From: Candidatus Pantoea varia
GTDB taxonomy: Bacteria; Pseudomonadota; Gammaproteobacteria; Enterobacterales; Enterobacteriaceae
DNA: 64,000 bases
Reading direction: 5' to 3'
NCBI RefSeq assembly: GCF_900115075.1
Contig: NZ_FOVG01000006.1
Coordinates: 62,001-126,000 of the forward strand
Within the stretch, counting starts at the first letter, position 1. The number at the start of each line of letters is the position of its first letter. Shown here one piece after another: positions 1-64,000 of the stretch. Below the pieces are notes generated by a model. The model was given only the letters and a program-made list of their open reading frames with translations, was not told where the DNA came from and did no database searches. A program made the translations under genes and the position numbers.

Positions 1-234
1 TTCCATCCCGATAATCCGATGACGCTGTATGACAGCGAAAATGCCGTGCTGGTGCTGAGCCGTCATAAGGCGGAAAGCGGCGAGGGGTTACTGTGCGTGT
101 TTAATCTCAGTGGACGGTCAGTGGAGACGCAATTGCCGATGGCACATACGTTGCAGGATGTGGTGAGCGGGGAGAAAGTTGATGGCACCCAGCCGGTTAA
201 GCTGGATGCCTGGCAGTTCATGTGGCTTCGTTAA
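1..234 (+). CDS. C-terminal end of a GH13-type sugar-active enzyme (partial)
   Basis: An open frame enters from the left edge and ends at a TAA at 232-234, giving the last 77 residues of a protein. The fragment begins FHPDNPM, has a strand-rich stretch (LLCVFNLSGRSVE) and ends with WQFMWLR. That pattern is typical of the C-terminal beta domain of GH13 enzymes such as alpha-glucosidases and sucrose or glucosylglycerate phosphorylases. The catalytic barrel lies outside the window, so the substrate cannot be given. It abuts the convergent DUF1471 gene with no spacing between stop codons. The family assignment is inference from the tail only. Confidence 0.5.
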   Translation, partial: FHPDNPMTLYDSENAVLVLSRHKAESGEGLLCVFNLSGRSVETQLPMAHTLQDVVSGEKVDGTQPVKLDAWQFMWLR

Positions 235-504
235 TTACTTGTAAACTTCAGCCGTAGCGCTGAATTTACCGTGTTCGCGGCCTGCGATCACCCGGTAGTA
301 TTTACCGCCTTTTTCATCTGCGAGCTTAGACAGCACTTTTTTAGCATCCATTGGCGAGGTGGTTTCCGCCGTGGTGTTAACGTTGCCGATCTTTTGCAGG
401 TTCATTGTCTTAACTTCTTCCTGCGTGACTTCTTTTGCTGCCATCGCAGAAAATGAAATCGCGCCCATCATCATTGAAGCCACAACCCATTTGAAAACCT
501 TCAT
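235..504 (-). CDS. DUF1471 (YhcN/BhsA/McbA-type) periplasmic stress protein
   Basis: This encodes a predicted 89-residue secreted protein. The N-terminus (MKVFKWVVASMMMGAISFSAMA) is a signal peptide with probable cleavage after AMA. The mature part has the DUF1471 pattern: an N-terminal KIGNVNTT strand, a helix with DAKKVLSKLADEKGG, then YYRVIAGREHGKFSATAEVYK. Members such as BhsA, McbA and YhcN are small periplasmic proteins linked to envelope or biofilm stress; the exact role here is unknown. I chose the ATG at 504 rather than the in-frame one at 519 because a GAGGG Shine-Dalgarno lies about ten bases upstream and the signal peptide then starts cleanly. Confidence 0.8.
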   Translation of the reverse strand: MKVFKWVVASMMMGAISFSAMAAKEVTQEEVKTMNLQKIGNVNTTAETTSPMDAKKVLSKLADEKGGKYYRVIAGREHGKFSATAEVYK

Positions 505-625
505 TATGTTTACCCTCATTCATGATCCATTGTGAGATGTAAGCAGCAGCTAAACGCGTAAGGCAGTATGGAACGGCATAGTCATTTCCGTGACTAATCA
601 CATAAAATTGCAGCGGCCTTGCTTA

Positions 626-650
626 CAGACAGAAGTATTACTGCTGTCTG
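626..650. terminator. Weak hairpin downstream of bioH
   Basis: CAGACAG at 626-632 pairs with CTGTCTG at 644-650 around an 11-nt loop. It lies 25 bases past the bioH stop. No good uridine tract follows on the minus strand, so it could be a 3' end structure rather than a true terminator. Confidence 0.3.
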
Positions 651-674
651 CGATTTTGCCAACTCAAAGCATGA

Positions 675-1451
675 TTATCCTGGTAAATTACTGATAAAAT
701 TAACAATATGCTGACAAAATGTCTCAGGGTGGGAGATGAAAGGCGCATGTGCTGCTTTTTCGATAACCACTGAAGGCGAGGCTGGCAACATTTGATCTAT
801 CTCTGGGGCAATCCGGCGCGGCACCAGTCCATCTAATGCCCCATAAAGTCGCAGGAACGGCAATGTAATCTGCGGTAACGCATCACGCAGATCGACCTGA
901 CGCAGAATCTCCAGCCCGCCATCCAGTACCGGCACCTCCGGCATCGGTTGTGACAGCACCACCTCTTTCAGCTGTCGTGCATCGGCACGCGCCGTTTCGG
1001 TGCCCAGCGTCTGCAGCGCCAGAAAGCGCTCCACTGTGCGTTGAAAATCGTTGCTGAGCATCTGCTGAAAGTTCTGCAGGGTCTCGGGTTTAATGCCGGG
1101 CCAGCGCTCTGTGGCGGTGAAACAGGGTGACGACGCAACGGTAATCAGTGCGCCCAGCTTTTCTGGCGCGGTCAGCGCAAGCTGCGTCGCCACCAGTCCG
1201 CCCAGCGACCAGCCCAGAACAATGGCCTGCGGTGGCAGCAAAGGCAGTATCTGCTCAGCCATCTGCTCCAGCGTCAGCGCGCCAAAATTCTGACTGCGGC
1301 CATAACCGGGCAGATCGACCAGGTGCAGCCGATAGTGCGGGCTGAGTCGCGGAATAATGCTTTGCCAGACTTCGGCATTCAGTCCCCATCCGTGCAGCAG
1401 CACAAGATCGCGTTTTCCTTCTCCGCAGGTGTGCCAGTAGAGCGACGTCAT
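675..1451 (-). CDS. bioH: Pimeloyl-[acyl-carrier protein] methyl ester esterase BioH
   Basis: BioH hydrolyses the methyl ester of pimeloyl-ACP, ending the disguised fatty-acid elongation that makes the pimelate moiety of biotin. The 258-residue protein is a complete alpha/beta hydrolase. It has the HGWG oxyanion loop near residue 20 and the nucleophile elbow G-W-S-L-G with Ser82 at the same position as in E. coli. The acid falls in [10 protein letters not shown] and the catalytic histidine in KAAHAPF. It is divergent from gntX with about 35 bases between starts, as in E. coli, where bioH also sits away from the bioABFCD operon. Confidence 0.95.
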
Positions 1452-1486
1452 CAGTTACTATCCCGAAAATTGATAAGGAGGTCGCT

Positions 1487-2167
1487 ATGCTAGCAATGCC
1501 CGCCCTGTGTTGGCTATGCCGGATGCCGTTGCGGATAGCCCGTCATGGCATCTGCAGCTTATGTTTACGCAGATTACCGCCGTTACCGCTGCTCTGTCCG
1601 CGCTGCGGATTGCCGGCAGGTTCAGCAAAAGTCGCCTGTGGCCGCTGCCAGCTTAAACCGCCCGCCTGGCAGGCGCTGGTCTGCGTCAATGACTATTGCC
1701 CGCCGTTTAGTCAGTGGGTTAATCAGCTGAAGTTTTCTCACATAACCGCACTCAGGGTGATGCTGGCGCGGCTGATTTTGCTAAGCTGGCTTAATGTTTA
1801 CCGGCGTGGCACGGTGCCGCGTCCCGATCTGCTGCTGCCAGTTCCGCTGTATCAGCGACGACGCTGGCAGCGCGGCTTTAATCAGACGGTATTGCTGGCC
1901 GCACCGCTGGCGCACTGGCTGGGATGTGAGTGGCGTGAAGGGCTTTCCCGCAAGCGCGGGGGCGCACTGCAGCATCAGCTCAGCGCCCGCCAGCGCCGCA
2001 CCAACTTACGTGGTGCTTTCAGCCTTGAAATGGCGGTTAAAGGGCGCCATATCGCCCTGCTGGATGACGTTATTACTACCGGCAGTACCGTAGATGAAAT
2101 CAGTCGTCTGTTACTGGCGCAGGGTGCCGCCAGCGTGCAGGTCTGGTGCCTGTGCCGTACCTTGTAG
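1487..2167 (+). CDS. gntX: ComF/GntX family phosphoribosyltransferase-like protein
   Basis: GntX (YhgH) belongs to the ComF family. E. coli GntX is implicated in use of DNA as a nutrient; its biochemical activity is not settled. The 226-residue protein has an N-terminal zinc-ribbon-like cysteine cluster (CWLC, CSLC, CPRC and CGRC within about the first 55 residues). A C-terminal type I phosphoribosyltransferase fold follows, with the PRPP-loop motif IALLDDVITTGST near residue 190. The ATG at 1487 has an excellent AGGAGG six bases upstream. nfuA follows on the same strand after 58 bases, but that gap carries its own promoter and IscR-type site, so the two genes are not simply cotranscribed. 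Confidence 0.9.
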   Translation: MLAMPALCWLCRMPLRIARHGICSLCLRRLPPLPLLCPRCGLPAGSAKVACGRCQLKPPAWQALVCVNDYCPPFSQWVNQLKFSHITALRVMLARLILLSWLNVYRRGTVPRPDLLLPVPLYQRRRWQRGFNQTVLLAAPLAHWLGCEWREGLSRKRGGALQHQLSARQRRTNLRGAFSLEMAVKGRHIALLDDVITTGSTVDEISRLLLAQGAASVQVWCLCRTL

Positions 2168-2190
2168 AGCGTCATTGATGGGCGTATTAT
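2162..2190 (+). promoter_or_regulatory. Predicted sigma70 promoter of nfuA
   Basis: TTGTAG at 2162-2167 and TATTAT at 2185-2190 are separated by 17 bases. The -35 box overlaps the last codons and stop of gntX. The IscR-type dyad begins at the -10 box, a position suited to repression. Confidence 0.5.
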
Positions 2191-2213
2191 AACCAACTAA
2201 ATTAGTCAACTAT
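2189..2213. promoter_or_regulatory. IscR type 1 binding site upstream of nfuA
   Basis: The 25-bp stretch reads ATAACCAACTAA followed by ATTAGTCAACTAT. Compared by eye with the IscR type 1 consensus (two GACT/AGTC half-sites around an A/T core), it agrees at 23 of 25 positions. IscR repression of nfuA is established in E. coli. The site here begins at the predicted -10 box, so [2Fe-2S]-IscR would be expected to repress when Fe-S clusters are plentiful. Confidence 0.7.
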
Positions 2214-2225
2214 TGAGCAATCGAC

Positions 2226-2801
2226 ATGATCCGAATTACTGACTCTGCCCAGGAACATTTTTCTAAACTGCTATCCAAACAAGAAGATGGCACCCAGATT
2301 CGCGTATTCGTGATTAACCCGGGTACGCCAACAGCCGAGTGTGGCGTCTCTTACTGTCCGCCCGATGCCGTTGAAGCCACCGATACTGAACTGAAGTTCG
2401 AGAAGCTCTCAGCGTATGTTGATGAACTGAGCAAACCTTATCTGGAAGATGCGGAAATCGACTTCGTTACCGACAATCTGGGTTCTCAGCTGACGCTGAA
2501 AGCACCGAATGCCAAGATGCGTAAAGTCTCTGATGATGCGCCAATGGTTGAGCGCGTTGAGTACCTGCTGCAGGCGCAGATCAATCCACAGCTGGCTGGC
2601 CACGGCGGTCGTGTCTCGCTGATGGAGATCACTGAAGATGGCTACGCCATTCTGCAGTTTGGCGGCGGCTGTAACGGTTGTTCGATGATCGACGTGACCC
2701 TGAAAGATGGTATTGAGAAAGAGCTGCTGGCTGCCTTCCCTGAACTGAAAGGCGTACGGGATATTACCGAGCATCAGCGCGGCGAACACTCGTTCTACTG
2801 A
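2226..2801 (+). CDS. nfuA: Fe-S cluster carrier protein NfuA
   Basis: NfuA binds a [4Fe-4S] cluster and delivers it to apo-proteins under oxidative or iron stress; it also supports lipoyl synthase. The 191-residue protein matches E. coli in length. An N-terminal degenerate A-type (HesB/IscA-like) domain occupies about residues 1-95, and a C-terminal Nfu domain follows with the cluster ligands in GGGCNGCS (about Cys149 and Cys152). An IscR-type site precedes it, and a strong hairpin between it and the convergent malQ ends transcription. The high-affinity gluconate transporter gene gntT, which follows nfuA in E. coli, is absent here. Confidence 0.96.
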
Positions 2802-2807
2802 TGATAA

Positions 2808-2839
2808 AGCGCGGCAGCCTGACTGCCGCGCTATTTTTA
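2808..2839. terminator. Bidirectional intrinsic terminator between nfuA and malQ
   Basis: AGCGCGGCAG (2808-2817) pairs with CTGCCGCGCT (2823-2832) around a 5-nt loop. ATTTTTAT follows on the plus strand, and a shorter T-rich stretch follows on the minus strand. It lies between two convergent genes. Confidence 0.85.
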
Positions 2840-4918
2840 TTGCCCTTTCTGTCCTGACTGACGTTGGTGGCTGACCACCTTCAGCAGTGCATTCACTTCC
2901 TTGTCCGCAAAGATCTCCTCCAGCGTTTTACTCAGCTTGCGTCGCCAGTTAGGGTACTGATCTACCGTGCCCGGCACGTTGACCGGCGTGGTCATGCCGA
3001 GCCAGTCCTCAGGCTGCAGGCCAAGCAGCGCACTGTCGGTGTCCGCCAGGAAGCGATGGATCGCCCGGTTCAGCGCAGGCGTCATGATCAGCTTCTCCGC
3101 CTTCTTCTGGCTGCGTGCCGGTAAGGCACCCGCCTGATGCAGCGCATCCAGCAGCGCCTGCTTCTGTGCAGCGCGCTGCTGATGCAACGCTTTCACTGCA
3201 TCGCCCGGATAGAGACCCAGCTTCTCCCCCAGTTCCAGATCGCCCTGCTCCCAGAAACCGGTCAGCGTCGGCAGATCATGGGTACTGGCGCTGGCGATTG
3301 ACTGACGCGGATAGTCCTGCGGCGCGCGGTAGCGCTGATCTTTCTCCTGCTCAAACCACAGCACTTTCCATGAAAAGACGCCGCTTTTACGCAACAGACT
3401 GACAATCTCCTGAGGCACGGTGCCGAGGTCTTCACCAATCACCATGCAGCGCAGACGGTGGCTCTCCAGCGCCAGGATACCCAGCAGATCGTCAACCGGA
3501 TAAGCCACATAGGCGCCTTTATCCGCCGTCTCTCCGGCAGGCACCCACCACAGACGCAGCAGCGACATGACATGGTCGATGCGCAACGCGCCGCAGTCGC
3601 GCATGTTGGCGCGCAGCATGTCGATAAACGGCTGATAGCCACGCGCCTGCATCACATGCGGGTCCATCGGCGGTAAGCCCCAGTTTTGCCCCAGCGGACC
3701 GAGACGGTCAGGTGGCGCACCCACAGAAGCCTTGAGGCGATAAAGCTCCGGGTCATGCCAGGTTTCTGCACTGCCTTCCGCCACGCCTACCGCCAGGTCA
3801 CGATAGAGACCGACGCTCATGCCCAGTGTCTGACTGTGCGTCCAGCAGGCCGAGAACTGCTGCTGCGCCAGCCATTGCAGCCACTGCCAGAAGGCGATCT
3901 CCTCTTCATGCTGTTCACACCACTGCTGCACCTCGGGCAACTTACTGTTGCGCCACGCTTCCGGCCACGCAGGCCAGCCGCCCTGCTGCGTCTTATCCGC
4001 CTGCCGCTCCAGCTGGATGCCGTCGTAGGCAGCCTGATAACGCAGGCTGTCGCCGCCTTCATGCACAAAGGCCATCCAGGATTGATGCTCTTCGCTCTGG
4101 CTGTCACGCGCCTGGAAGTGGGCCCAGGCGTGCCGCAGCGCAGCGAGCTTAAGCGCCATTACGGCCTCGTAGTCAACCAGTTCCGCCTCACGCGCTTTGG
4201 TCAGCGCCTTCTGGGTTTTGGCGCTTTTCCACCACTTCTGTGCCGCCGCGCTTTGCTGAAAATCGGCCACCTGACTGACGTCGATATAAATCACGTTCAG
4301 CCAGCGGCGTGATGACGGACTGTACGGACTGGCGAAACCGGCGCTGGCGGGATACAGCGCATGCAGCGGATTCAGCCCGACGAAATCACCGCCGCGCTTA
4401 GCCAGTTGCACCAGCAGCTGGTCGAGGTCGCCAAAGTCGCCAATGCCCCAGTTCTGTTCCGAGCGCACGGTGTAAAGCTGCACCAGCGCGCCCCAGCGTT
4501 TCTCTCCCGCTTCCAGCGCCGGCGGCAGATAGCAGCGGCGCGGCGCGACGATAATCCGCGTCTGCCAGCTCTTCTTGCCTTTGCTGAGCGTCAGCTGGTG
4601 ATAACCCTGCGTCAGCGGGCCAGGCAGCGTAAAAGACTCTCCTGCGGTCAATTCGCCGCTGAGCTGCTTGCCCTTTTCGGTCTGCAACTGCCAGCGGTAG
4701 ACACCGCTGCCCTGTGGCGTCAATTGCCGCTTGCCATTGCCGCTGAACACCGCGACCGGCGGCAGCGGTGATTTTTTGGCGTCCTGCGGATCGTCCATCA
4801 CTGCCAGCAGCGCGCGTTTGGTCTCATCGCTGATCGCCTCTTTCTCGCCGTTAACGTTGATGTAATCCAGTGAAATTCCCGCGGCACGGGCGGCCTGATC
4901 GAGTGCATTTTGCTTCAT
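2837..4918 (-). CDS. malQ: 4-alpha-glucanotransferase (amylomaltase) MalQ
   Basis: MalQ transfers maltosyl or longer dextrinyl groups between maltodextrins, releasing glucose and making chains long enough for MalP. It is cytoplasmic. The 693-residue GH77 protein shows NWGIGDFGDL, the substrate-loop region GLYRDLAVGVAEGSAETW, the nucleophile region LRIDHVMSLLRLWW, the acid/base region VIGEDLGTVP and the stabiliser SASTHDLPT. The N-terminal extension (about residues 1-140) is the beta-rich segment usual in enterobacterial MalQ. The start at 4918 has GGAGC upstream. It follows malP by nine bases and is cotranscribed with it. Confidence 0.96.
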   Translation of the reverse strand: MKQNALDQAARAAGISLDYINVNGEKEAISDETKRALLAVMDDPQDAKKSPLPPVAVFSGNGKRQLTPQGSGVYRWQLQTEKGKQLSGELTAGESFTLPGPLTQGYHQLTLSKGKKSWQTRIIVAPRRCYLPPALEAGEKRWGALVQLYTVRSEQNWGIGDFGDLDQLLVQLAKRGGDFVGLNPLHALYPASAGFASPYSPSSRRWLNVIYIDVSQVADFQQSAAAQKWWKSAKTQKALTKAREAELVDYEAVMALKLAALRHAWAHFQARDSQSEEHQSWMAFVHEGGDSLRYQAAYDGIQLERQADKTQQGGWPAWPEAWRNSKLPEVQQWCEQHEEEIAFWQWLQWLAQQQFSACWTHSQTLGMSVGLYRDLAVGVAEGSAETWHDPELYRLKASVGAPPDRLGPLGQNWGLPPMDPHVMQARGYQPFIDMLRANMRDCGALRIDHVMSLLRLWWVPAGETADKGAYVAYPVDDLLGILALESHRLRCMVIGEDLGTVPQEIVSLLRKSGVFSWKVLWFEQEKDQRYRAPQDYPRQSIASASTHDLPTLTGFWEQGDLELGEKLGLYPGDAVKALHQQRAAQKQALLDALHQAGALPARSQKKAEKLIMTPALNRAIHRFLADTDSALLGLQPEDWLGMTTPVNVPGTVDQYPNWRRKLSKTLEEIFADKEVNALLKVVSHQRQSGQKGQ

Positions 4919-4927
4919 TGCTGCTCC

Positions 4928-7333
4928 TTAGCGCGGTGCCTGCCAGATACGTTGCTGATAGTCACGAATGGAACGGTCCGAACTGAACATGCCGGTTCGG
5001 GCCGTATTAAGAATGGCGGCGCGGGTCCAGCCTTCCGGGTCACGCCACAGCGCTTCCACCCTCTGCTGTGCCTCGATATAGGCCTGGAAATCGGCCAGTA
5101 CCAGCCAGGGATCGCCATGTTTGGTCAGGCTCTCCAGCATCAGGTCAAACGCATGTTTATCCCCGTCGCTGAATTTGCCCTTCTCCAGCGATTTCAGTAA
5201 ATCGTCCAGCGGCTTGTTCTGCTTACGCACCTTTTTCGGGTTGTAGCCTTTTGCCTTGAGCGCCTTCACCTCATCCACGGTGTGCCCGAAGATAAAGATA
5301 TTTTCCTCACCCACCTGCTCAGCAATCTCGACATTGGCACCATCCAGCGTACCGATAGTCAGCGCGCCATTCAGCGCCAGCTTCATATTGCCGGTGCCGG
5401 AAGCTTCATAACCGGCGGTGGAGATCTGCTCTGAGAGATCGGCCGCCGGGATCATCAGTTCAGCCACGGTGATGCGATAGTCCGGGATAAACACTATTTT
5501 GAGTCTGTCGCCGACTCGCGGGTCGTTATTGACCACCTCTGCCACTTTGTTAATGGCGTAGATAATATTTTTCGCCAGATAGTAACCGGGCGCGGCTTTG
5601 GCCCCGAACAGAAATACCCGAGGCGTGAAGGTGAGATCTTCCGGGTTATTCAGGAGCTTCTGATAGCAGTAAAGGATATGCAGCAGGCTGAGATGCTGGC
5701 GCTTGTACTCATGCAGACGCTTGATCTGCACATCGAACAGCGCGGCCGGGTTCACGATGATGCCGGTATGGCGGGCGATATACTCCGTGAGCTGCGCTTT
5801 GTTCTGCTGTTTGATGCTGCGATAGCGCTGGCGAAAGGCCTGATCGTCGGCGTAACTTTCAAGACCGCTCAGCACATCAAGGTTATTGGCCCACTCGGTT
5901 TTCAGCGTCTCATCAATCAGTCCGGCCAGCGCCGGATTGCACTGCTTCAGCCAGCGACGCGGCGTTATACCGTTGGTGACGTTGTGGAATTTTTGCGGCC
6001 AGAGCTGGTGATATTCGGGGAAGAGATCGCTGACCACCAGGCTGGAGTGCAGCGCCGCCACACCGTTGACCGCAAATCCGCTCACGACGCAAAGATTCGC
6101 CATCCGCACCTGACCGTCCGCGACCACCGCCAGCTTGTGCCACATCGCTTTGTCATCCGGCCAGCGCTGCTTCACCTGCTTTTTCAGCCGCTGGTTAATC
6201 TCTTTGATGATCAGCATATGGCGCGGCAGCAGGCTGCGCATCAGCTTCTCATCCCAGCGCTCCAGTGCCTCCGGCATCAGCGTGTGGTTGGTGTAAGCGA
6301 ACAACCGGCTGGTAATCTGCCACGCCTCATCCCAGCTGAGCTGATGCTCATCCAGCAGCACACGCAGCATCTCAGGGATGGCGATGGTGGGATGGGTATC
6401 GTTAAGCTGGATCACTTCGAATTCAGGCAGGCTGTGAATGCTGCGTCCCGCCAGATGGTGACGGCGCAGGATATCCGCCACCGCACAGGCGCACTGGAAA
6501 TATTGCTGCATCAGGCGCAGCCGCTTGCCGGCCTGATGGTTGTCATTGGGATAGAGCACTTTGGTGAGTTTTGCCGCCTCAATGCCCGGCTGCTCCGCCT
6601 GCAGAAAGTGGCCGTCGTTAAAGGCCGTGAGATCAAACGGATGCGCGCTCACTGCCTGCCACAGGCGCAGCGGCAGCGTCACGCCGTTGCGGTAGCCGGT
6701 CACCGGCAAATCCCAGGCCTCGCCGCGCAGCGTAAAGTCGGGAAGCCAGCGTACACCGCCGTTTTCCCGCTTTTCTACCCGACCGCCCATCGCGACCTCA
6801 ACATCCAGCGCCGCGTTGTGGCGGAACCAGGGATAGCGTTCGCGCTGCCAGTCATCGGGCGCTTCAATTTGCTGACCCTCATCGAAAGACTGGCGGAACA
6901 GGCCGTACTGATAATTCAGTCCGTGACCGGTGGCGGACTGCCCCACCGTTGCCATCGAATCCATGTAGCAGGCGGCGAGTCGACCCAGCCCGCCGTTGCC
7001 GAGTGCCGGATCGACCTCCTGCTCCAGCAGCGCCGATAAATCGAGATGCTGCTCGGCCAGCGCCGCTTTGACCTCGTCATACCAGCCGAGATTCAGCAGA
7101 TTATTGCCGGTCAGACGACCAATCAGAAACTCCATCGACAGGTAATTAACGTGACGCTGCTGCTTCGCCGGACGCGGTGCCGGTTGGGTATCCAGCAGTT
7201 CTGCCAGTGCCGCGCTGACTGCCTGCCACGCCTGGTGCGAGGTCATCTGTTGGGCGGAGTGGAGACTCAACTGTTGCCACTGACGGGTCAGAGCAGCGGT
7301 AAAACGGGCTTTATTAAATTTTTGCTGCGGCAT
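4928..7333 (-). CDS. malP: Maltodextrin phosphorylase MalP
   Basis: MalP phosphorolyses linear maltodextrins to glucose-1-phosphate, working with MalQ. The protein is 801 residues (797 in E. coli) and belongs to GT35. It carries [17 protein letters not shown] near the N-terminus, the [19 protein letters not shown] block, and the pyridoxal-phosphate lysine motif [14 protein letters not shown] near the C-terminus. I chose the ATG at 7333 because a GGGAG site precedes it and the N-terminus [11 protein letters not shown] aligns with E. coli MalP; the open frame continues upstream to 7393 without support. The malT activator gene that normally lies divergently beside malP is absent; glpR lies next instead. 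Confidence 0.95.
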
Positions 7334-7454
7334 ATCACTCCCTTCTGTTACGCAATGAGGTGAAGCAAAAATAGAAAGCGCACGGGCTGGCAACCGGGTG
7401 CCAGCAACCGTTAAGTTAAGACGTGAGTGGGGGAAAAAGCGACAACAATCAAAG

Positions 7455-7479
7455 AAAAACGCCAGCCGGAAGGCTGGCG
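7455..7479 (-). terminator. Intrinsic terminator after glpR
   Basis: Read on the minus strand, CGCCAGCC-TTCC-GGCTGGCG forms a perfect 8-bp stem with a tetraloop, followed by TTTTT. It lies 10 bases past the glpR stop and upstream of malP, so malPQ must have its own promoter in 7334-7454. Confidence 0.9.
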
Positions 7480-7488
7480 TGGCAGGAA

Positions 7489-8247
7489 TCAGCAGAGTTC
7501 GAGGTGAACCTCATGCTGCTCAATCACTTTCATGACGCTGGCTGGCGGCATTTTGTCGGTGTAGAGATAGTCCAGCAGACTCATGTTGCCGAGGTTAACC
7601 ATGGCGTTGCGGCCAAACTTCGAATGATCCACCACCAGCATCGCGCAGCGTGAGTTTTCAATGATGGCGCGCTTGGTGCGGACTTCGTGATAGTCGAACT
7701 CCAGCAACGACCCATCCATGTCGATGCCGCTGATCCCCAGAATGCCGTAATCGAGACGGAACTGGGATATAAAGTCGAGTGTCGCTTCCCCCATCACCGC
7801 ACCATCGCGGGTCCGCACTTCACCACCCGCGATAATCACCCGAAAATCCGGCTTGCCCATCAACAGCATCGCGACGTTGAGATTGTTAGTCACCACGCGT
7901 AAGTCGCTGTGGTTGAGCAGGGCATGCGCCACCGCTTCCGGCGTGGTGCCGATGTCGATAAACAGCGTGGCCCCATCCGGGATCTGGCTGGCAACCCGCT
8001 GCGCAATCCGCGCTTTTTCCGCTGACCACATCATTTTACGATCGTGCCAGGCGGTATTCTCAGAGCTGGAAGGAAGCGCCGCGCCGCCGTGGTGGCGCTG
8101 AATTTTGTTCTGATCGGCCAGATCGTTGAGATCGCGACGAATGGTTTGCGGGCTGACCTCAAAATGATCCACCAGCTCCTCAGTACTGACATATCCCTGA
8201 CGACGGACTAAATCGATAATCGCGTCATGACGTTGCGTCTGCTTCAC
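7489..8247 (-). CDS. glpR: Glycerol-3-phosphate regulon repressor GlpR (DeoR family)
   Basis: GlpR represses the glp regulon and is released by glycerol-3-phosphate. The 252-residue protein has the DeoR N-terminal winged helix-turn-helix ([27 protein letters not shown], about residues 14-40). The C-terminal sugar-phosphate sensor domain carries [16 protein letters not shown] and [17 protein letters not shown]. It is near-identical in layout to E. coli GlpR. The start codon is GTG at 8247, preceded by AGGAGAGG. It is the last gene of glpEGR and ends in its own terminator. Target operators are visible between glpE and glpD. Confidence 0.96.
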
Positions 8248-8277
8248 GTTCCTCTCCTGTTAACCCGCTAAATCTGT

Positions 8278-9099
8278 CTAACGACGCGTGACGTTACGCG
8301 TATCTACCAGCGCCATCGCCAGTCCGACCACCAGACCGGCGACGTGCGCCGCGTTGGCAATAGCCAGACCAAAGACGCCGAACCAGCCAATCACCAGCCA
8401 GACCACCGCAAAACCGATCAATCCCCGTTCAAGATAAACGCCGCTGTCGGGATCGCGCTCACCGCGCAGCCAGCAGTAACCCATCAGGGCATACACCACG
8501 CCCGACAGACCACCAAACCAGATGCCGCTGAACTTCGCCTGCAGCCAGCCGCTGAGCAGTGCCGAGATCAGCATAATCACGAACAGTTTGCCGCTGCCAA
8601 GACGCTTCTCAACCACGCCGCCCAGATACCACCACCACATCAGATTAAACAGGATGTGCAACAGTGAGAAGTGCAGCAGCGCATGGCTGAACCAGCGCCA
8701 GACCTGAAGGTGCTGGTCAGTATCCGGCCAGGAGAGCCACGCCATCACGGCCTGATCGCCCATGACCTGCATCAGAATAAAGACTGCGATGCAGAGCACC
8801 ATCAGGGTCATGGTCAGCGGACCGGCACGCTCACGGATGTTCGCCCAGATATTGCTGCGCTCATAGCGCAGACCGCTGTCGGTCTTGCCGCTGTGCCAGC
8901 TGGCAGCCTGATAGCGCGGATGGTTAGGGTCGTGTAAAAACTGCTGAAGTTCGTTTTCGACCACCGAAATCTTACTTTCATCATCCAGCATGATGACGTA
9001 GTGATTTTCATGCTCGATACGCAGCGTGATGCCCTGCGTCGCCATGTAGTCAACGAACGCCTGCGCCATGCGCGGCTGATTAAATTGGGTAATGCGCAT
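8278..9099 (-). CDS. glpG: Rhomboid intramembrane serine protease GlpG
   Basis: GlpG cleaves transmembrane segments within the inner membrane. The 273-residue protein has a cytoplasmic N-terminal domain (about residues 1-90) and six predicted membrane helices. The catalytic dyad is visible: Ser199 in [12 protein letters not shown], after the HxxxN motif [10 protein letters not shown], and His252 in [11 protein letters not shown]. These correspond to Ser201 and His254 of E. coli. It lies between glpE and glpR with about 30 bases on each side, so the three are probably one transcript. Despite its name it has no established role in glycerol metabolism. Confidence 0.96.
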
Positions 9100-9128
9100 C
9101 AGTAACTCTCCATGTGACGAGCAGCAAT

Positions 9129-9455
9129 CTATTCACTGCCGAGGGCAACCTGCTGAGGGAAGGCGGCACGCCAGGCATCAAAGCCGCCATCGATGCTGTA
9201 GGCCGCGCTGAAGCCCTGGCCCAGAAGATATTGTGCCGCGCTTTTGCTGCTGTTGCCGTGATAGCACATCACCAGCACCGGCAGGCTGTGATCGGCACCA
9301 CTGACAAAATCACTGAGGTTGGTGTTGGTCAGATGCAACGCGCCCGCCGCATGACCCAGGGCATAGCTTTGCGGATCGCGGATATCTACCAGCAGCGCAC
9401 CCTGCGCCAGACGCGCCTGCGCCTGCTGCACATCAATACATTCGAACGTTTCCAT
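9129..9455 (-). CDS. glpE: Thiosulfate sulfurtransferase GlpE
   Basis: GlpE is a single-domain rhodanese that moves sulfane sulfur from thiosulfate to cyanide or thioredoxin in the cytoplasm. With the ATG at 9455 it is 108 residues, exactly the E. coli length. The persulfide-forming Cys64 sits in the active loop MCYHGNSS, and the rhodanese motif [15 protein letters not shown] is near the N-terminus. I prefer this start to the upstream in-frame ATG at 9467 and the longer frame to 9524 because GAGA lies eight bases before it and homology begins at METFECIDV. It is the first gene of glpEGR, divergent from glpD. Confidence 0.93.
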
Positions 9456-9558
9456 GGGATCTCTCATAACAGCGTCACAATAGCGCGTAGTGTAACCCGA
9501 GAATCCACGCCGATAACCTGACAATCGTTACGGCTATCAGTTTTTTTGGTGGGCAGAA

Positions 9559-9574
9559 TGTTAGCTATATCACG
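9559..9574. promoter_or_regulatory. Candidate CRP site in the glpE-glpD intergenic region
   Basis: TGTTA-N6-TCACG matches the CRP half-sites TGTGA and TCACA with one mismatch in each. glpD is cAMP-CRP activated in E. coli. The site lies about 110 bases upstream of the glpD start. Confidence 0.45.
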
Positions 9575-9630
9575 CAAAAATGTTTTTACCTGGTTAAAAG
9601 CTGGCGTCAATGTTGGTTTGCGATTATGAT

Positions 9631-9650
9631 TATGCTCGAAAACGAACATT
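9631..9650. promoter_or_regulatory. GlpR operator, proximal to glpD (site 1)
   Basis: TATGCTCGAA followed by AACGAACATT matches the GlpR operator (TATGTTCGAT-AACGAACATA type) at nearly every position and is almost palindromic. It lies about 33 bases before the glpD start. Confidence 0.8.
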
Positions 9651-9670
9651 AATGAACTATTCCGAACATC
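9651..9670. promoter_or_regulatory. Second, weaker GlpR operator-like site
   Basis: AATGAACTAT followed by TCCGAACATC is immediately adjacent to the first operator. Its right half keeps CGAACAT; its left half is degenerate. E. coli glpD also has tandem GlpR operators, which supports a functional pair. Confidence 0.5.
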
Positions 9671-9682
9671 GGAGGAGATGAC

Positions 9683-11188
9683 GTGGAAACCAAAGACCTG
9701 ATCGTGATCGGCGGCGGCATCAACGGTGCCGGCATTGCAGCAGACGCTGCAGGACGCGGACTGTCGGTGTTAATGCTGGAGGCGCGGGATCTGGCTTGCG
9801 CGACCTCCTCTGCCAGTTCAAAACTGATTCATGGCGGCTTGCGCTACCTTGAACATTACGAATTCCGTCTGGTCAGTGAAGCGCTGGCCGAGCGTGAAGT
9901 GCTGCTGAAAATGGCTCCGCATCTGGCGTTCCCGATGCGCTTCCGTCTGCCGCACCGTCCGCATCTGCGTCCGGCGTGGATGATCCGTACCGGCCTGTTT
10001 ATGTATGACCATCTTGGTAAGCGTACCAGCCTGCCAGGCAGCAAAAGTTTGCGATTTGGCGCGGATTCGGCCCTGAAGCCGGAAATTACGCGCGGATTCG
10101 AATATTCTGATTGCTGGGTCGATGATGCCCGCATGGTAGTCCTGAACGCCCAGGAAGTCGTGAAACGTGGTGGCGAAGTGCGTACCCGCACCCGCGTGAC
10201 CCGTGCCTGGCGTGAAGGCGGCCTGTGGAAGGTCGAAGCAGAAGATGTCGACAGCGGTAAAACCGTTACCTGGCAGGCGAAAGGCCTGGTCAATGCGGCC
10301 GGCCCGTGGGTCAAACAGCTGTTTGACGACAGCCTGAAGCTGAAATCGCCTTACGGTATTCGCCTGATCAAGGGCAGCCACATCGTGGTGCCACGCGTCC
10401 ATACCGAAAAGCAGGCTTACATCCTGCAGAACGAAGATAACCGCATCGTGTTTGTCATCCCATGGATGGATGAATTCTCTATCATCGGCACCACCGATGT
10501 GGAATACAAAGGCGATCCGAAAAGCGTCCATATCGATGACAGCGAGACCGAGTACCTGCTGAAAGTGTTCAACGGACACTTTAAAAAGCAGCTGACCGCC
10601 GACGATATCGTCTGGTCTTACTCTGGTGTCCGTCCGCTGTGTGATGACGAATCTGATTCACCGCAGGCGATCACCCGTGATTACACGCTGGATGTGCGTG
10701 ACGATAACGGTCAGGCTCCGCTGCTGTCCGTGTTTGGCGGCAAGCTGACCACCTATCGTAAGCTGGCAGAACATGCGCTGGAGAAACTGGCGAAGTACTA
10801 CCCGAACGCCGGTCCGGCCTGGACGAAGAACTGCGTATTGCCGGGCGGTAACATTAACGGCACCAGCGATGATTACGCGGTCAGCCTGCGTCGTCGTTAT
10901 CCGTTCATTACCGAAAATATGGCGCGCCACTTCTCGCGCACTTACGGCAGCAGCACTGAAACCCTGCTGGCTGGCGCGAAAAGCCTGGACGATTTAGGTG
11001 AGAACTTCGGTCACGATTTCTATGAGGCGGAGTTACGCTACCTGGTGCAGCATGAGTGGGTACGTGAGCTGGATGATGCTATCTGGCGTCGTACCAAACA
11101 AGGCATGTGGCTGACCAAAGAGCAGCAGGCGCGCGTTACCGAATGGCTGGCAGCGAAAGCGAAACCCGCACTGTCGCTGGCATCATAA
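9683..11188 (+). CDS. glpD: Aerobic glycerol-3-phosphate dehydrogenase GlpD
   Basis: GlpD is a peripheral inner-membrane flavoprotein that oxidises sn-glycerol-3-phosphate to dihydroxyacetone phosphate and passes electrons to ubiquinone. The 501-residue protein matches E. coli in length. It has the FAD-binding GGGINGAGIAADAAGRG at the N-terminus, SSKLIHGGLRYLEHYEF, the VNAAGPWVKQ block, and GVRPLCDD with FGGKLTTYRKLAEHALE towards the C-terminus. Translation starts at a GTG (9683), with GGAGGAGATG upstream. It is controlled by the GlpR operators just before it and ends at a strong terminator. Unlike E. coli, the next genes are mdc, not the glycogen genes. Confidence 0.97.
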   Translation: METKDLIVIGGGINGAGIAADAAGRGLSVLMLEARDLACATSSASSKLIHGGLRYLEHYEFRLVSEALAEREVLLKMAPHLAFPMRFRLPHRPHLRPAWMIRTGLFMYDHLGKRTSLPGSKSLRFGADSALKPEITRGFEYSDCWVDDARMVVLNAQEVVKRGGEVRTRTRVTRAWREGGLWKVEAEDVDSGKTVTWQAKGLVNAAGPWVKQLFDDSLKLKSPYGIRLIKGSHIVVPRVHTEKQAYILQNEDNRIVFVIPWMDEFSIIGTTDVEYKGDPKSVHIDDSETEYLLKVFNGHFKKQLTADDIVWSYSGVRPLCDDESDSPQAITRDYTLDVRDDNGQAPLLSVFGGKLTTYRKLAEHALEKLAKYYPNAGPAWTKNCVLPGGNINGTSDDYAVSLRRRYPFITENMARHFSRTYGSSTETLLAGAKSLDDLGENFGHDFYEAELRYLVQHEWVRELDDAIWRRTKQGMWLTKEQQARVTEWLAAKAKPALSLAS

Positions 11189-11216
11189 ACTGTCAGTCAC
11201 TGAATAAAAAATCAGA

Positions 11217-11242
11217 AAGCAGGCTTCGGCCTGCTTTTTTTT
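11217..11242 (+). terminator. Intrinsic terminator of glpD
   Basis: AAGCAGGC-TTCG-GCCTGCTT is a perfect 8-bp stem with a stable UUCG loop, followed by a run of T. It begins 28 bases after the glpD stop. Confidence 0.93.
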
Positions 11243-11570
11243 ATGTCTGCGAAAACGGATCGGTGCATGCGTGTGCTGATCCGACAGGTTTCTCCTTTTA
11301 GCGTGTAGCAGAGTTTATTTTTGTACGACGTACTATTTATTAAAAATGTCAGGCTCACACCATTCTTTATACAGAAATCCGTTTATGCGATCACATTTTT
11401 GGTCAGCGCCTAAACTCAACTCGTTCCGCTTCACATATCAAAACGTTCACATCCTATTGTTACTGTAAATATAACGTTCAGGCTTTTTGCTTAATTGAAC
11501 GACGTCATCAGAAAGCACAAACTTTCCTCAGTAAAAACGAAACAACCGTTATTTTAATCAGGAGGTTGAA
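11243..11570. promoter_or_regulatory. mdc operon upstream region with symmetrical motifs
   Basis: This 328-bp non-coding stretch is AT-rich next to its neighbours and must hold the mdc promoter. It contains the inverted repeat GTACG-A-CGTAC (11323-11333) and a direct repeat AACGTTCA at 11442-11449 and 11473-11480, about three helical turns apart. An opposed TGAACG follows at 11496-11501. LysR-type activators bind dyads with T-N11-A symmetry, so these are candidate MdcR sites; this is inference. AGGAGG at about 11561-11566 is the mdcA ribosome-binding site. Confidence 0.4.
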
Positions 11571-13226
11571 ATGAACACAGGCCAAACGCCTGCCCGGGAA
11601 TGGAACACGCGCCGCAGTGAAAAAGCGCGTCGTCTGGCATCCTTCCCTGTTGATGGCAAAGTCATTCCTACTGAAAGAGCTGTAGAAGCATTTGAAAAAC
11701 TGATTGCACCGGGCGACCGGGTGGTCCTGGAAGGGAATAACCAGAAGCAGGCGGACTTTTTATCCCGCACCCTGGCGGCGGTGAATCCGTCAAAAATTCA
11801 CGACCTGCATATGATTATGCCCAGCGTCGGCCGCAGTGAGCATCTGGATATTTTTGAAAAAGGCATTGCCCGAAAACTCGACTTCTCTTTCTCCGGTCCG
11901 CAGAGCCTGCGCATGTCTCAGCTGTTGCAGGATGGTCAGCTGGAAATCGGCGCGATCCACACCTATATCGAACTCTATTCGCGCCTCTATGTCGATCTGA
12001 GTCCAAACGTCGCGCTGATTGCCGGTTATAAAGCTGACCGCAAAGGCAACCTTTACACCGGCCCGAGTACTGAAGATACGCCTGCCCTGGTGGAAGCCGC
12101 CGCGTTCCGTGACGGTATCGTGATTGCCCAGGTGAATGAACTGGTCGATGACGAGACCGACCTGCCCCGCGTCGATATTCCCGGCTCCTGGATTGATTAC
12201 ATCGTCGTAGCCGATAAACCTTTCTTTATCGAACCGCTGTTTACCCGCGATCCGCGTCTGATTAAGCAGGAACATATCCTGATGGCGATGATGGCGATTA
12301 AGGGCATTTACGCCGAACATCAGGTGCAGTCACTTAACCACGGTATCGGTTTTAACACCGCCGCGATCGAACTGCTGCTGCCCACCTACGGCGAACAACT
12401 CGGCCTGAAAGGCAAAATCTGTAAGCACTGGACCCTTAACCCGCATCCGACACTGATCCCGGCGATTGAGAGCGGCTGGGTTGAGAGCGTGCACTGCTTC
12501 GGTGGCGAGCTGGGCATGGAAGAGTATATTCGCGCCCGTCCCGATATCTTCTTCACCGGCAGCGACGGCTCGATGCGCTCTAACCGCGCCTTCTGTCAGT
12601 TGGCAGGTCAGTATGCGGTGGATATGTTCATCGGCGCCACCCTGCAGGTCGATGGCCTGGCAAACTCCTCAACCGTGACCCGCGGTCGCCTTTCTGGTTT
12701 CGGCGGTGCGCCTAACATGGGCCACGATCCGCACGGCCGACGTCATGCCACGCCTGCATGGCTGAATATGATCACCGAACCGGACCCGATGCAGCGCGGT
12801 AAAAAACTGGTGGTTCAGATGGTGGAAACCTTCCAGGCAGGGGCCAAACCGACCTTTGTTGAAACGCTTGATGCGGTGGAAGTGGCGAAATCGACCGGTA
12901 TGCCGCTGGCACCCGTGATGATCTATGGCGATGACGTCACCCACGTGCTGACCGAAGAGGGTATTGCCTATCTCTATCGTGCGGAAAGCCTTGAAGAGCG
13001 CCGTGCAATGGTCGCTGCGGTAGCCGGCATCACCGATATCGGCCTTGGTGTCGATGCGGCGCGCGTGGCAGCCCTGCGTAAAAGCGGCAAAGTGGTCTAT
13101 CCGGAAGATATGGGCATTCGTCGTTCAGATGCGACCCGCTCGCTGCTCGCCGCCAGCAGTGTTTCTGACCTGGTGGAATGGTCGGGTGGTCTTTATAACC
13201 CACCGGCAAAATTCCGGAGCTGGTAA
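11571..13226 (+). CDS. mdcA: Malonate decarboxylase alpha subunit (acyl-carrier-protein transferase) MdcA
   Basis: MdcA exchanges acetyl for malonyl on the decarboxylase carrier protein (acetyl-S-ACP:malonate ACP transferase). The 551-residue protein equals the Klebsiella subunit in length and is related to CoA transferases such as citrate lyase alpha. Recognisable blocks include VVLEGNNQKQADFLSRTL, HDLHMIMPSVGRSEH, LSGFGGAPNMGHDPHGRRH and ILMAMMAIKGIYAEHQ. The ATG at 11571 has AGGAGG five bases upstream. It is the first gene of a tightly packed cluster, with its stop overlapping the mdcB start (TAATG). The enzyme is the soluble, biotin-independent type because mdcB and mdcG supply a CoA-derived prosthetic group. 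Confidence 0.96.
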   Translation: MNTGQTPAREWNTRRSEKARRLASFPVDGKVIPTERAVEAFEKLIAPGDRVVLEGNNQKQADFLSRTLAAVNPSKIHDLHMIMPSVGRSEHLDIFEKGIARKLDFSFSGPQSLRMSQLLQDGQLEIGAIHTYIELYSRLYVDLSPNVALIAGYKADRKGNLYTGPSTEDTPALVEAAAFRDGIVIAQVNELVDDETDLPRVDIPGSWIDYIVVADKPFFIEPLFTRDPRLIKQEHILMAMMAIKGIYAEHQVQSLNHGIGFNTAAIELLLPTYGEQLGLKGKICKHWTLNPHPTLIPAIESGWVESVHCFGGELGMEEYIRARPDIFFTGSDGSMRSNRAFCQLAGQYAVDMFIGATLQVDGLANSSTVTRGRLSGFGGAPNMGHDPHGRRHATPAWLNMITEPDPMQRGKKLVVQMVETFQAGAKPTFVETLDAVEVAKSTGMPLAPVMIYGDDVTHVLTEEGIAYLYRAESLEERRAMVAAVAGITDIGLGVDAARVAALRKSGKVVYPEDMGIRRSDATRSLLAASSVSDLVEWSGGLYNPPAKFRSW

Positions 13227-14086
13227 TGAAACTTCTGTCGCAGACTCAAACCGAGGCGCAGGCCAGCCAGCTGGCGACGATTGCGCGCGATTGTCTGACC
13301 GATGAAGCACGGCTAAGCCCCAAGCCGGGTCTGGTAGACAGTCGGGGAAACGGTGCGCATCAGGACCTTTCACTGGCGCTGATGGAGCGTTCCGCTCACA
13401 GCCTTGTGCCGACCTTTCTGGCGCTGGCCCGTCACAGCTGGCTGCGCCCTGCTGATATTGCCCTGCGCGAAACGGTGGGTCGGCTAGGCCGTGACGGCGA
13501 ACAGCAGATGATGGCGGCAACCGGCGGCGTCAACACTCATCGGGGTGCGATCTGGGCGCTGGGACTGCTGGTCAGTGCTGCAGCCATGCACGGTGGCGCG
13601 GCCCGTGCCGACCAGCTGACCCGCACCGCAGCCGCGCTGGCCAGCCTGCCCGACCGCGCCGCACCAAAACTGTTCAGCAAAGGGTTAAAAGCGACGCATC
13701 GCTATCAGGTGCCCGGCGCACGCGAAGAGGCGCAACAGGCGTTTCCTCATGTGATGAAACTGGGGCTGCCACAACTGCTGGCAAGTCGTGCAACAGGTGC
13801 CAGTGAAAGCGAAGCCCGCCTTGATGCGCTGATGGCGATCATGACCTCGCTCAGCGATACCTGCGTGCTGTCACGGGCCAGTATGACCGGACTGAAGGCG
13901 ATGCAGCAGGGAGCACGTGCCGTGCTGCTGTCTGGCGGCTGTCGCACAGCAGCCGGCCAGAAGGCGCTGGCGCAGCTCGATCAGCGCATGCTGTCGCTCA
14001 ACGCGTCGCCTGGCGGGGCCGCTGATTTGCTGGCCGCGACGCTGTTTATCGATCGGGTCTGTTCACCTGAACATTCTTATTTCTAG
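13226..14086 (+). CDS. mdcB: Triphosphoribosyl-dephospho-CoA synthase MdcB
   Basis: MdcB condenses ATP with dephospho-CoA to make 2'-(5''-triphosphoribosyl)-3'-dephospho-CoA, the precursor of the prosthetic group on MdcC. The 286-residue protein belongs to the CitG family. It shows the conserved DEARLSPKPGLVDSRGNGAHQD near the N-terminus, then TGGVNTHRGAIWALGLL and FSKGLKATHRY. It begins at an ATG overlapping the mdcA stop by one base, indicating translational coupling. Its product is used by MdcG, encoded later in the same cluster. Confidence 0.93.
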   Translation: MKLLSQTQTEAQASQLATIARDCLTDEARLSPKPGLVDSRGNGAHQDLSLALMERSAHSLVPTFLALARHSWLRPADIALRETVGRLGRDGEQQMMAATGGVNTHRGAIWALGLLVSAAAMHGGAARADQLTRTAAALASLPDRAAPKLFSKGLKATHRYQVPGAREEAQQAFPHVMKLGLPQLLASRATGASESEARLDALMAIMTSLSDTCVLSRASMTGLKAMQQGARAVLLSGGCRTAAGQKALAQLDQRMLSLNASPGGAADLLAATLFIDRVCSPEHSYF

Positions 14087-14094
14087 AGGCCATT

Positions 14095-14394
14095 ATGGAA
14101 CACATCACATTATCTTTCCCTGCCAGCCGCGCACTCAGCGGTAAAGCTCTGGCAGGCGTCGTTGGTTCCGGTGATATGGAAGTGCTGTACACCGCAACTG
14201 AAGGACAAACGCTTAGCATCGTTATCACCACGTCACTGGATAACAGCGACGCCCGCTGGAAGGCGCTGTTTGACCGCCTGAATTTAACCAACGGCCTGCC
14301 TGCCGGAAAGCTGATTATTCACGATTTCGGGGCAACACCTGGCGTGGCACGTATCCGTATTGAACAGGTTTTTGAGGAGGTGAGCCATGCGTAA
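14095..14394 (+). CDS. mdcC: Malonate decarboxylase acyl carrier protein (delta subunit) MdcC
   Basis: MdcC carries acetyl and malonyl groups on a phosphoribosyl-dephospho-CoA arm. The 99-residue protein has Ser25 in the segment GVVGSGDMEVLY; in Klebsiella the prosthetic group is attached to Ser25 of the same segment. It is analogous to citrate lyase CitD rather than to ordinary ACP. AGAGG precedes the ATG. The 3' end overlaps mdcD by eight bases. Confidence 0.93.
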   Translation: MEHITLSFPASRALSGKALAGVVGSGDMEVLYTATEGQTLSIVITTSLDNSDARWKALFDRLNLTNGLPAGKLIIHDFGATPGVARIRIEQVFEEVSHA

Positions 14395-15220
14395 CGATGC
14401 CAGTTTTATTGAACTACGCGCCCGTGAGCGCGCCCGCGCACTGCTGGACGACGGCAGCTATCGCGAACTGCTGGATCCTTTCGAAGGCATCATGTCGCCA
14501 TGGCTGGCTCCGCAGGGCGTGGTGCCGCAGTCAGACGACGGCATGGTGGTGGCACGCGGCACGCTGAACGGTCAGCCTGCGGTCGTTATCGCCATTGAGG
14601 GCACCTTCCAGGGTGGCAGCATGGGCGAAGTCTCCGGTGCGAAAATGGCGGCGGCGCTGGAACTGGCAGCCGAAGACAACCGCAACGGAATCCCCACTCA
14701 GGCGGTGCTTTGCCTGGAAACCGGCGGCGTGCGTTTACAGGAAGCCAATCTGGGGCTGGCGGCGATTGCTGATATTCATGCCGCGATTGTCGACCTGCGC
14801 CGCTATACCCCGGTTATCGGCATTATTGCCGGTACTGTCGGCTGCTTTGGCGGGATGTCCATTGCCGCTGCGCTCTGCAGCTACCTGATTTTGACGCGTG
14901 AAGCGCGCCTGGGGCTGAACGGTCCGCAGGTGATTGAGCAGGAAGCGGGCATTGAAGAGTATGACTCGCGCGATCGCCCGTTCATCTGGAGCATGACCGG
15001 CGGTGAGATCCGCTACGCCAGCGGCCTGGTCGATGCGCTGGTCGGTGATGGCGTCAATGCGGTTAAGAGTGCGATGAATGACTTCATCGCCAAAGGCGTT
15101 CCGGCGCAGCACCGCAGCGATAAATATGCCGATTTCCTGCCACGTCTGACACAGTTCGACACCCGTCAGCAGGCGGACACGGCGCAGATTAAACAGCTTT
15201 TCGCCCGGGAGGATAAATAA
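14387..15220 (+). CDS. mdcD: Malonate decarboxylase beta subunit MdcD
   Basis: MdcD forms, with MdcE, the carboxylyase part that decarboxylates malonyl-S-ACP to acetyl-S-ACP. The 277-residue protein has the crotonase-like carboxyltransferase fold of the acetyl-CoA carboxylase/decarboxylase family. The block GTVGCFGGMSIAAALCSYLILT forms part of the expected CoA or oxyanion site, and ARLGLNGPQVIEQEAGIEEYDSRD is conserved. GAGG lies just before the ATG inside mdcC. The stop overlaps the mdcE start as TAATG. Confidence 0.94.
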   Translation: MRNDASFIELRARERARALLDDGSYRELLDPFEGIMSPWLAPQGVVPQSDDGMVVARGTLNGQPAVVIAIEGTFQGGSMGEVSGAKMAAALELAAEDNRNGIPTQAVLCLETGGVRLQEANLGLAAIADIHAAIVDLRRYTPVIGIIAGTVGCFGGMSIAAALCSYLILTREARLGLNGPQVIEQEAGIEEYDSRDRPFIWSMTGGEIRYASGLVDALVGDGVNAVKSAMNDFIAKGVPAQHRSDKYADFLPRLTQFDTRQQADTAQIKQLFAREDK

Positions 15221-16020
15221 TGACCCAGACAAACAGCCGCGGTGCAATCTGGCTGGAAAAACTTGCACCTGATGCACAACGCCTCAGCGGCCTGTGCGCC
15301 TCAGTTCAGGTGGCGGACGGCCAGCTCAATGGCGAAAGCGTGCGCTTTATCGCCGTGGTGCCCGATGCACAAAACCACTATCCGCGTGCCGCGCGGGGCG
15401 AAGTCGGTCTGCTGGAAGGCTGGACGCTGGCGAAAGTGGTGAATGAAACGCTGGAAGAGGACAAGAACAGCGACGTGAAACGCCCGATTGTGGCAGTGAT
15501 CGACGTACCGAGTCAGGCCTATGGCCGTCGCGAAGAGGCGTTCGGTATTCATCAGGCGCTGGCCGGGGCTGCAGGCGCTTATGCCAAAGCACGCCTTGCG
15601 GGTCATCCGGTGATTGGACTGATTGTTGGCAAAGCGATGTCTGGTGCCTTCCTGGCGCACGGTTATCAGGCCAACCGCCTGATTGCGCTCAACGATCAGG
15701 GTGTGCTGGTGCACGCGATGGGTAAGGAGTCCGCCGCGCGTATCACGCTGCGTTCCGTGGAGGCGCTGGAGAAACTGGCCGCGACTATTCCCCCCATGGC
15801 CTATGACGTGAATAACTTCGCCACGCTGGGTCTGCTCTCCGATCTGCTGAACGTGGCCAATCCCGATGCGCCTGCTGACGCCGATGTGGCGATGGTAGAG
15901 ATCGCCCTGCAGAAAGCCATTAGCGATGCGCGTCAGGATCCCACCCTGAAAAATCGCCTTGGCGCATCCAATCGTCACAGCTCCTCCCTGGTTCGCGAAC
16001 GTATGCGCGCAACCTGGTAA
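15220..16020 (+). CDS. mdcE: Malonate decarboxylase gamma subunit MdcE
   Basis: MdcE is the partner of MdcD in the malonyl-S-ACP decarboxylase. The 266-residue protein has a carboxyltransferase-like fold with IVAVIDVPSQAYGRREE, the helix-capping GLIVGKAMSGAFLAHGYQANRLIAL and VHAMGKESAARITLRS. It is translationally coupled to mdcD by a TAATG overlap. The next gene, mdcF, follows only after 133 bases holding a stable hairpin, so expression may drop at this point. Confidence 0.94.
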   Translation: MTQTNSRGAIWLEKLAPDAQRLSGLCASVQVADGQLNGESVRFIAVVPDAQNHYPRAARGEVGLLEGWTLAKVVNETLEEDKNSDVKRPIVAVIDVPSQAYGRREEAFGIHQALAGAAGAYAKARLAGHPVIGLIVGKAMSGAFLAHGYQANRLIALNDQGVLVHAMGKESAARITLRSVEALEKLAATIPPMAYDVNNFATLGLLSDLLNVANPDAPADADVAMVEIALQKAISDARQDPTLKNRLGASNRHSSSLVRERMRATW

Positions 16021-16057
16021 TGACATAAAAAAATAAACCTGCCGAAACCGGTCTGAC

Positions 16058-16081
16058 GGGGCGCATCGCTATGTGCGCCCC
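16058..16081 (+). terminator. Hairpin between mdcE and mdcF (possible attenuator or processing site)
   Basis: GGGGCGCA (16058-16065) pairs with TGCGCCCC (16074-16081) around an 8-nt loop. No T-run follows, so it is unlikely to be a full terminator. It may stabilise the mdcA-E mRNA or reduce read-through into the transporter gene. Confidence 0.4.
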
Positions 16082-16153
16082 GGGGCAGTGGCCGTGTTCA
16101 GAATTATAAACATCGCTGTTAACAGAAAATTCTTTCTTAAATACAGGTGATTT

Positions 16154-17113
16154 ATGATTTATATAATTGTTCATGCCCTTGCTCCGATTTTTGTCATCAT
16201 GCTGCTGGGTTTCTGGGCCGGTAAGGCCGGAATGGTCAACAACAAAGACGTCTCTCTGCTCAATATTTTCGTCATGGATTTTGCGCTGCCCGCCGCGCTG
16301 TTCAGTGCCACTGTACAAACACCCTGGCCGGGCATCGTGGCGCAATGGCCGCTGATTGTTGTCATTACCGGCGCAATGTGGATTACCTATGGGGCTGTCT
16401 ATTTCACGGCCACAAAAGTGTTCAAAAAGTCACCGCAGGATGCGGCTGTGCTGACACTGACTGTGGCACTGCCAAATTACGCTGCGCTGGGCCTGCCCAT
16501 TCTGGCCAGCGTGCTGGGTGAAAATGGTGCCACGTCGCTCTCGGTCGCGGTCTCCATCGCCTGTGGTTCAGTGCTGCTTACACCGCTTTGCCTGCTGATT
16601 CTGGAACGTGAAAAAGCGTTTGCCGACGGCACCGAACACGGTTCAACCCTGACTATGCTGCCGATTCTGATGTGGCGCTCAGTGAAAAAACCGATCGTAC
16701 TGGGACCGTTGATTGGCGTGGTGTTATCAGCACTGGGCGTTAAGATGCCTGATCTGGTTCTGGCCGCCATCAAACCGCTGGGTCTGGCTGCCACCGCCGC
16801 TGCACTATTCCTGACCGGTGTCATCCTGTCTGCGCGCAAACTGAAACTTAACGCGGTGGTGGGCGTCGGCACGGTGACTAAATTGCTGATTCAGCCCTTT
16901 ATCGCCTGGGGTCTGGTACTGGCGCTGGGACTGAACGGTTCTGTTGCGATCACCGCTATCCTGATGATCGCGCTGTCGGCCGGTTTCTTTGCCGTGGTGT
17001 TCGGCAACCGCTTTGGCGTGCAGTCACCCGATGCTGAAGCCGTGCTGCTGTTAAGCTCGATTCTGTGTATTTTATCTTTACCGTTGTTCATTACGCTGAC
17101 ATCAGGAATGTAA
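16154..17113 (+). CDS. mdcF: Malonate transporter MdcF (auxin efflux carrier family)
   Basis: MdcF is an inner-membrane AEC-family permease; its place inside the mdc cluster points to malonate uptake. The 319-residue protein starts with a membrane segment (IIVHALAPIFVIMLLGFWAGKAG) and has about ten predicted helices in two halves, including the conserved LPNYAALGLPILASVLG region. It differs from the two-gene MdcLM system found in other bacteria. The ATG at 16154 has AGGTGA upstream. mdcG starts two bases after its stop. Confidence 0.88.
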   Translation: MIYIIVHALAPIFVIMLLGFWAGKAGMVNNKDVSLLNIFVMDFALPAALFSATVQTPWPGIVAQWPLIVVITGAMWITYGAVYFTATKVFKKSPQDAAVLTLTVALPNYAALGLPILASVLGENGATSLSVAVSIACGSVLLTPLCLLILEREKAFADGTEHGSTLTMLPILMWRSVKKPIVLGPLIGVVLSALGVKMPDLVLAAIKPLGLAATAAALFLTGVILSARKLKLNAVVGVGTVTKLLIQPFIAWGLVLALGLNGSVAITAILMIALSAGFFAVVFGNRFGVQSPDAEAVLLLSSILCILSLPLFITLTSGM

Positions 17114-17114
17114 T

Positions 17115-17732
17115 ATGAGTGCGCCGCGCCCCCACGATCTGCTCTGGCTGCGAAACAGCAGTGCGTTAGCGACGATCAAAGAGAGCTGGGTCAGCCCGTT
17201 CTGGCATCCCGGACTGCCCGTGGTGGTGCGGCGCGATCACCGTGAATCCGGCCTGATCCCGATTGGCGTGCGCGGTGAGCATCGCGAGCAGCGTGCCGCC
17301 GGCTGGATCACACCAGCCGATATTATCCGGGTAATGACGCCAGAGAGTCTGGCGGAACGCACGCTGCTGCTGGCGTCGCCCTTTACGGCTTATGCGCCGG
17401 TTAGCGCGGCGATAGCGCTTAGCGAGACCGTCTGGCCGTGGTGCTGGGGCATTACCGGCAGCACCGGTTTTGCGCTGGCGACGCAGCGACCCACGCTGCA
17501 TGCCGCCAGCGATCTTGATTTAGTTATTCGCGCGTCAGGGCCGTTGCCACGCGACGCGTTGCAACGCTGGCAGACAGAGACCGACGCGCTGGGCTGCCGG
17601 GTGGATACTCAGGTGGAAACGCCCTCTGGCGCATTTGCCCTGAACGAATGGTTGCGCGAGGGACGCGTGCTGTTAAAAACCGATACCGGACCGATACTGA
17701 CCGCTTCACCCTGGAGCAGGGAGAATCCATGA
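17115..17732 (+). CDS. mdcG: Phosphoribosyl-dephospho-CoA transferase (holo-ACP synthase) MdcG
   Basis: MdcG moves the phosphoribosyl-dephospho-CoA group made by MdcB onto the serine of MdcC. The 205-residue protein shows HDLLWL at the N-terminus, WGITGSTGFALATQ in the middle and the nucleotidyltransferase-like ASDLDLVIRAS. AGGAAT precedes the ATG. The stop overlaps the mdcH start in an ATGA arrangement. Confidence 0.9.
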   Translation: MSAPRPHDLLWLRNSSALATIKESWVSPFWHPGLPVVVRRDHRESGLIPIGVRGEHREQRAAGWITPADIIRVMTPESLAERTLLLASPFTAYAPVSAAIALSETVWPWCWGITGSTGFALATQRPTLHAASDLDLVIRASGPLPRDALQRWQTETDALGCRVDTQVETPSGAFALNEWLREGRVLLKTDTGPILTASPWSRENP

Positions 17733-18631
17733 AAATACTCTTTACCTTTCCTGGCCAGGGCACCCAGCGTGCCGGAATGCTGCAGCATCTGCCTGATGGT
17801 GATGCGATATTAAGCCACGTGCATTCGGTGCTGGGCGACGAAACTAGCCAGCTCGACAGCGTTGAGGCGCTGCGCCACACCCGTGCCGTGCAACTTTGTC
17901 TGCTGATTTCCGGTGTCGCCTGGGCGCGCGAGCTGATCCGCCGTGGGGTAAGACCGGATATCGTCAGCGGTCTGTCGATTGGCGCATTTCCTGCTGCGGT
18001 GATCGCCGGGGCGCTCGATTTCAGCGATGCTCTGCGGCTGGTTGCACTGCGCGGAGATTTGATGGAGCAGGCGTATCCGCAGGGCTATGGCCTGACCGCG
18101 ATCACCGGCTTAACGCTGAGCCAGCTGGAGAAACGGCTGACCGGCAGCAACACCTACATCGCGAATCTAAATGCAGAAACGCAGATTGTGATTGCGGGTC
18201 GTGATGAGGATATGGCGGTGGTGGCGCAGAGGGCGCTGGATGCGGGTGCCAGTAAAGCGATTAAACTCGCGGTGAGCGTGCCGTCGCACTGCGCGCTGCT
18301 GGATAAGCCCGCCGCCGAACTGGCTCGCGCGTTTGAGTCCGTCACCCTTTCCCGCCCCGATTGCGCTTATCTCAGCGGCTCAAGCGCACGGGTGATTTGG
18401 GAGCCGGAGAAGATTGCCGACGATCTGGCCTTTAATATGGCGCGCACGGTGCAATGGAATGATGCGATTGTTTCCGCTAATCAGCGCGATGCCCGGCTGG
18501 CGATTGAGATGCCGCCTGGCAATGTGCTGACCGGCCTGACGCTGCAGGCGAACTGGCAGGGCGAAGCGATCTGTCTGGAGCGCAACAGCATCGAGGTTGC
18601 GCTGCATCTGGCTAAACGGCTGAGTCAGTAA
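17729..18631 (+). CDS. mdcH: Malonyl-CoA:ACP transacylase MdcH
   Basis: MdcH primes the carrier protein by transferring malonyl from malonyl-CoA, making the first acyl-loaded MdcC. The 300-residue protein is FabD-like. It has FPGQGTQRAGM at the N-terminus, the nucleophile elbow GLSIG with Ser83, and the histidine in SVPSHCALLD. I chose the ATG at 17729, which overlaps the mdcG stop (ATGA), over the longer frame beginning at 17648 inside mdcG. Its last 20 bases overlap the convergent mdcR gene. Confidence 0.92.
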   Translation: MKILFTFPGQGTQRAGMLQHLPDGDAILSHVHSVLGDETSQLDSVEALRHTRAVQLCLLISGVAWARELIRRGVRPDIVSGLSIGAFPAAVIAGALDFSDALRLVALRGDLMEQAYPQGYGLTAITGLTLSQLEKRLTGSNTYIANLNAETQIVIAGRDEDMAVVAQRALDAGASKAIKLAVSVPSHCALLDKPAAELARAFESVTLSRPDCAYLSGSSARVIWEPEKIADDLAFNMARTVQWNDAIVSANQRDARLAIEMPPGNVLTGLTLQANWQGEAICLERNSIEVALHLAKRLSQ

Positions 18632-19553
18632 GGCTGCGGGCATACATCCGCCCTTCTGCCGCCAGCGCCAGCGCCAGCAGGTCATTATCCCGTTCGCGGC
18701 GATGTGAGTAGACAATCGAGATCTGCTGACGCATCTGATAAGGCTCCGCGAGCGTCAGCAACTGAATGTTGTTTTCATAGACTTTCTTCATGCGTCCCGG
18801 AATCAGCGCCAGGCCAACGCCCGCCTGCACCAGACTGATCATTGAGAAGATGTCATTCACCTGGGTAACGATGCGCGGTTCAAATCCGGCGATCTGAAAG
18901 GCCTCTTGCGAACCGGCATAGGTGGCAAACCCCTCCGCCAGTGAAACAAAATCGCGGTCGGCATAATCACGCAGATCCACCGGACCGGTTTCGTTCTGCG
19001 TTTCCCCGGCAGGTGTGGCCAGAAAGATGCTGTCTTCAAACAGCGGAATCACATCGAAATGCGCGTCACTGAGTTCGCCATTATCGGTGGCGATCAGAAT
19101 CGCATCCAGCGCGTCATCTTCCAGCATATTCAGCAGCATCTGATTCGACCCCATGGTCAGATCAAGCTCCAGCGTGGGACGGCGCAGCTTCATGCCCATG
19201 ATCAGCCGGGGAATGGTCTCCAGCGTCAGCGAATAGAGCGTACCAAGCCGCAGGCGACCTCCGCCGATGCCCGCTACCTTGCGCGCCTCTTCAATGCCTT
19301 TGCCCATCAGGGTGGTCACGTCACGGCAATAGTCCAGCAGCGTCCAGGCGGCAGGCAGCGGCACCAGATTGCGGCCCTTGTGGATAAACAGCGGGCAGTC
19401 AATGCCCTCTTCCAGCGTGTGCAGCGCGCGATGCACACTGACGCTGCTCAGTTCGAGCGCTTCCGCCGTGCGGGCGATATTCCCTTTGCTCATAAACATC
19501 ATGAAGACGCTGAGCTTACGGAAGGTAATTTCCTGGTTGATGTTGTCACTCAT
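18612..19553 (-). CDS. mdcR: LysR-family transcriptional regulator of malonate use, MdcR
   Basis: MdcR is a LysR-type activator of mdc genes. The 313-residue protein has an N-terminal helix-turn-helix (GNIARTAEALELSSVSVHRALHTLEEGIDCPLFIHKGRNLVPL, about residues 29-71) and a substrate-binding-like sensor domain. It is convergent with mdcH and shares 20 bases with its 3' end. Its target promoter must therefore lie about 7 kb away, upstream of mdcA. The assignment rests on HTH type plus position; LysR proteins are too uniform for the sequence alone to name it. Confidence 0.85.
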   Translation of the reverse strand: MSDNINQEITFRKLSVFMMFMSKGNIARTAEALELSSVSVHRALHTLEEGIDCPLFIHKGRNLVPLPAAWTLLDYCRDVTTLMGKGIEEARKVAGIGGGRLRLGTLYSLTLETIPRLIMGMKLRRPTLELDLTMGSNQMLLNMLEDDALDAILIATDNGELSDAHFDVIPLFEDSIFLATPAGETQNETGPVDLRDYADRDFVSLAEGFATYAGSQEAFQIAGFEPRIVTQVNDIFSMISLVQAGVGLALIPGRMKKVYENNIQLLTLAEPYQMRQQISIVYSHRRERDNDLLALALAAEGRMYARSLTDSAV

Positions 19554-19720
19554 GGGCTGCGGTTGCCTGTAGGGTCGTTTTGCTTTCAGGCATAGTAGCG
19601 ATTCTCAGTCAGGGTGTAATGATCTGGTTCGCACAACGGACAGTTATGGGCGCAGAGAGGATAAGAGGCTGAATTTTCTGGAGGTGTGCGGGATGGATAG
19701 AGAACAAAAATAACGGAGAG

Positions 19721-19742
19721 TGCGGCCGATCCGTCGGCCGCA
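19721..19742 (-). terminator. Likely terminator of the glgBXCAP operon
   Basis: TGCGGCCGA-TCCG-TCGGCCGCA is a perfect 9-bp stem with a 4-nt loop, 33 bases past the glgP stop. The minus-strand T-stretch comes about ten bases after the stem and is poor, so termination may be inefficient or Rho-assisted. Confidence 0.6.
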
Positions 19743-19774
19743 GTAGAAAGTCAGAACCGCTTACTGCACGTGCC

Positions 19775-22222
19775 TTACAGTCTTACCGGCGAGATATTCC
19801 AGATCTCATCGGCGTACTCCTGAATGGTACGGTCCGACGAGAAGTAGCCCATTCCGGCGATGTTTTTCGCCGCGCGACGCTGCCACTCATCCGGTTTACG
19901 GTAGAGCGCATCCACCTTATCCTGGGTATCCACATAGCTGCGATAATCCGCCAGTAACTGGTAGTGATCGCCGAAGTTAACCAGAGAATCGAACAGATTG
20001 CGGTAGCGGCCCGGATCCTGCGGACTGAACAGACCTGAAGCAATCTGGGTCAGCACCTGATGCAGCTCTTCATCTTTTTCGTAATAGTCACGTGGGTTAT
20101 AGCCGCCCTTACGCAGCGCTTCGACCTGCGGCGTGGTATTACCGAAGATAAAGATGTTCTCTTCACCAACGTGATCCAGCATTTCAACGTTAGCGCCATC
20201 CAGCGTACCGATAGTCAGCGCACCGTTCAGCGCAAACTTCATGTTACTGGTGCCGGACGCTTCCGTCCCTGCGGTCGAGATCTGCTCAGAGAGATCGGCC
20301 GCCGGAATGATAATCTGCGCCAGGCTCACGCTGTAGTTCGGGATGAAGACTACCTTGAGCTTGTTCTTCACCTGCGGATCGTTGTTGATCACATTCGCGA
20401 CATCGTTGATCAGATGAATGATGTGCTTGGCAACGTAATAGGCGGATGCCGCTTTACCCGCAAAGATATTGACGCGTGGCACCCAATCCGCCTGCGGATC
20501 GGCCTTGATACGGTTGTATCGGGTGATCACATGCAGCACGTTGAGCAGCTGGCGTTTGTACTCGTGAATACGCTTGATCTGCACATCAAACAGCGCGTTC
20601 GGATCGAGCACCACGTCCAGATTCTTCGCCACCCAGTCGGCCAGCCGACGTTTGTTCTGATGTTTGGCAACCGCCACTTTTTCGATAAACGCCGGATAGT
20701 CGATCTGCGCTTTCAGCTCTCCCAGCTGGCTGAGATCGGTGCGCCAGTTGCGACCAATCTCCTCATCCAGCACCTCTGACAGCGCCGGGTTCGCCAGCGC
20801 CAGCCAGCGACGTGGCGTCACACCGTTGGTTTTATTGCAGAAACGGCCCGGGAACAGGCGGGAGAAGTCGGCAAACAGCGACTGCACCATTAAATTAGAG
20901 TGCAGCTCAGACACGCCATTCACTTTATGGCTGACGACGACTGCCAGCCAGCCCATGCGAATCCGGCGGCCATCGTTCTCGTCGATGATCGAAATGCGCG
21001 ACAGCAGATCCAGGTCATCAGGATAGTGATCCTGAATCGTCTTGAGAAAGAAGTCATTAATCTCGAAAATGATGCTGAGATGACGCGGCAGGATCTTGCC
21101 GATCATATCGACCGGCCAGGTCTCCAGCGCTTCCGTCATGAGCGTGTGGTTGGTGTAGGAGAACACCTGACAGCAGACGTCGAAGGCGCTGTCCCAGCTG
21201 AATTTATGTTCGTCGATCAGCAGGCGCATCAGTTCAGGGATCGCCAGCACCGGATGGGTATCGTTGAGGTGAATGGCGATTTTGTCCGCCAGATTGTCCC
21301 AGGTTTGATGCATCCGCCAGTGGCGATTGAGGATGTCCTGCACCGTCGCGGAGACCAGGAAATATTCCTGACGCAGACGCAGCTCACGGCCTGAATACGT
21401 GGAGTCATCCGGATAGAGCACGCGCGACACGTTTTCGGAGTGGTTTTTATCTTCAACCGCCGCAAAGTAATCCCCCTGGTTGAACTTACCGAGGTTGATT
21501 TCGTTGCTGGCCTGGGCCCCCCACAGTCGCAGGGTGTTGGTGGCGTCGGTGTCGAAGCCCGGGATGATCTGATCATAAGCCATCGCCAGAATCTCTTCCG
21601 TCTCCAGCCAGCGCACTTTCGCGCCTTCGTGCTGAACGCGACCGCCAAAGCGAACTTTGTAACGGGTATTGAAACGCTGGAATTCCCACGGATTACCATA
21701 CTCAAGCCAGTAATCCGGTGACTCTTTCTGCTCACCTTCCACGATGTTCTGTTTGAACATGCCGTAATCATACCGGATGCCGTAGCCCCGGCCCGGCATG
21801 CCCAGCGTCGCCAGCGAATCGAGGAAACAGGCCGCGAGGCGACCGAGACCGCCGTTGCCAAGCCCTGGATCGTTCTCCTCTTCCATCAGCTCGGCCAGAT
21901 CCAGCCCCATCTCATCCAGCGCCTGGTTGAGATCGTCATAAATCCCCATCGCCAGCAGCGCATTTCCTAGCGTGCGGCCCATCAGGAACTCCATCGACAG
22001 GTAATAGACCTGGCGGACATCCTGAGAGAGCTGGGCACGGCTGGAACGCAGCCAGCGCTCCACCATCCGGTCGCGCACCGCCAGCAGCGAGGCGTTGAGC
22101 CACTCGTGCTTATTGGCGATAGAGGGATCTTTGCCGATGGTAAACATCAGTTTGTAGGCAATCGAATGCTTTAAGGCATCAACCGTCAACGTTGGTGAAG
22201 CGTAAGTGAAAGGTGCATTCAT
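19775..22222 (-). CDS. glgP: Glycogen phosphorylase GlgP
   Basis: GlgP removes glucose units from glycogen chain ends as glucose-1-phosphate. With the ATG at 22222 the protein is 815 residues, the E. coli length, beginning [20 protein letters not shown]. The frame also offers a TTG at 22237, which I reject on homology. It has [38 protein letters not shown] and the pyridoxal-phosphate lysine motif [27 protein letters not shown]. It is a paralogue of malP in this window, distinguished by the MNAPFT start and GlgP-type C-terminus. It is the last gene of the operon, 19 bases after glgA. Confidence 0.96.
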
Positions 22223-22241
22223 ATCCAGTTTTCCCAATCCG

Positions 22242-23675
22242 TTACATCAAACGTTGGTAGAGATCACGGTAGGCTGTTGCTGCCACCTGCCAGCTAAAGT
22301 CCATTGCCATCGCCTGGCGCTGAACATAGCGCCATAGCGAAGGACGAGACCACAATACAAACGCGCGCCGGATGGCCCGCAACAGCGACCAGGCATTGGC
22401 ATCTTCGAAACTGAATCCACTGGCGATACCGTCAGCCAGATTCTCTAACGAGCTGTCATTCACGGTATCGGCCAGTCCACCCGTACGGCGCACTAACGGC
22501 AACGTACCATACTTCAGGCCATAAAGTTGTGTCAGACCACAGGGCTCAAAGCGACTCGGCACCACGATCACATCCGCGCCACCGACAATGCGGTGTGAGA
22601 ACGCCTCGTGATAGCCAATCTGCACGCCCACGCTGCCCGGATGCTCTGCTGCCGCCGCCAGGAATCCCTGCTGCAGTTCGGCATCGCCCTGCCCCAGCAG
22701 CACCAGCTGTCCGCCCTGCGCCAGCAAGCCAGGCAGCGCCTCCAGCACCAGGTCCAGCCCTTTCTGTTTGGTCAGACGGCTGATGACGCAGAATACCGGC
22801 GCTTTATCATCTACCCTCAGCCCCATCGCCACCTGCAGCTGACGTTTGTTCTCCGCTTTCGCTTCCAGCGTGTCGCGGTTATAGCGCGCGCTCAGCAGCA
22901 GGTCGTGCGCCGGGTCCCAGATAGAAGGATCGACGCCGTTGAGAATCCCGGTCAGGCGGCCTTCCAGCATCCGCTGTGCCAGCAGGGTTTCCATGCCATA
23001 CGCATATTCGGCAGAGGTAATTTCATGGGCGTAAGTCGGGCTGACCGCCGTGATATGGTCGGCGTAAAAGAGTCCCGCTTTCAGGAAGGAAATCTGACCG
23101 AAGAACTCCAGCCCATGCATGTTAAAGAACGACCACGGCAGGCCAATCTCTTCCAGATGGTGCGCCATGAACAGCCCCTGATACGCCAGGTTGTGCACGG
23201 TAAACACCGATTTGGCCGGACGGCCTCGCGCTTCCAGATAGGCGCAGGTCAGACCCGCGTGCCAGTCATGCGCATGCACGATATCGGGACGCCACATGGA
23301 ATCCATACCGCACGCCAGTTCACAGCCGACCCAGCCCAGCAGCGCAAAGCGCAGATAGTTGTCGACATACGCAAACTGCGACTCATCATGGTAGGGACTA
23401 CCGGGACGATCGTAGAGGCCGGGAGCATCAATTAAGTAGATGCCCACACCGTTAAATTCACCATATAACAGACGTATATGACCGGCAAATGTCTCTCGCT
23501 CCGTCACTACCTGGAGATCAGGTATGCCTTTGCGCAATGCGGGAAAAGCGGGCAACAGCACCCGCGTATCCGTACCGCCCGCAATTTGCGCCTGAGGTAA
23601 TGCTCCGACAACATCAGCCAGTCCGCCCGTTTTCAGCAGCGGGAAAAGTTCTGAACAGACATGTAAAACCTGCAT
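22242..23675 (-). CDS. glgA: Glycogen synthase GlgA
   Basis: GlgA extends glycogen alpha-1,4 chains from ADP-glucose (GT5). The 477-residue protein equals E. coli in length. It has the ADP-glucose-binding [13 protein letters not shown] at residues 15-27, [10 protein letters not shown], and the C-terminal [32 protein letters not shown]-type block (here [13 protein letters not shown]). The ATG at 23675 gives [15 protein letters not shown]; the longer frame to 23702 lacks homology. It lies between glgC and glgP in the usual order. Confidence 0.96.
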
Positions 23676-23738
23676 CCTCGACCTCATTAAGTTATCCGGC
23701 ACGCTCCGCGTACCGATTGCGTAAGTTCCGCTTATCGC

Positions 23739-25031
23739 TTAGAGCCCCGCTTTGGCCATTCTGGCCAGCATGGCGCGGGTAACCAGTACGATCCCTTCTT
23801 CCGAACGGTGAAACCGGCGACTGTCTTCATCGGGGTTTTCGCCAATGACCATGCCTTCCGGCAGTTCGCAGGCGCGATCAATCACGCAGCGACGCAGGCG
23901 ACACGATCGGCCGACAACCACATCAGGCAGCAGTACAGTTGAATCTATATTGCAAAACGAGTTAACGCGAACGCGCGGGAACAGCACCGAATTGACCACC
24001 ACCGAACCAGAGATGATGCAGCCGCCCGACACCAGCGAGTTCATGGTCATTCCGTGACTGCCGGAACGATCCTGAACAAATTTGGCTGGCGGCAGCGGCT
24101 CCATGTGGGTACGAATCGGCCAGGTGACGTCATACATATCGAGTTCAGGCATCACCGATGCCAGATCAAGATTGGCGCGCCAGTAGGCTTCCAGCGTCCC
24201 GACGTCGCGCCAGTAAGGCGGCGCATTGTCGTCGTTCTGCACGCAGGAGAGCGCAAAAGAGTGCGCATAGCCTTCGCCGCTTGCCACGACTTTCGGCAGG
24301 ATATCTTTACCGAAGTCATGGTTAGAGCCTGGCGTCTGCAGATCCTCTTCCAGCAGTTCATAGAGATAGTCCGCGTTGAAAACGTAGATCCCCATGCTGG
24401 CAAGTGCCTGCGTGTCATCACCCGGCATGGTAGGCGGCTTCGCAGGTTTCTCTACGAAGTCGATCACCATGTTCTCTTCGTTCACCGCCATCACACCAAA
24501 CGCCGTGGCTTCATGTACCGGCACGGGTAAACAGGCAATGGTACATTTCGCCTTGTTGACCACGTGATCCAGCAACATACGTGAATAATCCATCTTATAA
24601 ATGTGGTCCCCGGCAAGGATCACGATGTACTGCGCCTGATAGCGGCGAATCACATCAAGGTTTTGCGTCACGGCATCGGCCGTTCCGCGATACCACTGTT
24701 CAGTCGAAAAGCGCTGCTGCGCTGGCAGCAAATCGACAAACTCATTCATCTCTTCATTGAAGATGGACCAGCCACGCTGGATATGCTGAGTCAGGGTATG
24801 GGACTGATACTGAGTAATCACGCCAATCCGTCGGATACCGGAGTTAACGCAGTTGGAGAGGGCAAAGTCGATAATGCGGAACTTGCCGCCGAAATGCACC
24901 GCTGGTTTGGCACGTTTGGCCGTTAAATCGACCAGGCGCGTGCCGCGTCCACCGGCGAGGATCAGAGCAACCGTCTGTGTAGGGAGCTGGCGGGCCAGCA
25001 TCAGGTGATCTGTTCTATCTAACTTAACCAT
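23739..25031 (-). CDS. glgC: Glucose-1-phosphate adenylyltransferase GlgC
   Basis: GlgC makes ADP-glucose from ATP and glucose-1-phosphate, the committed step of glycogen synthesis. It is allosterically controlled in enterobacteria by fructose-1,6-bisphosphate and AMP. The 430-residue protein has the nucleotidyltransferase signature [34 protein letters not shown], the catalytic-site region [12 protein letters not shown] and a C-terminal left-handed beta-helix (about residues 310-400). I chose the ATG at 25031; the track to 25085 overlaps glgX and has no homology. It follows glgX by ten bases. Confidence 0.96.
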
Positions 25032-25041
25032 GTCTGACTCC

Positions 25042-27024
25042 TTATGATTGCTTTTGGAACACGCACACACCGTGTGCGGGACCATGCCAGACAGTTAGCA
25101 GGATGGGGTTGTCGTCCCCGGCGAAAGGAGGAAGGGCACGCCATTCTCCGTCTGGTAACACGATGTCATTCACCGTATCCGTGGCGTTTATTGTTATTAA
25201 CCAGCGGCCGGACAGCAGGATCTGCAATCTGTGCATCCCCTGAGCCCATTCATCGTGTTGCAGTGGCTGGCCACCGGCATTGAGCCACTGCACATTGCCG
25301 TCACCATCCTGCCACCAGCGATCTGCGGTCAGCGCCGGAATGCGCTGGCGCAGAGCAATCAGTGCTGCGGTGAATCCGACTAATCCCTTCTCATCCGCCT
25401 GCCAGTCAAGCCAGCTCAGGGCGTTGTCCTGACAATAGGCGTTGTTGTTGCCGCGCTGCGTATGGCCGCGCTCGTCGCCAGCCAGCAGCATCGGCGTGCC
25501 CTGTGACAACAGCAGCGTGGTCAGCAGTGCCCGCACGCTGCGACGGCGCCGTTCAATCACGTCAAAGCTGACGTTCAGCCCCTCTTTACCGTGATTGTGG
25601 CTGTAGTTATCGCCGTGACCATCACGGTTATCTTCTCCGTTCGCTTCGTTGTGTTTGCGTTCGAAGCTCACCACATCCCACAGCGTAAAGCCGTCATGGG
25701 CGGTGATCAGGTTAACCGTGGCGTGTGGCGGCCGATCATCATGCTGGTAGAGATCGCTGGAGGCGGCAAAGCGGCGGACGAAGTCGCCGTTACTTACGTC
25801 GCCGTGCAGCCAGTAACGACGCGCGGTGTCGCGAAACTTATCGTTCCATTCGGCAAACGGCGGCGGAAAACGGCCAACCTGATAGCCGTCAGGACCGATA
25901 TCCCAGGGTTCAGCAATCAGCTTGACCTGAGAGAGCAGCGGACAAGCGCGTATCGCTTCGAAAAAAGGGGCATCACGCTGGTAGTCGGGCGTGCGGCCCA
26001 GTACCGGGGCGAGGTCAAAGCGGAAGCCGTCAACGTGGCAGACCCGCACCCAGTAACGCAGCGCCTCTAAGGCCCACGTCATCACCTGCGGATGGTGAAT
26101 ATTCAGCGTGTTGCCGCACCCGGTCCAGTTCTGATAATCGCCCTGCTCATCCAGCCAGTAGTAACTGGCGTTATCGATGCCGCGCATGGAAATCGTCGGG
26201 CCAATCTCATCCAGTTCAGCGGTGTGGTTAAACACTACATCCAGCACCACTTCGATACCCGCAGCATGCAGGTTTTTGACCGCCTGCTGAAACTCCTGCA
26301 GCGGCGTCACGCCAGGCTGACCAGAAGCGTAACGGGGATCCACCGCCCAGAGCGCAAAAGGGTTATAGCCCCAGTAGTTACTCAGGCCGAGCTGCAACAG
26401 TCGCGGTTCGCTGGCGAAATGGGCCACCGGCAGCAGCTCAAGGGTGGTAATCCCCAGATTGCGCAGGTAATTCACCATAACAGGATGACCCAGCGCCGCG
26501 TAAGTCCCGCGCAGCGTTTCCGGAATTTCCGGATGCTGCCGCGTCAGGCCGCGCACGTGGGCTTCATAAATCACCGTGTTGCCCCACGGAATGCGCGGTG
26601 CGACATCGCCCTGCCAGTCAAAATCTTCCGCGACGACCTGAGACTTCGGCGCAATCGCCGCGTTGTCATGCGGGTCGGGCTGTGCGTCACCGCCATAAAA
26701 CAGCGGATCATCAGGCACATCGCCTTCAACCGCGCGGGCGCAGGGATCAACCAGCAGCTTCGCCGGATTAAAGCGGTGTCCCTGCTGCGGTGTCCAGGGG
26801 CCATGCACCCGGTAGCCGTAGCGCTGTCCCGGCTTTAACACCGGAACATAACCATGCCAGATATCCCCACTGCGGCCAGGCAAGTCAAGACGCTGTTCTG
26901 CGCCCTGCTCATCAAACAGGCAGAGCTCTACGCGCTCTGCATGCTGAGAAAACAGGGTGAAGTTAACGCCTTTGCCATCGTAACTGGCACCAAGCGGTTC
27001 GGGATCGCCGGCAGTGATTGTCAT
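25042..27024 (-). CDS. glgX: Glycogen debranching enzyme GlgX
   Basis: GlgX hydrolyses the alpha-1,6 links of phosphorylase-limit glycogen, freeing short maltodextrins that MalQ and MalP can use. The 660-residue GH13 protein has an N-terminal CBM48 ([27 protein letters not shown]) and the catalytic-barrel motifs [20 protein letters not shown] (nucleophile Asp), LIAEPWDIG (acid/base Glu) and [13 protein letters not shown]. Its start overlaps the glgB stop as ATGA. Confidence 0.95.
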
Positions 27025-29204
27025 TCAGCCTCCCGCACCAGCCATACTGTTGCCAGCGGCGGCAGATTAAGACTCAGCGACTGCGGTCGTCCGTGGCTCT
27101 CCTGCTCATCGGTATGCACCCGATTGTTGCGCACGTCGCTGCCGTGATACTCATGCTGGTCGGTGTTCAGCACTTCACGCCAGTAGCCCGGCTGATTGAC
27201 GCCAAAGCGATAACCCGGACGCGGCACCGGAGTAAAGTTACTGACCACGATCACTTCGTTGCCTTCACGGTCACGGCGCACAAAGGCGAACACGGAGTGC
27301 TCCGCATCGTTTACTACCAGCCACTCAAAGCCGGCAGGATCGAAGTCGAGCTGATGCAACGGCGTGTAGTACTGATAGGTGTGGTTGAGATCGCGCACCA
27401 GACGGTGAACGCCGTTGTGCCAGTTGTCTCCCCCTTCCAGCAGATGCCAGTCGAGGCTGACGTCGTGATTCCACTCGCGTCCCTGGGCGAATTCGTTGCC
27501 CATAAACAGCAGTTTCTTGCCCGGGAAGCCCCACATCCAGCCGTAGTAGGCACGCAGATTGGCGAACTTCTGCCAGGCGTCGCCCGGCATACGATCGAGA
27601 ATCGAGCGCTTACCGTGCACCACTTCGTCATGCGACAGCGGCAGCACAAAGTTTTCAGTGTAGTTGTACATCATGCCGAAACTCATCAGGTCATGATGAT
27701 GCTTGCGGTAGATGGGATCGACCTTCATGTAGTCGAGGGTGTCGTGCATCCAGCCCAGATTCCATTTGAACCAGAAGCCCAGCCCGCCGTCTTCCGTCGG
27801 ACGCGTCACACCGGGATAGTCCGTAGACTCTTCCGCCATCGTCACCGAGCCGGACGCCACAGTGCCGAGCGTGCGGTTGGTGTGACGCAGGAACTCAATC
27901 GCTTCCAGGTTTTCACGGCCACCGTACTGATTCGGCACCCACTCCCCTTCGCTGCGGCTGTAGTCGCGGTAGATCATCGACGCCACCGCATCCACGCGCA
28001 GACCATCAATGCCAAAGCGCTCCGTCCAGTAGAGCGCGTTGCCCGAGAGGTAGTTGCTCACTTCCCGGCGACCAAAGTTGTAGATCAGGGTATTCCAGTC
28101 CTGATGGAAGCCTTCACGCGGGTCGCTGTGCTCATAGAGTTCAGTACCGTCATACTTCGCCAGACCGAAATCGTCGCTGGGGAAGTGGCCCGGCACCCAG
28201 TCGAGCAGGACGTTAAGGCCCGCTTCATGGGCAGCGTCAATGAAGGCGCGAAACTCGTCACGGGTACCAAAACGGCGGGTCGGCGCGTACATGCCCAGCG
28301 GCTGATAGCCCCAGCTGCCATCAAACGGATGTTCGTTGATTGGCAGCAGTTCGATGTGGGTAAAGCCCATCTCTTTGACATAAGGCACCAGCTGTTCAGC
28401 CAGCTCTTTATAGCTCAGCCAGAAGTTGTTGTCGGTGTGACGACGCCAGGAGCCCAGGTGGACTTCATAGATCGAGATGGGTGCGTCGAAGGCGTTGGCG
28501 GCCTTGCGCTCCTCTTTCATCTCAACCGGCGCCGGCAGACCACAAATCATCGACGCCGTTTGCGGACGCATCTGTGCCTCAAAGGCGTAAGGGTCCGCTT
28601 TGATGCGCAGTTCGCCATTGGCGTCGATAATTTCATATTTATAGAGCTGGCCGTTGACCGCACCTGGCACAAACAGCTCCCAGATGCCCAGCTCCTGTCG
28701 CAGACGCATCGGATGACGGCGGCCATCCCAGAAGTTGAAATCGCCTACCACTGACACGCGACGGGCATTCGGTGCCCAGACGCAGAAGCGGGTACCGAAG
28801 ACGCCATCAATGACGTCGCCATGCGCCCCCAGCGTTTCGTAAGGGCGGAGGTGCGTGCCTTCCGCCAGCAGCCACAGATCCATTTCCTGCAGCAGCGGGC
28901 CAAAGCGATAGGCATCGTCTATGAGGTTTTGCTGGCCATGCCAGTTCACCGCCAGCTGATAGCGGAACGGGTTTTTTCGGCGTGGAATGACGCCACTGAA
29001 GAAGCCGCGTGCATCTTCGCACAGCAGCTGGGCCAGTTTGCGCCCGGTGGAGGTTTCAATGACCCACACTTCAAGCGCTTCGGGGAGCAATGCCCTGACT
29101 TCAAGGCCTTGCTGAGTTCGGTGCATCCCTAGTAACGAAAAAGGGTCAGCATAATTGCCCGCAAAAAGGGCATTGATCGCATCGCGATCGGGAAGCTCTG
29201 ACAT
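27021..29204 (-). CDS. glgB: 1,4-alpha-glucan branching enzyme GlgB
   Basis: GlgB cuts alpha-1,4 chains and rejoins them by alpha-1,6 links to branch glycogen. The 727-residue GH13 protein has the long N-terminal region of enterobacterial GlgB (N1 plus CBM48, about residues 1-225). The barrel motifs are [23 protein letters not shown] (nucleophile Asp), [12 protein letters not shown] (acid/base Glu) and [14 protein letters not shown]. It is the first gene of the leftward glgBXCAP operon, with AGGAAG before its ATG and a gap of about 750 bases upstream. Confidence 0.96.
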
Positions 29205-29836
29205 GACTTTCTTCCTGTGATAATTGGCAGCCGAAATGAACGCAACATAGCCTGTCGCGATTCACCTGCGCTGCTCTTCATTGAGCCATACGTACAACGA
29301 CAAAGAAGTCAGGCCATTCCGTGGGAAAAGTGTTTTTGCCGTGTACCACAACCATTTAATCCGGAAAGCACAAGAGTTACCTGTGGCACATCATGGTTAA
29401 ATCATAGCTTGGTCACGGGAGTTGCCATGGACTTAAGCAAAATATTCTTCATTAATCGGTAAAAAAGGGAAGCTGATCACTTAGTAAGCGAAACGGCAGA
29501 TTGTTTCGTGTACGACAGAGATGAAAAAGCCGGGTAAATGGATGATTATTTTCATTTAAGCTGCCCGGAACGCCCCAACTGATGAAGCCACATTTTTTAC
29601 TGGATCGAAACGGTAGCTCTGCCGCCGGCCCTGGTCAGACTCCAGGCGCGATGCGTGCAGACAGCGGTTAAGAAAAGCTACCTGATAACGTGATGTAAAG
29701 CGATGGTTAACGACATGTTTCTGTTATGGGCAGCATTCGTTCATCAACAGGCTAAGAAGTGAACCTGCTTCCCGTCAGCGCTGTAATATCTGTAAACCCT
29801 GCATTGAATGAATTTCACGCCTGCACGCACAACAAA
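29205..29836. other. Large non-coding gap between asd and glgB
   Basis: More than 600 bases carry no convincing gene. It must hold the glgB promoter, read leftwards. The clearest structure is a terminator-like hairpin near its middle (listed separately at 29524-29568). The right end is bounded by the asd terminator. I could not assign promoter boxes here with confidence. Confidence 0.5.
29524..29568 (-). terminator. Orphan terminator-like hairpin in the asd-glgB gap
   Basis: Read on the minus strand, CCGGG (29568-29564) and AAATG pair with CATTT and CCCGG (29534-29530), with interior mismatches. TTTTT follows after one base. It lies about 320 bases before glgB and well after the asd terminator, so it could end a short untranslated transcript or act as a leader attenuator. 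Confidence 0.45.
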
Positions 29837-29871
29837 AAAGCCCGCAACCATCAGTAATGATTACGGGCTTT
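29833..29871 (-). terminator. Intrinsic terminator of asd
   Basis: On the minus strand AAAGCCCG and CGGGCTTT form an 8-bp stem enclosing a 19-nt loop that can itself partly pair. A T-run follows. It lies about 85 bases beyond the asd stop. Confidence 0.8.
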
Positions 29872-29956
29872 AACAGAGCAACCTGGCGGTTAACCGATCA
29901 TCTGTATCACCTGATCGGCATTGATCATCAATCCGCCCTATGGCGATGTTTGCTGG

Positions 29957-31066
29957 TTAGTTGGTTAACAACCGCAGCATACGACGTAGCGGTTCGGCTG
30001 CGCCCCATAACAGCTGGTCGCCAACCGTGAAGGCGGAGAGATATTCCGGCCCCATATTCAGTTTACGCAGGCGGCCAACCGGTGTGGTCAGCGTGCCGGT
30101 CACAGCGGCGGGTGTCAGTTCACGCATCGTCAGCTCGCGGTCATTCGGCACCACGTTGACCCACTCATTGTGAGAGGCCAGCAGCTGCTCAATTTCAGCC
30201 AGCGGCAGGTCGCGTTTCAGTTTCAGCGTAAAGGCCTGGCTGTGGCAGCGCAGCGCACCGACGCGCACGCACAAGCCATCAACCGGAATGACTTTAGAGG
30301 TGGCGAGGATTTTATTGGTCTCTGCCTGGCCTTTCCACTCTTCGCGGCTCTGGCCGTTATCCAGCTGTTTGTCGATCCACGGAATCAGGCTGCCCGCCAG
30401 TGGTACGCCAAAGTTATCAGTTGGCAGGGTGCCGGAACGGCTGAAGTCGGTCACGCTACGTTCGATGTCGAGGATCGCCGAGGCCGGGTTCTGCAGCGCA
30501 GGTGCCACGTGATCGTGCAGCATGCCCATCTGGGTCAGCAGTTCACGCATGTGGCGCGCGCCGCCGCCAGAGGCTGCCTGATAGGTAGCAACCGATGCCC
30601 ACTCCACCAGATCCTGGGCAAACAGGCCGCCCAGCGACATCAGCATCAGGCTGACGGTACAGTTACCGCCGACAAAGGTTTTGATGCCACGGTCGATACC
30701 CTGGCGAATCACAGCATGGTTGACCGGATCGAGGATGATGATGGCATCATCTTTCATCCGCAGCGTGGAGGCCGCATCAATCCAGTATCCCTGCCAGCCG
30801 CTGGCACGCAGCTTTGGATAGACGTCACTGGTGTAGTCGCCGCCCTGGCAGGTAATGATGATATCCAGCGCGCGCAGCGCTTCAATATCAAACGCATCCT
30901 GCAATGTGCCCTGCTGTTTGCCCGCAAACGCGGGTGCCGCCTGACCATGCTGCGACGTCGAGAAGAAGACCGGATTGATTGCATCAAAATCACGCTCTTC
31001 GCTCATGCGGGACATCAGCACTGAGCCGACCATACCGCGCCAACCAACAAAACCTACATTCTTCAT
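29957..31066 (-). CDS. asd: Aspartate-semialdehyde dehydrogenase Asd
   Basis: Asd reduces beta-aspartyl phosphate to aspartate semialdehyde with NADPH, feeding lysine, diaminopimelate, methionine and threonine synthesis; it is essential for cell wall growth. The 369-residue protein begins [17 protein letters not shown] (dinucleotide-binding loop GxxGxxG). The catalytic Cys136 sits in [12 protein letters not shown], next to the conserved [12 protein letters not shown]. It is separated from glgB by a long gap and from the divergent yhgN by about 217 bases, as in E. coli. Confidence 0.97.
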
Positions 31067-31283
31067 GTCGTGTCCGTCTAAGGCAGTTACACCTGCTTTT
31101 CATTTCAGAGGAGAGAGCGGCGTGCTATTTTCACGCCGCTCTGCGTAATAATAAGATTTACCTGTGTCCCCTCACTCTACAAAATGCAGGCCGGGTAGCA
31201 AGTGAATTAATTCGATTACGCTAACTTTTTCAGCAGCGTAACTAATAACTCCGCTTTTTCGCGAACAACATGGCGCAAAACCG

Positions 31284-31877
31284 ATGACTGAAATGATTTC
31301 GGCGACAATATTATTGTTGTTAATTATGGATCCGCTGGGCAATCTGCCGATTTTTATGTCGGTTTTAAAGCATCTGGAGCCGAAACGGCGGCGGGTTGTG
31401 TTAATCCGCGAAATGTTGATCGCGCTGATCATCATGCTGCTGTTCCTGTTTACCGGCGAACGCATCCTGGCGTTTTTGAATCTGCGCACTGAAACCGTGT
31501 CGATCTCCGGCGGGATTATCCTGTTTCTGATCGCCATCAAGATGATTTTCCCGTCGGCTGAAAGCAGCAGTTCTGGCTTACCCGCGGGCGAAGAGCCCTT
31601 CCTGGTGCCGCTGGCGATTCCGCTGGTCGCAGGACCGTCGCTGCTGGCGACGCTGATGCTACTGTCACATCAGTATCCGCATCAGATGTCGCATCTGGTC
31701 GGCGCACTGTTGATCGCCTGGGGCGTGACGGTGGGTATTCTGCTGATGTCAGGTCTGTTCCTGCGTCTGCTGGGGGATAAAGGCGTGAATGCGCTGGAGC
31801 GCCTGATGGGATTAATACTGATTATGCTGGCCACCCAGATGTTCCTGGACGGCATTCGGGCTTATCTGAAGCTGTAA
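31284..31877 (+). CDS. yhgN: MarC-family inner membrane protein YhgN
   Basis: YhgN is a 197-residue UPF0056/MarC-family membrane protein of unknown substrate. It has six predicted membrane helices. Family hallmarks include LLLLIMDPLGNLPIFMSVLK at the start, SISGGIILFLIAIKM, EEPFLVPLAIPLVAGPSLLATLML and the C-terminal GVNALERLMGLILIMLATQMFLDG. Its length and position beside asd match E. coli. MarC proteins were once linked to multidrug resistance, but that role is not supported. Confidence 0.92.
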   Translation: MTEMISATILLLLIMDPLGNLPIFMSVLKHLEPKRRRVVLIREMLIALIIMLLFLFTGERILAFLNLRTETVSISGGIILFLIAIKMIFPSAESSSSGLPAGEEPFLVPLAIPLVAGPSLLATLMLLSHQYPHQMSHLVGALLIAWGVTVGILLMSGLFLRLLGDKGVNALERLMGLILIMLATQMFLDGIRAYLKL

Positions 31878-31955
31878 GCGCACCTGTGTCCTTTTACCCT
31901 GGCAGGCGAGCAGGCTGCCACCTTCATTCAGCCGGCTTATCACAACTTTACGACA

Positions 31956-31983
31956 TTGAAATGAACAATAATATTTATATAAT
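31956..31983 (+). promoter_or_regulatory. Strong sigma70-type promoter for the 32006-32874 module
   Basis: TTGAAA (31956-31961) and a perfect TATAAT (31978-31983) are separated by 16 bases in an AT-rich stretch. The start point would fall near 31990, giving a leader of about 16 nt with the ribosome-binding site AAGGAGA at 31994-32000. Confidence 0.65.
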
Positions 31984-32005
31984 GCCGTAAAAAAAGGAGA
32001 TATCC

Positions 32006-32548
32006 ATGGCGGGCAGTATCGAAAATTATGCCGGGACAGGCGTATTTATTATCGCAGAACGGCTTTACAGCAGGGACGCGCCTAACTGGCACGGTGTTGG
32101 CGCCTCCATGGTGCAGATTCACAAAAGGTTGTTATTACCCTTTTTTCTCGGCGCGCTCTATCTGATAACAGGTTACTTCTCCCTTCAGGAAGTCCTGCAG
32201 TATGCCAACAGCGGCCATTCAGGGGTGATCACAGATATGCGCAGTTATCTGGTTGCCCCGCTACTCTGCGCGTTGCTCTGGCTGCTGGTTTATCTGGTAG
32301 CCTGGTGGGGTTTCAGAAAAATTGCGCTCCTGTCCGTGGCTAAAGAAACAGCCTTTCAGGCGCTATTCTTTCTGGCAAATATCCTCTGTTTAGCTGGCCT
32401 GACAGTACTATCCTTCCCGGGCCAGAAAGCGGCATTGAATGACGTGCAGCTGATGCAAGTTGACGTCACTGATTTTGCCTGGGTTTACTTACTTACCGCC
32501 GCCATCACGCTGGTTGTTTTTGCTCTGATAAGAAGAAAATGGGCATGA
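32006..32548 (+). CDS. Hypothetical four-helix membrane protein (module gene 1)
   Basis: I do not recognise this 180-residue protein. The first 37 residues are soluble (MAGSIENYAGTGVFIIAERL and onward). About four hydrophobic segments follow, near residues 42-62, 82-104, 117-137 and 158-176. The ATG at 32006 is well supported by AAGGAGA at optimal spacing and a near-consensus promoter; a later in-frame ATG at residue 35, just before the first helix, has no ribosome site. The stop overlaps the next gene as ATGA, so the two are translationally coupled. The region looks AT-richer than its flanks and interrupts the E. coli order yhgN-gntU, suggesting lineage-specific gain. Confidence 0.75.
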   Translation: MAGSIENYAGTGVFIIAERLYSRDAPNWHGVGASMVQIHKRLLLPFFLGALYLITGYFSLQEVLQYANSGHSGVITDMRSYLVAPLLCALLWLLVYLVAWWGFRKIALLSVAKETAFQALFFLANILCLAGLTVLSFPGQKAALNDVQLMQVDVTDFAWVYLLTAAITLVVFALIRRKWA

Positions 32549-32874
32549 ACAGGCTGCTGCAGATTATCAAAAGCTGTCTGTTGCGCACCTTTAACTATCA
32601 AGGGCGTGAAGGCAGGACGAGCTATTTTATTTTCCTGCTGTTCCAGCTGGCCTGGTTCTGCAGTTATCTGCAATGGTTTACCGGGCCACAGCATGAAATA
32701 GGCTTAATCGCGCTGCTGCTGTTTATTTTACCTACATTTTCCTGCGGGGTGAGGAGAATAAATGACGCCGGCTATTCACGCGGCGTCATTGTCCTTTTGG
32801 TGGTGGCACCTTATCTGCTGTTCCCTTTTTTACTCTTCCCCCGCTCGCGGGAAAAAAAACTGAGGGGCAGATAG
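32545..32874 (+). CDS. DUF805 family membrane protein (module gene 2)
   Basis: The 109-residue protein has the DUF805 pattern: a short amphipathic start with YQGREGRTSYFIFLLFQL, a membrane hairpin, then the motif CGVRRINDAGYSRG (the family's RRLHDxGxSGW-like element) followed by two hydrophobic stretches and a basic tail (RSREKKLRGR). DUF805 proteins have no agreed function; E. coli examples are YhaH and YhaI. I prefer the ATG at 32545, which overlaps the upstream stop (ATGA), over the one at 32539. It runs convergently into gntU with only 13 bases between stop codons. Confidence 0.8.
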   Translation: MNRLLQIIKSCLLRTFNYQGREGRTSYFIFLLFQLAWFCSYLQWFTGPQHEIGLIALLLFILPTFSCGVRRINDAGYSRGVIVLLVVAPYLLFPFLLFPRSREKKLRGR

Positions 32875-32887
32875 CCCGTCAGGTTGG

Positions 32888-34228
32888 TCAGGAAAGCAGT
32901 TCGAAAGCAATCATACCTACGATAGCCCCGGTAGTACCGAGAATGGTTTCCATCAGCGTCCACGTCTTCAGCGTTTCCGCTTCGCTGGCCCCGGTAAAGC
33001 GACCAAACAGCCAGAAACCAGCATCGTTCACATGGCTGATAATGATGGAGCCGCCGCCGATGCAGATCGACAGCGCCGCCAGCTGGGCACCGCTGTAGTG
33101 CAGCGGTTCAATCACCGGCATGATTAAGCCCACCGTGGTCAGACAGGCGACCGTCGCCGACCCCTGAATCACCCGCACCGCACCCGCCAGAATAAAGCAG
33201 GCCAGCGCAATCGGCAGTCCTGCACCGGTCAGCGCATTGCCCAGCACCGGGCCGACACCGGAATCCACCAGCACCTGCTTAAATACACCGCCCGCGCCAA
33301 TCACCAGCAGGATAATCCCGGCCGGTTGCAGCGCGCTGCCGCACACCTGCATCACCCGCTCTTTATCCATGCCCTGACGGTAAGCCAGGCCATAAATCGC
33401 CACCAGCAGCGCCAGCAGAATGGCGGTGAAAGGATGGCCGATAAATTCCAGCCACTCATAAAGGGTGGTGCCTTCGGTCGTGAAGCGTGCGCCGATGGTT
33501 TTCAGGCCAACCAGCACCAGCGGAAACAGAATCAATGAGAGGCTGAAGCCAAACGACGGCAGCTTGCTCTCATCGACATCCGGTTGATGATCTTCCGGCG
33601 GCGCGCTGAACGTGACGTGGTTGCCGATGAAGTTACCAAACAGCGGCCCGGCAATCAGCATGCCGGGGATCGCCGCGCAGAGACCCAGCAGAATCATCCA
33701 GCCAAAGTCTGCATGCATCTGCGAAGCCAGCAGCATCGGGGCTGGCCCGGGCAGCAGGAACGCCGCCGCCGCCGCTACACCGGCAAACAGCGGGATCACC
33801 AGCTTCACCAGATTGCCGCCGGTTCGCCGCGCCACCGCAAAAGCGATACTGATTAACAGCACCACCGCCACCTCAAAGAAGAGCGGCAGCGCGCAGATCA
33901 GACCGGCAATGCCCATGGCGTAATGGGCGCGGCTCTGACCAAAGGTTTTCAGCATCCGGATAGCGATCTGATCCACTGCGCCGGTTTCATGCAGGATTTT
34001 GCCGAACATCGCGCCCAGCGCGACCACAATGGCGAGGAAGCCGAGCGTGCCGCCCATCCCCTTCTGCATCGTTTCAGCGATCTTGTTCAGTGGCATACCT
34101 GAGAACAACCCGGCACCGATGGAAACTAACATCAGCGCGACGAAGGCGTGCATCCGGGCCTTCATCACCAGAAAAAGCAGCAGCAGGACAGAGCCTGCTG
34201 CGGTCAAAACGAGTGTTGCGGTATTCAT
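32888..34228 (-). CDS. gntU: Low-affinity gluconate permease GntU
   Basis: GntU is a gluconate:proton symporter of the GntP family in the inner membrane. The 446-residue protein matches E. coli GntU along its length, including LFSGMPLNKIAETMQKGMGGTLGFLAIVVALGAMFGKILHETGAVDQIA, FLLPGPAPMLLASQMHADFGW and the C-terminal SHVNDAGFWLFGRFTGASEAETLKTWT. Twelve or more membrane helices are expected. It starts two bases after the gntK stop, forming gntKU. The high-affinity gntT is missing from its usual site next to nfuA, so this may be the main permease encoded in the region. Confidence 0.95.
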   Translation of the reverse strand: MNTATLVLTAAGSVLLLLFLVMKARMHAFVALMLVSIGAGLFSGMPLNKIAETMQKGMGGTLGFLAIVVALGAMFGKILHETGAVDQIAIRMLKTFGQSRAHYAMGIAGLICALPLFFEVAVVLLISIAFAVARRTGGNLVKLVIPLFAGVAAAAAFLLPGPAPMLLASQMHADFGWMILLGLCAAIPGMLIAGPLFGNFIGNHVTFSAPPEDHQPDVDESKLPSFGFSLSLILFPLVLVGLKTIGARFTTEGTTLYEWLEFIGHPFTAILLALLVAIYGLAYRQGMDKERVMQVCGSALQPAGIILLVIGAGGVFKQVLVDSGVGPVLGNALTGAGLPIALACFILAGAVRVIQGSATVACLTTVGLIMPVIEPLHYSGAQLAALSICIGGGSIIISHVNDAGFWLFGRFTGASEAETLKTWTLMETILGTTGAIVGMIAFELLS

Positions 34229-34230
34229 CT

Positions 34231-34767
34231 CTAATCCTGGCTGATAGCGTCCTGGATAGTCGCAACCGTAGCCGCCACCACGTCGTCCAGTGAATGCGCG
34301 ATATCCACTACCAGGATATCTGACTCGTCCTGCCCTGGCTCTTCCAGCGTGGCAAACTGGGTTACCAGCATCTGCGGCTTGAAGAAATGGCCTTTACGCG
34401 CTTTCAGACGGGCTTCGATGGTGTCGAAATCGCCTTTCAGGTAGACGAAACGCAGGTTGTCATTTCCCTGACGCAGAATGTCGCGATAACTTTTCTTCAG
34501 GGCCGAGCAGACAATGATGGAAATCGCCTGGGTGCGCTGCATGGCAAACGCGGCATCGTTGAGTGCCTGTAACCACGGCTGGCGATCGCTGTCATCCAGC
34601 GGATGACCATCGGCCATCTTCAGGATGTTGGCGCGGGGATGGAGAAAATCACCGTCAAGAAAAGCCGTATTGAGCTGGTGAGAAACCTGGTTGGCGACGG
34701 CAGACTTTCCGCTGCCTGAAACGCCCATCAGGATAAAGACGTGATGAGACGGGGATTGCGTTGTCAT
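34231..34767 (-). CDS. gntK: Gluconokinase GntK
   Basis: GntK phosphorylates gluconate to 6-phosphogluconate for the Entner-Doudoroff and pentose phosphate pathways. The 178-residue P-loop kinase has Walker A GVSGSGKS at residues 15-22, the substrate-region FLDGDFLHPRANILKMADGHPLDDSDR and CSALKKSYRD. It is the first gene of gntKU and is preceded by a GntR operator and a CRP-like site. Confidence 0.95.
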   Translation of the reverse strand: MTTQSPSHHVFILMGVSGSGKSAVANQVSHQLNTAFLDGDFLHPRANILKMADGHPLDDSDRQPWLQALNDAAFAMQRTQAISIIVCSALKKSYRDILRQGNDNLRFVYLKGDFDTIEARLKARKGHFFKPQMLVTQFATLEEPGQDESDILVVDIAHSLDDVVAATVATIQDAISQD

Positions 34768-34797
34768 TTTTCTGCTCCGGCAGGTGAGAATTTGCCA

Positions 34798-34813
34798 ATG
34801 TTACCGATAACAA
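34798..34813. promoter_or_regulatory. GntR operator upstream of gntKU
   Basis: ATGTTACCGATAACAA closely matches the palindromic GntR site (ATGTTACC-GTAACAT type). It lies about 31 bases before the gntK ATG, in a position to block transcription. Gluconate or 6-phosphogluconate relieves GntR repression in E. coli. Confidence 0.8.
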
Positions 34814-34879
34814 TGTCGTTTCTCATTCTCCTGGCCGGTTAACAGCCTGGCAACCTTTTTACCAGGAAATGCATGAAAG

Positions 34880-34895
34880 TGTGAGCTGACTCATA
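34880..34895. promoter_or_regulatory. Candidate CRP site upstream of gntKU
   Basis: TGTGA-N6-TCATA has a perfect left half and three of five matches on the right. It lies about 113 bases upstream of gntK, just past the gntR stop. gntKU is cAMP-CRP dependent in E. coli. Confidence 0.45.
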
Positions 34896-34907
34896 AAAAA
34901 ACCACAA

Positions 34908-35903
34908 TCAGATGCTTTCACCTTCACTGATCTCAAAACCGACATCCAGCAGCTGATTTTCACAGCTCTCACCTGCGATGCGCGCCAGTAACAGAGCGGC
35001 CGCTTCACGCCCCATACGATCGCGCGGTGTCAGCACCGTTGCCAGCTGTGGCGTCACCACCTGGCTGATGTCATGGCCGTGGAAACCGGCAATCGCCATC
35101 TGGGTGGGTACCTGCAATCCCTGGCGCTGGCACTCAAACATCGCGCCGACCGCCAGATCGTCATTGGTACAGAACAGACTGTCCGTTTCAGGGTAGAGAC
35201 GTTGCGCCTCACGCAGCAAATCGCCACCGGCGCTGAATGAAGAGGCATCTTCCATCATCACGCTGCGCGGCGTCAGCCCCGCTTCACGCATCGCGATTTC
35301 GTAACCGCGCTGCTTCTGCAGCGTACGTTCATCAAGTCGTGCACCGAGGTAGACAGTGTAACGATGGCCTTTGCTGAGTATCGCCCGCGTCATCTGCCGG
35401 GCCGCTTCAACATTATCAAAGCCGACCGCCATATCCAGGCAGGGCGTCACGCTGTCCATCATCTCAATCACCGGAATCCCGGCCACTTCCAGCATGCGCA
35501 GCGTGCCTGGCGTATGAGTGCGTTCGGTGAGGATGACGCCATCAATGTTCCAGCCCAGCAGCGAGCGCAGTTGCAACTCCTCTTTTTGCGGGTTGTAACC
35601 AAAGTGGGCGACCAGCGTCTGATAGTTGGCTTCGTCGGTGACGGCTTCGATGCCGCGCAGAACATCGGCAAAAACCTGGTTGGTGAGTGATGGCAGCAGT
35701 ACGCCGATGGCGCGACTGGTGGCGTTAGAAAGCATATCGGGGGCGCGATTGGGGATATAACCCAGCTCATCCAGTGCCACTGCAATCTTGTCCCGCAGGG
35801 CAAGAGAGACCTGCTCAGGATTGCGCAGGTAACGGCTGACGGTCATTTTTGTAATGCCGACGCGATCGGCAACGTCCTGTAATACCGGTCTTTTCTTCTT
35901 CAT
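34908..35903 (-). CDS. gntR: LacI-family gluconate utilisation repressor GntR
   Basis: GntR represses gluconate uptake and Entner-Doudoroff genes and is induced by gluconate or its phosphate. The 331-residue protein has the LacI-type N-terminal helix-turn-helix and hinge (LQDVADRVGITKMTVSRYLRNPEQVS, about residues 7-32), with a periplasmic-binding-like effector domain from about residue 60. It lies upstream of gntKU in the same direction, with a 140-base gap holding the operator at 34798-34813. Confidence 0.94.
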   Translation of the reverse strand: MKKKRPVLQDVADRVGITKMTVSRYLRNPEQVSLALRDKIAVALDELGYIPNRAPDMLSNATSRAIGVLLPSLTNQVFADVLRGIEAVTDEANYQTLVAHFGYNPQKEELQLRSLLGWNIDGVILTERTHTPGTLRMLEVAGIPVIEMMDSVTPCLDMAVGFDNVEAARQMTRAILSKGHRYTVYLGARLDERTLQKQRGYEIAMREAGLTPRSVMMEDASSFSAGGDLLREAQRLYPETDSLFCTNDDLAVGAMFECQRQGLQVPTQMAIAGFHGHDISQVVTPQLATVLTPRDRMGREAAALLLARIAGESCENQLLDVGFEISEGESI

Positions 35904-36005
35904 CGTAGCGCCTGGGATCGCCCTGAAAGCTAAAGTACGATGAGTCTATCACTTTTCTGTCACAAAATTGCCAACCGGGCGCGACGATGCGCGCCCGTTA
36001 TCTGC

Positions 36006-36701
36006 TTAGACCGGTGGCAGATCAAACAGCAGGACTTCTGCAGCCGAGCTGGCTTCAATCGTCAGCGCGCTTTCGTCCCAGATCGCCAGGGCATCGCTGG
36101 TGGTGACCGCATTACCGTTAACGGTCACATCGCCTTTAACCACCTGAATCCAGATACGACGTCCTGCATCAATCGCAACGTTGTCCTGCTCACCGGCAGC
36201 CAATACCCAGCGCGATAAGGTCATGTCCTGATAAACTTTCAGCGATCCTTCACGTGCATCCGGGCTTAATACCAGCTGACGCCCTTTAATATCCGGGAAG
36301 CGGCGCTGATCGTAACGTGGCTCAATGCCGGTACGCTCAGGAATGATCCAGATCTGATAGAGGTGCAGCGGATCGCTTTCGCTGGCGTTGTACTCAGAGT
36401 GACGGACGCCGGTGCCGGCGCTCATGATCTGGAACTCCCCTGCCGGGATCTGCTCTTTGTTGCCCATGCTGTCCTGATGTTCAACCGTACCCGAGAGCAC
36501 GTAGGTCAGGATTTCCATATCTTTGTGAGGATGGGTACCAAATCCCTGACCGCCATCAATCACATCTTCGTTGATGACCCGCAGCGCGGAGAAACCCATA
36601 AAGTTCGCATCGTGATAGCTGGCGAAAGAGAAAGTGTGCCAGCTATCCAGCCAGCCATGGTTTGCGTGACCGCGTTCTTCAGCTTTGCGTACATAAATCA
36701 T
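36006..36701 (-). CDS. yhhW: Pirin-like protein YhhW (quercetin 2,3-dioxygenase type)
   Basis: YhhW is a two-domain cupin (pirin family); E. coli YhhW has quercetin 2,3-dioxygenase activity in vitro, but its physiological substrate is unknown. The protein is 231 residues with the ATG at 36701, the E. coli length. The metal site is visible in GTHPHKDMEILTYVLSGTVEHQDS, with a further conserved segment IMSAGTGVRHSEYN. The frame extends to a TTG at 36707, but GAGGAG lies properly spaced for 36701. RyhB is encoded just upstream on the same strand. Confidence 0.92.
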   Translation of the reverse strand: MIYVRKAEERGHANHGWLDSWHTFSFASYHDANFMGFSALRVINEDVIDGGQGFGTHPHKDMEILTYVLSGTVEHQDSMGNKEQIPAGEFQIMSAGTGVRHSEYNASESDPLHLYQIWIIPERTGIEPRYDQRRFPDIKGRQLVLSPDAREGSLKVYQDMTLSRWVLAAGEQDNVAIDAGRRIWIQVVKGDVTVNGNAVTTSDALAIWDESALTIEASSAAEVLLFDLPPV

Positions 36702-36836
36702 GTTCAAATCTCCTCAATGTTTTTTATAGTCTGTCCCTGAGGCGGTCTGATTGATAGCTGAAAAACTTCACGCCTCTGTTCAAAATAGTTGAATGAGCAT
36801 TGAGCAGTGGCTGAAAAGCACTGAAAAAGGGCAGGC

Positions 36837-36931
36837 AAAAAAAAGCCAGCGGATAAGCTGGCTAAATAATACTGGAAGCAATGTGAGCAATGTCGTGCTT
36901 TCTCAGGCTGTCGATGACCTCCCGGGAATGC
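36837..36931 (-). ncRNA. ryhB: Iron-responsive small RNA RyhB
   Basis: The minus strand carries the RyhB conserved core, which includes AAGCACGACATTGCTCAC, then ATTGCTTCCAGTATTA. It ends with the Rho-independent terminator AGCCAGC-TTATCC-GCTGGCT and eight T residues (36837-36844). RyhB is made when iron is scarce and, with Hfq, down-regulates mRNAs of iron-using proteins. The 5' end is placed near 36931 from a -10-like TATTGT; the first ~30 nt diverge from E. coli. A Fur box covers the promoter. In E. coli ryhB lies between yhhX and yhhY; here yhhX is gone and the sRNA sits between yhhW and yhhY. Confidence 0.93.
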
Positions 36932-36936
36932 ATGAC

Positions 36937-36955
36937 AATAATAATCATTATCATT
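36937..36955. promoter_or_regulatory. Fur box at the ryhB promoter
   Basis: The 19-bp sequence AATAATAATCATTATCATT contains ATAATCATTATCATT, an excellent fit to the Fur consensus (repeated GATAAT/ATTATC units). It covers the expected -10 to -35 region of ryhB, so Fe2+-Fur would repress it. Confidence 0.92.
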
Positions 36956-37048
36956 CGCGTCTGTAAAGTCATTTTCACACTTTTCACCCTGCTTAATGCA
37001 GTGAATACCTTGATGTTTAAAGGGTTTTATTGGGCTAAAGGAGAGATC

Positions 37049-37543
37049 ATGAGTGAAATAGTTGTCCGCCACGTCACGCCAGAAGATGCTGCTGCGCTGC
37101 ACAGGATTTACAGTCAGCCAGATACCCAGGCCAGCACACTCCATTTGCCCCACTCATCACTCCAGATGTGGTACACCCGTCTCGCCACGCCTCAGCCCAA
37201 TGCGCATCTGTTGGTGGCCTGTATTGATGATGAAGTGGTCGGTCAGTGTGCGCTGCACGTGGAAGATCGCGCCAGACGCCGCCATGCAGCCTCACTGGGT
37301 ATGGGCGTGGATGAACGCTACCGGCAGCGAGGCGTCGGCACTGCACTCATGCGTGAAATGGTCTCGTTGTGCGACAACTGGCTAAAGGTGAGCCGAATGG
37401 AGCTGACGGTGTTCGTCGATAATGGACCGGCCATCGCCCTTTATCAGCGTTTCGGTTTTGAGATTGAGGGAACGGCCACGGGCTTCGCATTGCGTCACGG
37501 TGAACTGATCGACGCGCATTATATGGCGCGGGTTAAAGCCTGA
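37049..37543 (+). CDS. yhhY: GNAT-family N-acetyltransferase YhhY
   Basis: YhhY acetylates small amines or amino acids; E. coli YhhY has been linked to amino-acid N-acetylation, but the native substrate here is unknown. The 164-residue protein has the GNAT acetyl-CoA loop in GMGVDERYRQRGVGTALMREMV (RQRGVGTAL) and the C-terminal VDNGPAIALYQRFGFEIEGT. I chose the ATG at 37049 with AAAGGAG six bases upstream. The upstream frame to 36890 would run through the antisense of ryhB and is not credible. A strong terminator follows the gene. Confidence 0.9.
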   Translation: MSEIVVRHVTPEDAAALHRIYSQPDTQASTLHLPHSSLQMWYTRLATPQPNAHLLVACIDDEVVGQCALHVEDRARRRHAASLGMGVDERYRQRGVGTALMREMVSLCDNWLKVSRMELTVFVDNGPAIALYQRFGFEIEGTATGFALRHGELIDAHYMARVKA

Positions 37544-37551
37544 CGTGTACA

Positions 37552-37584
37552 AGCAGAAAGGGCACCGAAGGTGCCCTTTCTGCT
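37552..37584. terminator. Long-stem terminator after yhhY
   Basis: AGCAGAAAGGGCACC (37552-37566) and GGTGCCCTTTCTGCT (37570-37584) form a perfect 15-bp stem with a GAA loop, eight bases past the yhhY stop. The internal CTTT/AAAG tracts can act as the uridine-rich element on either strand. Confidence 0.8.
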
Positions 37585-37621
37585 GATAAACCCTGACAAG
37601 GTTCGCTGTCAGTTAGCGCCT

Positions 37622-37733
37622 GCGCAGGAAACAGGGTCAGGTCGGAAAGACGCAAAAGCCGTCATCCATGACAGGCTCGGCCCGCGCCGTCCTGCCGCGG
37701 GACGCTTTCCTCTTCTGACCCAGTTACCTGCGC
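37622..37733. other. Folded intergenic element, three-way-junction type, function unknown
   Basis: Nested perfect pairings are visible: GCGCAGG (37622-37628) with CCTGCGC (37727-37733); GGGTCAG (37634-37640) with CTGACCC (37715-37721); and GGAAAG (37644-37649) with CTTTCC (37705-37710). Inside lie two hairpins: GCCGTCAT/ATGACAGGC (37658-37676) and CCCGCG/CGCGGG (37681-37701). A separate hairpin CTGACA/TGTCAG (37592-37612) precedes it. It lies between the convergent 3' ends of yhhY and ggt. It could be a repeated intergenic palindrome or a structured RNA. Confidence 0.6.
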
Positions 37734-37794
37734 GTTAAGCTTATTTATTGCTGTCAGATTCACCGGGGTTTGAGTTTTTCAGTAGTCTCAAATC

Positions 37795-39546
37795 TCAATA
37801 ACCCGCACTCAAATCATCAATACTGCGCGGATCAGAAGCGCCATATAACATGCCATCCGGCCCAATCATGATGCTCTGCGTACTGCCCATCGATGGCAGC
37901 ACTTTTACATGCTGACCTTTGGCTTCCAGCAGACGCAGCGTATCGGGACTGAAGCCCTTCTCCACCCGCAGCTGATCCGGCAACCACTGATGATGGAAGC
38001 GCGGCGCATTGGTGGCTTCCGCCACGTTCATTCCAAAGTCGATGCTGTTAACCACCATCTGCAACACCGTGGTGATAATGCGGCTGCCGCCAGGACTGCC
38101 GGTTACCAGCCAGGTTTTGCCTCCTTTGGCGACGATAGTCGGCGACATTGATGACAACGGACGTTTCGCTGGCTGAACCGCATTCGCTTCCCCGCCGACC
38201 AGCCCGTAGACATTTGGCGTGCCTGGCTTAGCTGAGAAGTCATCCATCTCATTATTCATCAGGATACCGCTGTTGCCCGCCACAATCCCGCTGCCGAAAT
38301 AGGTGTTAAGCGTGTAGGTCACCGCGACCGCATTGCCCTGCTTATCCACCACCGAGAAATGCGTCGTCTGATTACTTTCATAAGGTTCGAGCTTGCCCGG
38401 CTTGATCTCGCTGGAAGGGCGCGCCTTCGCCACATCGATCTGCTGCGCCAGCGTTTTGGCATACGCTTTACTGGTCAGCGCCTGCCACGGCACCTTCACG
38501 AAATCGGGATCGCCGAGATATTCTGAGCGGTCCGCATAGGCATATTTTTCCGCTTCCGCCATCACCTGCATGGCGTCAGCACTGCCAAAGCCCATCTTCG
38601 CCAGATCGAAGTTCTCCAGGATATTCAGGATCTGCACGATGTGGATGCCACCGGATGACGGCGGCGGCATTGAGAAGACTTCATAGCCACGGTAAGTCCC
38701 GCTGATGGGCTTACGCTCGACCGCACGATAGGCCGCCAGGTCAGCTTTGTTGATCAGGCCGCCGTGTTGTGCCATCTCTCCGGCGATTTCATCCGCAATT
38801 TCGCCTTTGTAAAAGGCATCCGGTCCCTGACGGGCAATCAGTTGCAGGCTGTGAGCCAGGTTCTTCTGCACCAGCCGATCGCCCTTCTGCCACGGCGTGC
38901 CGTCCGGTTTGTAGAAAATTGCTTTGCTGTTGGGATGGGTGATCAGCACTTCTTTGCCGTAGGTTTTCAGGTCATCCGCCAGTGCGTCATTGACCGGAAT
39001 ACCGTCACGCGCCAGTTTGATCGCCGGTGCCAGCAGGGTGCTCAGCGGCAGCGTGCCATATTTTTGCGCGGCCAGCGCCAGTCCGGCGACGGTACCCGGC
39101 GTACCGGAGGCGAGATGCGATGTCAGCGACAGCTTACTGTCGGCGTTGCCCTGCTTATCCAGGAACATGTCGCGCGACGCGTGCCCCGGTGCCATTTCAC
39201 GGAAATCGATAGCGGTAGCGCGGCCCGATGCGGTGCGCAGCAGCATAAAGCCCCCCCCGCCCAGGTTGCCCGCCTGCGGATGGGTCACGGCCAGCGCAAA
39301 GCCCACCGCGACCGCGGCATCCACCGCATTCCCGCCCTGTCGCAGAATTTCCACACCCACCTGGGTGGCCATCGCATCCACCGACGCCACCATGCCATGC
39401 TGCGCTTTTACCGGGTGAAAAGTATCACTGTCCACGCCGTAGGAGACCGGCGGAGCCTGTACAGGCGCAGCGTTAGCACCCGCCACTACGGTGAAACTCA
39501 TCACCAGCGACCAGCTAAGCTGACGCACTGTTTGCTGCATTTTCAT
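37795..39546 (-). CDS. ggt: Gamma-glutamyltranspeptidase Ggt
   Basis: Ggt is a periplasmic N-terminal-nucleophile hydrolase that cleaves glutathione and other gamma-glutamyl compounds or transfers the gamma-glutamyl group. The 583-residue precursor has a signal peptide ending near residue 26 (VVAGANA). It self-cleaves into large and small subunits before Thr394 in ESNQ-TTHFSVVDKQGN; the corresponding E. coli nucleophile is Thr391. Other family blocks are NAVDAAVAVGFALAVTHPQAGNLGGGGFML and RPLSSMSPTIV with GSPGGSRIITTV. Confidence 0.96.
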   Translation of the reverse strand: MKMQQTVRQLSWSLVMSFTVVAGANAAPVQAPPVSYGVDSDTFHPVKAQHGMVASVDAMATQVGVEILRQGGNAVDAAVAVGFALAVTHPQAGNLGGGGFMLLRTASGRATAIDFREMAPGHASRDMFLDKQGNADSKLSLTSHLASGTPGTVAGLALAAQKYGTLPLSTLLAPAIKLARDGIPVNDALADDLKTYGKEVLITHPNSKAIFYKPDGTPWQKGDRLVQKNLAHSLQLIARQGPDAFYKGEIADEIAGEMAQHGGLINKADLAAYRAVERKPISGTYRGYEVFSMPPPSSGGIHIVQILNILENFDLAKMGFGSADAMQVMAEAEKYAYADRSEYLGDPDFVKVPWQALTSKAYAKTLAQQIDVAKARPSSEIKPGKLEPYESNQTTHFSVVDKQGNAVAVTYTLNTYFGSGIVAGNSGILMNNEMDDFSAKPGTPNVYGLVGGEANAVQPAKRPLSSMSPTIVAKGGKTWLVTGSPGGSRIITTVLQMVVNSIDFGMNVAEATNAPRFHHQWLPDQLRVEKGFSPDTLRLLEAKGQHVKVLPSMGSTQSIMIGPDGMLYGASDPRSIDDLSAGY

Positions 39547-39752
39547 CCTGCCACCATCCCGTATTGTTATTTACATTTTTTTATCATTTCTGCAAGTGTC
39601 TACAAATACAGCAAAATAACCGGGGTTAAGTCAAATCAGGAATACATCTGAAAGTAAGGTCTGTGATATCGGGTAAACTTATGGATGCGACCCTGAGATC
39701 GGTGTGCGCCGTTGTGCACCCAAAACCCTGTCGCGTTAAGGAAGGAGGAGTG

Positions 39753-40046
39753 ATGAAAAAGTGGATGATTGTTTTAGCTGCCCTGCTGCCTTTCGCCAGC
39801 CAGGCGAACACGCTGAACAGCACCAACGATCCGAACAAACCGGGCTATAACCCAAGCCAGCAGCGGATGCAGTCGCAGATGCAGACCGGCCAGCAGCAGC
39901 AACAGCTGAAGCTGCGCCAGGATCAGCAGCGTCAGACGCAGGACATGCAGCGTAAAATGCAGGAACAGCGGAACAGCACCCAGCAGCGGGTAATTACCTC
40001 GCAGCCGGGCCAGCAGAATCAGAATCAGAATCTAAACCAGAACTAA
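39753..40046 (+). CDS. yhhA: YhhA-like DUF2756 secreted protein
   Basis: The 97-residue protein has a signal peptide ([20 protein letters not shown]) followed by a low-complexity, glutamine- and asparagine-rich mature part ([24 protein letters not shown], then [10 protein letters not shown]). This fits the YhhA/DUF2756 family, whose gene also lies between ggt and ugpQ in E. coli; its function is unknown. AAGGAGGAG precedes the ATG at 39753. The stop overlaps the convergent ugpQ stop by a few bases. Confidence 0.85.
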
Positions 40047-40786
40047 TGAAAATCGGGGCCAATGATGTCGATGCTGTCGGTACAGATGGCATCGACGCCC
40101 CACTTCAGTAATTCCCGCGCCCGATCCGGGCTGTTCACGGTATAAACCAGAATCTTCAGTCCGCCTGCTTTCAGTTCGGCGACACGCTCAGCGGTCAGCA
40201 CCTTGTGATTGAGATGGATCGACACGCACGCCAGCGCGGTCGTTTTTTCCTGCCACTCTGGATCCCAGCTGTGCGACAGCAGGCCACGCGGCAGCTGCGG
40301 CTCGACCTGCATCGCCGCGTCCAGCGCCTCAAAAGAGAACGAGGAGAGCAACGGTGCAGTCTGACCCTGCCACAGGATCGCGGCAGCCTGGGCCACGGCG
40401 CGCCCGGTTTCGGCGTCACTGCCGGTGGTCGGTTTGATCTCGATGTTCGCCATCATCTGATGCTGACGGCAGCGGGCCGCTACGTCATCCAGCCGCGCCA
40501 GCTTCTCGCCGGTAAACGCGTTGCCAAACCAGCTGCCCGCATCGAGCTGCGACAGCTTCTCCCACGGCAGCTGACCCGCCACGCCCCAGCCGTTGCTGGT
40601 GCGATCCAGCGTGTCGTCATGCAGCAGGAAGATCTGCGCATCCAGTGATAATTTGGCATCAAACTCAATCATCTGATGACCATATTTCGCACCGGTGTCG
40701 ATCGCGGCCAGCGTGTTTTCCGGTGCCAGTTTACCGCCGCCGCGATGGGCGACGATGCGGGGATAGGGCCAGTGTTGTGTGCTCAT
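40043..40786 (-). CDS. ugpQ: Cytoplasmic glycerophosphodiester phosphodiesterase UgpQ
   Basis: UgpQ hydrolyses glycerophosphodiesters imported by the Ugp transporter to glycerol-3-phosphate and an alcohol. The 247-residue GDPD protein has the catalytic motif [19 protein letters not shown] with the paired histidine in [13 protein letters not shown], the metal ligand region ANIEIKPT and the C-terminal [21 protein letters not shown]. It has no signal peptide, unlike GlpQ. The ATG at 40786 overlaps the ugpC stop (ATGA), so I use it rather than 40849. Confidence 0.94.
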
Positions 40787-41856
40787 TCCAGACGCTTTCC
40801 ATGGGTTGAATCGAAGAAGTGTAACGCATCTGGCGGCAGATGCAGCCACAGCGTACTGCCGGGCTGCGGGCGTTCGCTGTGGGCTAAGCGTACCACCAGT
40901 GGCGTGTCACCGATGCGACCATGTGCCAGATTATCGGCGCCCAGCATCTCCAGCGTATCGACCCGAAGCGGCACACCGCCCTGCTCACGGCTACTGAGCT
41001 GGATATGCTCTGGCCGGATACCCAGCACCACCGGCCGGTTAGCCCATTTCGCTTTACTGTCGCTGAGCGGCAGTGCGTGTGAGGCATCCAGATTAAAGCG
41101 TGTGCCGTCACTGCTGAACTGCCCTTTCAGCAGGTTCATGGCGGGCGCGCCGATAAACGAGGCAACAAACAGGCTGGCAGGACGTTCATACACGTCAACC
41201 GGCGTGCCGAGCTGTTCGACCACGCCTTTGTTCATCACCATCACCCGCTGCGCCAGCGTCATCGCTTCGACCTGATCGTGCGTCACATAGAGGCTGGTGG
41301 TCTGTAAGCGGCGATGCAGCAGTTGCAGCTCCAGCCGCATCTGCACCCGCAGGCGGGCATCGAGATTCGACAGCGGCTCATCGAACAGAAATACCGCCGG
41401 TTCACGCACGATGGCCCGACCCATCGCCACGCGCTGGCGCTGTCCGCCCGAGAGTTCGCGAGGCCGACGCATCAGCAGGTGATCCAGCTCCAGGCTGCGC
41501 GCCGCGTCGAGCACCCGCTGCCGGACCTGCTCTTTGCCCATCCCGCGGATTTTCAGGCCATAGGCCATGTTCTCCTCCACCGACATGTGGGGATAGAGCG
41601 CGTAGTTCTGGAACACCATTGCAATGCCGCGATCTTTAGGCTCTTCCTGGGTAACGCGCCGGTTGTCGATATAGATATCGCCGGAGGTGACGCGCTCCAG
41701 TCCGGCCACCATGCGCAGCAGAGTCGATTTCCCGCAGCCGGATGGCCCGACCATCACCATAAACTCGCCGTCATTGATCGTGACGTTCAGCGGCTGAATG
41801 ATCTGGTTTTTGCCATCGTAGGACTTGGTTACTGCCTGAAGGGTTACGCCTGCCAT
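40783..41856 (-). CDS. ugpC: sn-Glycerol-3-phosphate ABC transporter ATPase UgpC
   Basis: UgpC powers the Ugp importer. The 357-residue protein belongs to the MalK-type ABC ATPases. It shows Walker [11 protein letters not shown]-loop [12 protein letters not shown], signature [14 protein letters not shown], Walker B VFLFDEP and the H-loop [18 protein letters not shown]-terminal TOBE/regulatory domain follows (about residues 240-357). The ATG at 41856, one base after the ugpE stop codon, gives [13 protein letters not shown], matching E. coli; the longer frame to 41895 overlaps ugpE. Confidence 0.95.
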
Positions 41857-41857
41857 C

Positions 41858-42703
41858 TTATTTCTCACTCTCAACCAGACCGCGCACAAAGGCACGCTGC
41901 ATGACTAATACCACCACCAGCGGCGGGATCAGGGTTAATAACATTGCTGCCATCACTTCGTTCCACTGGGTCGGCGATCCGCTGGTGGAGATCATGCTTT
42001 TGATCCCCGCCACTGCCGTGCCGAGGCTGGCATCATTGATGATCAGCAGCGGCCAGAGATACTGGTTCCAGCCGTAGATAAAGGTGATGACAAACAGCGC
42101 CGCCAGATTGGTTTTCGACAGCGGCAGGACAATGTCGATGAAGAAGCGCATCGCGCTGGCCCCGTCGATGCGCGCCGCTTCCACCAGCTCATCCGGCAGC
42201 GACATAAAGAACTGGCGGAACAGGAAGGTGGCGGTCGCCGACGCCATCAGCGGCAAGGTTAATCCGCTGTAGCTGTCGAGCAGATGAAGGTCGGCGATCA
42301 CCTGCACCGTGGGGAAGATACGCACCTCAACCGGCAGCATCAGAGTGATGAAGATCAGCCAGAAAAAGAGCGTGCGCAGCGGAAAGCGAAACCAGACCAG
42401 CGCAAACGCCGACAGCATCGACACCGTGATTTTGCCGAAGGTGATACCCAGCGCCATAATCATGCTGTTGAGCAGCATCAGGCCAAACGCCGGCCCGCTG
42501 CCGTTGACGCCGTGAGTCCAGATGCGCGAGATGTTCTCCCACAGGTGCGTGCCGGGCACCAGCGTCATCGGCACCTGATAGACCGCCTCGTTATCCAGCG
42601 TCGCCGCCACAAAGGCGACATAGAGCGGAAACAGGATGGTGAGCACGCCCAGCACCAGCACAATGTGGCTGAAGATATCCAGTCCGCGTCGATTCTCAAT
42701 CAT
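41858..42703 (-). CDS. ugpE: sn-Glycerol-3-phosphate ABC transporter permease UgpE
   Basis: UgpE is one of two permease subunits of the Ugp importer. The 281-residue protein has six predicted helices (first near residues 12-34) and the ABC permease EAA loop [26 protein letters not shown], which docks with UgpC. The start overlaps the ugpA stop by four bases (ATGA). Confidence 0.95.
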
Positions 42704-43587
42704 TGGTATTGCACCTTACGTTCAACAAAGCGGAACTGGAGCACCGTCAACCCAATGACCAGCAACATCAGCACCACCGACTGCGCAGCGGACGAGGAGA
42801 GATCCAGCCCGGTAAAGCCTTCGCGATAAATTTTGTAGATCAGCGTGGTGGTCGCCTGCACCGGCCCGCCGCCGGTTGCGGCATCGATCACCGGGAAGGT
42901 ATCGAAGAAGGCATAGATCAGGTTCACCACCAGCAGGAAGAAGCTGACCGGCGTAATCAGCGGCAGTGAGAGGTTGAAGAAGCGACGCACCGGTCCGGCA
43001 CCGTCAATCGCGGCGGCTTCCACCAGCGATTTGGGGATAGACTGCAGTGCGGCGAAGAAGAACAGGAAGTTGTAGCTCATCTGCTGCCAGATCGAGGCCA
43101 GCACCACCAGGAACATCGCCTGACCGCTGTTCTGCGCGTAGTTCCAGTTGTAGCCGAAGTGGTTCAGCAGGTAGCTGAACAGGCCCAGGCCAGGGTTAAA
43201 CAGAAACATCCACAGCACCGCGGCCACCACGGGCGCAACGGCGTAGGGCAGCAGCAGCAGGGTCTGATAGAGGCGGCGCAGTCGTACCACATAATCCACC
43301 AGCGCTGCCAGCAGCAGCGAGAAGACCATGCCGAACACCGTGACCATGCCGCTGAATTTGATGGTGGTCCAGAACGAATCCAGATAGTAAGGATCGGCAA
43401 ACAGCCGCGTGAAGTTTTCCAGCCCGACAAAGCTGCTGGAGATGCCAAAAGGATCGAGGCTTTGCAGCGAGTACCACAGCGCTTCACCGGCAGGCCAGAG
43501 AAAGAAGATAGCGGTAATCAGCAGTTGCGGCAGCACCAGAAGATAGGGCAACAGGCTGGTGCGAAAGACCGGACGAGATGAAGACAT
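42700..43587 (-). CDS. ugpA: sn-Glycerol-3-phosphate ABC transporter permease UgpA
   Basis: UgpA pairs with UgpE to form the membrane channel. The 295-residue protein has six predicted helices and the EAA loop [24 protein letters not shown]. It follows ugpB after 54 bases and overlaps ugpE by four. The arrangement ugpB-A-E-C-Q equals that of E. coli. Confidence 0.95.
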
Positions 43588-43641
43588 GGCGTACCTGACG
43601 TCAGAAAAGAGGGGCCAGCCAGGCTGGCCCGCATGGAGAGA

Positions 43642-44958
43642 TTACTTCACCTGCTGCTGGAAGCGGCGCAGCAGCTCGTTGCCGCGTTTCACTGCGTTAT
43701 CCATCGCGTTTTGCGGTGACTGTTTGCCGGTCCAGACGCTTTCCAGCTCTTCGTCGATCACGGTACGAATCTGCGGCATGTTGCCCAAACGCATCCCTTT
43801 GGTGAACGGCAATGGCGGCTTGTTCATCATCTGACGGGTGGCGATATCCGCACCCGGATTCTTATCGTAGAAGCCCTGCTGTTTCGTCAGCTCGTAGGCG
43901 GCGGTAGTAATCGGCAGATAGCCGGTTTTCTGGTGCCATTCCGCAGCGATTTCCGGTTTAGCCAGGAACTGCATAAACTCAGCTACGCCTTTGTAGGTTG
44001 CCGCATCTTTGCCTTTCATCACCCACAGGCTGGCACCGCCGATCAGGGCGTTCTGCGGCGCATTCGGCACGGTGTCGTCATACGGCATCATGCCAACGCC
44101 GAAGTTGAATTTGGCGTAATGACGGATATCAGCCAGCGAACCGGATGAGGCGGTGGTGATACCGCAGTCGCCGTTGTAGAACTTGGCGGTGGACTCATCT
44201 TTGCGGCCAAAGTAGGTGAAGTCCCCTTTCTTGTTCATCGCTTCCAGCTGTTCAATATGACGAACCAGTACCGGCTTGTTGAACTCCAGCACCGCATCGA
44301 GTCCGTCAAATCCATTGTTTTCAGTCGCTACCGGCAGAGCATGCCAGGCGCTGAAGTTTTCAATCTGGATCCAGCCCTGCCAGCCGCTGGCGTAGCCACA
44401 ACTCATGCCCGATTTACGCAGTGCGGCGGCATCCGTCGCCAGCGCCTGCCAGGTTTTAGGCGGCTGGTCCGGGTTCAGGCCCGCTTTTTTAAAGGCGTCT
44501 TTGTTGTAGTAGAGCACCGGCGTCGAGCTGTTGAACGGCTGAGAGATCAGCTGACCTTTGCTGTCGCTGTAGTAGCCCGCCACCGTTGGCACGAATTGTT
44601 TTTCATCGAAAGGAATGCCGGCATCTTTGAAGACCTGATGCACCGGCACAATCGCTTTTGAGGCCATCATGGTCGCCGTACCGACTTCATAGACCTGCAG
44701 CACCGCAGGCGCTTTGCCGCTGCGCACAGCCGCAATCCCTGCTGCCAGGCTCTGCTCGTAGTTACCTTTGTAGGTCGGAACAATTTTGTAATCGGGATGC
44801 GTCTCGTTAAAACGCTGTGCCAGCGAATCCACTTCTTTGCCTAACTCGCCTTCCATAGAGTGCCAGAAAGGGATCTCAGTGGCGGCCATGGCATGGCTGC
44901 TGAGCGTCAGACCGAGCAGCACGCTCATCAGGCTACGACGAAAGGTAACGACGGACAT
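43642..44958 (-). CDS. ugpB: sn-Glycerol-3-phosphate-binding periplasmic protein UgpB
   Basis: UgpB captures glycerol-3-phosphate and glycerophosphodiesters in the periplasm for UgpAEC. The 438-residue precursor has a signal peptide with likely cleavage after SSHAMA (about residue 26). The mature protein starts [22 protein letters not shown], a family-1 solute-binding protein. AGGAAAA precedes the start. It leads the operon and is preceded by three pho-box heptads, pointing to PhoB activation in phosphate starvation. Confidence 0.96.
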
Positions 44959-45042
44959 AGAATTTTCCTGTGCAGGTAAATACGCGTGAAATCACGGATT
45001 TCTGGTTCGCGAAGTAACATGACACGCGGAAATGAAGGATTA

Positions 45043-45071
45043 ATAACAGAAAGATGACAGCGCGGTGACAG
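45043..45071 (-). promoter_or_regulatory. Triple-heptad Pho box upstream of ugpB
   Basis: On the minus strand three heptads occur at the exact PhoB spacing of 11 bases: CTGTCAC (45071-45065), CTGTCAT (45060-45054) and CTGTTAT (45049-45043), each separated by 4 bases. PhoB binds two heptads per dimer, so two overlapping boxes are possible. The set lies 85-113 bases before the ugpB ATG. Confidence 0.9.
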
Positions 45072-45273
45072 GCGAAAGCGAGGAAAAGAGGACGCTGGCA
45101 GCGCGGCGGCAAAACACCACCACCGCCAGGTTTTGGTTACACAATTTGCAAAGCGGTTAGGAAGTGAAAACATGTGATGCTGGTTTTCACTTTACCAGAC
45201 TCAAAGACTGATGGCGGCTCCACCATCATCGATATTCAAGGCCGTCGGCGGCGCAGGCAGATTGCGGGCGGAC

Positions 45274-45447
45274 AGCGCGCAGCCACCGGAGCGTACACGT
45301 AGTACGTGAGGATGGCGAGCACTGCCCAACCACAACCTGACCAGTAAGCCAGGCCTGTGTACCAAAGCGCACAGCATCCGGAGCGTACACGTAGTACGTG
45401 AGGATGGCGAGCACTGCCCAACCGCAACCTGGCCAGTAAGCCAGGCC
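45274..45447. repeat. Directly repeated intergenic element, two copies
   Basis: Two near-identical 70-bp copies lie at 45286-45355 and 45378-45447, a 92-bp period. Each begins CCGGAGCGTACACGTAG, continues TACGTGAGGATGGCGAGC and ends CCAGTAAGCCAGGCC. They differ at only two visible positions, and similarity extends about 12 bases further upstream (AGCGCGCAGC versus AGCGCACAGC). Each copy holds the dyad CACGTA-G-TACGTG. They lie immediately after livF, on its 3' side. They resemble dispersed enterobacterial intergenic repeats, but I cannot name the family. Confidence 0.85.
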
Positions 45448-45455
45448 GTGCCCCA

Positions 45456-46169
45456 TCAGGCACCTAAGTAAGCGCTGCGGACGGCTTCGTTGGAGAGAAG
45501 CGCTGCACCGGTATCTTCCAGCACCACATGCCCGTTCTCCAGCACATAGCCCCGATCCGCCAGCTTCAGCGCCTGATTCGCATTCTGCTCCACCAGGAAA
45601 ATCGTCATCCCCTCGCTGCGCAGCTGCTCAATGGTGTCGAAGATCTGCTGAATAATGATCGGTGCCAGTCCCAGCGACGGCTCATCCAGCAGCAACAGGC
45701 GCGGCTGGCTCATCAGCGCACGGCCAATCGCCAGCATCTGCTGTTCGCCGCCTGACATTGTCCCGGCGCGCTGGATTTTGCGCTCTTCCAGACGCGGAAA
45801 GAGTTCATACACGCGCTTAATCCGCGTCAGATAGTCCGGACGGCTGGCAAAAAAGCCGCCCATCGCCAGGTTCTCTTCCACCGTCATACGCGAAAACACC
45901 CGCCGTCCCTCTGGCACGATGGCAATCGCTTCACGCATGATGCGCGCCGTTTGCCAGTCGGTGATGGCTTTACCATCAAAGGTAATCGTGCCCTTGGTCG
46001 CGCGCGGCTCACCGCAGAGCGTGCCCAGCAGCGTGGTTTTTCCGGCTCCGTTGGCGCCAATCAGGGTGACGATTTCGCCCTGATTGATATAGAGGCTGAC
46101 GTTGTGCAGCGCCTGAATTTTGCCGTAATGGGCGCTGACGTTCTCAATGGTTAACATCGCATTTGCCAT
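45456..46169 (-). CDS. livF: Branched-chain amino-acid ABC transporter ATPase LivF
   Basis: LivF is one of the two ATPases of the LIV importer for leucine, isoleucine and valine. The 237-residue protein matches E. coli in length. It has Walker A GANGAGKTT, signature MSGGEQQMLAIGRA, Walker B LLLLDEPSLGLAP and the H-loop LVEQNANQALKLADRGYVLENG. It is the last gene of the liv operon, one base after livG, with the duplicated repeat following on its 3' side. Confidence 0.96.
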   Translation of the reverse strand: MANAMLTIENVSAHYGKIQALHNVSLYINQGEIVTLIGANGAGKTTLLGTLCGEPRATKGTITFDGKAITDWQTARIMREAIAIVPEGRRVFSRMTVEENLAMGGFFASRPDYLTRIKRVYELFPRLEERKIQRAGTMSGGEQQMLAIGRALMSQPRLLLLDEPSLGLAPIIIQQIFDTIEQLRSEGMTIFLVEQNANQALKLADRGYVLENGHVVLEDTGAALLSNEAVRSAYLGA

Positions 46170-46170
46170 C

Positions 46171-46938
46171 TCAGGCCTCTCCTAAATAGGCACGAATGAC
46201 ATCCGGGTTATTACGAATCTCCTCCGGCGTTCCGTTAGCCAGCGGCGTTCCCTGATTAACCACGTAAATACGGTCAGAAATGCCCATTACCAGCTTCATA
46301 TCATGTTCAATCAGCAGCACCGACACCTTGTGTTCGCCACGCAGCTCCGCAATCAGCTCGTCCAGTTCGTGGGTCTCTTTAGGGTTAAGGCCCGCCGCCG
46401 GTTCATCCAGCATCAGAATCTCCGGGCGCGTCACCATGCAGCGCGCAATCTCCAGCCGACGCTGCTGACCATAGGCCAGATTACCCGCCTGGCGGTTAGC
46501 CAGATCCAGCAGACCGACCCGCTCCAGCCAGGTCGCCGCACGGTCCAGCGCCTCGCTTTCACTGCGGCGAAATGCCGGCGTCTTCAGCAGGCCGGAAAAC
46601 ACGCCGCTTTTCAGATGCTGATGCTGCGCGACCAGCAGGTTTTCAATCACCGTCATCTCACGGAACAGACGAACGTGCTGGAAAGTGCGTACGATGCCCA
46701 TCCGCGCAATCTTCTGGCCCGGCAATCCTTCCAGATGCTGCTCACGCAATGTGATCGTGCCGCCAGTCGGCTTGTAAAAGCCGGTCAGGCAGTTGAACAC
46801 GGTGGTTTTACCGGCACCGTTGGGGCCAATCAGTGAAACGATCTCCTGCGGACGCAGCTCCAGCGCCACATTGTTCACGGCTAACAGACCGCCGAAGCGC
46901 ATCATCAGGCCTTCAACGGCTAATAAAGGCTGAATCAT
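46171..46938 (-). CDS. livG: Branched-chain amino-acid ABC transporter ATPase LivG
   Basis: LivG is the partner ATPase of LivF. The 255-residue protein has Walker [13 protein letters not shown], the [14 protein letters not shown] signature in place of the common LSGGQ, Walker [14 protein letters not shown] and the C-terminal [22 protein letters not shown]. This signature is usual for LivG proteins. The start overlaps the livM stop as ATGA. Confidence 0.96.
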
Positions 46939-48206
46939 GCCTGCTCTCCTTTTTTAGCAGCTCTGAGCTTCAGATGCGGACGCTTCATCGGCAACAATCC
47001 CTGCGGACGCCAGATCATCATCAGCACCATCAGGCCGCCCAGCACCAGCATGCTGTATTCATTAAGGTCGCGCATCAGCTCGCGTGACACCACCAGCAGA
47101 ATGGCGGCCAGAATCACCGCAAACTGCGAGCCCATCCCGCCCAGAACCACAATCGCCAGTACAAAGGCGGATTCGACAAAGGTAAAGGATTCGGGGCTGA
47201 CAAAGCCCTGACGCGCCGCGAACAGACTGCCGGCAAAGCCCGCAAACGCGGCACTGATGGTAAAGGCGGTCAGCTTGATGCGGGTCGGACTCAGGCCCAG
47301 TGAACGGCAGGCAATCTCATCCTCGCGCAGCGCTTCCCAGGCCCGTCCCAGCGGCATGCGGAGCAGCCGGTTAATCACGAACAGGGTCAGCACCACCAGC
47401 AGCAGCGCCACCAGGTAGAGGAAGATAATGCGGTCGCTGGGATCGTACTTCAGCCCAAAGAAGTTATGGAAGGTATCCCAGCCGCCTTCACGCGGCGTAC
47501 GGCCAAACTCCAGACCAAACAGCGTCGGTTTCGGGATCTGGCTGATGCCATTCGGCCCGCCGGTCAGGGCGGTATTGTTCAGCAGCAGAATACGCACGAT
47601 CTCACCGAAGCCCAGCGTCACAATCGCCAGATAGTCACCGCGCAGTCGCAGTACCGGGAAGCCCAGCAGCAGACCAAATAGCGCAGCGACCATGCCGGAG
47701 AGCGGCAGGCATTGCCAGAAGCCGAGACCGTAATAGTGGTTCAGCAACGCAAAGGTGTAGGCACCGATGGCGTAGAAGCCGCCATAACCCAGCACCAGCA
47801 GGCCAGAAAGGCCGACCACCACGTTTAAGCCCAGACCGAGCATCACGTAGATCAGCGTCATGGTGGCGATATCGACGGTGCCGCGTGACACCAGGAATGG
47901 CCAGGCAATCGCGGCGATAATCATCACCGCCATCACCAGCTTCTGCTTCGGCGTCGATCCATCCAGGCCGGGTAACACCAGCGCCGGACCGGAGATTTTC
48001 TTCAGGCCGCGTTGCCACACCGGACGCATAAGCTGGAACAGAAACACCACCGCACAGCCTGCGGCGATCCAGTTCCAGCGTACGTTACCGGCGTTCTGCA
48101 CCACCAGATTAGTGCCGTCCAGATTCAGGCGTAGCCCCATGAAGAAGGTGGCGAGCACCAGCAGCATCACCGAGGAGATCAGGGCGTTGATAAAGGAAGA
48201 CTTCAT
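46935..48206 (-). CDS. livM: Branched-chain amino-acid ABC transporter permease LivM
   Basis: LivM is the larger permease of the LIV importer. The 423-residue protein has about ten predicted helices; the first ~90 residues form an N-terminal extension typical of enterobacterial LivM. The conserved core includes [34 protein letters not shown] and the cytoplasmic loop [19 protein letters not shown]. It overlaps both livH and livG by four bases. Confidence 0.95.
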
Positions 48207-49129
48207 ACTTTTTCGACCTCCGGGCGACCCAGAATCCCGGTCGGCATCACCAGCAGCACCACAATCAGCAGGGCAAACGAGACCACATCTTTATATTCCG
48301 TGCTGAGGTACGCCGAGGTCAGCGCTTCAGCAATGCCCAGCACCAGGCCGCCAATCATTGCGCCCGGAATACTGCCAATCCCGCCCAGCACGGCGGCGGT
48401 GAAGGCTTTCATGCCCGCCATAAAGCCGATGAAGGGGTTGATCGAACCATAGAACTGGCCCAGCAGCACGCCTGCGACTGCCGCCATCGCGGCACCGATC
48501 ACAAAGGTCAGCGAGATCACGCGGTCGGTGTTAATCCCCAGCAGGCTGGCCATTTTCAGGTCTTCAGCGCAGGCGCGACAGGCGCGGCCCATGCGGGAAT
48601 AGCGGATAAAGGTCGTCAGCGCCAGCATCGCCAGGAACGTCACCACCCAGATCACAATCTGCATAGTAGAAATTGTGGCGGCAAAACCGTTGCTCTCACC
48701 AACCGTCCACTGTCCGGTGATCAGGCTTGGCAGCGCCAGGTCGCGTGAACCCTGCGTCAGGCTGACGTAGTTTTGCAGAAATATCGACATACCGATGGCG
48801 GAGATCAGCGCAATCAGGCGCTTGGACGAGCGCACAGGCCGGTAGGCGACGCGCTCAATGCTCCAGCCGTAGGCGCTGGAGATAATGACCGCCATCACAA
48901 AGCCGGCTGCAATCATCAGCCAGGTGGTGTCGATGCCCATCATCATCAGGGCGGCAATCACGATAAAGGAGACATAGCTACCGATCATGTAGACCTCGCC
49001 GTGGGCGAAGTTGATCATGCCGATAATGCCGTAAACCATGGTGTAACCGATGGCGATCAGCGCGTAGGTGCTTCCCAGGGTCACACCGTTAAACATCTGC
49101 TGAATAAAATAGAGGAACTGCTCGGACAT
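48203..49129 (-). CDS. livH: Branched-chain amino-acid ABC transporter permease LivH
   Basis: LivH is the smaller permease of the LIV importer. The 308-residue protein begins [52 protein letters not shown], the standard LivH start, with about eight helices and the loop [20 protein letters not shown]. It begins 133 bases after livK; a terminator in that gap suggests partial transcription read-through into livHMGF. Confidence 0.95.
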
Positions 49130-49170
49130 ACCTTGACCCTTACTTAACCGATCGCAGGCGATCGGGGTAC

Positions 49171-49202
49171 AAAAAACGCCTGGCAGAGGAGCACCAGGCG
49201 TT
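49171..49202 (-). terminator. Terminator/attenuator between livK and livH
   Basis: On the minus strand AACGCCTGG and CCAGGCGTT form a 9-bp stem around a 10-nt loop, followed by a T-run. As livHMGF lies downstream on the same strand, it probably limits membrane-component synthesis relative to the binding protein. Confidence 0.85.
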
Positions 49203-49262
49203 CGTGTCGCTGGTCAGAGGAAACCGGTTACCGGCTTCCTGCTCACCACAAAACAGCCTGGT

Positions 49263-50375
49263 TTACTTCACTGCGGTCGAGGTGCCATCGGCATGCCATT
49301 TGAAGACGCCGAATTCAAAGCCCTTGAGATCGCCCTTCTCATCCCAGTTCAGGTTGCCCATCACGGTTGGCACAGCAGCGCCTTCCTTGAGGTTTTTCAC
49401 GATAGCATCCGGTTCAGCGCTCTTGCTGCGCTCCATACCGGTTGCCAGTGACTGCAGTGCTGCATAGGTGGTCCAGACGAACGGTCCGGTTGGATCCAGT
49501 TTCTTCGCTTTCAGCGCGTCAACGATCGGTTTGTTGGTTTCAACCTGGTCGTAGCGTTTCGGCAGGGTCACCAGCATGCCTTCAGAAGCCGCACCGGCAA
49601 TGTTCGACAGAGAAGCGTTACCCACGCCTTCTGGTCCCATAAACTGGGTTTTCAGACCAGCAGCACGTGCCTGACGCACGATCTGGCCCATTTCCGGGTA
49701 GTAACCGCCGAAATAGACAAAATCGACGTTCTCTTTCTTGAAGCGCGCGACCAGGGTAGAGAAATCTTTGTCGCCTGCGGTAATCCCTTCAAACATCACG
49801 ATATTGGCGCCCTGCTTTTTCAGGCTCTCCTGCACGGAGCGCGCCAGACCTTCGCCATACTGCTGTTTGTCATGAACCACGGCGATGCGCTTGGGCTTAA
49901 GCTCGCTCATCACATATTTCGCGGCGGTCGGACCCTGGTCGGAGTCGAGACCGGTGGTGCGCATAATCAGCTTATAGCCACGGGCAGTCAGGTCAGGTGC
50001 GGTCGCGGCCGGGGTGATCATCAGTACGCCTTCATCTTCATAGATGTCAGACGCGGGCTGGGTGGAGGAAGAGCAGAGGTGGCCGATAACGTAATGGATG
50101 CCGTCGTTAATCACCTTGTTCGCTACCGCAACCGCCTGTTTCGGGTCGCAGGCGTCATCATATTTCACCGCAACCAGCTTGTTACCGTTGACGCCGCCTT
50201 TAGCGTTGATGTCTTCAATCGCCTGCGTTGCACCCGCAAACTCCATGTCACCGTACTGTGCCACCGGACCCGACATTGCGCCGACAATCGCCACTTTGAT
50301 ATCTTCAGCCAGCGCCGCATGGCTCATCGCCAGTGCTACACATCCCGCCAGTAATGCGCGACCTTTCATTTTCAT
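49263..50375 (-). CDS. livK: Leucine/branched-chain amino-acid-binding protein (LivK/LivJ type)
   Basis: This is the periplasmic solute-binding protein of the LIV system. The precursor is about 370 residues, with signal peptide [23 protein letters not shown] and the mature start [41 protein letters not shown]. The two cysteines of DDACDPKQ and GHLCSSST are conserved. Only one such gene is present; E. coli has livJ and livK either side of panZ. The signal peptide resembles LivJ, while the position before livHMGF is that of livK. The start could be the ATG at 50375 (chosen by alignment) or at 50369, which has AGGA upstream. Confidence 0.9.
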
Positions 50376-50770
50376 CCTGACTACCCCATTTGTTTTGTCG
50401 TGTATGTTGTGAGTGCTTGCGTTGCCAGATAAAGCCGAAAACTGATTAATCAAGAAGGAGTTAGCGTGCTTTTCTGGCATTTTTTAGTAATAAGGCTTTA
50501 TTTTTCAGGTTATTAAACAGGAAGTTTCTTCTGTAAATCAACTGACATATTCAGAATTGACTGAGTGAAACAGCATAATACACTGGAGGCAACGGCCGGT
50601 TTATGACCACTTTGCCAGCGTGTTATGCTGGATTGATCGCCAGCTAACCCTGTTTACAACTATCATCCTGGCATCCAGGCCACCTTTTGACCTGTTTTAT
50701 TGATGAAAATGTGGTAGCACTCTGGTTGTCTATTTTCGCTGCACTTTCCCCTATTACAGAGGTTTTTGTT
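50376..50770. other. Non-coding region between divergent livK and panZ
   Basis: This 395-bp AT-rich stretch must hold promoters for livK (leftward) and panZ (rightward). I see an inverted repeat CCAGC/GCTGG near 50610-50630 but no clear operator. In E. coli livJ would occupy part of the neighbouring interval, so the stretch may be a remnant of that loss. Confidence 0.45.
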
Positions 50771-51166
50771 ATGAAGCTCACCATTCAGCGTTTAACCACG
50801 CTGACCGCGCAGGACCGCATCGATCTTGGCAAAGTCTGGCCGGATCTGGAGATTGAAAAACTGGAACAGAGTCTGAGTGAGCGACATCGCCTCTACGCCG
50901 CGCGCTTTAACGATCGGCTGCTGGCGGGTTTGCAGCTGGAAATCTCGGGGATGCATGGCAAGATTCACCGGCTTACGGTGCGCGATGTCACCCGGCGACG
51001 CGGAGTGGGACAATATTTACTGGAGGAGACGATCAGGCAGAACGGGTCGATATCAGACTGGTGGATTGCCGATGATGGCAGTGACGATCAGCAGGTGCGG
51101 GCAGCGTTTATGCAGGCGTGTGGCTTCAGGGCGCAGAGTGATGGCTGGATAATGGCGGTAGAATAG
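50771..51166 (+). CDS. panZ: PanD maturation factor PanZ (PanM), GNAT-like
   Basis: PanZ (PanM, YhhK) binds the aspartate decarboxylase zymogen PanD, triggers its self-cleavage, and with acetyl-CoA inhibits it, tuning pantothenate and CoA synthesis. The 131-residue protein begins MKLTIQRLTTLTAQDRIDLGKVWP and has the GNAT loop VTRRRGVGQYLLEETI, as in E. coli PanZ. The ATG at 50771 matches the homologue; the frame to 50687 is longer only upstream. In E. coli it lies between livK and livJ; here livK is on the left and rpoH follows directly. Confidence 0.92.
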   Translation: MKLTIQRLTTLTAQDRIDLGKVWPDLEIEKLEQSLSERHRLYAARFNDRLLAGLQLEISGMHGKIHRLTVRDVTRRRGVGQYLLEETIRQNGSISDWWIADDGSDDQQVRAAFMQACGFRAQSDGWIMAVE

Positions 51167-51180
51167 GCAGGCGCAAAAAC

Positions 51181-51206
51181 AAAAAGGGCGACATCATCTG
51201 TCGCCC
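51181..51206 (-). terminator. Intrinsic terminator of rpoH
   Basis: On the minus strand GGGCGACA-GATGA-TGTCGCCC forms an 8-bp stem with a 5-nt loop, followed by TTTTTG and more T. It lies 20 bases past the rpoH stop and between the convergent panZ and rpoH genes. Confidence 0.9.
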
Positions 51207-51225
51207 CTTGAGGTGTTGAAGTGCG

Positions 51226-52083
51226 TTACGCTTCGATCGCCATACGCAGTTTCTTCATGGCGTTCTTTTCCAGCTGCCGGACACGTTCGGCTGATACGCC
51301 GTACTGATCGGCCAGCTCCTGCAGCGTGGTTTTGTTGTCTTCATCCAGCCAGCGGGCGCGAATGATGTGCTGACTACGCTCATCCAGACCTTCCATCGCA
51401 TAGCTCAGCTTATCAGCGGCGTGCGCGTCCCAGTTATCCTCTTCAATGCCATCAGCAAAGTCAGAGGTTTTATCCTGAAGATAAAGCACCGGCGCCATCG
51501 AACGGCCTTCGCTGCTCTCGTCGTCGGCAGACATATCAAAAGTCATGTCCTGCGCGGCCATACGCGATTCCATTTCACGCACATCTTTGCTGCTTACGCC
51601 CAGCTCACGCGCAACCATCTCGACTTCGTCCTGATTGAACCAGCCCAGACGCTGCTTGGTTTTACGCAGGTTAAAGAACAGCTTACGCTGTGCTTTAGTG
51701 GTCGCGACTTTCACGATACGCCAGTTACGCAGCACGTATTCGTGAATCTCCGCTTTAATCCAGTGCACGGCAAACGAAACCAGACGCACGCCCACTTCAG
51801 GGTTGAAGCGACGCACCGCTTTCATCAGGCCGATGTTGCCTTCCTGGACCAGGTCAGCCTGTGGCAGACCGTAGCCGGAGTAATTACGAGCGATATGAAC
51901 TACAAAGCGTAGGTGAGACAGGATCAGCGTCTTTGCTGCTTCCAGATCGCCCTGGTAATGCAGCCGTTCAGCCAACGCTTTTTCCTCTTCAGCCGAGAGC
52001 ATCGGCCAGGTATTCGCAGCCCGGACGTAAGACTCCAGGTTGCCAAGAGGAGCAATAGCTAAAGTTTGCATTTCTTTGGTCAT
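51226..52083 (-). CDS. rpoH: Heat-shock sigma factor RpoH (sigma 32)
   Basis: RpoH directs RNA polymerase to heat-shock promoters. The 285-residue protein has sigma region 2 ([49 protein letters not shown], about residues 77-125) and the RpoH box QRKLFFNLR just after. Region 4 ends in [25 protein letters not shown]. The acidic segment [14 protein letters not shown] lies between. Regulation visible in the sequence is a sigma-E-type promoter overlapped by a DnaA box upstream. The gene order rpoH-ftsXEY is that of E. coli. Confidence 0.97.
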
Positions 52084-52181
52084 TCAAACCCTCACAAATT
52101 TAGTGGAATTGCCGCACATTTCCCTGCGCAGACGATACATTAAGTCAACGTCGCGCGAAATCCGAAAGCAATCTGTGCTAC

Positions 52182-52209
52182 TTAGAGTGATAAAGTTATC
52201 CACAAGTTC
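52182..52209 (-). promoter_or_regulatory. Sigma-E-type (P3-like) promoter of rpoH
   Basis: On the minus strand GAACTT (52209-52204) and TCTAA (52186-52182) are separated by 17 bases, close to the sigma-E consensus GGAACTT-N16-TCTGA. The -35 context TTGAACTTGTGGATAA is the same as in the E. coli rpoH P3 region. It lies about 100 bases before the start codon. Confidence 0.7.
52196..52204. promoter_or_regulatory. DnaA box in the rpoH promoter region
   Basis: TTATCCACA is a perfect DnaA box, overlapping the sigma-E -35 element by one base. DnaA represses the corresponding E. coli rpoH promoters, so this link between replication initiator and heat-shock sigma factor appears conserved. Confidence 0.8.
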
Positions 52210-52324
52210 AATTGTAGCAGTGAATATTTTACACACAGATGACAGGAAGGGAAGAGGGGGAACTATCCTCTGCACCCACCATCGGTAGCAGAGGACCATT
52301 ATAACAAAAAAATGTTGCAGGCGT

Positions 52325-53308
52325 TTACTGCGGCGTAAATCGACGTAAATGTTGTACCGTTGCCAGCCATGCAGCCACCCAGCCGATGATTACCGCAATC
52401 AGTAACAGCAGCAGCGCCTCATCCCAGGAGAAGCCTTCCAGCGAGAAGGTGGTACCAAATACGTTCGCCACACTGGCAACAACGGATTGCAGACGCAGCA
52501 CCAGCACTTCTGACAGCAGCAGTGACAGCACCGCCCCGCTGAAGCCCAGCAGCGCCCCGCCGTAGAGGAAAGGACGCAGGATAAAGCCGTCAGTCGCACC
52601 AATCAGCTTCTGCACGTTAATCGTATCGCGTCGGGCAAAGATGCTGAGACGAACACTGTTACCGATCACCAGGAACACCGCCACAATCATCAGCACGCCA
52701 ATCATTGAGGCGATCTGCCCCACCAGCCCGGTCAGCGCTGCCAGTCTTGCAAACCAGCTGTCATCCATCCGCACTTCATCCACGCCCTGCACTTTGCTCA
52801 CCCGATCGCGCAGGTTCTGCATGGTGTCTGAGTTCTGGAAGTTAAGCTTAGGCGTGATGATGGCCACAGCAGGCAGCGGATTCTGCTCCAGCATATCCAT
52901 TGCGCCGCCAAAGCCTGACCAGTTGCGGAACTCGTTCAGCGCCTCTTCCCGTGTCAGATAGTTGACGTTATCCACGCCTTCAACCTGCTTGAGCTGCGCC
53001 ACGACGTTCTCTGCCGCCGTGTCATCCAGCGTTTTGGAGAGATAAACGGTTAACTGCGGAGCCGGATACCACTGCGTGGCCGCCTGGCTGACGTTTTTCC
53101 ACACCATGTAGCAGACGCTGGGCAGCGTCAGCGAGATGGCGATAACCATGACCGTCAGCAGAGTAGCCAGCGGCTGACGCCACATATCAGAAAGCGTGCC
53201 GCGCAGCGCATAGCGCCACTGCTCCTGCCAGCCGCCCTTGAGTGCTTTACTCTTCGACTGCTGCTTCGCTTTCGGCGCAGCAGGACGTTTAATGCGTTTA
53301 TTGACCAT
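52325..53308 (-). CDS. ftsX: Cell-division protein FtsX
   Basis: FtsX is the membrane subunit of the FtsEX ABC-like complex, which activates septal peptidoglycan amidases through EnvC. The 327-residue protein has a basic cytoplasmic N-terminus ([20 protein letters not shown]), then one helix near residues 45-72. A periplasmic loop (about 75-200) with [34 protein letters not shown] follows, then three C-terminal helices. It overlaps the end of ftsE by 11 bases. Confidence 0.95.
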
Positions 53309-53966
53309 CGTGGCCTCCGTGCAGACGTCCCTGATTCAGCGTCATCATCCGGTAGTTGCGTCGGGCGATAAGACCGCTGTCATGCGTCGCCATCAGGACG
53401 GTGACGCCGACGCGGTTAAACTCTTCGAACAGGCGCAGAATGTCTTCTGACAGCGCGTCGTCAAGGTTACCGGTCGGTTCATCAGCCAGCAGCACAGCCG
53501 GCTTGTTCACCACCGCACGGGCGATGCCCACACGCTGCTGTTCACCGCCCGAAAGCTGAATCGGATAACTTTTCGCTTTGTCGAGCAGGCCCACTTTATC
53601 CAGCGCCGCCGAGACGCGACGACGGATATCTTCGCCGCTGGCACCGGAAATAATCAGTGGAATTGCCACATTGTCATAAACCGAACGATCCATCAGCAGG
53701 TGGTGATCCTGGAAGATCATGCCGATCTGACGACGCAGGAAAGGCACCTCGCTATTTCGCAGGCGGGAAATGTCATGGCCGCTGAACCAGATTTTTCCGG
53801 CACTCGGGCGCTCAATGCCACAAATCAGCTTCAGCAAGGTACTTTTACCGGCACCGGAGTGGCCGGTCAGAAACGCCATTTCGCCAGGACGCAGACGGAA
53901 ATCTACCCCCTGTAGCGCCTGACGTCCGCCGAGATATGCCTTACTGACCTCTTCAAAGCGAATCAT
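53298..53966 (-). CDS. ftsE: Cell-division ATP-binding protein FtsE
   Basis: FtsE is the ATPase partner of FtsX. The 222-residue ABC ATPase has Walker [15 protein letters not shown]-loop [14 protein letters not shown], signature [16 protein letters not shown], Walker [14 protein letters not shown] and H-loop MATHDSGLI. It starts five bases after ftsY ends and is translationally linked to ftsX by an overlap. Confidence 0.96.
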
Positions 53967-53971
53967 CCTAA

Positions 53972-55663
53972 TTAGTCCTCTCGGGCAAACAGTGCCTCAA
54001 TAAAATCTTCCGCCTTAAACGGCCGTAAATCTTCAATGCCTTCCCCGACGCCGATGTAGCGAATCGGAATACCGAACTGATCGGCCACCGAGAAGATTAC
54101 GCCGCCTTTGGCGGTGCCATCCAGCTTGGTGAGCGCGATACCGGTCACGCCAACGGCTTCGTTAAACAGTCGGGCCTGGCTGACCGCATTCTGTCCGGTG
54201 CTGGCATCCAGCGTCAGCATCACTTCGTGTGGCGCTGAATCATCCAGTTTTTTCATCACGCGGGTGATTTTTTTCAGCTCTTCCATCAGGTGCGATTTGT
54301 TCTGCAGACGACCGGCCGTATCAGCAATCAGCACGTCAACGCCACGCGATTTCGCTGCCTGAATGGCATCGAAGATCACCGAAGCAGAATCTGCGCCGGT
54401 ATGCTGAGCAATCACAGGGATGTTATTACGCTGGCCCCACACCTGCAGCTGCTCAACCGCCGCTGCACGGAAGGTATCACCAGCCGCTAACATCACCGTT
54501 TTGCCTTCGGCCTGATACTGGCGCGCCAGCTTACCGATGGTGGTGGTTTTACCCACGCCATTGACGCCAACCATCAGGATGACAAACGGCGTTTTGCCTG
54601 AAACTTCCAGTGGCGCATCCACTTTCGCCAGAATCGAGGCCATTTCCGCTTTCAGCAGGCCGTAGAGCGCTTCCGCGTCACGCAGCTGCTTGCGGTTTGC
54701 CTGCTGGGTGAGATGGGTAATGATGCGGCGCGTGGTATCCACACCGACATCCGCAATCAGCAGCTGCTCTTCGAGCTCATCAAACAGGTCATCATCAATC
54801 TTTTTGCCACGGAACAGGCTGATAAAACCGGAACCGAGGTTCTGACGGGTTTTGACCAGGCTGCGCTTCAGGCGGGCAAAGAAGCCCTCTTTGCTGGGAC
54901 GTTCCTGCTCCTGCACGATGAGTGGCGCGGCGGCCAGCGGAAGATCGCTGACGGTATCGGATAATGTCTCTGCTGGTTCCGCGTCGGTGACTTCCGCTTC
55001 GCCCAGTGCCAGCGCGGTCAGCTCTTCCTCGGTGAGCGGCGCTTCGGCTTCGCTATCCGGGGTTTCAACGATCGCAGCCTCATCCAGCGTCAGCGCTTCA
55101 TCGCTTAACGGTGCTTCGGCTTCGCTGTGCGGGGTTTCAACGATCTCGGCGTCGCCCAGTGCCAGTGCGGTCAGCTCTTCTTCGCTTAATGGCGCGTCGG
55201 CTTCACTCTCCGGGATTTCAACGATCTCGGCGTCGCCCAACGCCAGCGCGGTCAGCTCTTCTTCGCTTAACGGCGCGTCTGCAGGAGCCTCGTCAGCGAT
55301 CGGCGTGACCACGTCGTCGGCGTCGATAACTGGCGTCGCGTCATGTTCAGGTGCGGAGACGTCCAGTAATGCTTCAGGATCGGCCTCAATCGGCTCAGCC
55401 TCATCGAGCACCGCGGGTGCTGATTCATACGGCGCTGCCGCGGTGACTTCCGCCTCACGCTGCTGTCCGGCCACCGTTTCAGTGATGACGACAGTCTCTT
55501 CCGCTTGCGCTTCAGCCTGGCTTAATGCCGGGGCCTCCTGTTCTGTCTGCTGCTGTGCGGGTTCAGCGACCTCTGGTGTCTGCTCCTCCGCTACAGGTTG
55601 TTTCTCTTCCTCTTTGCCAAATCCCAGCCAGGAAAAAAAGCCACGTTTTTTCTCTTTTGCCAT
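53972..55663 (-). CDS. ftsY: Signal recognition particle receptor FtsY
   Basis: FtsY is the SRP receptor GTPase that delivers ribosome-nascent-chain complexes to the translocon. The 563-residue protein has a membrane-binding start (MAKEKKRGFFSWLGFGKEEE) and a long acidic A domain to about residue 255. The N domain (about 258-350) is followed by the G domain with GVNGVGKTTTIGKLA, DTAGRLQNKSHLMEEL and TKLDGTAKGG. The A domain holds four tandem copies of an acidic unit (DAPLSEEELTALALGDAEIV and variants, residues 129-228), longer than in E. coli FtsY (497 residues). It leads the ftsYEX operon. Confidence 0.96.
   Translation of the reverse strand: MAKEKKRGFFSWLGFGKEEEKQPVAEEQTPEVAEPAQQQTEQEAPALSQAEAQAEETVVITETVAGQQREAEVTAAAPYESAPAVLDEAEPIEADPEALLDVSAPEHDATPVIDADDVVTPIADEAPADAPLSEEELTALALGDAEIVEIPESEADAPLSEEELTALALGDAEIVETPHSEAEAPLSDEALTLDEAAIVETPDSEAEAPLTEEELTALALGEAEVTDAEPAETLSDTVSDLPLAAAPLIVQEQERPSKEGFFARLKRSLVKTRQNLGSGFISLFRGKKIDDDLFDELEEQLLIADVGVDTTRRIITHLTQQANRKQLRDAEALYGLLKAEMASILAKVDAPLEVSGKTPFVILMVGVNGVGKTTTIGKLARQYQAEGKTVMLAAGDTFRAAAVEQLQVWGQRNNIPVIAQHTGADSASVIFDAIQAAKSRGVDVLIADTAGRLQNKSHLMEELKKITRVMKKLDDSAPHEVMLTLDASTGQNAVSQARLFNEAVGVTGIALTKLDGTAKGGVIFSVADQFGIPIRYIGVGEGIEDLRPFKAEDFIEALFARED
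54980..55279 (-). repeat. In-frame tandem repeats in the FtsY acidic domain
   Basis: Four direct units encode residues 129-155, 156-182, 183-206 and 207-228: two full 81-bp units (55279-55199 and 55198-55118), a shortened 72-bp one and a diverged partial one. The first two are almost identical at the DNA level, which suggests recent duplication. The repeats keep the reading frame and the strongly acidic character. Confidence 0.85.
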
Positions 55664-55895
55664 TGTGTGACGACACTCCTCGATGGCTTTGTCCTGGTCG
55701 CGCGTGGTTTCCAGGGGTAAATCAATGAAAGTCGGTCAGCGCCAGACCGGCGTAAACCGCAGAATAATGCATGACTTCAGCAACTCAGTAGTCTAACACT
55801 TTCCAGCCAGCTCACCACAGCACCCTTTTTTAACGTTTCTTCTCACCGATTCGCCCGTTAAACTACGCAACAAATTATGACGAGTTGTGAGCAAG

Positions 55896-56495
55896 ATGAA
55901 TAAAAACCCCCGCAGTACAGGCGGTGCCGGGCAGATTCGCATCATTGGCGGCCAGTGGCGCGGACGCAAATTGCCGGTGCCGGACAGTGCCGGACTGCGC
56001 CCGACCACCGATCGGGTGCGTGAAACGCTGTTTAACTGGCTGGCCCCGGTACTGCCAGAGGCTCGCTGCCTTGACTGCTTTGCCGGTAGCGGCGCATTAG
56101 GACTGGAAGCGCTGTCGCGTTACGCGGGATCGGCGACCCTGCTGGAGCTGGAACGTCCGGTGGCACAGCAGCTGACAAAAAATCTGCAGACGCTGCGCGC
56201 CAGTAATGGCACCGTGATTCAGACCAATGCGTTAAACTGGCTGGCACAGCCAGGTACACCCTTTGATGTGGTGTTTATCGATCCGCCGTTTCGTCAGGGA
56301 TTGCTGGAACAGACGTTGCAGCTGCTGGAGCAGAATCACTGGCTGGCCGCTCAGGCGCTGATTTACGTCGAAAGTGAAGTAGAAAATGGCGCACCGCCGG
56401 TGCCGCCAGAGTGGGATCTTTATCGCGAGAAAATAGCCGGACAAGTGGCTTATCGTTTGTATCAACGTCAACAGGAGACGCAGGATGTTACTTAA
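55896..56495 (+). CDS. rsmD: 16S rRNA (guanine-966-N2)-methyltransferase RsmD
   Basis: RsmD methylates G966 of 16S rRNA in assembled 30S particles. The protein is 199 residues with the ATG at 55896, close to the 198 of E. coli. It has an N-terminal GQIRIIGGQWRGRKLPVPDSAGLRPTTDRVRETLFNWL, the SAM-binding CLDCFAGSGALGLEALSR and the catalytic-site DPPF motif in VVFIDPPFRQG. A GTG three codons upstream (55887) is an alternative start. It is divergent from ftsY and overlaps yhhL by 11 bases. Confidence 0.94.
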   Translation: MNKNPRSTGGAGQIRIIGGQWRGRKLPVPDSAGLRPTTDRVRETLFNWLAPVLPEARCLDCFAGSGALGLEALSRYAGSATLLELERPVAQQLTKNLQTLRASNGTVIQTNALNWLAQPGTPFDVVFIDPPFRQGLLEQTLQLLEQNHWLAAQALIYVESEVENGAPPVPPEWDLYREKIAGQVAYRLYQRQQETQDVT

Positions 56496-56757
56496 TTTGG
56501 GGCGTCTGTTGATGCTATGCGTGTGGGGATTTTTACTGGCTAACCTGGTTCATCCCTACCCTAAACCGCTGACTTACTTTATCAACGTTGCGCTGATTTT
56601 CATGATCCTGATGCATGGTCTGCAACTGGTATTACTGCGCACGACGCAGACCAAAGATGCGCCGCCGATTGACCGCGTCACCCAGGCCAAAGTTTTTCTG
56701 TTTGGGGTATTCGAACTGGTCGCATGGCAGAAGAAAAACTTCCCACGCAAGAAATAG
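56485..56757 (+). CDS. yhhL: DUF1145 inner membrane protein YhhL
   Basis: YhhL is a 90-residue protein of the DUF1145 family with unknown function. Two membrane segments are visible (LLMLCVWGFLLANLVHP near residues 8-24, and TYFINVALIFMILMHGLQLVLL near 30-52), followed by a basic C-terminus (WQKKNFPRKK). AGGAGACGCAGG lies just before the ATG inside the rsmD end, indicating coupling. The order rsmD-yhhL-yhhM-yhhN equals E. coli. Confidence 0.9.
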   Translation: MLLNLGRLLMLCVWGFLLANLVHPYPKPLTYFINVALIFMILMHGLQLVLLRTTQTKDAPPIDRVTQAKVFLFGVFELVAWQKKNFPRKK

Positions 56758-56763
56758 TGCCGA

Positions 56764-56780
56764 GCGGGCGCAATGCCCGC
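56764..56780. terminator. Short GC hairpin between yhhL and yhhM
   Basis: GCGGGC-GCAAT-GCCCGC lies between the convergent 3' ends. It lacks a T-tract on either side, so termination is uncertain. Confidence 0.35.
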
Positions 56781-56783
56781 CGG

Positions 56784-57140
56784 TTACTGCAGGGGCGTGA
56801 AGCTGATAAAGCGCGTGCCCTGCATCTTCAGCTCGCCTCTCGCGCCTTTATCCAGCTGATGATATTCCGCCTCTTTCAGCTGCACTTTAATGTCGCTGGC
56901 ACCGTTCAGCGGATGAAACAGTACCTCATACCGCATCTCTTCCCCGGCGATCACTTCGCGCTGCCGTGAACGGCGATTGGGAGAAGGAAATTCACGCTTG
57001 GTTTTGACCTCAGCCTGCAAAGAACGCTCCGGTGACGCGTCGTTCACTGCCACTTCACGGCGTTGCTTGATGAACTGACGAGTCGCCAGCACGGCGATAA
57101 TCGCCAGGACGATGATAAAAATTAGCGGCGGTTTGCTCAT
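56784..57140 (-). CDS. yhhM: DUF2500 membrane-anchored protein YhhM
   Basis: YhhM is a 118-residue protein of the DUF2500 family, function unknown. A single N-terminal membrane anchor (PPLIFIIVLAIIAVLATRQFI, about residues 4-24) is followed by a basic linker and a beta-rich domain (EMRYEVLFHPLNGASDIKVQLKEAEYHQLDKGARGELKMQGTRFISF). The ATG at 57140 has GAGAG upstream; the frame to 57185 lacks support. It is convergent with yhhL and divergent from yhhN. Confidence 0.88.
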   Translation of the reverse strand: MSKPPLIFIIVLAIIAVLATRQFIKQRREVAVNDASPERSLQAEVKTKREFPSPNRRSRQREVIAGEEMRYEVLFHPLNGASDIKVQLKEAEYHQLDKGARGELKMQGTRFISFTPLQ

Positions 57141-57285
57141 AGCGCTCTCGTGCCTGCGGGGATAATGAATCAGGCGGCAAAGCATACAACCAGAGTTGCC
57201 TGATTGTCACATCTCAGAGGCTTAACCTAAACTGGAAGTGATATTTTGGGATCTTTCACCATTTTGAGTAAAAAAGGGAGAAACA

Positions 57286-57915
57286 ATGCTCTGGTCTTTC
57301 CTCGCTGTACTTTTCTCCGGCTGGCTCTATGTCGATGCCACCTATCGCGGGCCTCAGTGGCAACGCTGGCTGTTTAAACCGGTCACGCTGCTGCTGCTCG
57401 TCGGGCTGGCCTGGCAGGCACCCGTGCTGCAAACCACGGACTACCTGATTCTGGCCGGTCTGGTCGCGACGCTGGTCGGTGATGCGTTAACGCTGCTGCC
57501 GCGTCAGCAGATGCTCTATGCCGTCGGGGCTTTCTTCCTGTCGCACCTGCTCTATACGCTCTGCTTCGCCGCCAGCATGACCATGACCTTCTTCTGGCCG
57601 ATTCCGCTGACGCTGCTTATCATCGGTGCCGCCCTGATTGGCATCATCTGGAGCCGACTGGAAGATCTGCGCTGGCCTGTCTGTACGTTTATCGGCATGA
57701 CGCTGGTGATGGCCTGGATAGCGACCGAGCAGTACTTTTTCCGCCCGACCGATTACAGCTTCTCGATCATGGTCGGTGCCGGTCTGCTGCTGCTGGCAAA
57801 CGCCGTCTGGTTTATCTCGCACTATCGCCGTCGCTTCACCGCTGACAGCGCGATTGTTGCCGCCTGCTACTTTGCCGGTCACTTTATGATCGTGCGTTCA
57901 TTGTGGGTCGTCTGA
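57286..57915 (+). CDS. yhhN: TMEM86/YhhN family membrane protein (lysoplasmalogenase-like)
   Basis: YhhN is a 209-residue polytopic membrane protein with about eight hydrophobic segments. The family includes mammalian lysoplasmalogenase TMEM86; the bacterial substrate is unknown. Family features include [39 protein letters not shown], with its conserved GD and H residues, and the C-terminal [17 protein letters not shown] precedes the ATG. zntA follows on the same strand, but with its own metal-responsive promoter. Confidence 0.88.
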
Positions 57916-57925
57916 GAAAATAGCC

Positions 57926-57957
57926 TTGACTCTGGAGTTCACTCCAGAGTGTAGGAT
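57926..57957 (+). promoter_or_regulatory. ZntR-type (MerR-family) promoter/operator of zntA
   Basis: TTGACT (57926-57931) and TAGGAT (57952-57957) are separated by 20 bases, the overlong spacer typical of MerR-family targets. The spacer holds a perfect dyad: ACTCTGGAGT (57929-57938), TC, ACTCCAGAGT (57941-57950). This is nearly the E. coli ZntR site, so zinc-loaded ZntR should unwind and activate the promoter. The zntR gene itself is not in this window. Confidence 0.92.
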
Positions 57958-58000
57958 AGCGGGATGAGCCGGGTTGCTCATCCCATTATCCGGAGGTCAT

Positions 58001-60289
58001 ATGCACCAAGATCACGCCTGTGGCTGCGGCAAACCGCGTGCCAGCCACGCCGCAGCAAAACCGCTGTGCCAGGTTCGCCAGGCCCGTCCCCTCTCCCTTT
58101 CCATCCATGCTGCTACGCCCGTGACGGCGGATACAGCAGGCTGTTGCTGTGACAGCAACAGCAGTCCTGGCAACGAGGCTGACACCGCTGAGGAAAGCGA
58201 CCGGCGAGGGTCCACTTATCCCTTTAGCTGGCAGGTCAGCGGGATGGATTGCCCAAGCTGCGCCCGCACCATTGAAACTGCCGTCCGCCAGGTAAAAGGC
58301 GTGACCGATGCCCGCGTGCTGTTTAGCAGCGAGAAGCTGGTCGTCAACGCAGACCAGGATGTGCAAAACGCCGTTGAACAGGCGGTGAAAAAAGCCGGTT
58401 TCCAGCTCGCAGCCTCATCAGCCACGTCGGCTACCTCCCCCGCCAGTCCGGGCTGGCAGCAGAACCGGATGCTGATATTGCTGGCACTGCTGGTGCTCGC
58501 CAGCAGCGTTCTCAGCCAGTTCGCACCCGCCTGGGGCGATCGGCTGTTTGTGCTGACCACGCTGGTCGGCCTGGTCCCGGTAGCGCGCAGTGCATGGCAG
58601 CGCATTCGCAGCGGATCGCCGTTTACCATTGAGACATTAATGACACTGGCGTCAGCCGGTGCGCTGATTATTGGCGCGCACGCTGAAGCCGCGATGGTGC
58701 TGGTGCTGTTTCAGCTGGGCGAACAGCTGGAAAGCTACGCCGCCTCCAGGGCGCGCAGCGGCGTCACCAGCCTGATGGCGTTGCGGCCTGAGTCGGCAAT
58801 TCGCCTTGAACAGGGCAAACGTCTTGAAGTACCGCTGGCGGCGCTGCAACCCGGCGATGTGATTGAAGTCGCGGCGGGCAGCCGCCTGCCGGTCGACGGC
58901 CGTTTAATCAGCCCGCTCGCCAGTTTCGATGAGAGCGCGCTGACCGGAGAATCATTGCCGGTTACCCGCGCCAGCGGCGAAAAGATTCTCGCCGGCGCCA
59001 CCAGCGTGGATCGGCTGGTGATGCTGGAAGTGGTGTCGAAGCCAGGTGAAAGCGCGATTGACCGTATCCTGCAGCTGATTGAGGAAGCGGAAACACATCG
59101 TGCGCCGGTTGAACGCTTTATCGATCAGTTCAGTCGCATCTATACGCCACTGGTGATGCTACTGTCGCTGCTGGTAATGGTGGTGCCCCCCCTGCTCTTC
59201 GCAGGCGACTGGCAGCCGTGGATCTACAAAAGTCTGACGCTGCTGCTGATTGGCTGCCCCTGTGCACTGGTGATCTCTACGCCTGCCGCCATTACCTCCG
59301 GGCTGGCTGCGGCGGCGCGACAGGGCGCACTGATCAAAGGCGGTGCGGCGCTGGAGCGGTTGAGTACGCTACGCAGAATGGCGTTTGATAAAACCGGCAC
59401 GCTGACGCTGGGCAAGCCACAGCTGACGCAGATCCTGCGATTTGGCGAGGCCCGCGAATCAGAGATGCTGGCGCTGAGCGCCGCTGCGGAACAGGGTGCG
59501 ACCCATCCACTGGCCAGCGCTATCGTGTCGGCCGCGCAGGCGCGTGACCTGGATATTCCTGACGCGCAGGATCAGCAGGTGCAGGCCGGACGCGGTATCA
59601 GTGCGCAGGTCTCAGGCCAGCAGATTCAGCTGCTGACACCCGGCCATGCTCCCGGTCTGACGCCGCAGCAAAGCGCGCAGATAGCGCAACAGGAAGCCGA
59701 AGGTGAAACGCTGGTAGTGCTGATGCGCGATGGCGAAGCGCTGGGTGCGCTGGCCCTGCGCGATCAGCTGCGCGACGACGCCGTCGATGCGTTAAAGGCG
59801 CTGAAAAAGCTGGGCATTGAGAGCCTGATGCTGACGGGTGACAATCCGCGCGCTGCGGCGGCGATTGCCCGCCAGCTGGATATAGATTATCGCGCCAGCC
59901 TGCTGCCCGCCGATAAGGTGGCAGCCATCCGTGAACTGAGTCAGCAGCAGCCGCTGGCGATGGTCGGAGATGGTATTAACGACGCCCCGGCGATGAAAGC
60001 GGCGACGCTGGGCATTGCGATGGGCAGCGGCACCGATGTCGCGCTGGAAGCGGCCGATGCGGCCCTGACGCGAAATCAGCTCAGCAATCTGGCCCCGATG
60101 ATTGCGCTGGCACGCCGGACACGGCGCATCATCCACCAGAATGTCGGAATTGCGCTGGGTCTGAAGGCGATTTTCCTGGTCACCACCCTGCTGGGTCTGA
60201 CCGGACTGTGGCTGGCGGTGCTGGCGGATTCCGGAGCGACCGCGCTGGTCACCGCCAACGCGTTGCGTTTACTGCGTCGTCGCGCCTGA
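58001..60289 (+). CDS. zntA: Zn(II)/Cd(II)/Pb(II)-exporting P1B-type ATPase ZntA
   Basis: ZntA pumps Zn2+, Cd2+ and Pb2+ out of the cytoplasm. The 762-residue protein has a His/Cys-rich N-terminus (HQDHACGCG, and GCCCDSN near residue 49), then an HMA domain with VSGMDCPSCARTIE. Eight membrane helices are expected, with the ion-site motif GCPCALVIS, the TGES loop, the phosphorylation site DKTGTLT, and GDGINDAPAMKAATLGIAMG. It is about 30 residues longer than E. coli ZntA (732), the extra mainly in the N-terminal tail. The ATG at 58001 has GGAGG upstream; the frame to 57974 is rejected. Confidence 0.96.
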   Translation: MHQDHACGCGKPRASHAAAKPLCQVRQARPLSLSIHAATPVTADTAGCCCDSNSSPGNEADTAEESDRRGSTYPFSWQVSGMDCPSCARTIETAVRQVKGVTDARVLFSSEKLVVNADQDVQNAVEQAVKKAGFQLAASSATSATSPASPGWQQNRMLILLALLVLASSVLSQFAPAWGDRLFVLTTLVGLVPVARSAWQRIRSGSPFTIETLMTLASAGALIIGAHAEAAMVLVLFQLGEQLESYAASRARSGVTSLMALRPESAIRLEQGKRLEVPLAALQPGDVIEVAAGSRLPVDGRLISPLASFDESALTGESLPVTRASGEKILAGATSVDRLVMLEVVSKPGESAIDRILQLIEEAETHRAPVERFIDQFSRIYTPLVMLLSLLVMVVPPLLFAGDWQPWIYKSLTLLLIGCPCALVISTPAAITSGLAAAARQGALIKGGAALERLSTLRRMAFDKTGTLTLGKPQLTQILRFGEARESEMLALSAAAEQGATHPLASAIVSAAQARDLDIPDAQDQQVQAGRGISAQVSGQQIQLLTPGHAPGLTPQQSAQIAQQEAEGETLVVLMRDGEALGALALRDQLRDDAVDALKALKKLGIESLMLTGDNPRAAAAIARQLDIDYRASLLPADKVAAIRELSQQQPLAMVGDGINDAPAMKAATLGIAMGSGTDVALEAADAALTRNQLSNLAPMIALARRTRRIIHQNVGIALGLKAIFLVTTLLGLTGLWLAVLADSGATALVTANALRLLRRRA

Positions 60290-60338
60290 GTGTGAGGCTA
60301 TCGATGAGTGAGGTTAACGACGGCCCGAACGGCTGTCG

Positions 60339-60590
60339 TTAACCCGCCATGCCTTTGCGGATCAGAAACTGGTAGGGCAGCGTGTCGGTCTGCTGCGCCA
60401 GCAGGCCATGTTCCATAAAGCGGCAGAAACCGGGAATATCGCGGGTCGTCGCCGGATCATCGGCGATGATCAGCAACGTCTCGCCATCCTGCAGGCCGCG
60501 TACGGTTTTGCGCACCATCATCACCGGCTCCGGGCAACGCAGGCCACGGGCATCCAGCTGATGGTCGGCAGAGGAAAAAGCATCGCTCAT
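60339..60590 (-). CDS. tusA: Sulfur carrier protein TusA (SirA)
   Basis: TusA accepts sulfur from IscS and passes it to TusBCD for 2-thiouridine modification of tRNA wobble bases, and to molybdenum cofactor synthesis. The 83-residue protein has the catalytic cysteine in [19 protein letters not shown] and the conserved [18 protein letters not shown]. With the ATG at 60590 it begins [14 protein letters not shown], like E. coli; the frame to 60596 adds two residues only. It lies convergent to zntA; a hairpin (60312-60344) spans its 3' end. Confidence 0.94.
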
Positions 60591-60756
60591 AATCAACTCG
60601 GTTCAGGTAAAGGGCGCTCATTCTAGCGCGTGCTGACGGTGAAGCAAGGCGATAACGATTGCGCTAAAATTAACCATTGCATAAAAAGCACAACGCGGTA
60701 AGATGCCGCCGCTTTTTGCTCATGAAACTGCCAGGCGCTGCTCGAACGGCGTCCCG

Positions 60757-60790
60757 CAATGGGTTCCCTCACCCCAACATTAAAAAGGTT
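60757..60790 (+). promoter_or_regulatory. preQ1-I riboswitch upstream of yhhQ
   Basis: The leader holds TGGGTTCCCTCACCCCA (60760-60776), then ACATT and AAAAAGG (60782-60788). This fits the preQ1-I architecture: a short P1 stem (TGGG/CCCA), the loop GGTTCCC with conserved C, and an A-rich tail. The tail's AAAAAGG, which is also the yhhQ ribosome-binding site, can pair with the loop CCT. preQ1 binding should therefore hide the Shine-Dalgarno. preQ1-I elements are known before YhhQ/YpdP-family (COG1738) genes. Confidence 0.78.
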
Positions 60791-60794
60791 GAAT

Positions 60795-61460
60795 ATGCTC
60801 GCATTTTCTTCACGTCAGCGCATGCATGCGCTTTTCTGGTTGTCGCTGTTTCACCTGCTGGTGATCACATCAAGTAACTATCTGGTACAGCTGCCCATTT
60901 CCGTTTTTGGCTTCCACACCACCTGGGGTGCGTTCAGCTTCCCGTTTATTTTCCTGGCAACCGATCTCACCGTGCGTATTTTTGGCGCACCGCTGGCCCG
61001 ACGCATTATTCTGGCCGTGATGATCCCGGCGCTGTTTATCTCTTACGGTGTCTCGGCACTGTTTTATCAGGGTGAATGGCAGGGCTGGCAGGCACTGGAA
61101 GTGATGAATCTCTTTGTTGCCCGTATCGCCTGCGCCAGCTTTATGGCTTATGCGCTGGGTCAGATCCTGGACGTTCATGTGTTTAACCGTCTGCGTCGTC
61201 TGCCACAGTGGTGGATAGCACCGGGCTGCGCGATGTTTCTGGGGAATATCAGCGATACGCTGGCCTTCTTCTTCATCGCCTTCTATAAAAGCCCCGATGC
61301 GTTCATGGCGCAGCACTGGGTTGAGATCGCCCTGGTGGATTACAGCTTCAAAGTGCTGATCTGCATGGTCTTCTTCCTGCCCGCCTATGGCGTGCTGCTC
61401 AACGCCGCGCTGAAACGTCTGGCTGAACGCCAGACCGCCCGCCAGGTCAATTTCGGCTGA
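60795..61460 (+). CDS. yhhQ: Queuosine precursor transporter YhhQ
   Basis: YhhQ imports the queuosine precursors preQ0 and preQ1. The 221-residue membrane protein has about six helices and the highly conserved segments LFHLLVITSSNYLVQLPISVFGFHTTWGAFSFPFIFLATDLTVRIFGAPLARRII and ARIACASFMAYALGQILDVHVFNRL, with GNISDTLAFFFIAF. The ATG at 60795 gives MLAFSSRQRMHALFW and the E. coli length; the frame to 60759 runs through the riboswitch and is rejected. Control by preQ1 at the ribosome-binding site fits the transporter's role. Confidence 0.94.
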   Translation: MLAFSSRQRMHALFWLSLFHLLVITSSNYLVQLPISVFGFHTTWGAFSFPFIFLATDLTVRIFGAPLARRIILAVMIPALFISYGVSALFYQGEWQGWQALEVMNLFVARIACASFMAYALGQILDVHVFNRLRRLPQWWIAPGCAMFLGNISDTLAFFFIAFYKSPDAFMAQHWVEIALVDYSFKVLICMVFFLPAYGVLLNAALKRLAERQTARQVNFG

Positions 61461-61506
61461 GCCCATACAGTTTTCTGCCATTACCCGCTAAGATCTTCTG
61501 ACAATC

Positions 61507-61537
61507 ATCAGGTTGCGTTTGCAACCTGATTCCTGTT
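61507..61537 (+). terminator. Likely terminator of yhhQ
   Basis: ATCAGGTTGC-GTTT-GCAACCTGAT is a perfect 10-bp stem followed by TCCTGTTGTATT, a moderately T-rich tail. It lies 46 bases past the yhhQ stop. Confidence 0.65.
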
Positions 61538-61575
61538 GTATTAATGCCTGACTGGAAATTTAAAAAGGGATTCTG

Positions 61576-62130
61576 ATGCGCAACCTGGTGAAATATGTAG
61601 GAATGGGTTTACTGGTACTTGGCCTGGCGGCCTGTGACCAGAAGAAAGATGAAGCGGCGAATGACAACGGCGTCAGCGCCAGTCAGTCGGCGCAGACCGT
61701 CACGCTGATGGATGGCAAACTGAGCTTCTCACTGCCACCAGGCATGTCAGATAAAAGCGGTAAACTGGGTTCGCAGACCACGAACATGCACGTTTATGCG
61801 GATGAAACCGGTGCCCGCGCCATTATTGTGATTGCCGGTGACCCGACCAATGATGGGCTGGATGTGCTGTCGAAGCGCATGGAACAGCAGCAGCGCAACC
61901 GCGATCCGCAGCTGCAGGTGGTGTCGAACAAATCTGTGACGCTGAAAGATCAGCCCGCACAGCAGCTGGATACGGTGATTTCTGCCAACAACCAGACCTC
62001 ATGGTCTTCCGTGGTTCTGGCAAAAGTGGATGGCAAGCTGGTGACACTGCAGATTACGCTGCCAGGCGATAATCAGCAGCAGGCGCAGAGCGATGCGGAC
62101 AACATTGTGAAAAGCATTACGCTGAAGTAA
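61576..62130 (+). CDS. dcrB: Lipoprotein DcrB
   Basis: DcrB is a periplasm-facing lipoprotein; in E. coli it is needed for phage C1 and C6 adsorption or DNA entry and affects envelope stability. The 184-residue precursor has a lipobox LGLAAC with Cys20 as the lipidation site. A low-complexity linker and a mature domain follow (TLMDGKLSFSLPPGMSDKSGKLGSQTTNMHVYADETG, then DPQLQVVSNKSVTLKDQPAQQLDTVIS). GGGATTCTG precedes the ATG. In E. coli the next gene is yhhS; here inositol genes follow instead. Confidence 0.93.
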   Translation: MRNLVKYVGMGLLVLGLAACDQKKDEAANDNGVSASQSAQTVTLMDGKLSFSLPPGMSDKSGKLGSQTTNMHVYADETGARAIIVIAGDPTNDGLDVLSKRMEQQQRNRDPQLQVVSNKSVTLKDQPAQQLDTVISANNQTSWSSVVLAKVDGKLVTLQITLPGDNQQQAQSDADNIVKSITLK

Positions 62131-62164
62131 AACAAAAGGCTGGCTTCCCGCAGGGAAGCCAGCC
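62131..62164 (-). terminator. Terminator between dcrB and iolE
   Basis: GGCTGGCTTCCC-GCA-GGGAAGCCAGCC is a perfect 12-bp stem. On the minus strand it is followed by TTTTGTT, serving iolE. It also lies just after the dcrB stop, so it can separate both convergent units. Confidence 0.9.
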
Positions 62165-62179
62165 TGTGTTCAGAGTCCG

Positions 62180-63076
62180 TTATAAACCTGTATTTTCGCG
62201 AATATATTTCCGCGCTTTCACCGCATATTCAAATGGATTGGCCAGCGCCGGATCCTGCTCCGCTTCCACCACCATCCAGCCTTTGTAGCCATAATCATCC
62301 AGGATTTTAAACACCGGTTTGAAGTCGATCACGCCATCGCCCGGCACGGTAAAGGTGCCCTTTTTAACGCCTTCCAGGAACGAGAGATGATTCTCACGTA
62401 CCTCGGCGACCACCTCATCACGCACATCCTTGAGATGAACGTGGAAGATGCGCGGCAGATATTTTTCCAGTACCGCCAGCATCTTCTGCTGGGAGCCTTC
62501 GGAGTAGTAGACGTGGCCGGTGTCATAGAGCAAACCCACCTGCTCGTCGGTCATCGCCATAAACCGGTCGATCTCTTCAGTGGTCTGAATGCCGGTGCCC
62601 ATATGGTGATGCAGCGTCACGCGCATCCCCTTCTCCCCTGCGATGCGGGCCAGTTCGTTGTAACCCTCTGCGGTTAAACGCCACTCTTCATCACTGAAAA
62701 TCGCTTTCTCTTCAAACACCGCAAGCCCGGTGCCCTGAATACTTTTACTCTGCTCTGAACAGCCAATCACCCGCGCACCCATCGCATGCAGGAAGTTCAT
62801 ATGCTCGATGAACTGTTCGATGGTTTTCTCTTTGTCGCCGTTGGCAAAAAAGGTGCTGAACCAGGCGTTGCAGATTTCAATGCCGCGAATGTCGAGCATC
62901 GGTTTCAGAATCGCCGGATCGCGCGGGTATTTGCTGCCCACTTCGCTGCCAGTAAAGCCAGCCAGCGCCATCTCACTGACGGTCTGCTGGAAGGTATTCT
63001 CACTGCCGAGATCCGGCATGTCATCGTTGGTCCAGCCGATTGGCGCGATCGCCAGTTTTACGTTCTCTTTGTTCAT
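62180..63076 (-). CDS. iolE: Myo-inosose-2 dehydratase IolE
   Basis: IolE dehydrates 2-keto-myo-inositol (scyllo-inosose) to 3D-(3,5/4)-trihydroxycyclohexane-1,2-dione, the second step of inositol catabolism. The 298-residue xylose-isomerase-like TIM-barrel protein begins [19 protein letters not shown], the IolE start. It has [58 protein letters not shown] and [17 protein letters not shown], which supply the metal-binding His, Asp and Glu residues. The ATG at 63076 matches homologues; the frame to 63112 is not supported. It follows iolG by 47 bases. Confidence 0.92.
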
Positions 63077-63123
63077 CTTCTTATTCCCAGGCGGAGAGCG
63101 GCCAGGCCGCATAGAGAGCTGAA

Positions 63124-64000
63124 TCAGTTATAAAAAGCAGGACGCGGAGGCATCTCTACCGGCTCAATCGCACCACTGTTCTGCGCTTTGATACAGGCAT
63201 CGGCGGCCACTGAAGCGGCAAAGCCATCCCAGGCAGAAGGTCCGGTAAGCTGGCCCGCTTTGATGTCGTTGATAAACGCCTGCAGCTCAACGTCATACGC
63301 CTCGATAAAGCGATCTTTCCAGTCCACCAGAATGGTGTTCGACAGACGGGCATCTTTGCGCAGCTGCACTGAAGATGGCTCTGGCAGGCGGGCAATGCCC
63401 TCTTCACCGACCACTTCACACTGAATGTCATAGCCGTAAGCGCAGTTAACGAAGATCTCGACGTCGATGCGTACCCCTTTATGGGTTTCGAACAATACGA
63501 TCTGCGGGTCTTTCAGCTGACCATGCGACTTTGACGTCACGCGCGGGAAGATCACCTGCACCGTTTTATAGTCGTCGTTTGTCAGCCAGCGCAGCACATC
63601 CAGCTCGTGGATCAGGGTGTTGGTGATTGCCATCGGCGTGGTGTAGTTCTCTGGCACGGTCGGGTTACGGTGCGCGCAGTGCAGCATCAGCGGCTCCCCG
63701 ATATCGCCATCGGTGATCACTTTTTTCAGGGCGCGATAGCCCGCATCGTAAGGACGCATAAAGCCAACCTGCACCAGACGTTTACCCGCCTGAATCTCGG
63801 CATCCACCACCCGGCGGCAGCCCTCGGCGCTCATCGCCAGTGGCTTCTCACAGAAGACCGGTTTACCGGCGGCAATCGCCGCTAAGGTGAACTCTTCATG
63901 AGTCGGATCCCATGAGGTGACCAGCACCGCATCGACGTTGGGTGACTGAATCACATCGTGGCCATTTTCGAATACCTCCGCCTCAATGTTCAGGCGTTGC
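63124..64000 (-). CDS. iolG: Inositol 2-dehydrogenase-like oxidoreductase IolG (5' end outside window)
   Basis: IolG oxidises myo-inositol to scyllo-inosose with NAD+, the first step of inositol catabolism. About 291 codons are visible; the N-terminal Rossmann GxGxxG lies beyond the right edge. The Gfo/Idh/MocA hallmarks present are [34 protein letters not shown] (catalytic EKP lysine region), [16 protein letters not shown] and [14 protein letters not shown] with the conserved histidine of the family. The end, [13 protein letters not shown], is typical of inositol dehydrogenases. Its pairing with iolE supports inositol as substrate, but other Gfo/Idh substrates cannot be excluded. Confidence 0.85.

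Follow-up and report, generated by a model that had tools for sequence, protein, structure and literature searches.

What holds a small RNA together when its seed is identical to that of a distant relative and its 5' end is not? The ryhB gene in the window, by which we mean the whole 64-kb stretch of Candidatus Pantoea varia DNA analysed here, raises this question in a simple form. It had been predicted from the sequence as a RyhB retained after loss of the neighbouring gene yhhX, whose first 30 or so nucleotides have diverged from E. coli. We therefore consider in turn the identity of the gene, its neighbourhood, its 5' leader and its probable targets.

The ryhB gene and its promoter

A covariance-model search with RF00057 (RyhB) matched positions 36902-36837 of the minus strand with 83.5 bits, compared with a gathering threshold of 55 (E 6.4e-15), and this was the sole Rfam match within 30000-44000 at E<=0.1. 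The gene is thus an ordinary RyhB, a member of a known family of iron-responsive small RNAs, and was correctly spotted in the original prediction. The RNA is predicted to span 95 nt (36837..36931, minus strand), which is the length annotated for E. coli K-12 RyhB; its 5' end at 36931 was placed by a promoter-spacing rule that also reproduces the annotated K-12 start. The anticipated conserved parts are both present, namely a seed/core of 31 nt, GCACGACATTGCTCACATTGCTTCCAGTATT (36868..36898, minus strand), identical to that of E. coli, and an intrinsic terminator (36837..36863, minus strand) recognised from the RF00057 alignment and the sequence as a hairpin followed by eight U.

The promoter consists of a -10 element TATTAT (36938..36943, minus strand) and a -35 element TTTACA (36962..36967, minus strand) 18 nt upstream of it. 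The 19-bp Fur box that had been proposed to cover this promoter is found as sequence at 36934..36952, overlapping the -10 element. In a scan of both strands of the 64 kb against the Fur consensus, this box scored 17/19 on the plus strand, where the next-best site elsewhere reached 14, and 16 on the other strand, where the best site elsewhere again reached 14.

Two small open reading frames were considered and set aside. The frame that runs from an ATG at -2 through the RyhB RNA was rejected, as the predicted transcription start falls on the G of that codon and leaves the ATG outside the RNA. A nine-codon frame resembling RyhP reads IAHIASSII* in the window, and it was dismissed as a conserved frame since its stop is missing in L024 and in the sapA-side RyhB copy described below.

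Gene order and the history of yhhX

The divergent neighbour of ryhB (37049..37543, plus strand) is a yhhY homologue, a GNAT acetyltransferase by Pfam with 55.8% identity to E. coli yhhY, whose best NCBIfam match is PRK10140, although it stays under the PRK10140 cut-off. Among the 13 loci returned, the closest named YhhY proteins are those of Pantoea sp. WMus005 (96%) and P. agglomerans NBRC 102470 (94%). Next downstream of ryhB lies a yhhW homologue (36006..36701, minus strand; Pfam Pirin), 75.8% identical to E. coli yhhW. The window locus is the yhhY-ryhB-yhhW copy of RyhB in Pantoea, the same locus as RyhB2 of P. ananatis, for which both published primers (PMC6749038, accessible portion) lie in L025, the yhhY-yhhW copy of genome G011. 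The leader of P. ananatis RyhB2 is 31 nt long and differs in sequence from that of the window. According to the accessible portion of the same study, both RyhB and RyhB2 were detected by sRNA-seq, RyhB2 was followed by cell density and not by iron, and qRT-PCR suggested a negative effect of Hfq on RyhB2 (PMC6749038).

In E. coli the order is yhhY-ryhB-yhhX-yhhW, whereas in the window yhhX is not adjacent to ryhB and the yhhW homologue comes next, as had been predicted. A YhhX orthologue was not found in any of 61 Pantoea genomes (61/61) with the E. coli YhhX query; only distant relatives appeared, the best match per genome being 35-39% identical where identity was listed, with weak matches of unlisted identity in three small genomes. 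Genomes carrying YhhX also have the relative at 35-37% identity, so this relative is a different gene. Likewise, yhhX was not seen in 30 Pantoea loci (L001 and L003-L031; about 3 kb each, L004 shorter), in 18 of which yhhW adjoins ryhB, and other genera free of yhhX have the ryhB-yhhW order of Pantoea. Across the family sample, full-length YhhX at 79% identity or more occurs in 52 of 246 genomes.

Does this absence reflect a loss? In a tree built from one marker gene (Asd) for 30 chosen genomes, with bootstrap values not fully settled, the nine yhhX carriers (79-97% identity) group as a single clade (97/96), which is nested within the 21 genomes that do not carry yhhX (identity at most 37%). 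Among the latter, the three outgroups from other families reach at most 34% identity or, for two of them, give nothing at E<=1e-40. Besides, yhhX stands directly before yhhW in all 21 full yhhX loci that were fetched (21/21), and in 20 of them ryhB lies no more than about 1 kb away. Because the carriers are a single clade nested among non-carriers and yhhX sits between ryhB and yhhW, one insertion is a simpler account than repeated losses. An ancestral yhhX that disappeared from Pantoea and from many further lineages would also account for the genus-wide absence, by a single old loss; it would nevertheless require several losses as against one gain, given the nested carriers and the yhhX-free outgroups, and we consider it highly improbable. 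The tree and the gene orders suggest that yhhX was probably not lost in Pantoea but inserted once, in the E. coli-like lineage, at its place between ryhB and yhhW; the supposed retention of RyhB after loss of yhhX is not supported.

The 5' leader and its hairpin

The leader of the window RNA (36899..36931, minus strand; 33 nt) shares 12 of 33 positions with E. coli, an identity not clearly above that of shuffled sequence (8.9 expected; 16% of shuffles reach 12), so the divergence claimed for the 5' end is real. Folding nevertheless places a hairpin, SL1, in this leader, in which RNA nt 4-6 pair with 30-32 and nt 8-11 with 25-28, the inner part being GTC-ATC-GAC, with a C-A mismatch at 7/29. 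Pantoea leaders at the yhhY-side locus are 30-35 nt long and start with GC, and all 32 distinct ones, folded alone, form a hairpin near both ends. When they were joined to the tail of the window RNA, the minimum-energy structure kept this hairpin in 30 of 32 (L019 and L020 refold), while of 17 non-Pantoea leaders treated as full-length RNAs in the same way, those of E. coli and L118 refold. In L033, L046, L047, L054 and L244 the RyhB leaders measure 85-115 nt and contain long hairpins, compared with 30-35 nt in Pantoea.

The pairing is retained while the bases change. Counted from the two ends of the Pantoea leaders, pair 7/-5 is T-G, T-A, C-G or A-T, with an unpaired C-A in 6 of 32, the window included, and pair 8/-6 is C-G or G-C and is unpaired in 9 of 32. 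Only G1, C2 and G20 are invariant in an alignment of 30 Pantoea leaders; part of the inner stem is conserved as sequence, since A21 and C22 accompany G20 at 90% or more. With 3' halves exchanged between leaders as the null, pairs 4-9 of the 32 distinct Pantoea leaders are 85.4% paired, against 74.5 +/- 1.8% after exchange (0/20,000), and adding 17 leaders of other genera gives 85.0% against 71.8% (0/20,000); the 17 non-Pantoea leaders alone show no significant difference (84.3% against 81.5%; 3138/20,000). A second, tree-aware null, in which the inferred substitutions were moved along the yhhY tree, was applied to 29 of 40 Pantoea loci, those with a sufficiently long and non-identical yhhY. 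Here pairs 4-11 are 79.7% paired against 58.9 +/- 7.8% (1/2,000) and the covariation is 0.321 against 0.162 (16/2,000), the number of double pair types being not significant (277/2,000); about 3.5 branches per reconstruction alter both sides of SL1 yet keep the pairing. By these sequence comparisons, SL1 is kept in Pantoea by compensatory change.

For the wider set of loci, the evidence is one of folding. By a loose closure criterion, 139 of 145 distinct leaders fold closed, six do not, and 80.1 would be expected by shuffling; 138 of 145 exceed the mean stability of their own shuffles. These 145 represent all 173 loci with none dropped; the loci are the best search returns plus chosen stretches and not a random sample, and the leaders are related by descent, so that the counts are not independent. 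An earlier set of 123 leaders (148 of the 173 loci, 6 having been excluded because their promoters scored below 23 and 19 for U-tail delimitation) agrees, with 119 closed against 67.9 expected. Some of the six low-promoter loci have weak hairpins (-2.6 and -1.9 kcal/mol in L279/L280, -4.9 kcal/mol in L281), and in L098, L117 and L278 the core was not found. L279/L280 (G036, another family) comprise two RyhB-like matches about 370 bp apart, both under the Rfam cut-off and with weakly folded leaders. The RF00057 model has 67 positions and begins at the core, so SL1 lies outside the Rfam model. Taken together, the folding predictions suggest that SL1 occurs in most RyhB RNAs of the family, where it is difficult to spot from sequence. 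The diverged 5' end of the window RNA is most naturally seen as a hairpin whose fold is conserved and whose sequence can change.

A second copy and the spread of RyhB

The search for a second RyhB paralogue, proposed together with the original prediction, found one in the same genome, adjoining sapA (SapA equivalog). Among 35 other Pantoea genomes, counted with stricter filters at which some weak matches were lost, 32 have two RyhB genes, one has three and one has one, and a reduced genome gave a single weak match. Two copies per genome are also known from Salmonella (RyhB-1 and RyhB-2; PMC8002944, as far as the accessible text goes), the second one of Pantoea being that by sapA. Over the host's family, a RyhB match is present in 191 of 295 sampled genomes.

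Several single loci deserve mention. In the Pantoea genome of L286 (G019) the only RyhB found has a leader of the sapA-side type, and the yhhY-side copy may have been lost or missed. Upstream of the sapA-side RyhB in L062 lies a second Fur-like palindrome (3323-3341, 14/19), and a motif resembling it, TGAGAA-AATTCTCA, occurs upstream of RyhB copies in other genera (L035-L040, L045, L053). RyhB-like sequences were also met on plasmids. A third, shortened one is located at about 3370-3430 of L069, on plasmid pPAT9B02 of Pantoea sp. At-9b (172364-172424), which is typed as conjugative and whose host genome already has two RyhB genes. Another, on the 10.9-kb Enterobacter roggenkampii plasmid p1_090065 (L152, 2441-2502), is flanked by YeaQ-family and diguanylate cyclase genes, has an IS903B transposase and an integrase in its vicinity, and is perhaps excised chromosomal DNA. 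The last, on the 222-kb Klebsiella pneumoniae plasmid p2 (L153, 2501-2561), precedes the gene for a Fiu siderophore receptor by about 1.3 kb, on its upstream side. Among matches to a phage collection, the two large records are Salmonella contigs.

Predicted targets of RyhB in Pantoea

The genome of the window encodes one Fe/Mn superoxide dismutase, which scores above the Mn-type NCBIfam cut-off and below the Fe-type one and is 45% identical to K-12 SodB. Exactly one such enzyme is present in each of 61 Pantoea genomes (61/61; L155 and L163 are among the loci). The 12 Pantoea enzymes that were fetched, its own included, are at least 93.8% identical to that of the window genome, and the others, known from their profile matches and not from their sequences, match over the same span as the latter, unlike SodB. 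Since each genome has a single superoxide dismutase, of the manganese type where read, sodB, the classic RyhB target, appears to be absent from the whole genus although RyhB is kept. In the 191 RyhB-bearing genomes of the family, counted irrespective of type, one Fe/Mn superoxide dismutase occurs in 88 and two or more in 103.

According to the accessible part of PMC8544716, RyhB targets sdhC in E. coli. Both GGAAGCAA and TGTGGGCAA are present in the sdhC start region of Pantoea at all 30 loci examined (30/30, from the 61 genomes; 11 distinct windows). As the sequence separating these blocks is conserved almost to the same degree, conservation alone is no proof of pairing. The predicted pairing with the core reaches -28.3 kcal/mol, compared with -17.0 +/- 0.95 kcal/mol for shuffled cores (0/300), a level attained by 0.4% of background windows. 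Duplex energy is a blunt measure, as the scores of the proven E. coli targets sodB (-18.0) and sdhC (-17.8) are equalled by 20% and 22% of background windows. The K-12 sdhC start gives only -17.8, so the Pantoea site differs. From these pairing models, sdhC looks to be retained as a RyhB target in Pantoea, at a predicted site of its own. The sdhD pairing is weaker than that of sdhC (mean -23.2 kcal/mol; 4.7% of background windows). As a replacement target, sodA was rejected, its -16.4 kcal/mol being reached by 42% of background windows. Scanning the genome itself for the seed complement (RRTGTGRGYRRTG) gave 24 matches, against 15 for a reversed-pattern control; these were not accepted as targets, for the 24 include both ryhB genes, and in the remainder a single match, that in L217 (an SDR-like ORF), overlaps what could plausibly be a start. 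The proposal that the conserved core fixes target choice accordingly calls for qualification: the genus apparently has no sodB, while the sdhC site seems to be retained.

What the hairpin may do

Compared with E. coli RyhB, the window RNA has the same core, Fur box, promoter spacing, length of 95 nt, 33-nt leader, SL1 geometry and yhhY on one side; it differs in leader sequence and terminator loop, in having no yhhX between ryhB and yhhW, in the second RyhB of its genome and in the apparent lack of sodB in its genus. We regard it as quite likely that the RyhB2 locus specifies a Fur-repressed 95-nt RNA with a self-folding leader, yhhX having been inserted only in the E. coli-like lineage. Iron-loaded Fur would presumably repress ryhB, and iron shortage would lead to production of the 95-nt RNA, whose core may then pair with mRNAs for iron-using proteins, sdhC being the best of three genes tested; Hfq and RNase E would silence the paired mRNAs. 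The leader could drift in sequence provided that it folds on itself and leaves the seed free, and this would be its main constraint.

Predicted accessibility is consistent with such a role. For 145 leaders, the seed is unpaired to 0.679 behind its native leader, as against 0.547 behind a shuffled one and 0.665 when no leader is present, the native value exceeding the shuffled one in 135 of 145 and the leaderless one in 112. Over 123 leaders, the leader of another species is as good as the native one (0.694 against 0.688), half-swapped chimeras fall below it (0.640, surpassed by the native leader in 93 of 123 cases), and leaders that have been reversed are lower still (0.581).

Two other readings of the leader have to be weighed against these data. 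The changed 30 nt might act as a new seed that pairs with Pantoea-specific targets, or might alter stability. Leaders do differ strongly between lineages, and the inner-stem GAC is nearly invariant in the 30 Pantoea leaders, as a new seed would have it; we still think this unlikely, because beyond G1, C2 and G20 no position is invariant whereas the pairing is kept, and the seed is predicted to be just as accessible with leaders taken from other species. Alternatively, SL1 may have no function, and the leaders may look folded through composition or shared ancestry. Chance closure is common among short leaders (80.1 of 145 expected), and truncated E. coli RyhB still represses, the upstream stem-loop having been dispensable in truncations cited in the accessible portion of PMC4231740. 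The half-swap and tree-aware tests in Pantoea run counter to this explanation, and so does the large-scale mutagenesis reported in that portion, in which E. coli required a stable SL1 for regulation of both tested targets, sodB and shiA, with RNA abundance little changed in most SL1 variants measured (PMC4231740). We therefore find it doubtful that SL1 lacks a function. The earlier suggestion that the 5' part may affect stability or extra targets thus holds in that the 5' part matters, while a maintained hairpin is favoured over new targets.

A bolder reading, to which we assign a probability of roughly 55%, is that RyhB is a molecule of two parts, a near-frozen seed and a 5' hairpin whose shape persists throughout the family as its sequence is replaced. 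Homologues recorded as being without SL1 would then mostly only look so, alignment being blind to SL1, and the seed of Pantoea, with no sodB, would be held by other targets, sdhC for instance. RyhB serves as a model among small RNAs, and the importance of SL1 was called surprising in the accessible part of PMC4231740, as many homologues of RyhB "do not have SL1 at all"; an SL1 that lasts as a structure despite sequence turnover would offer a testable answer to this puzzle. Moreover, given its apparent genus-wide lack of sodB, Pantoea would supply naturally occurring strains for finding out which other constraints keep the RyhB seed unchanged.
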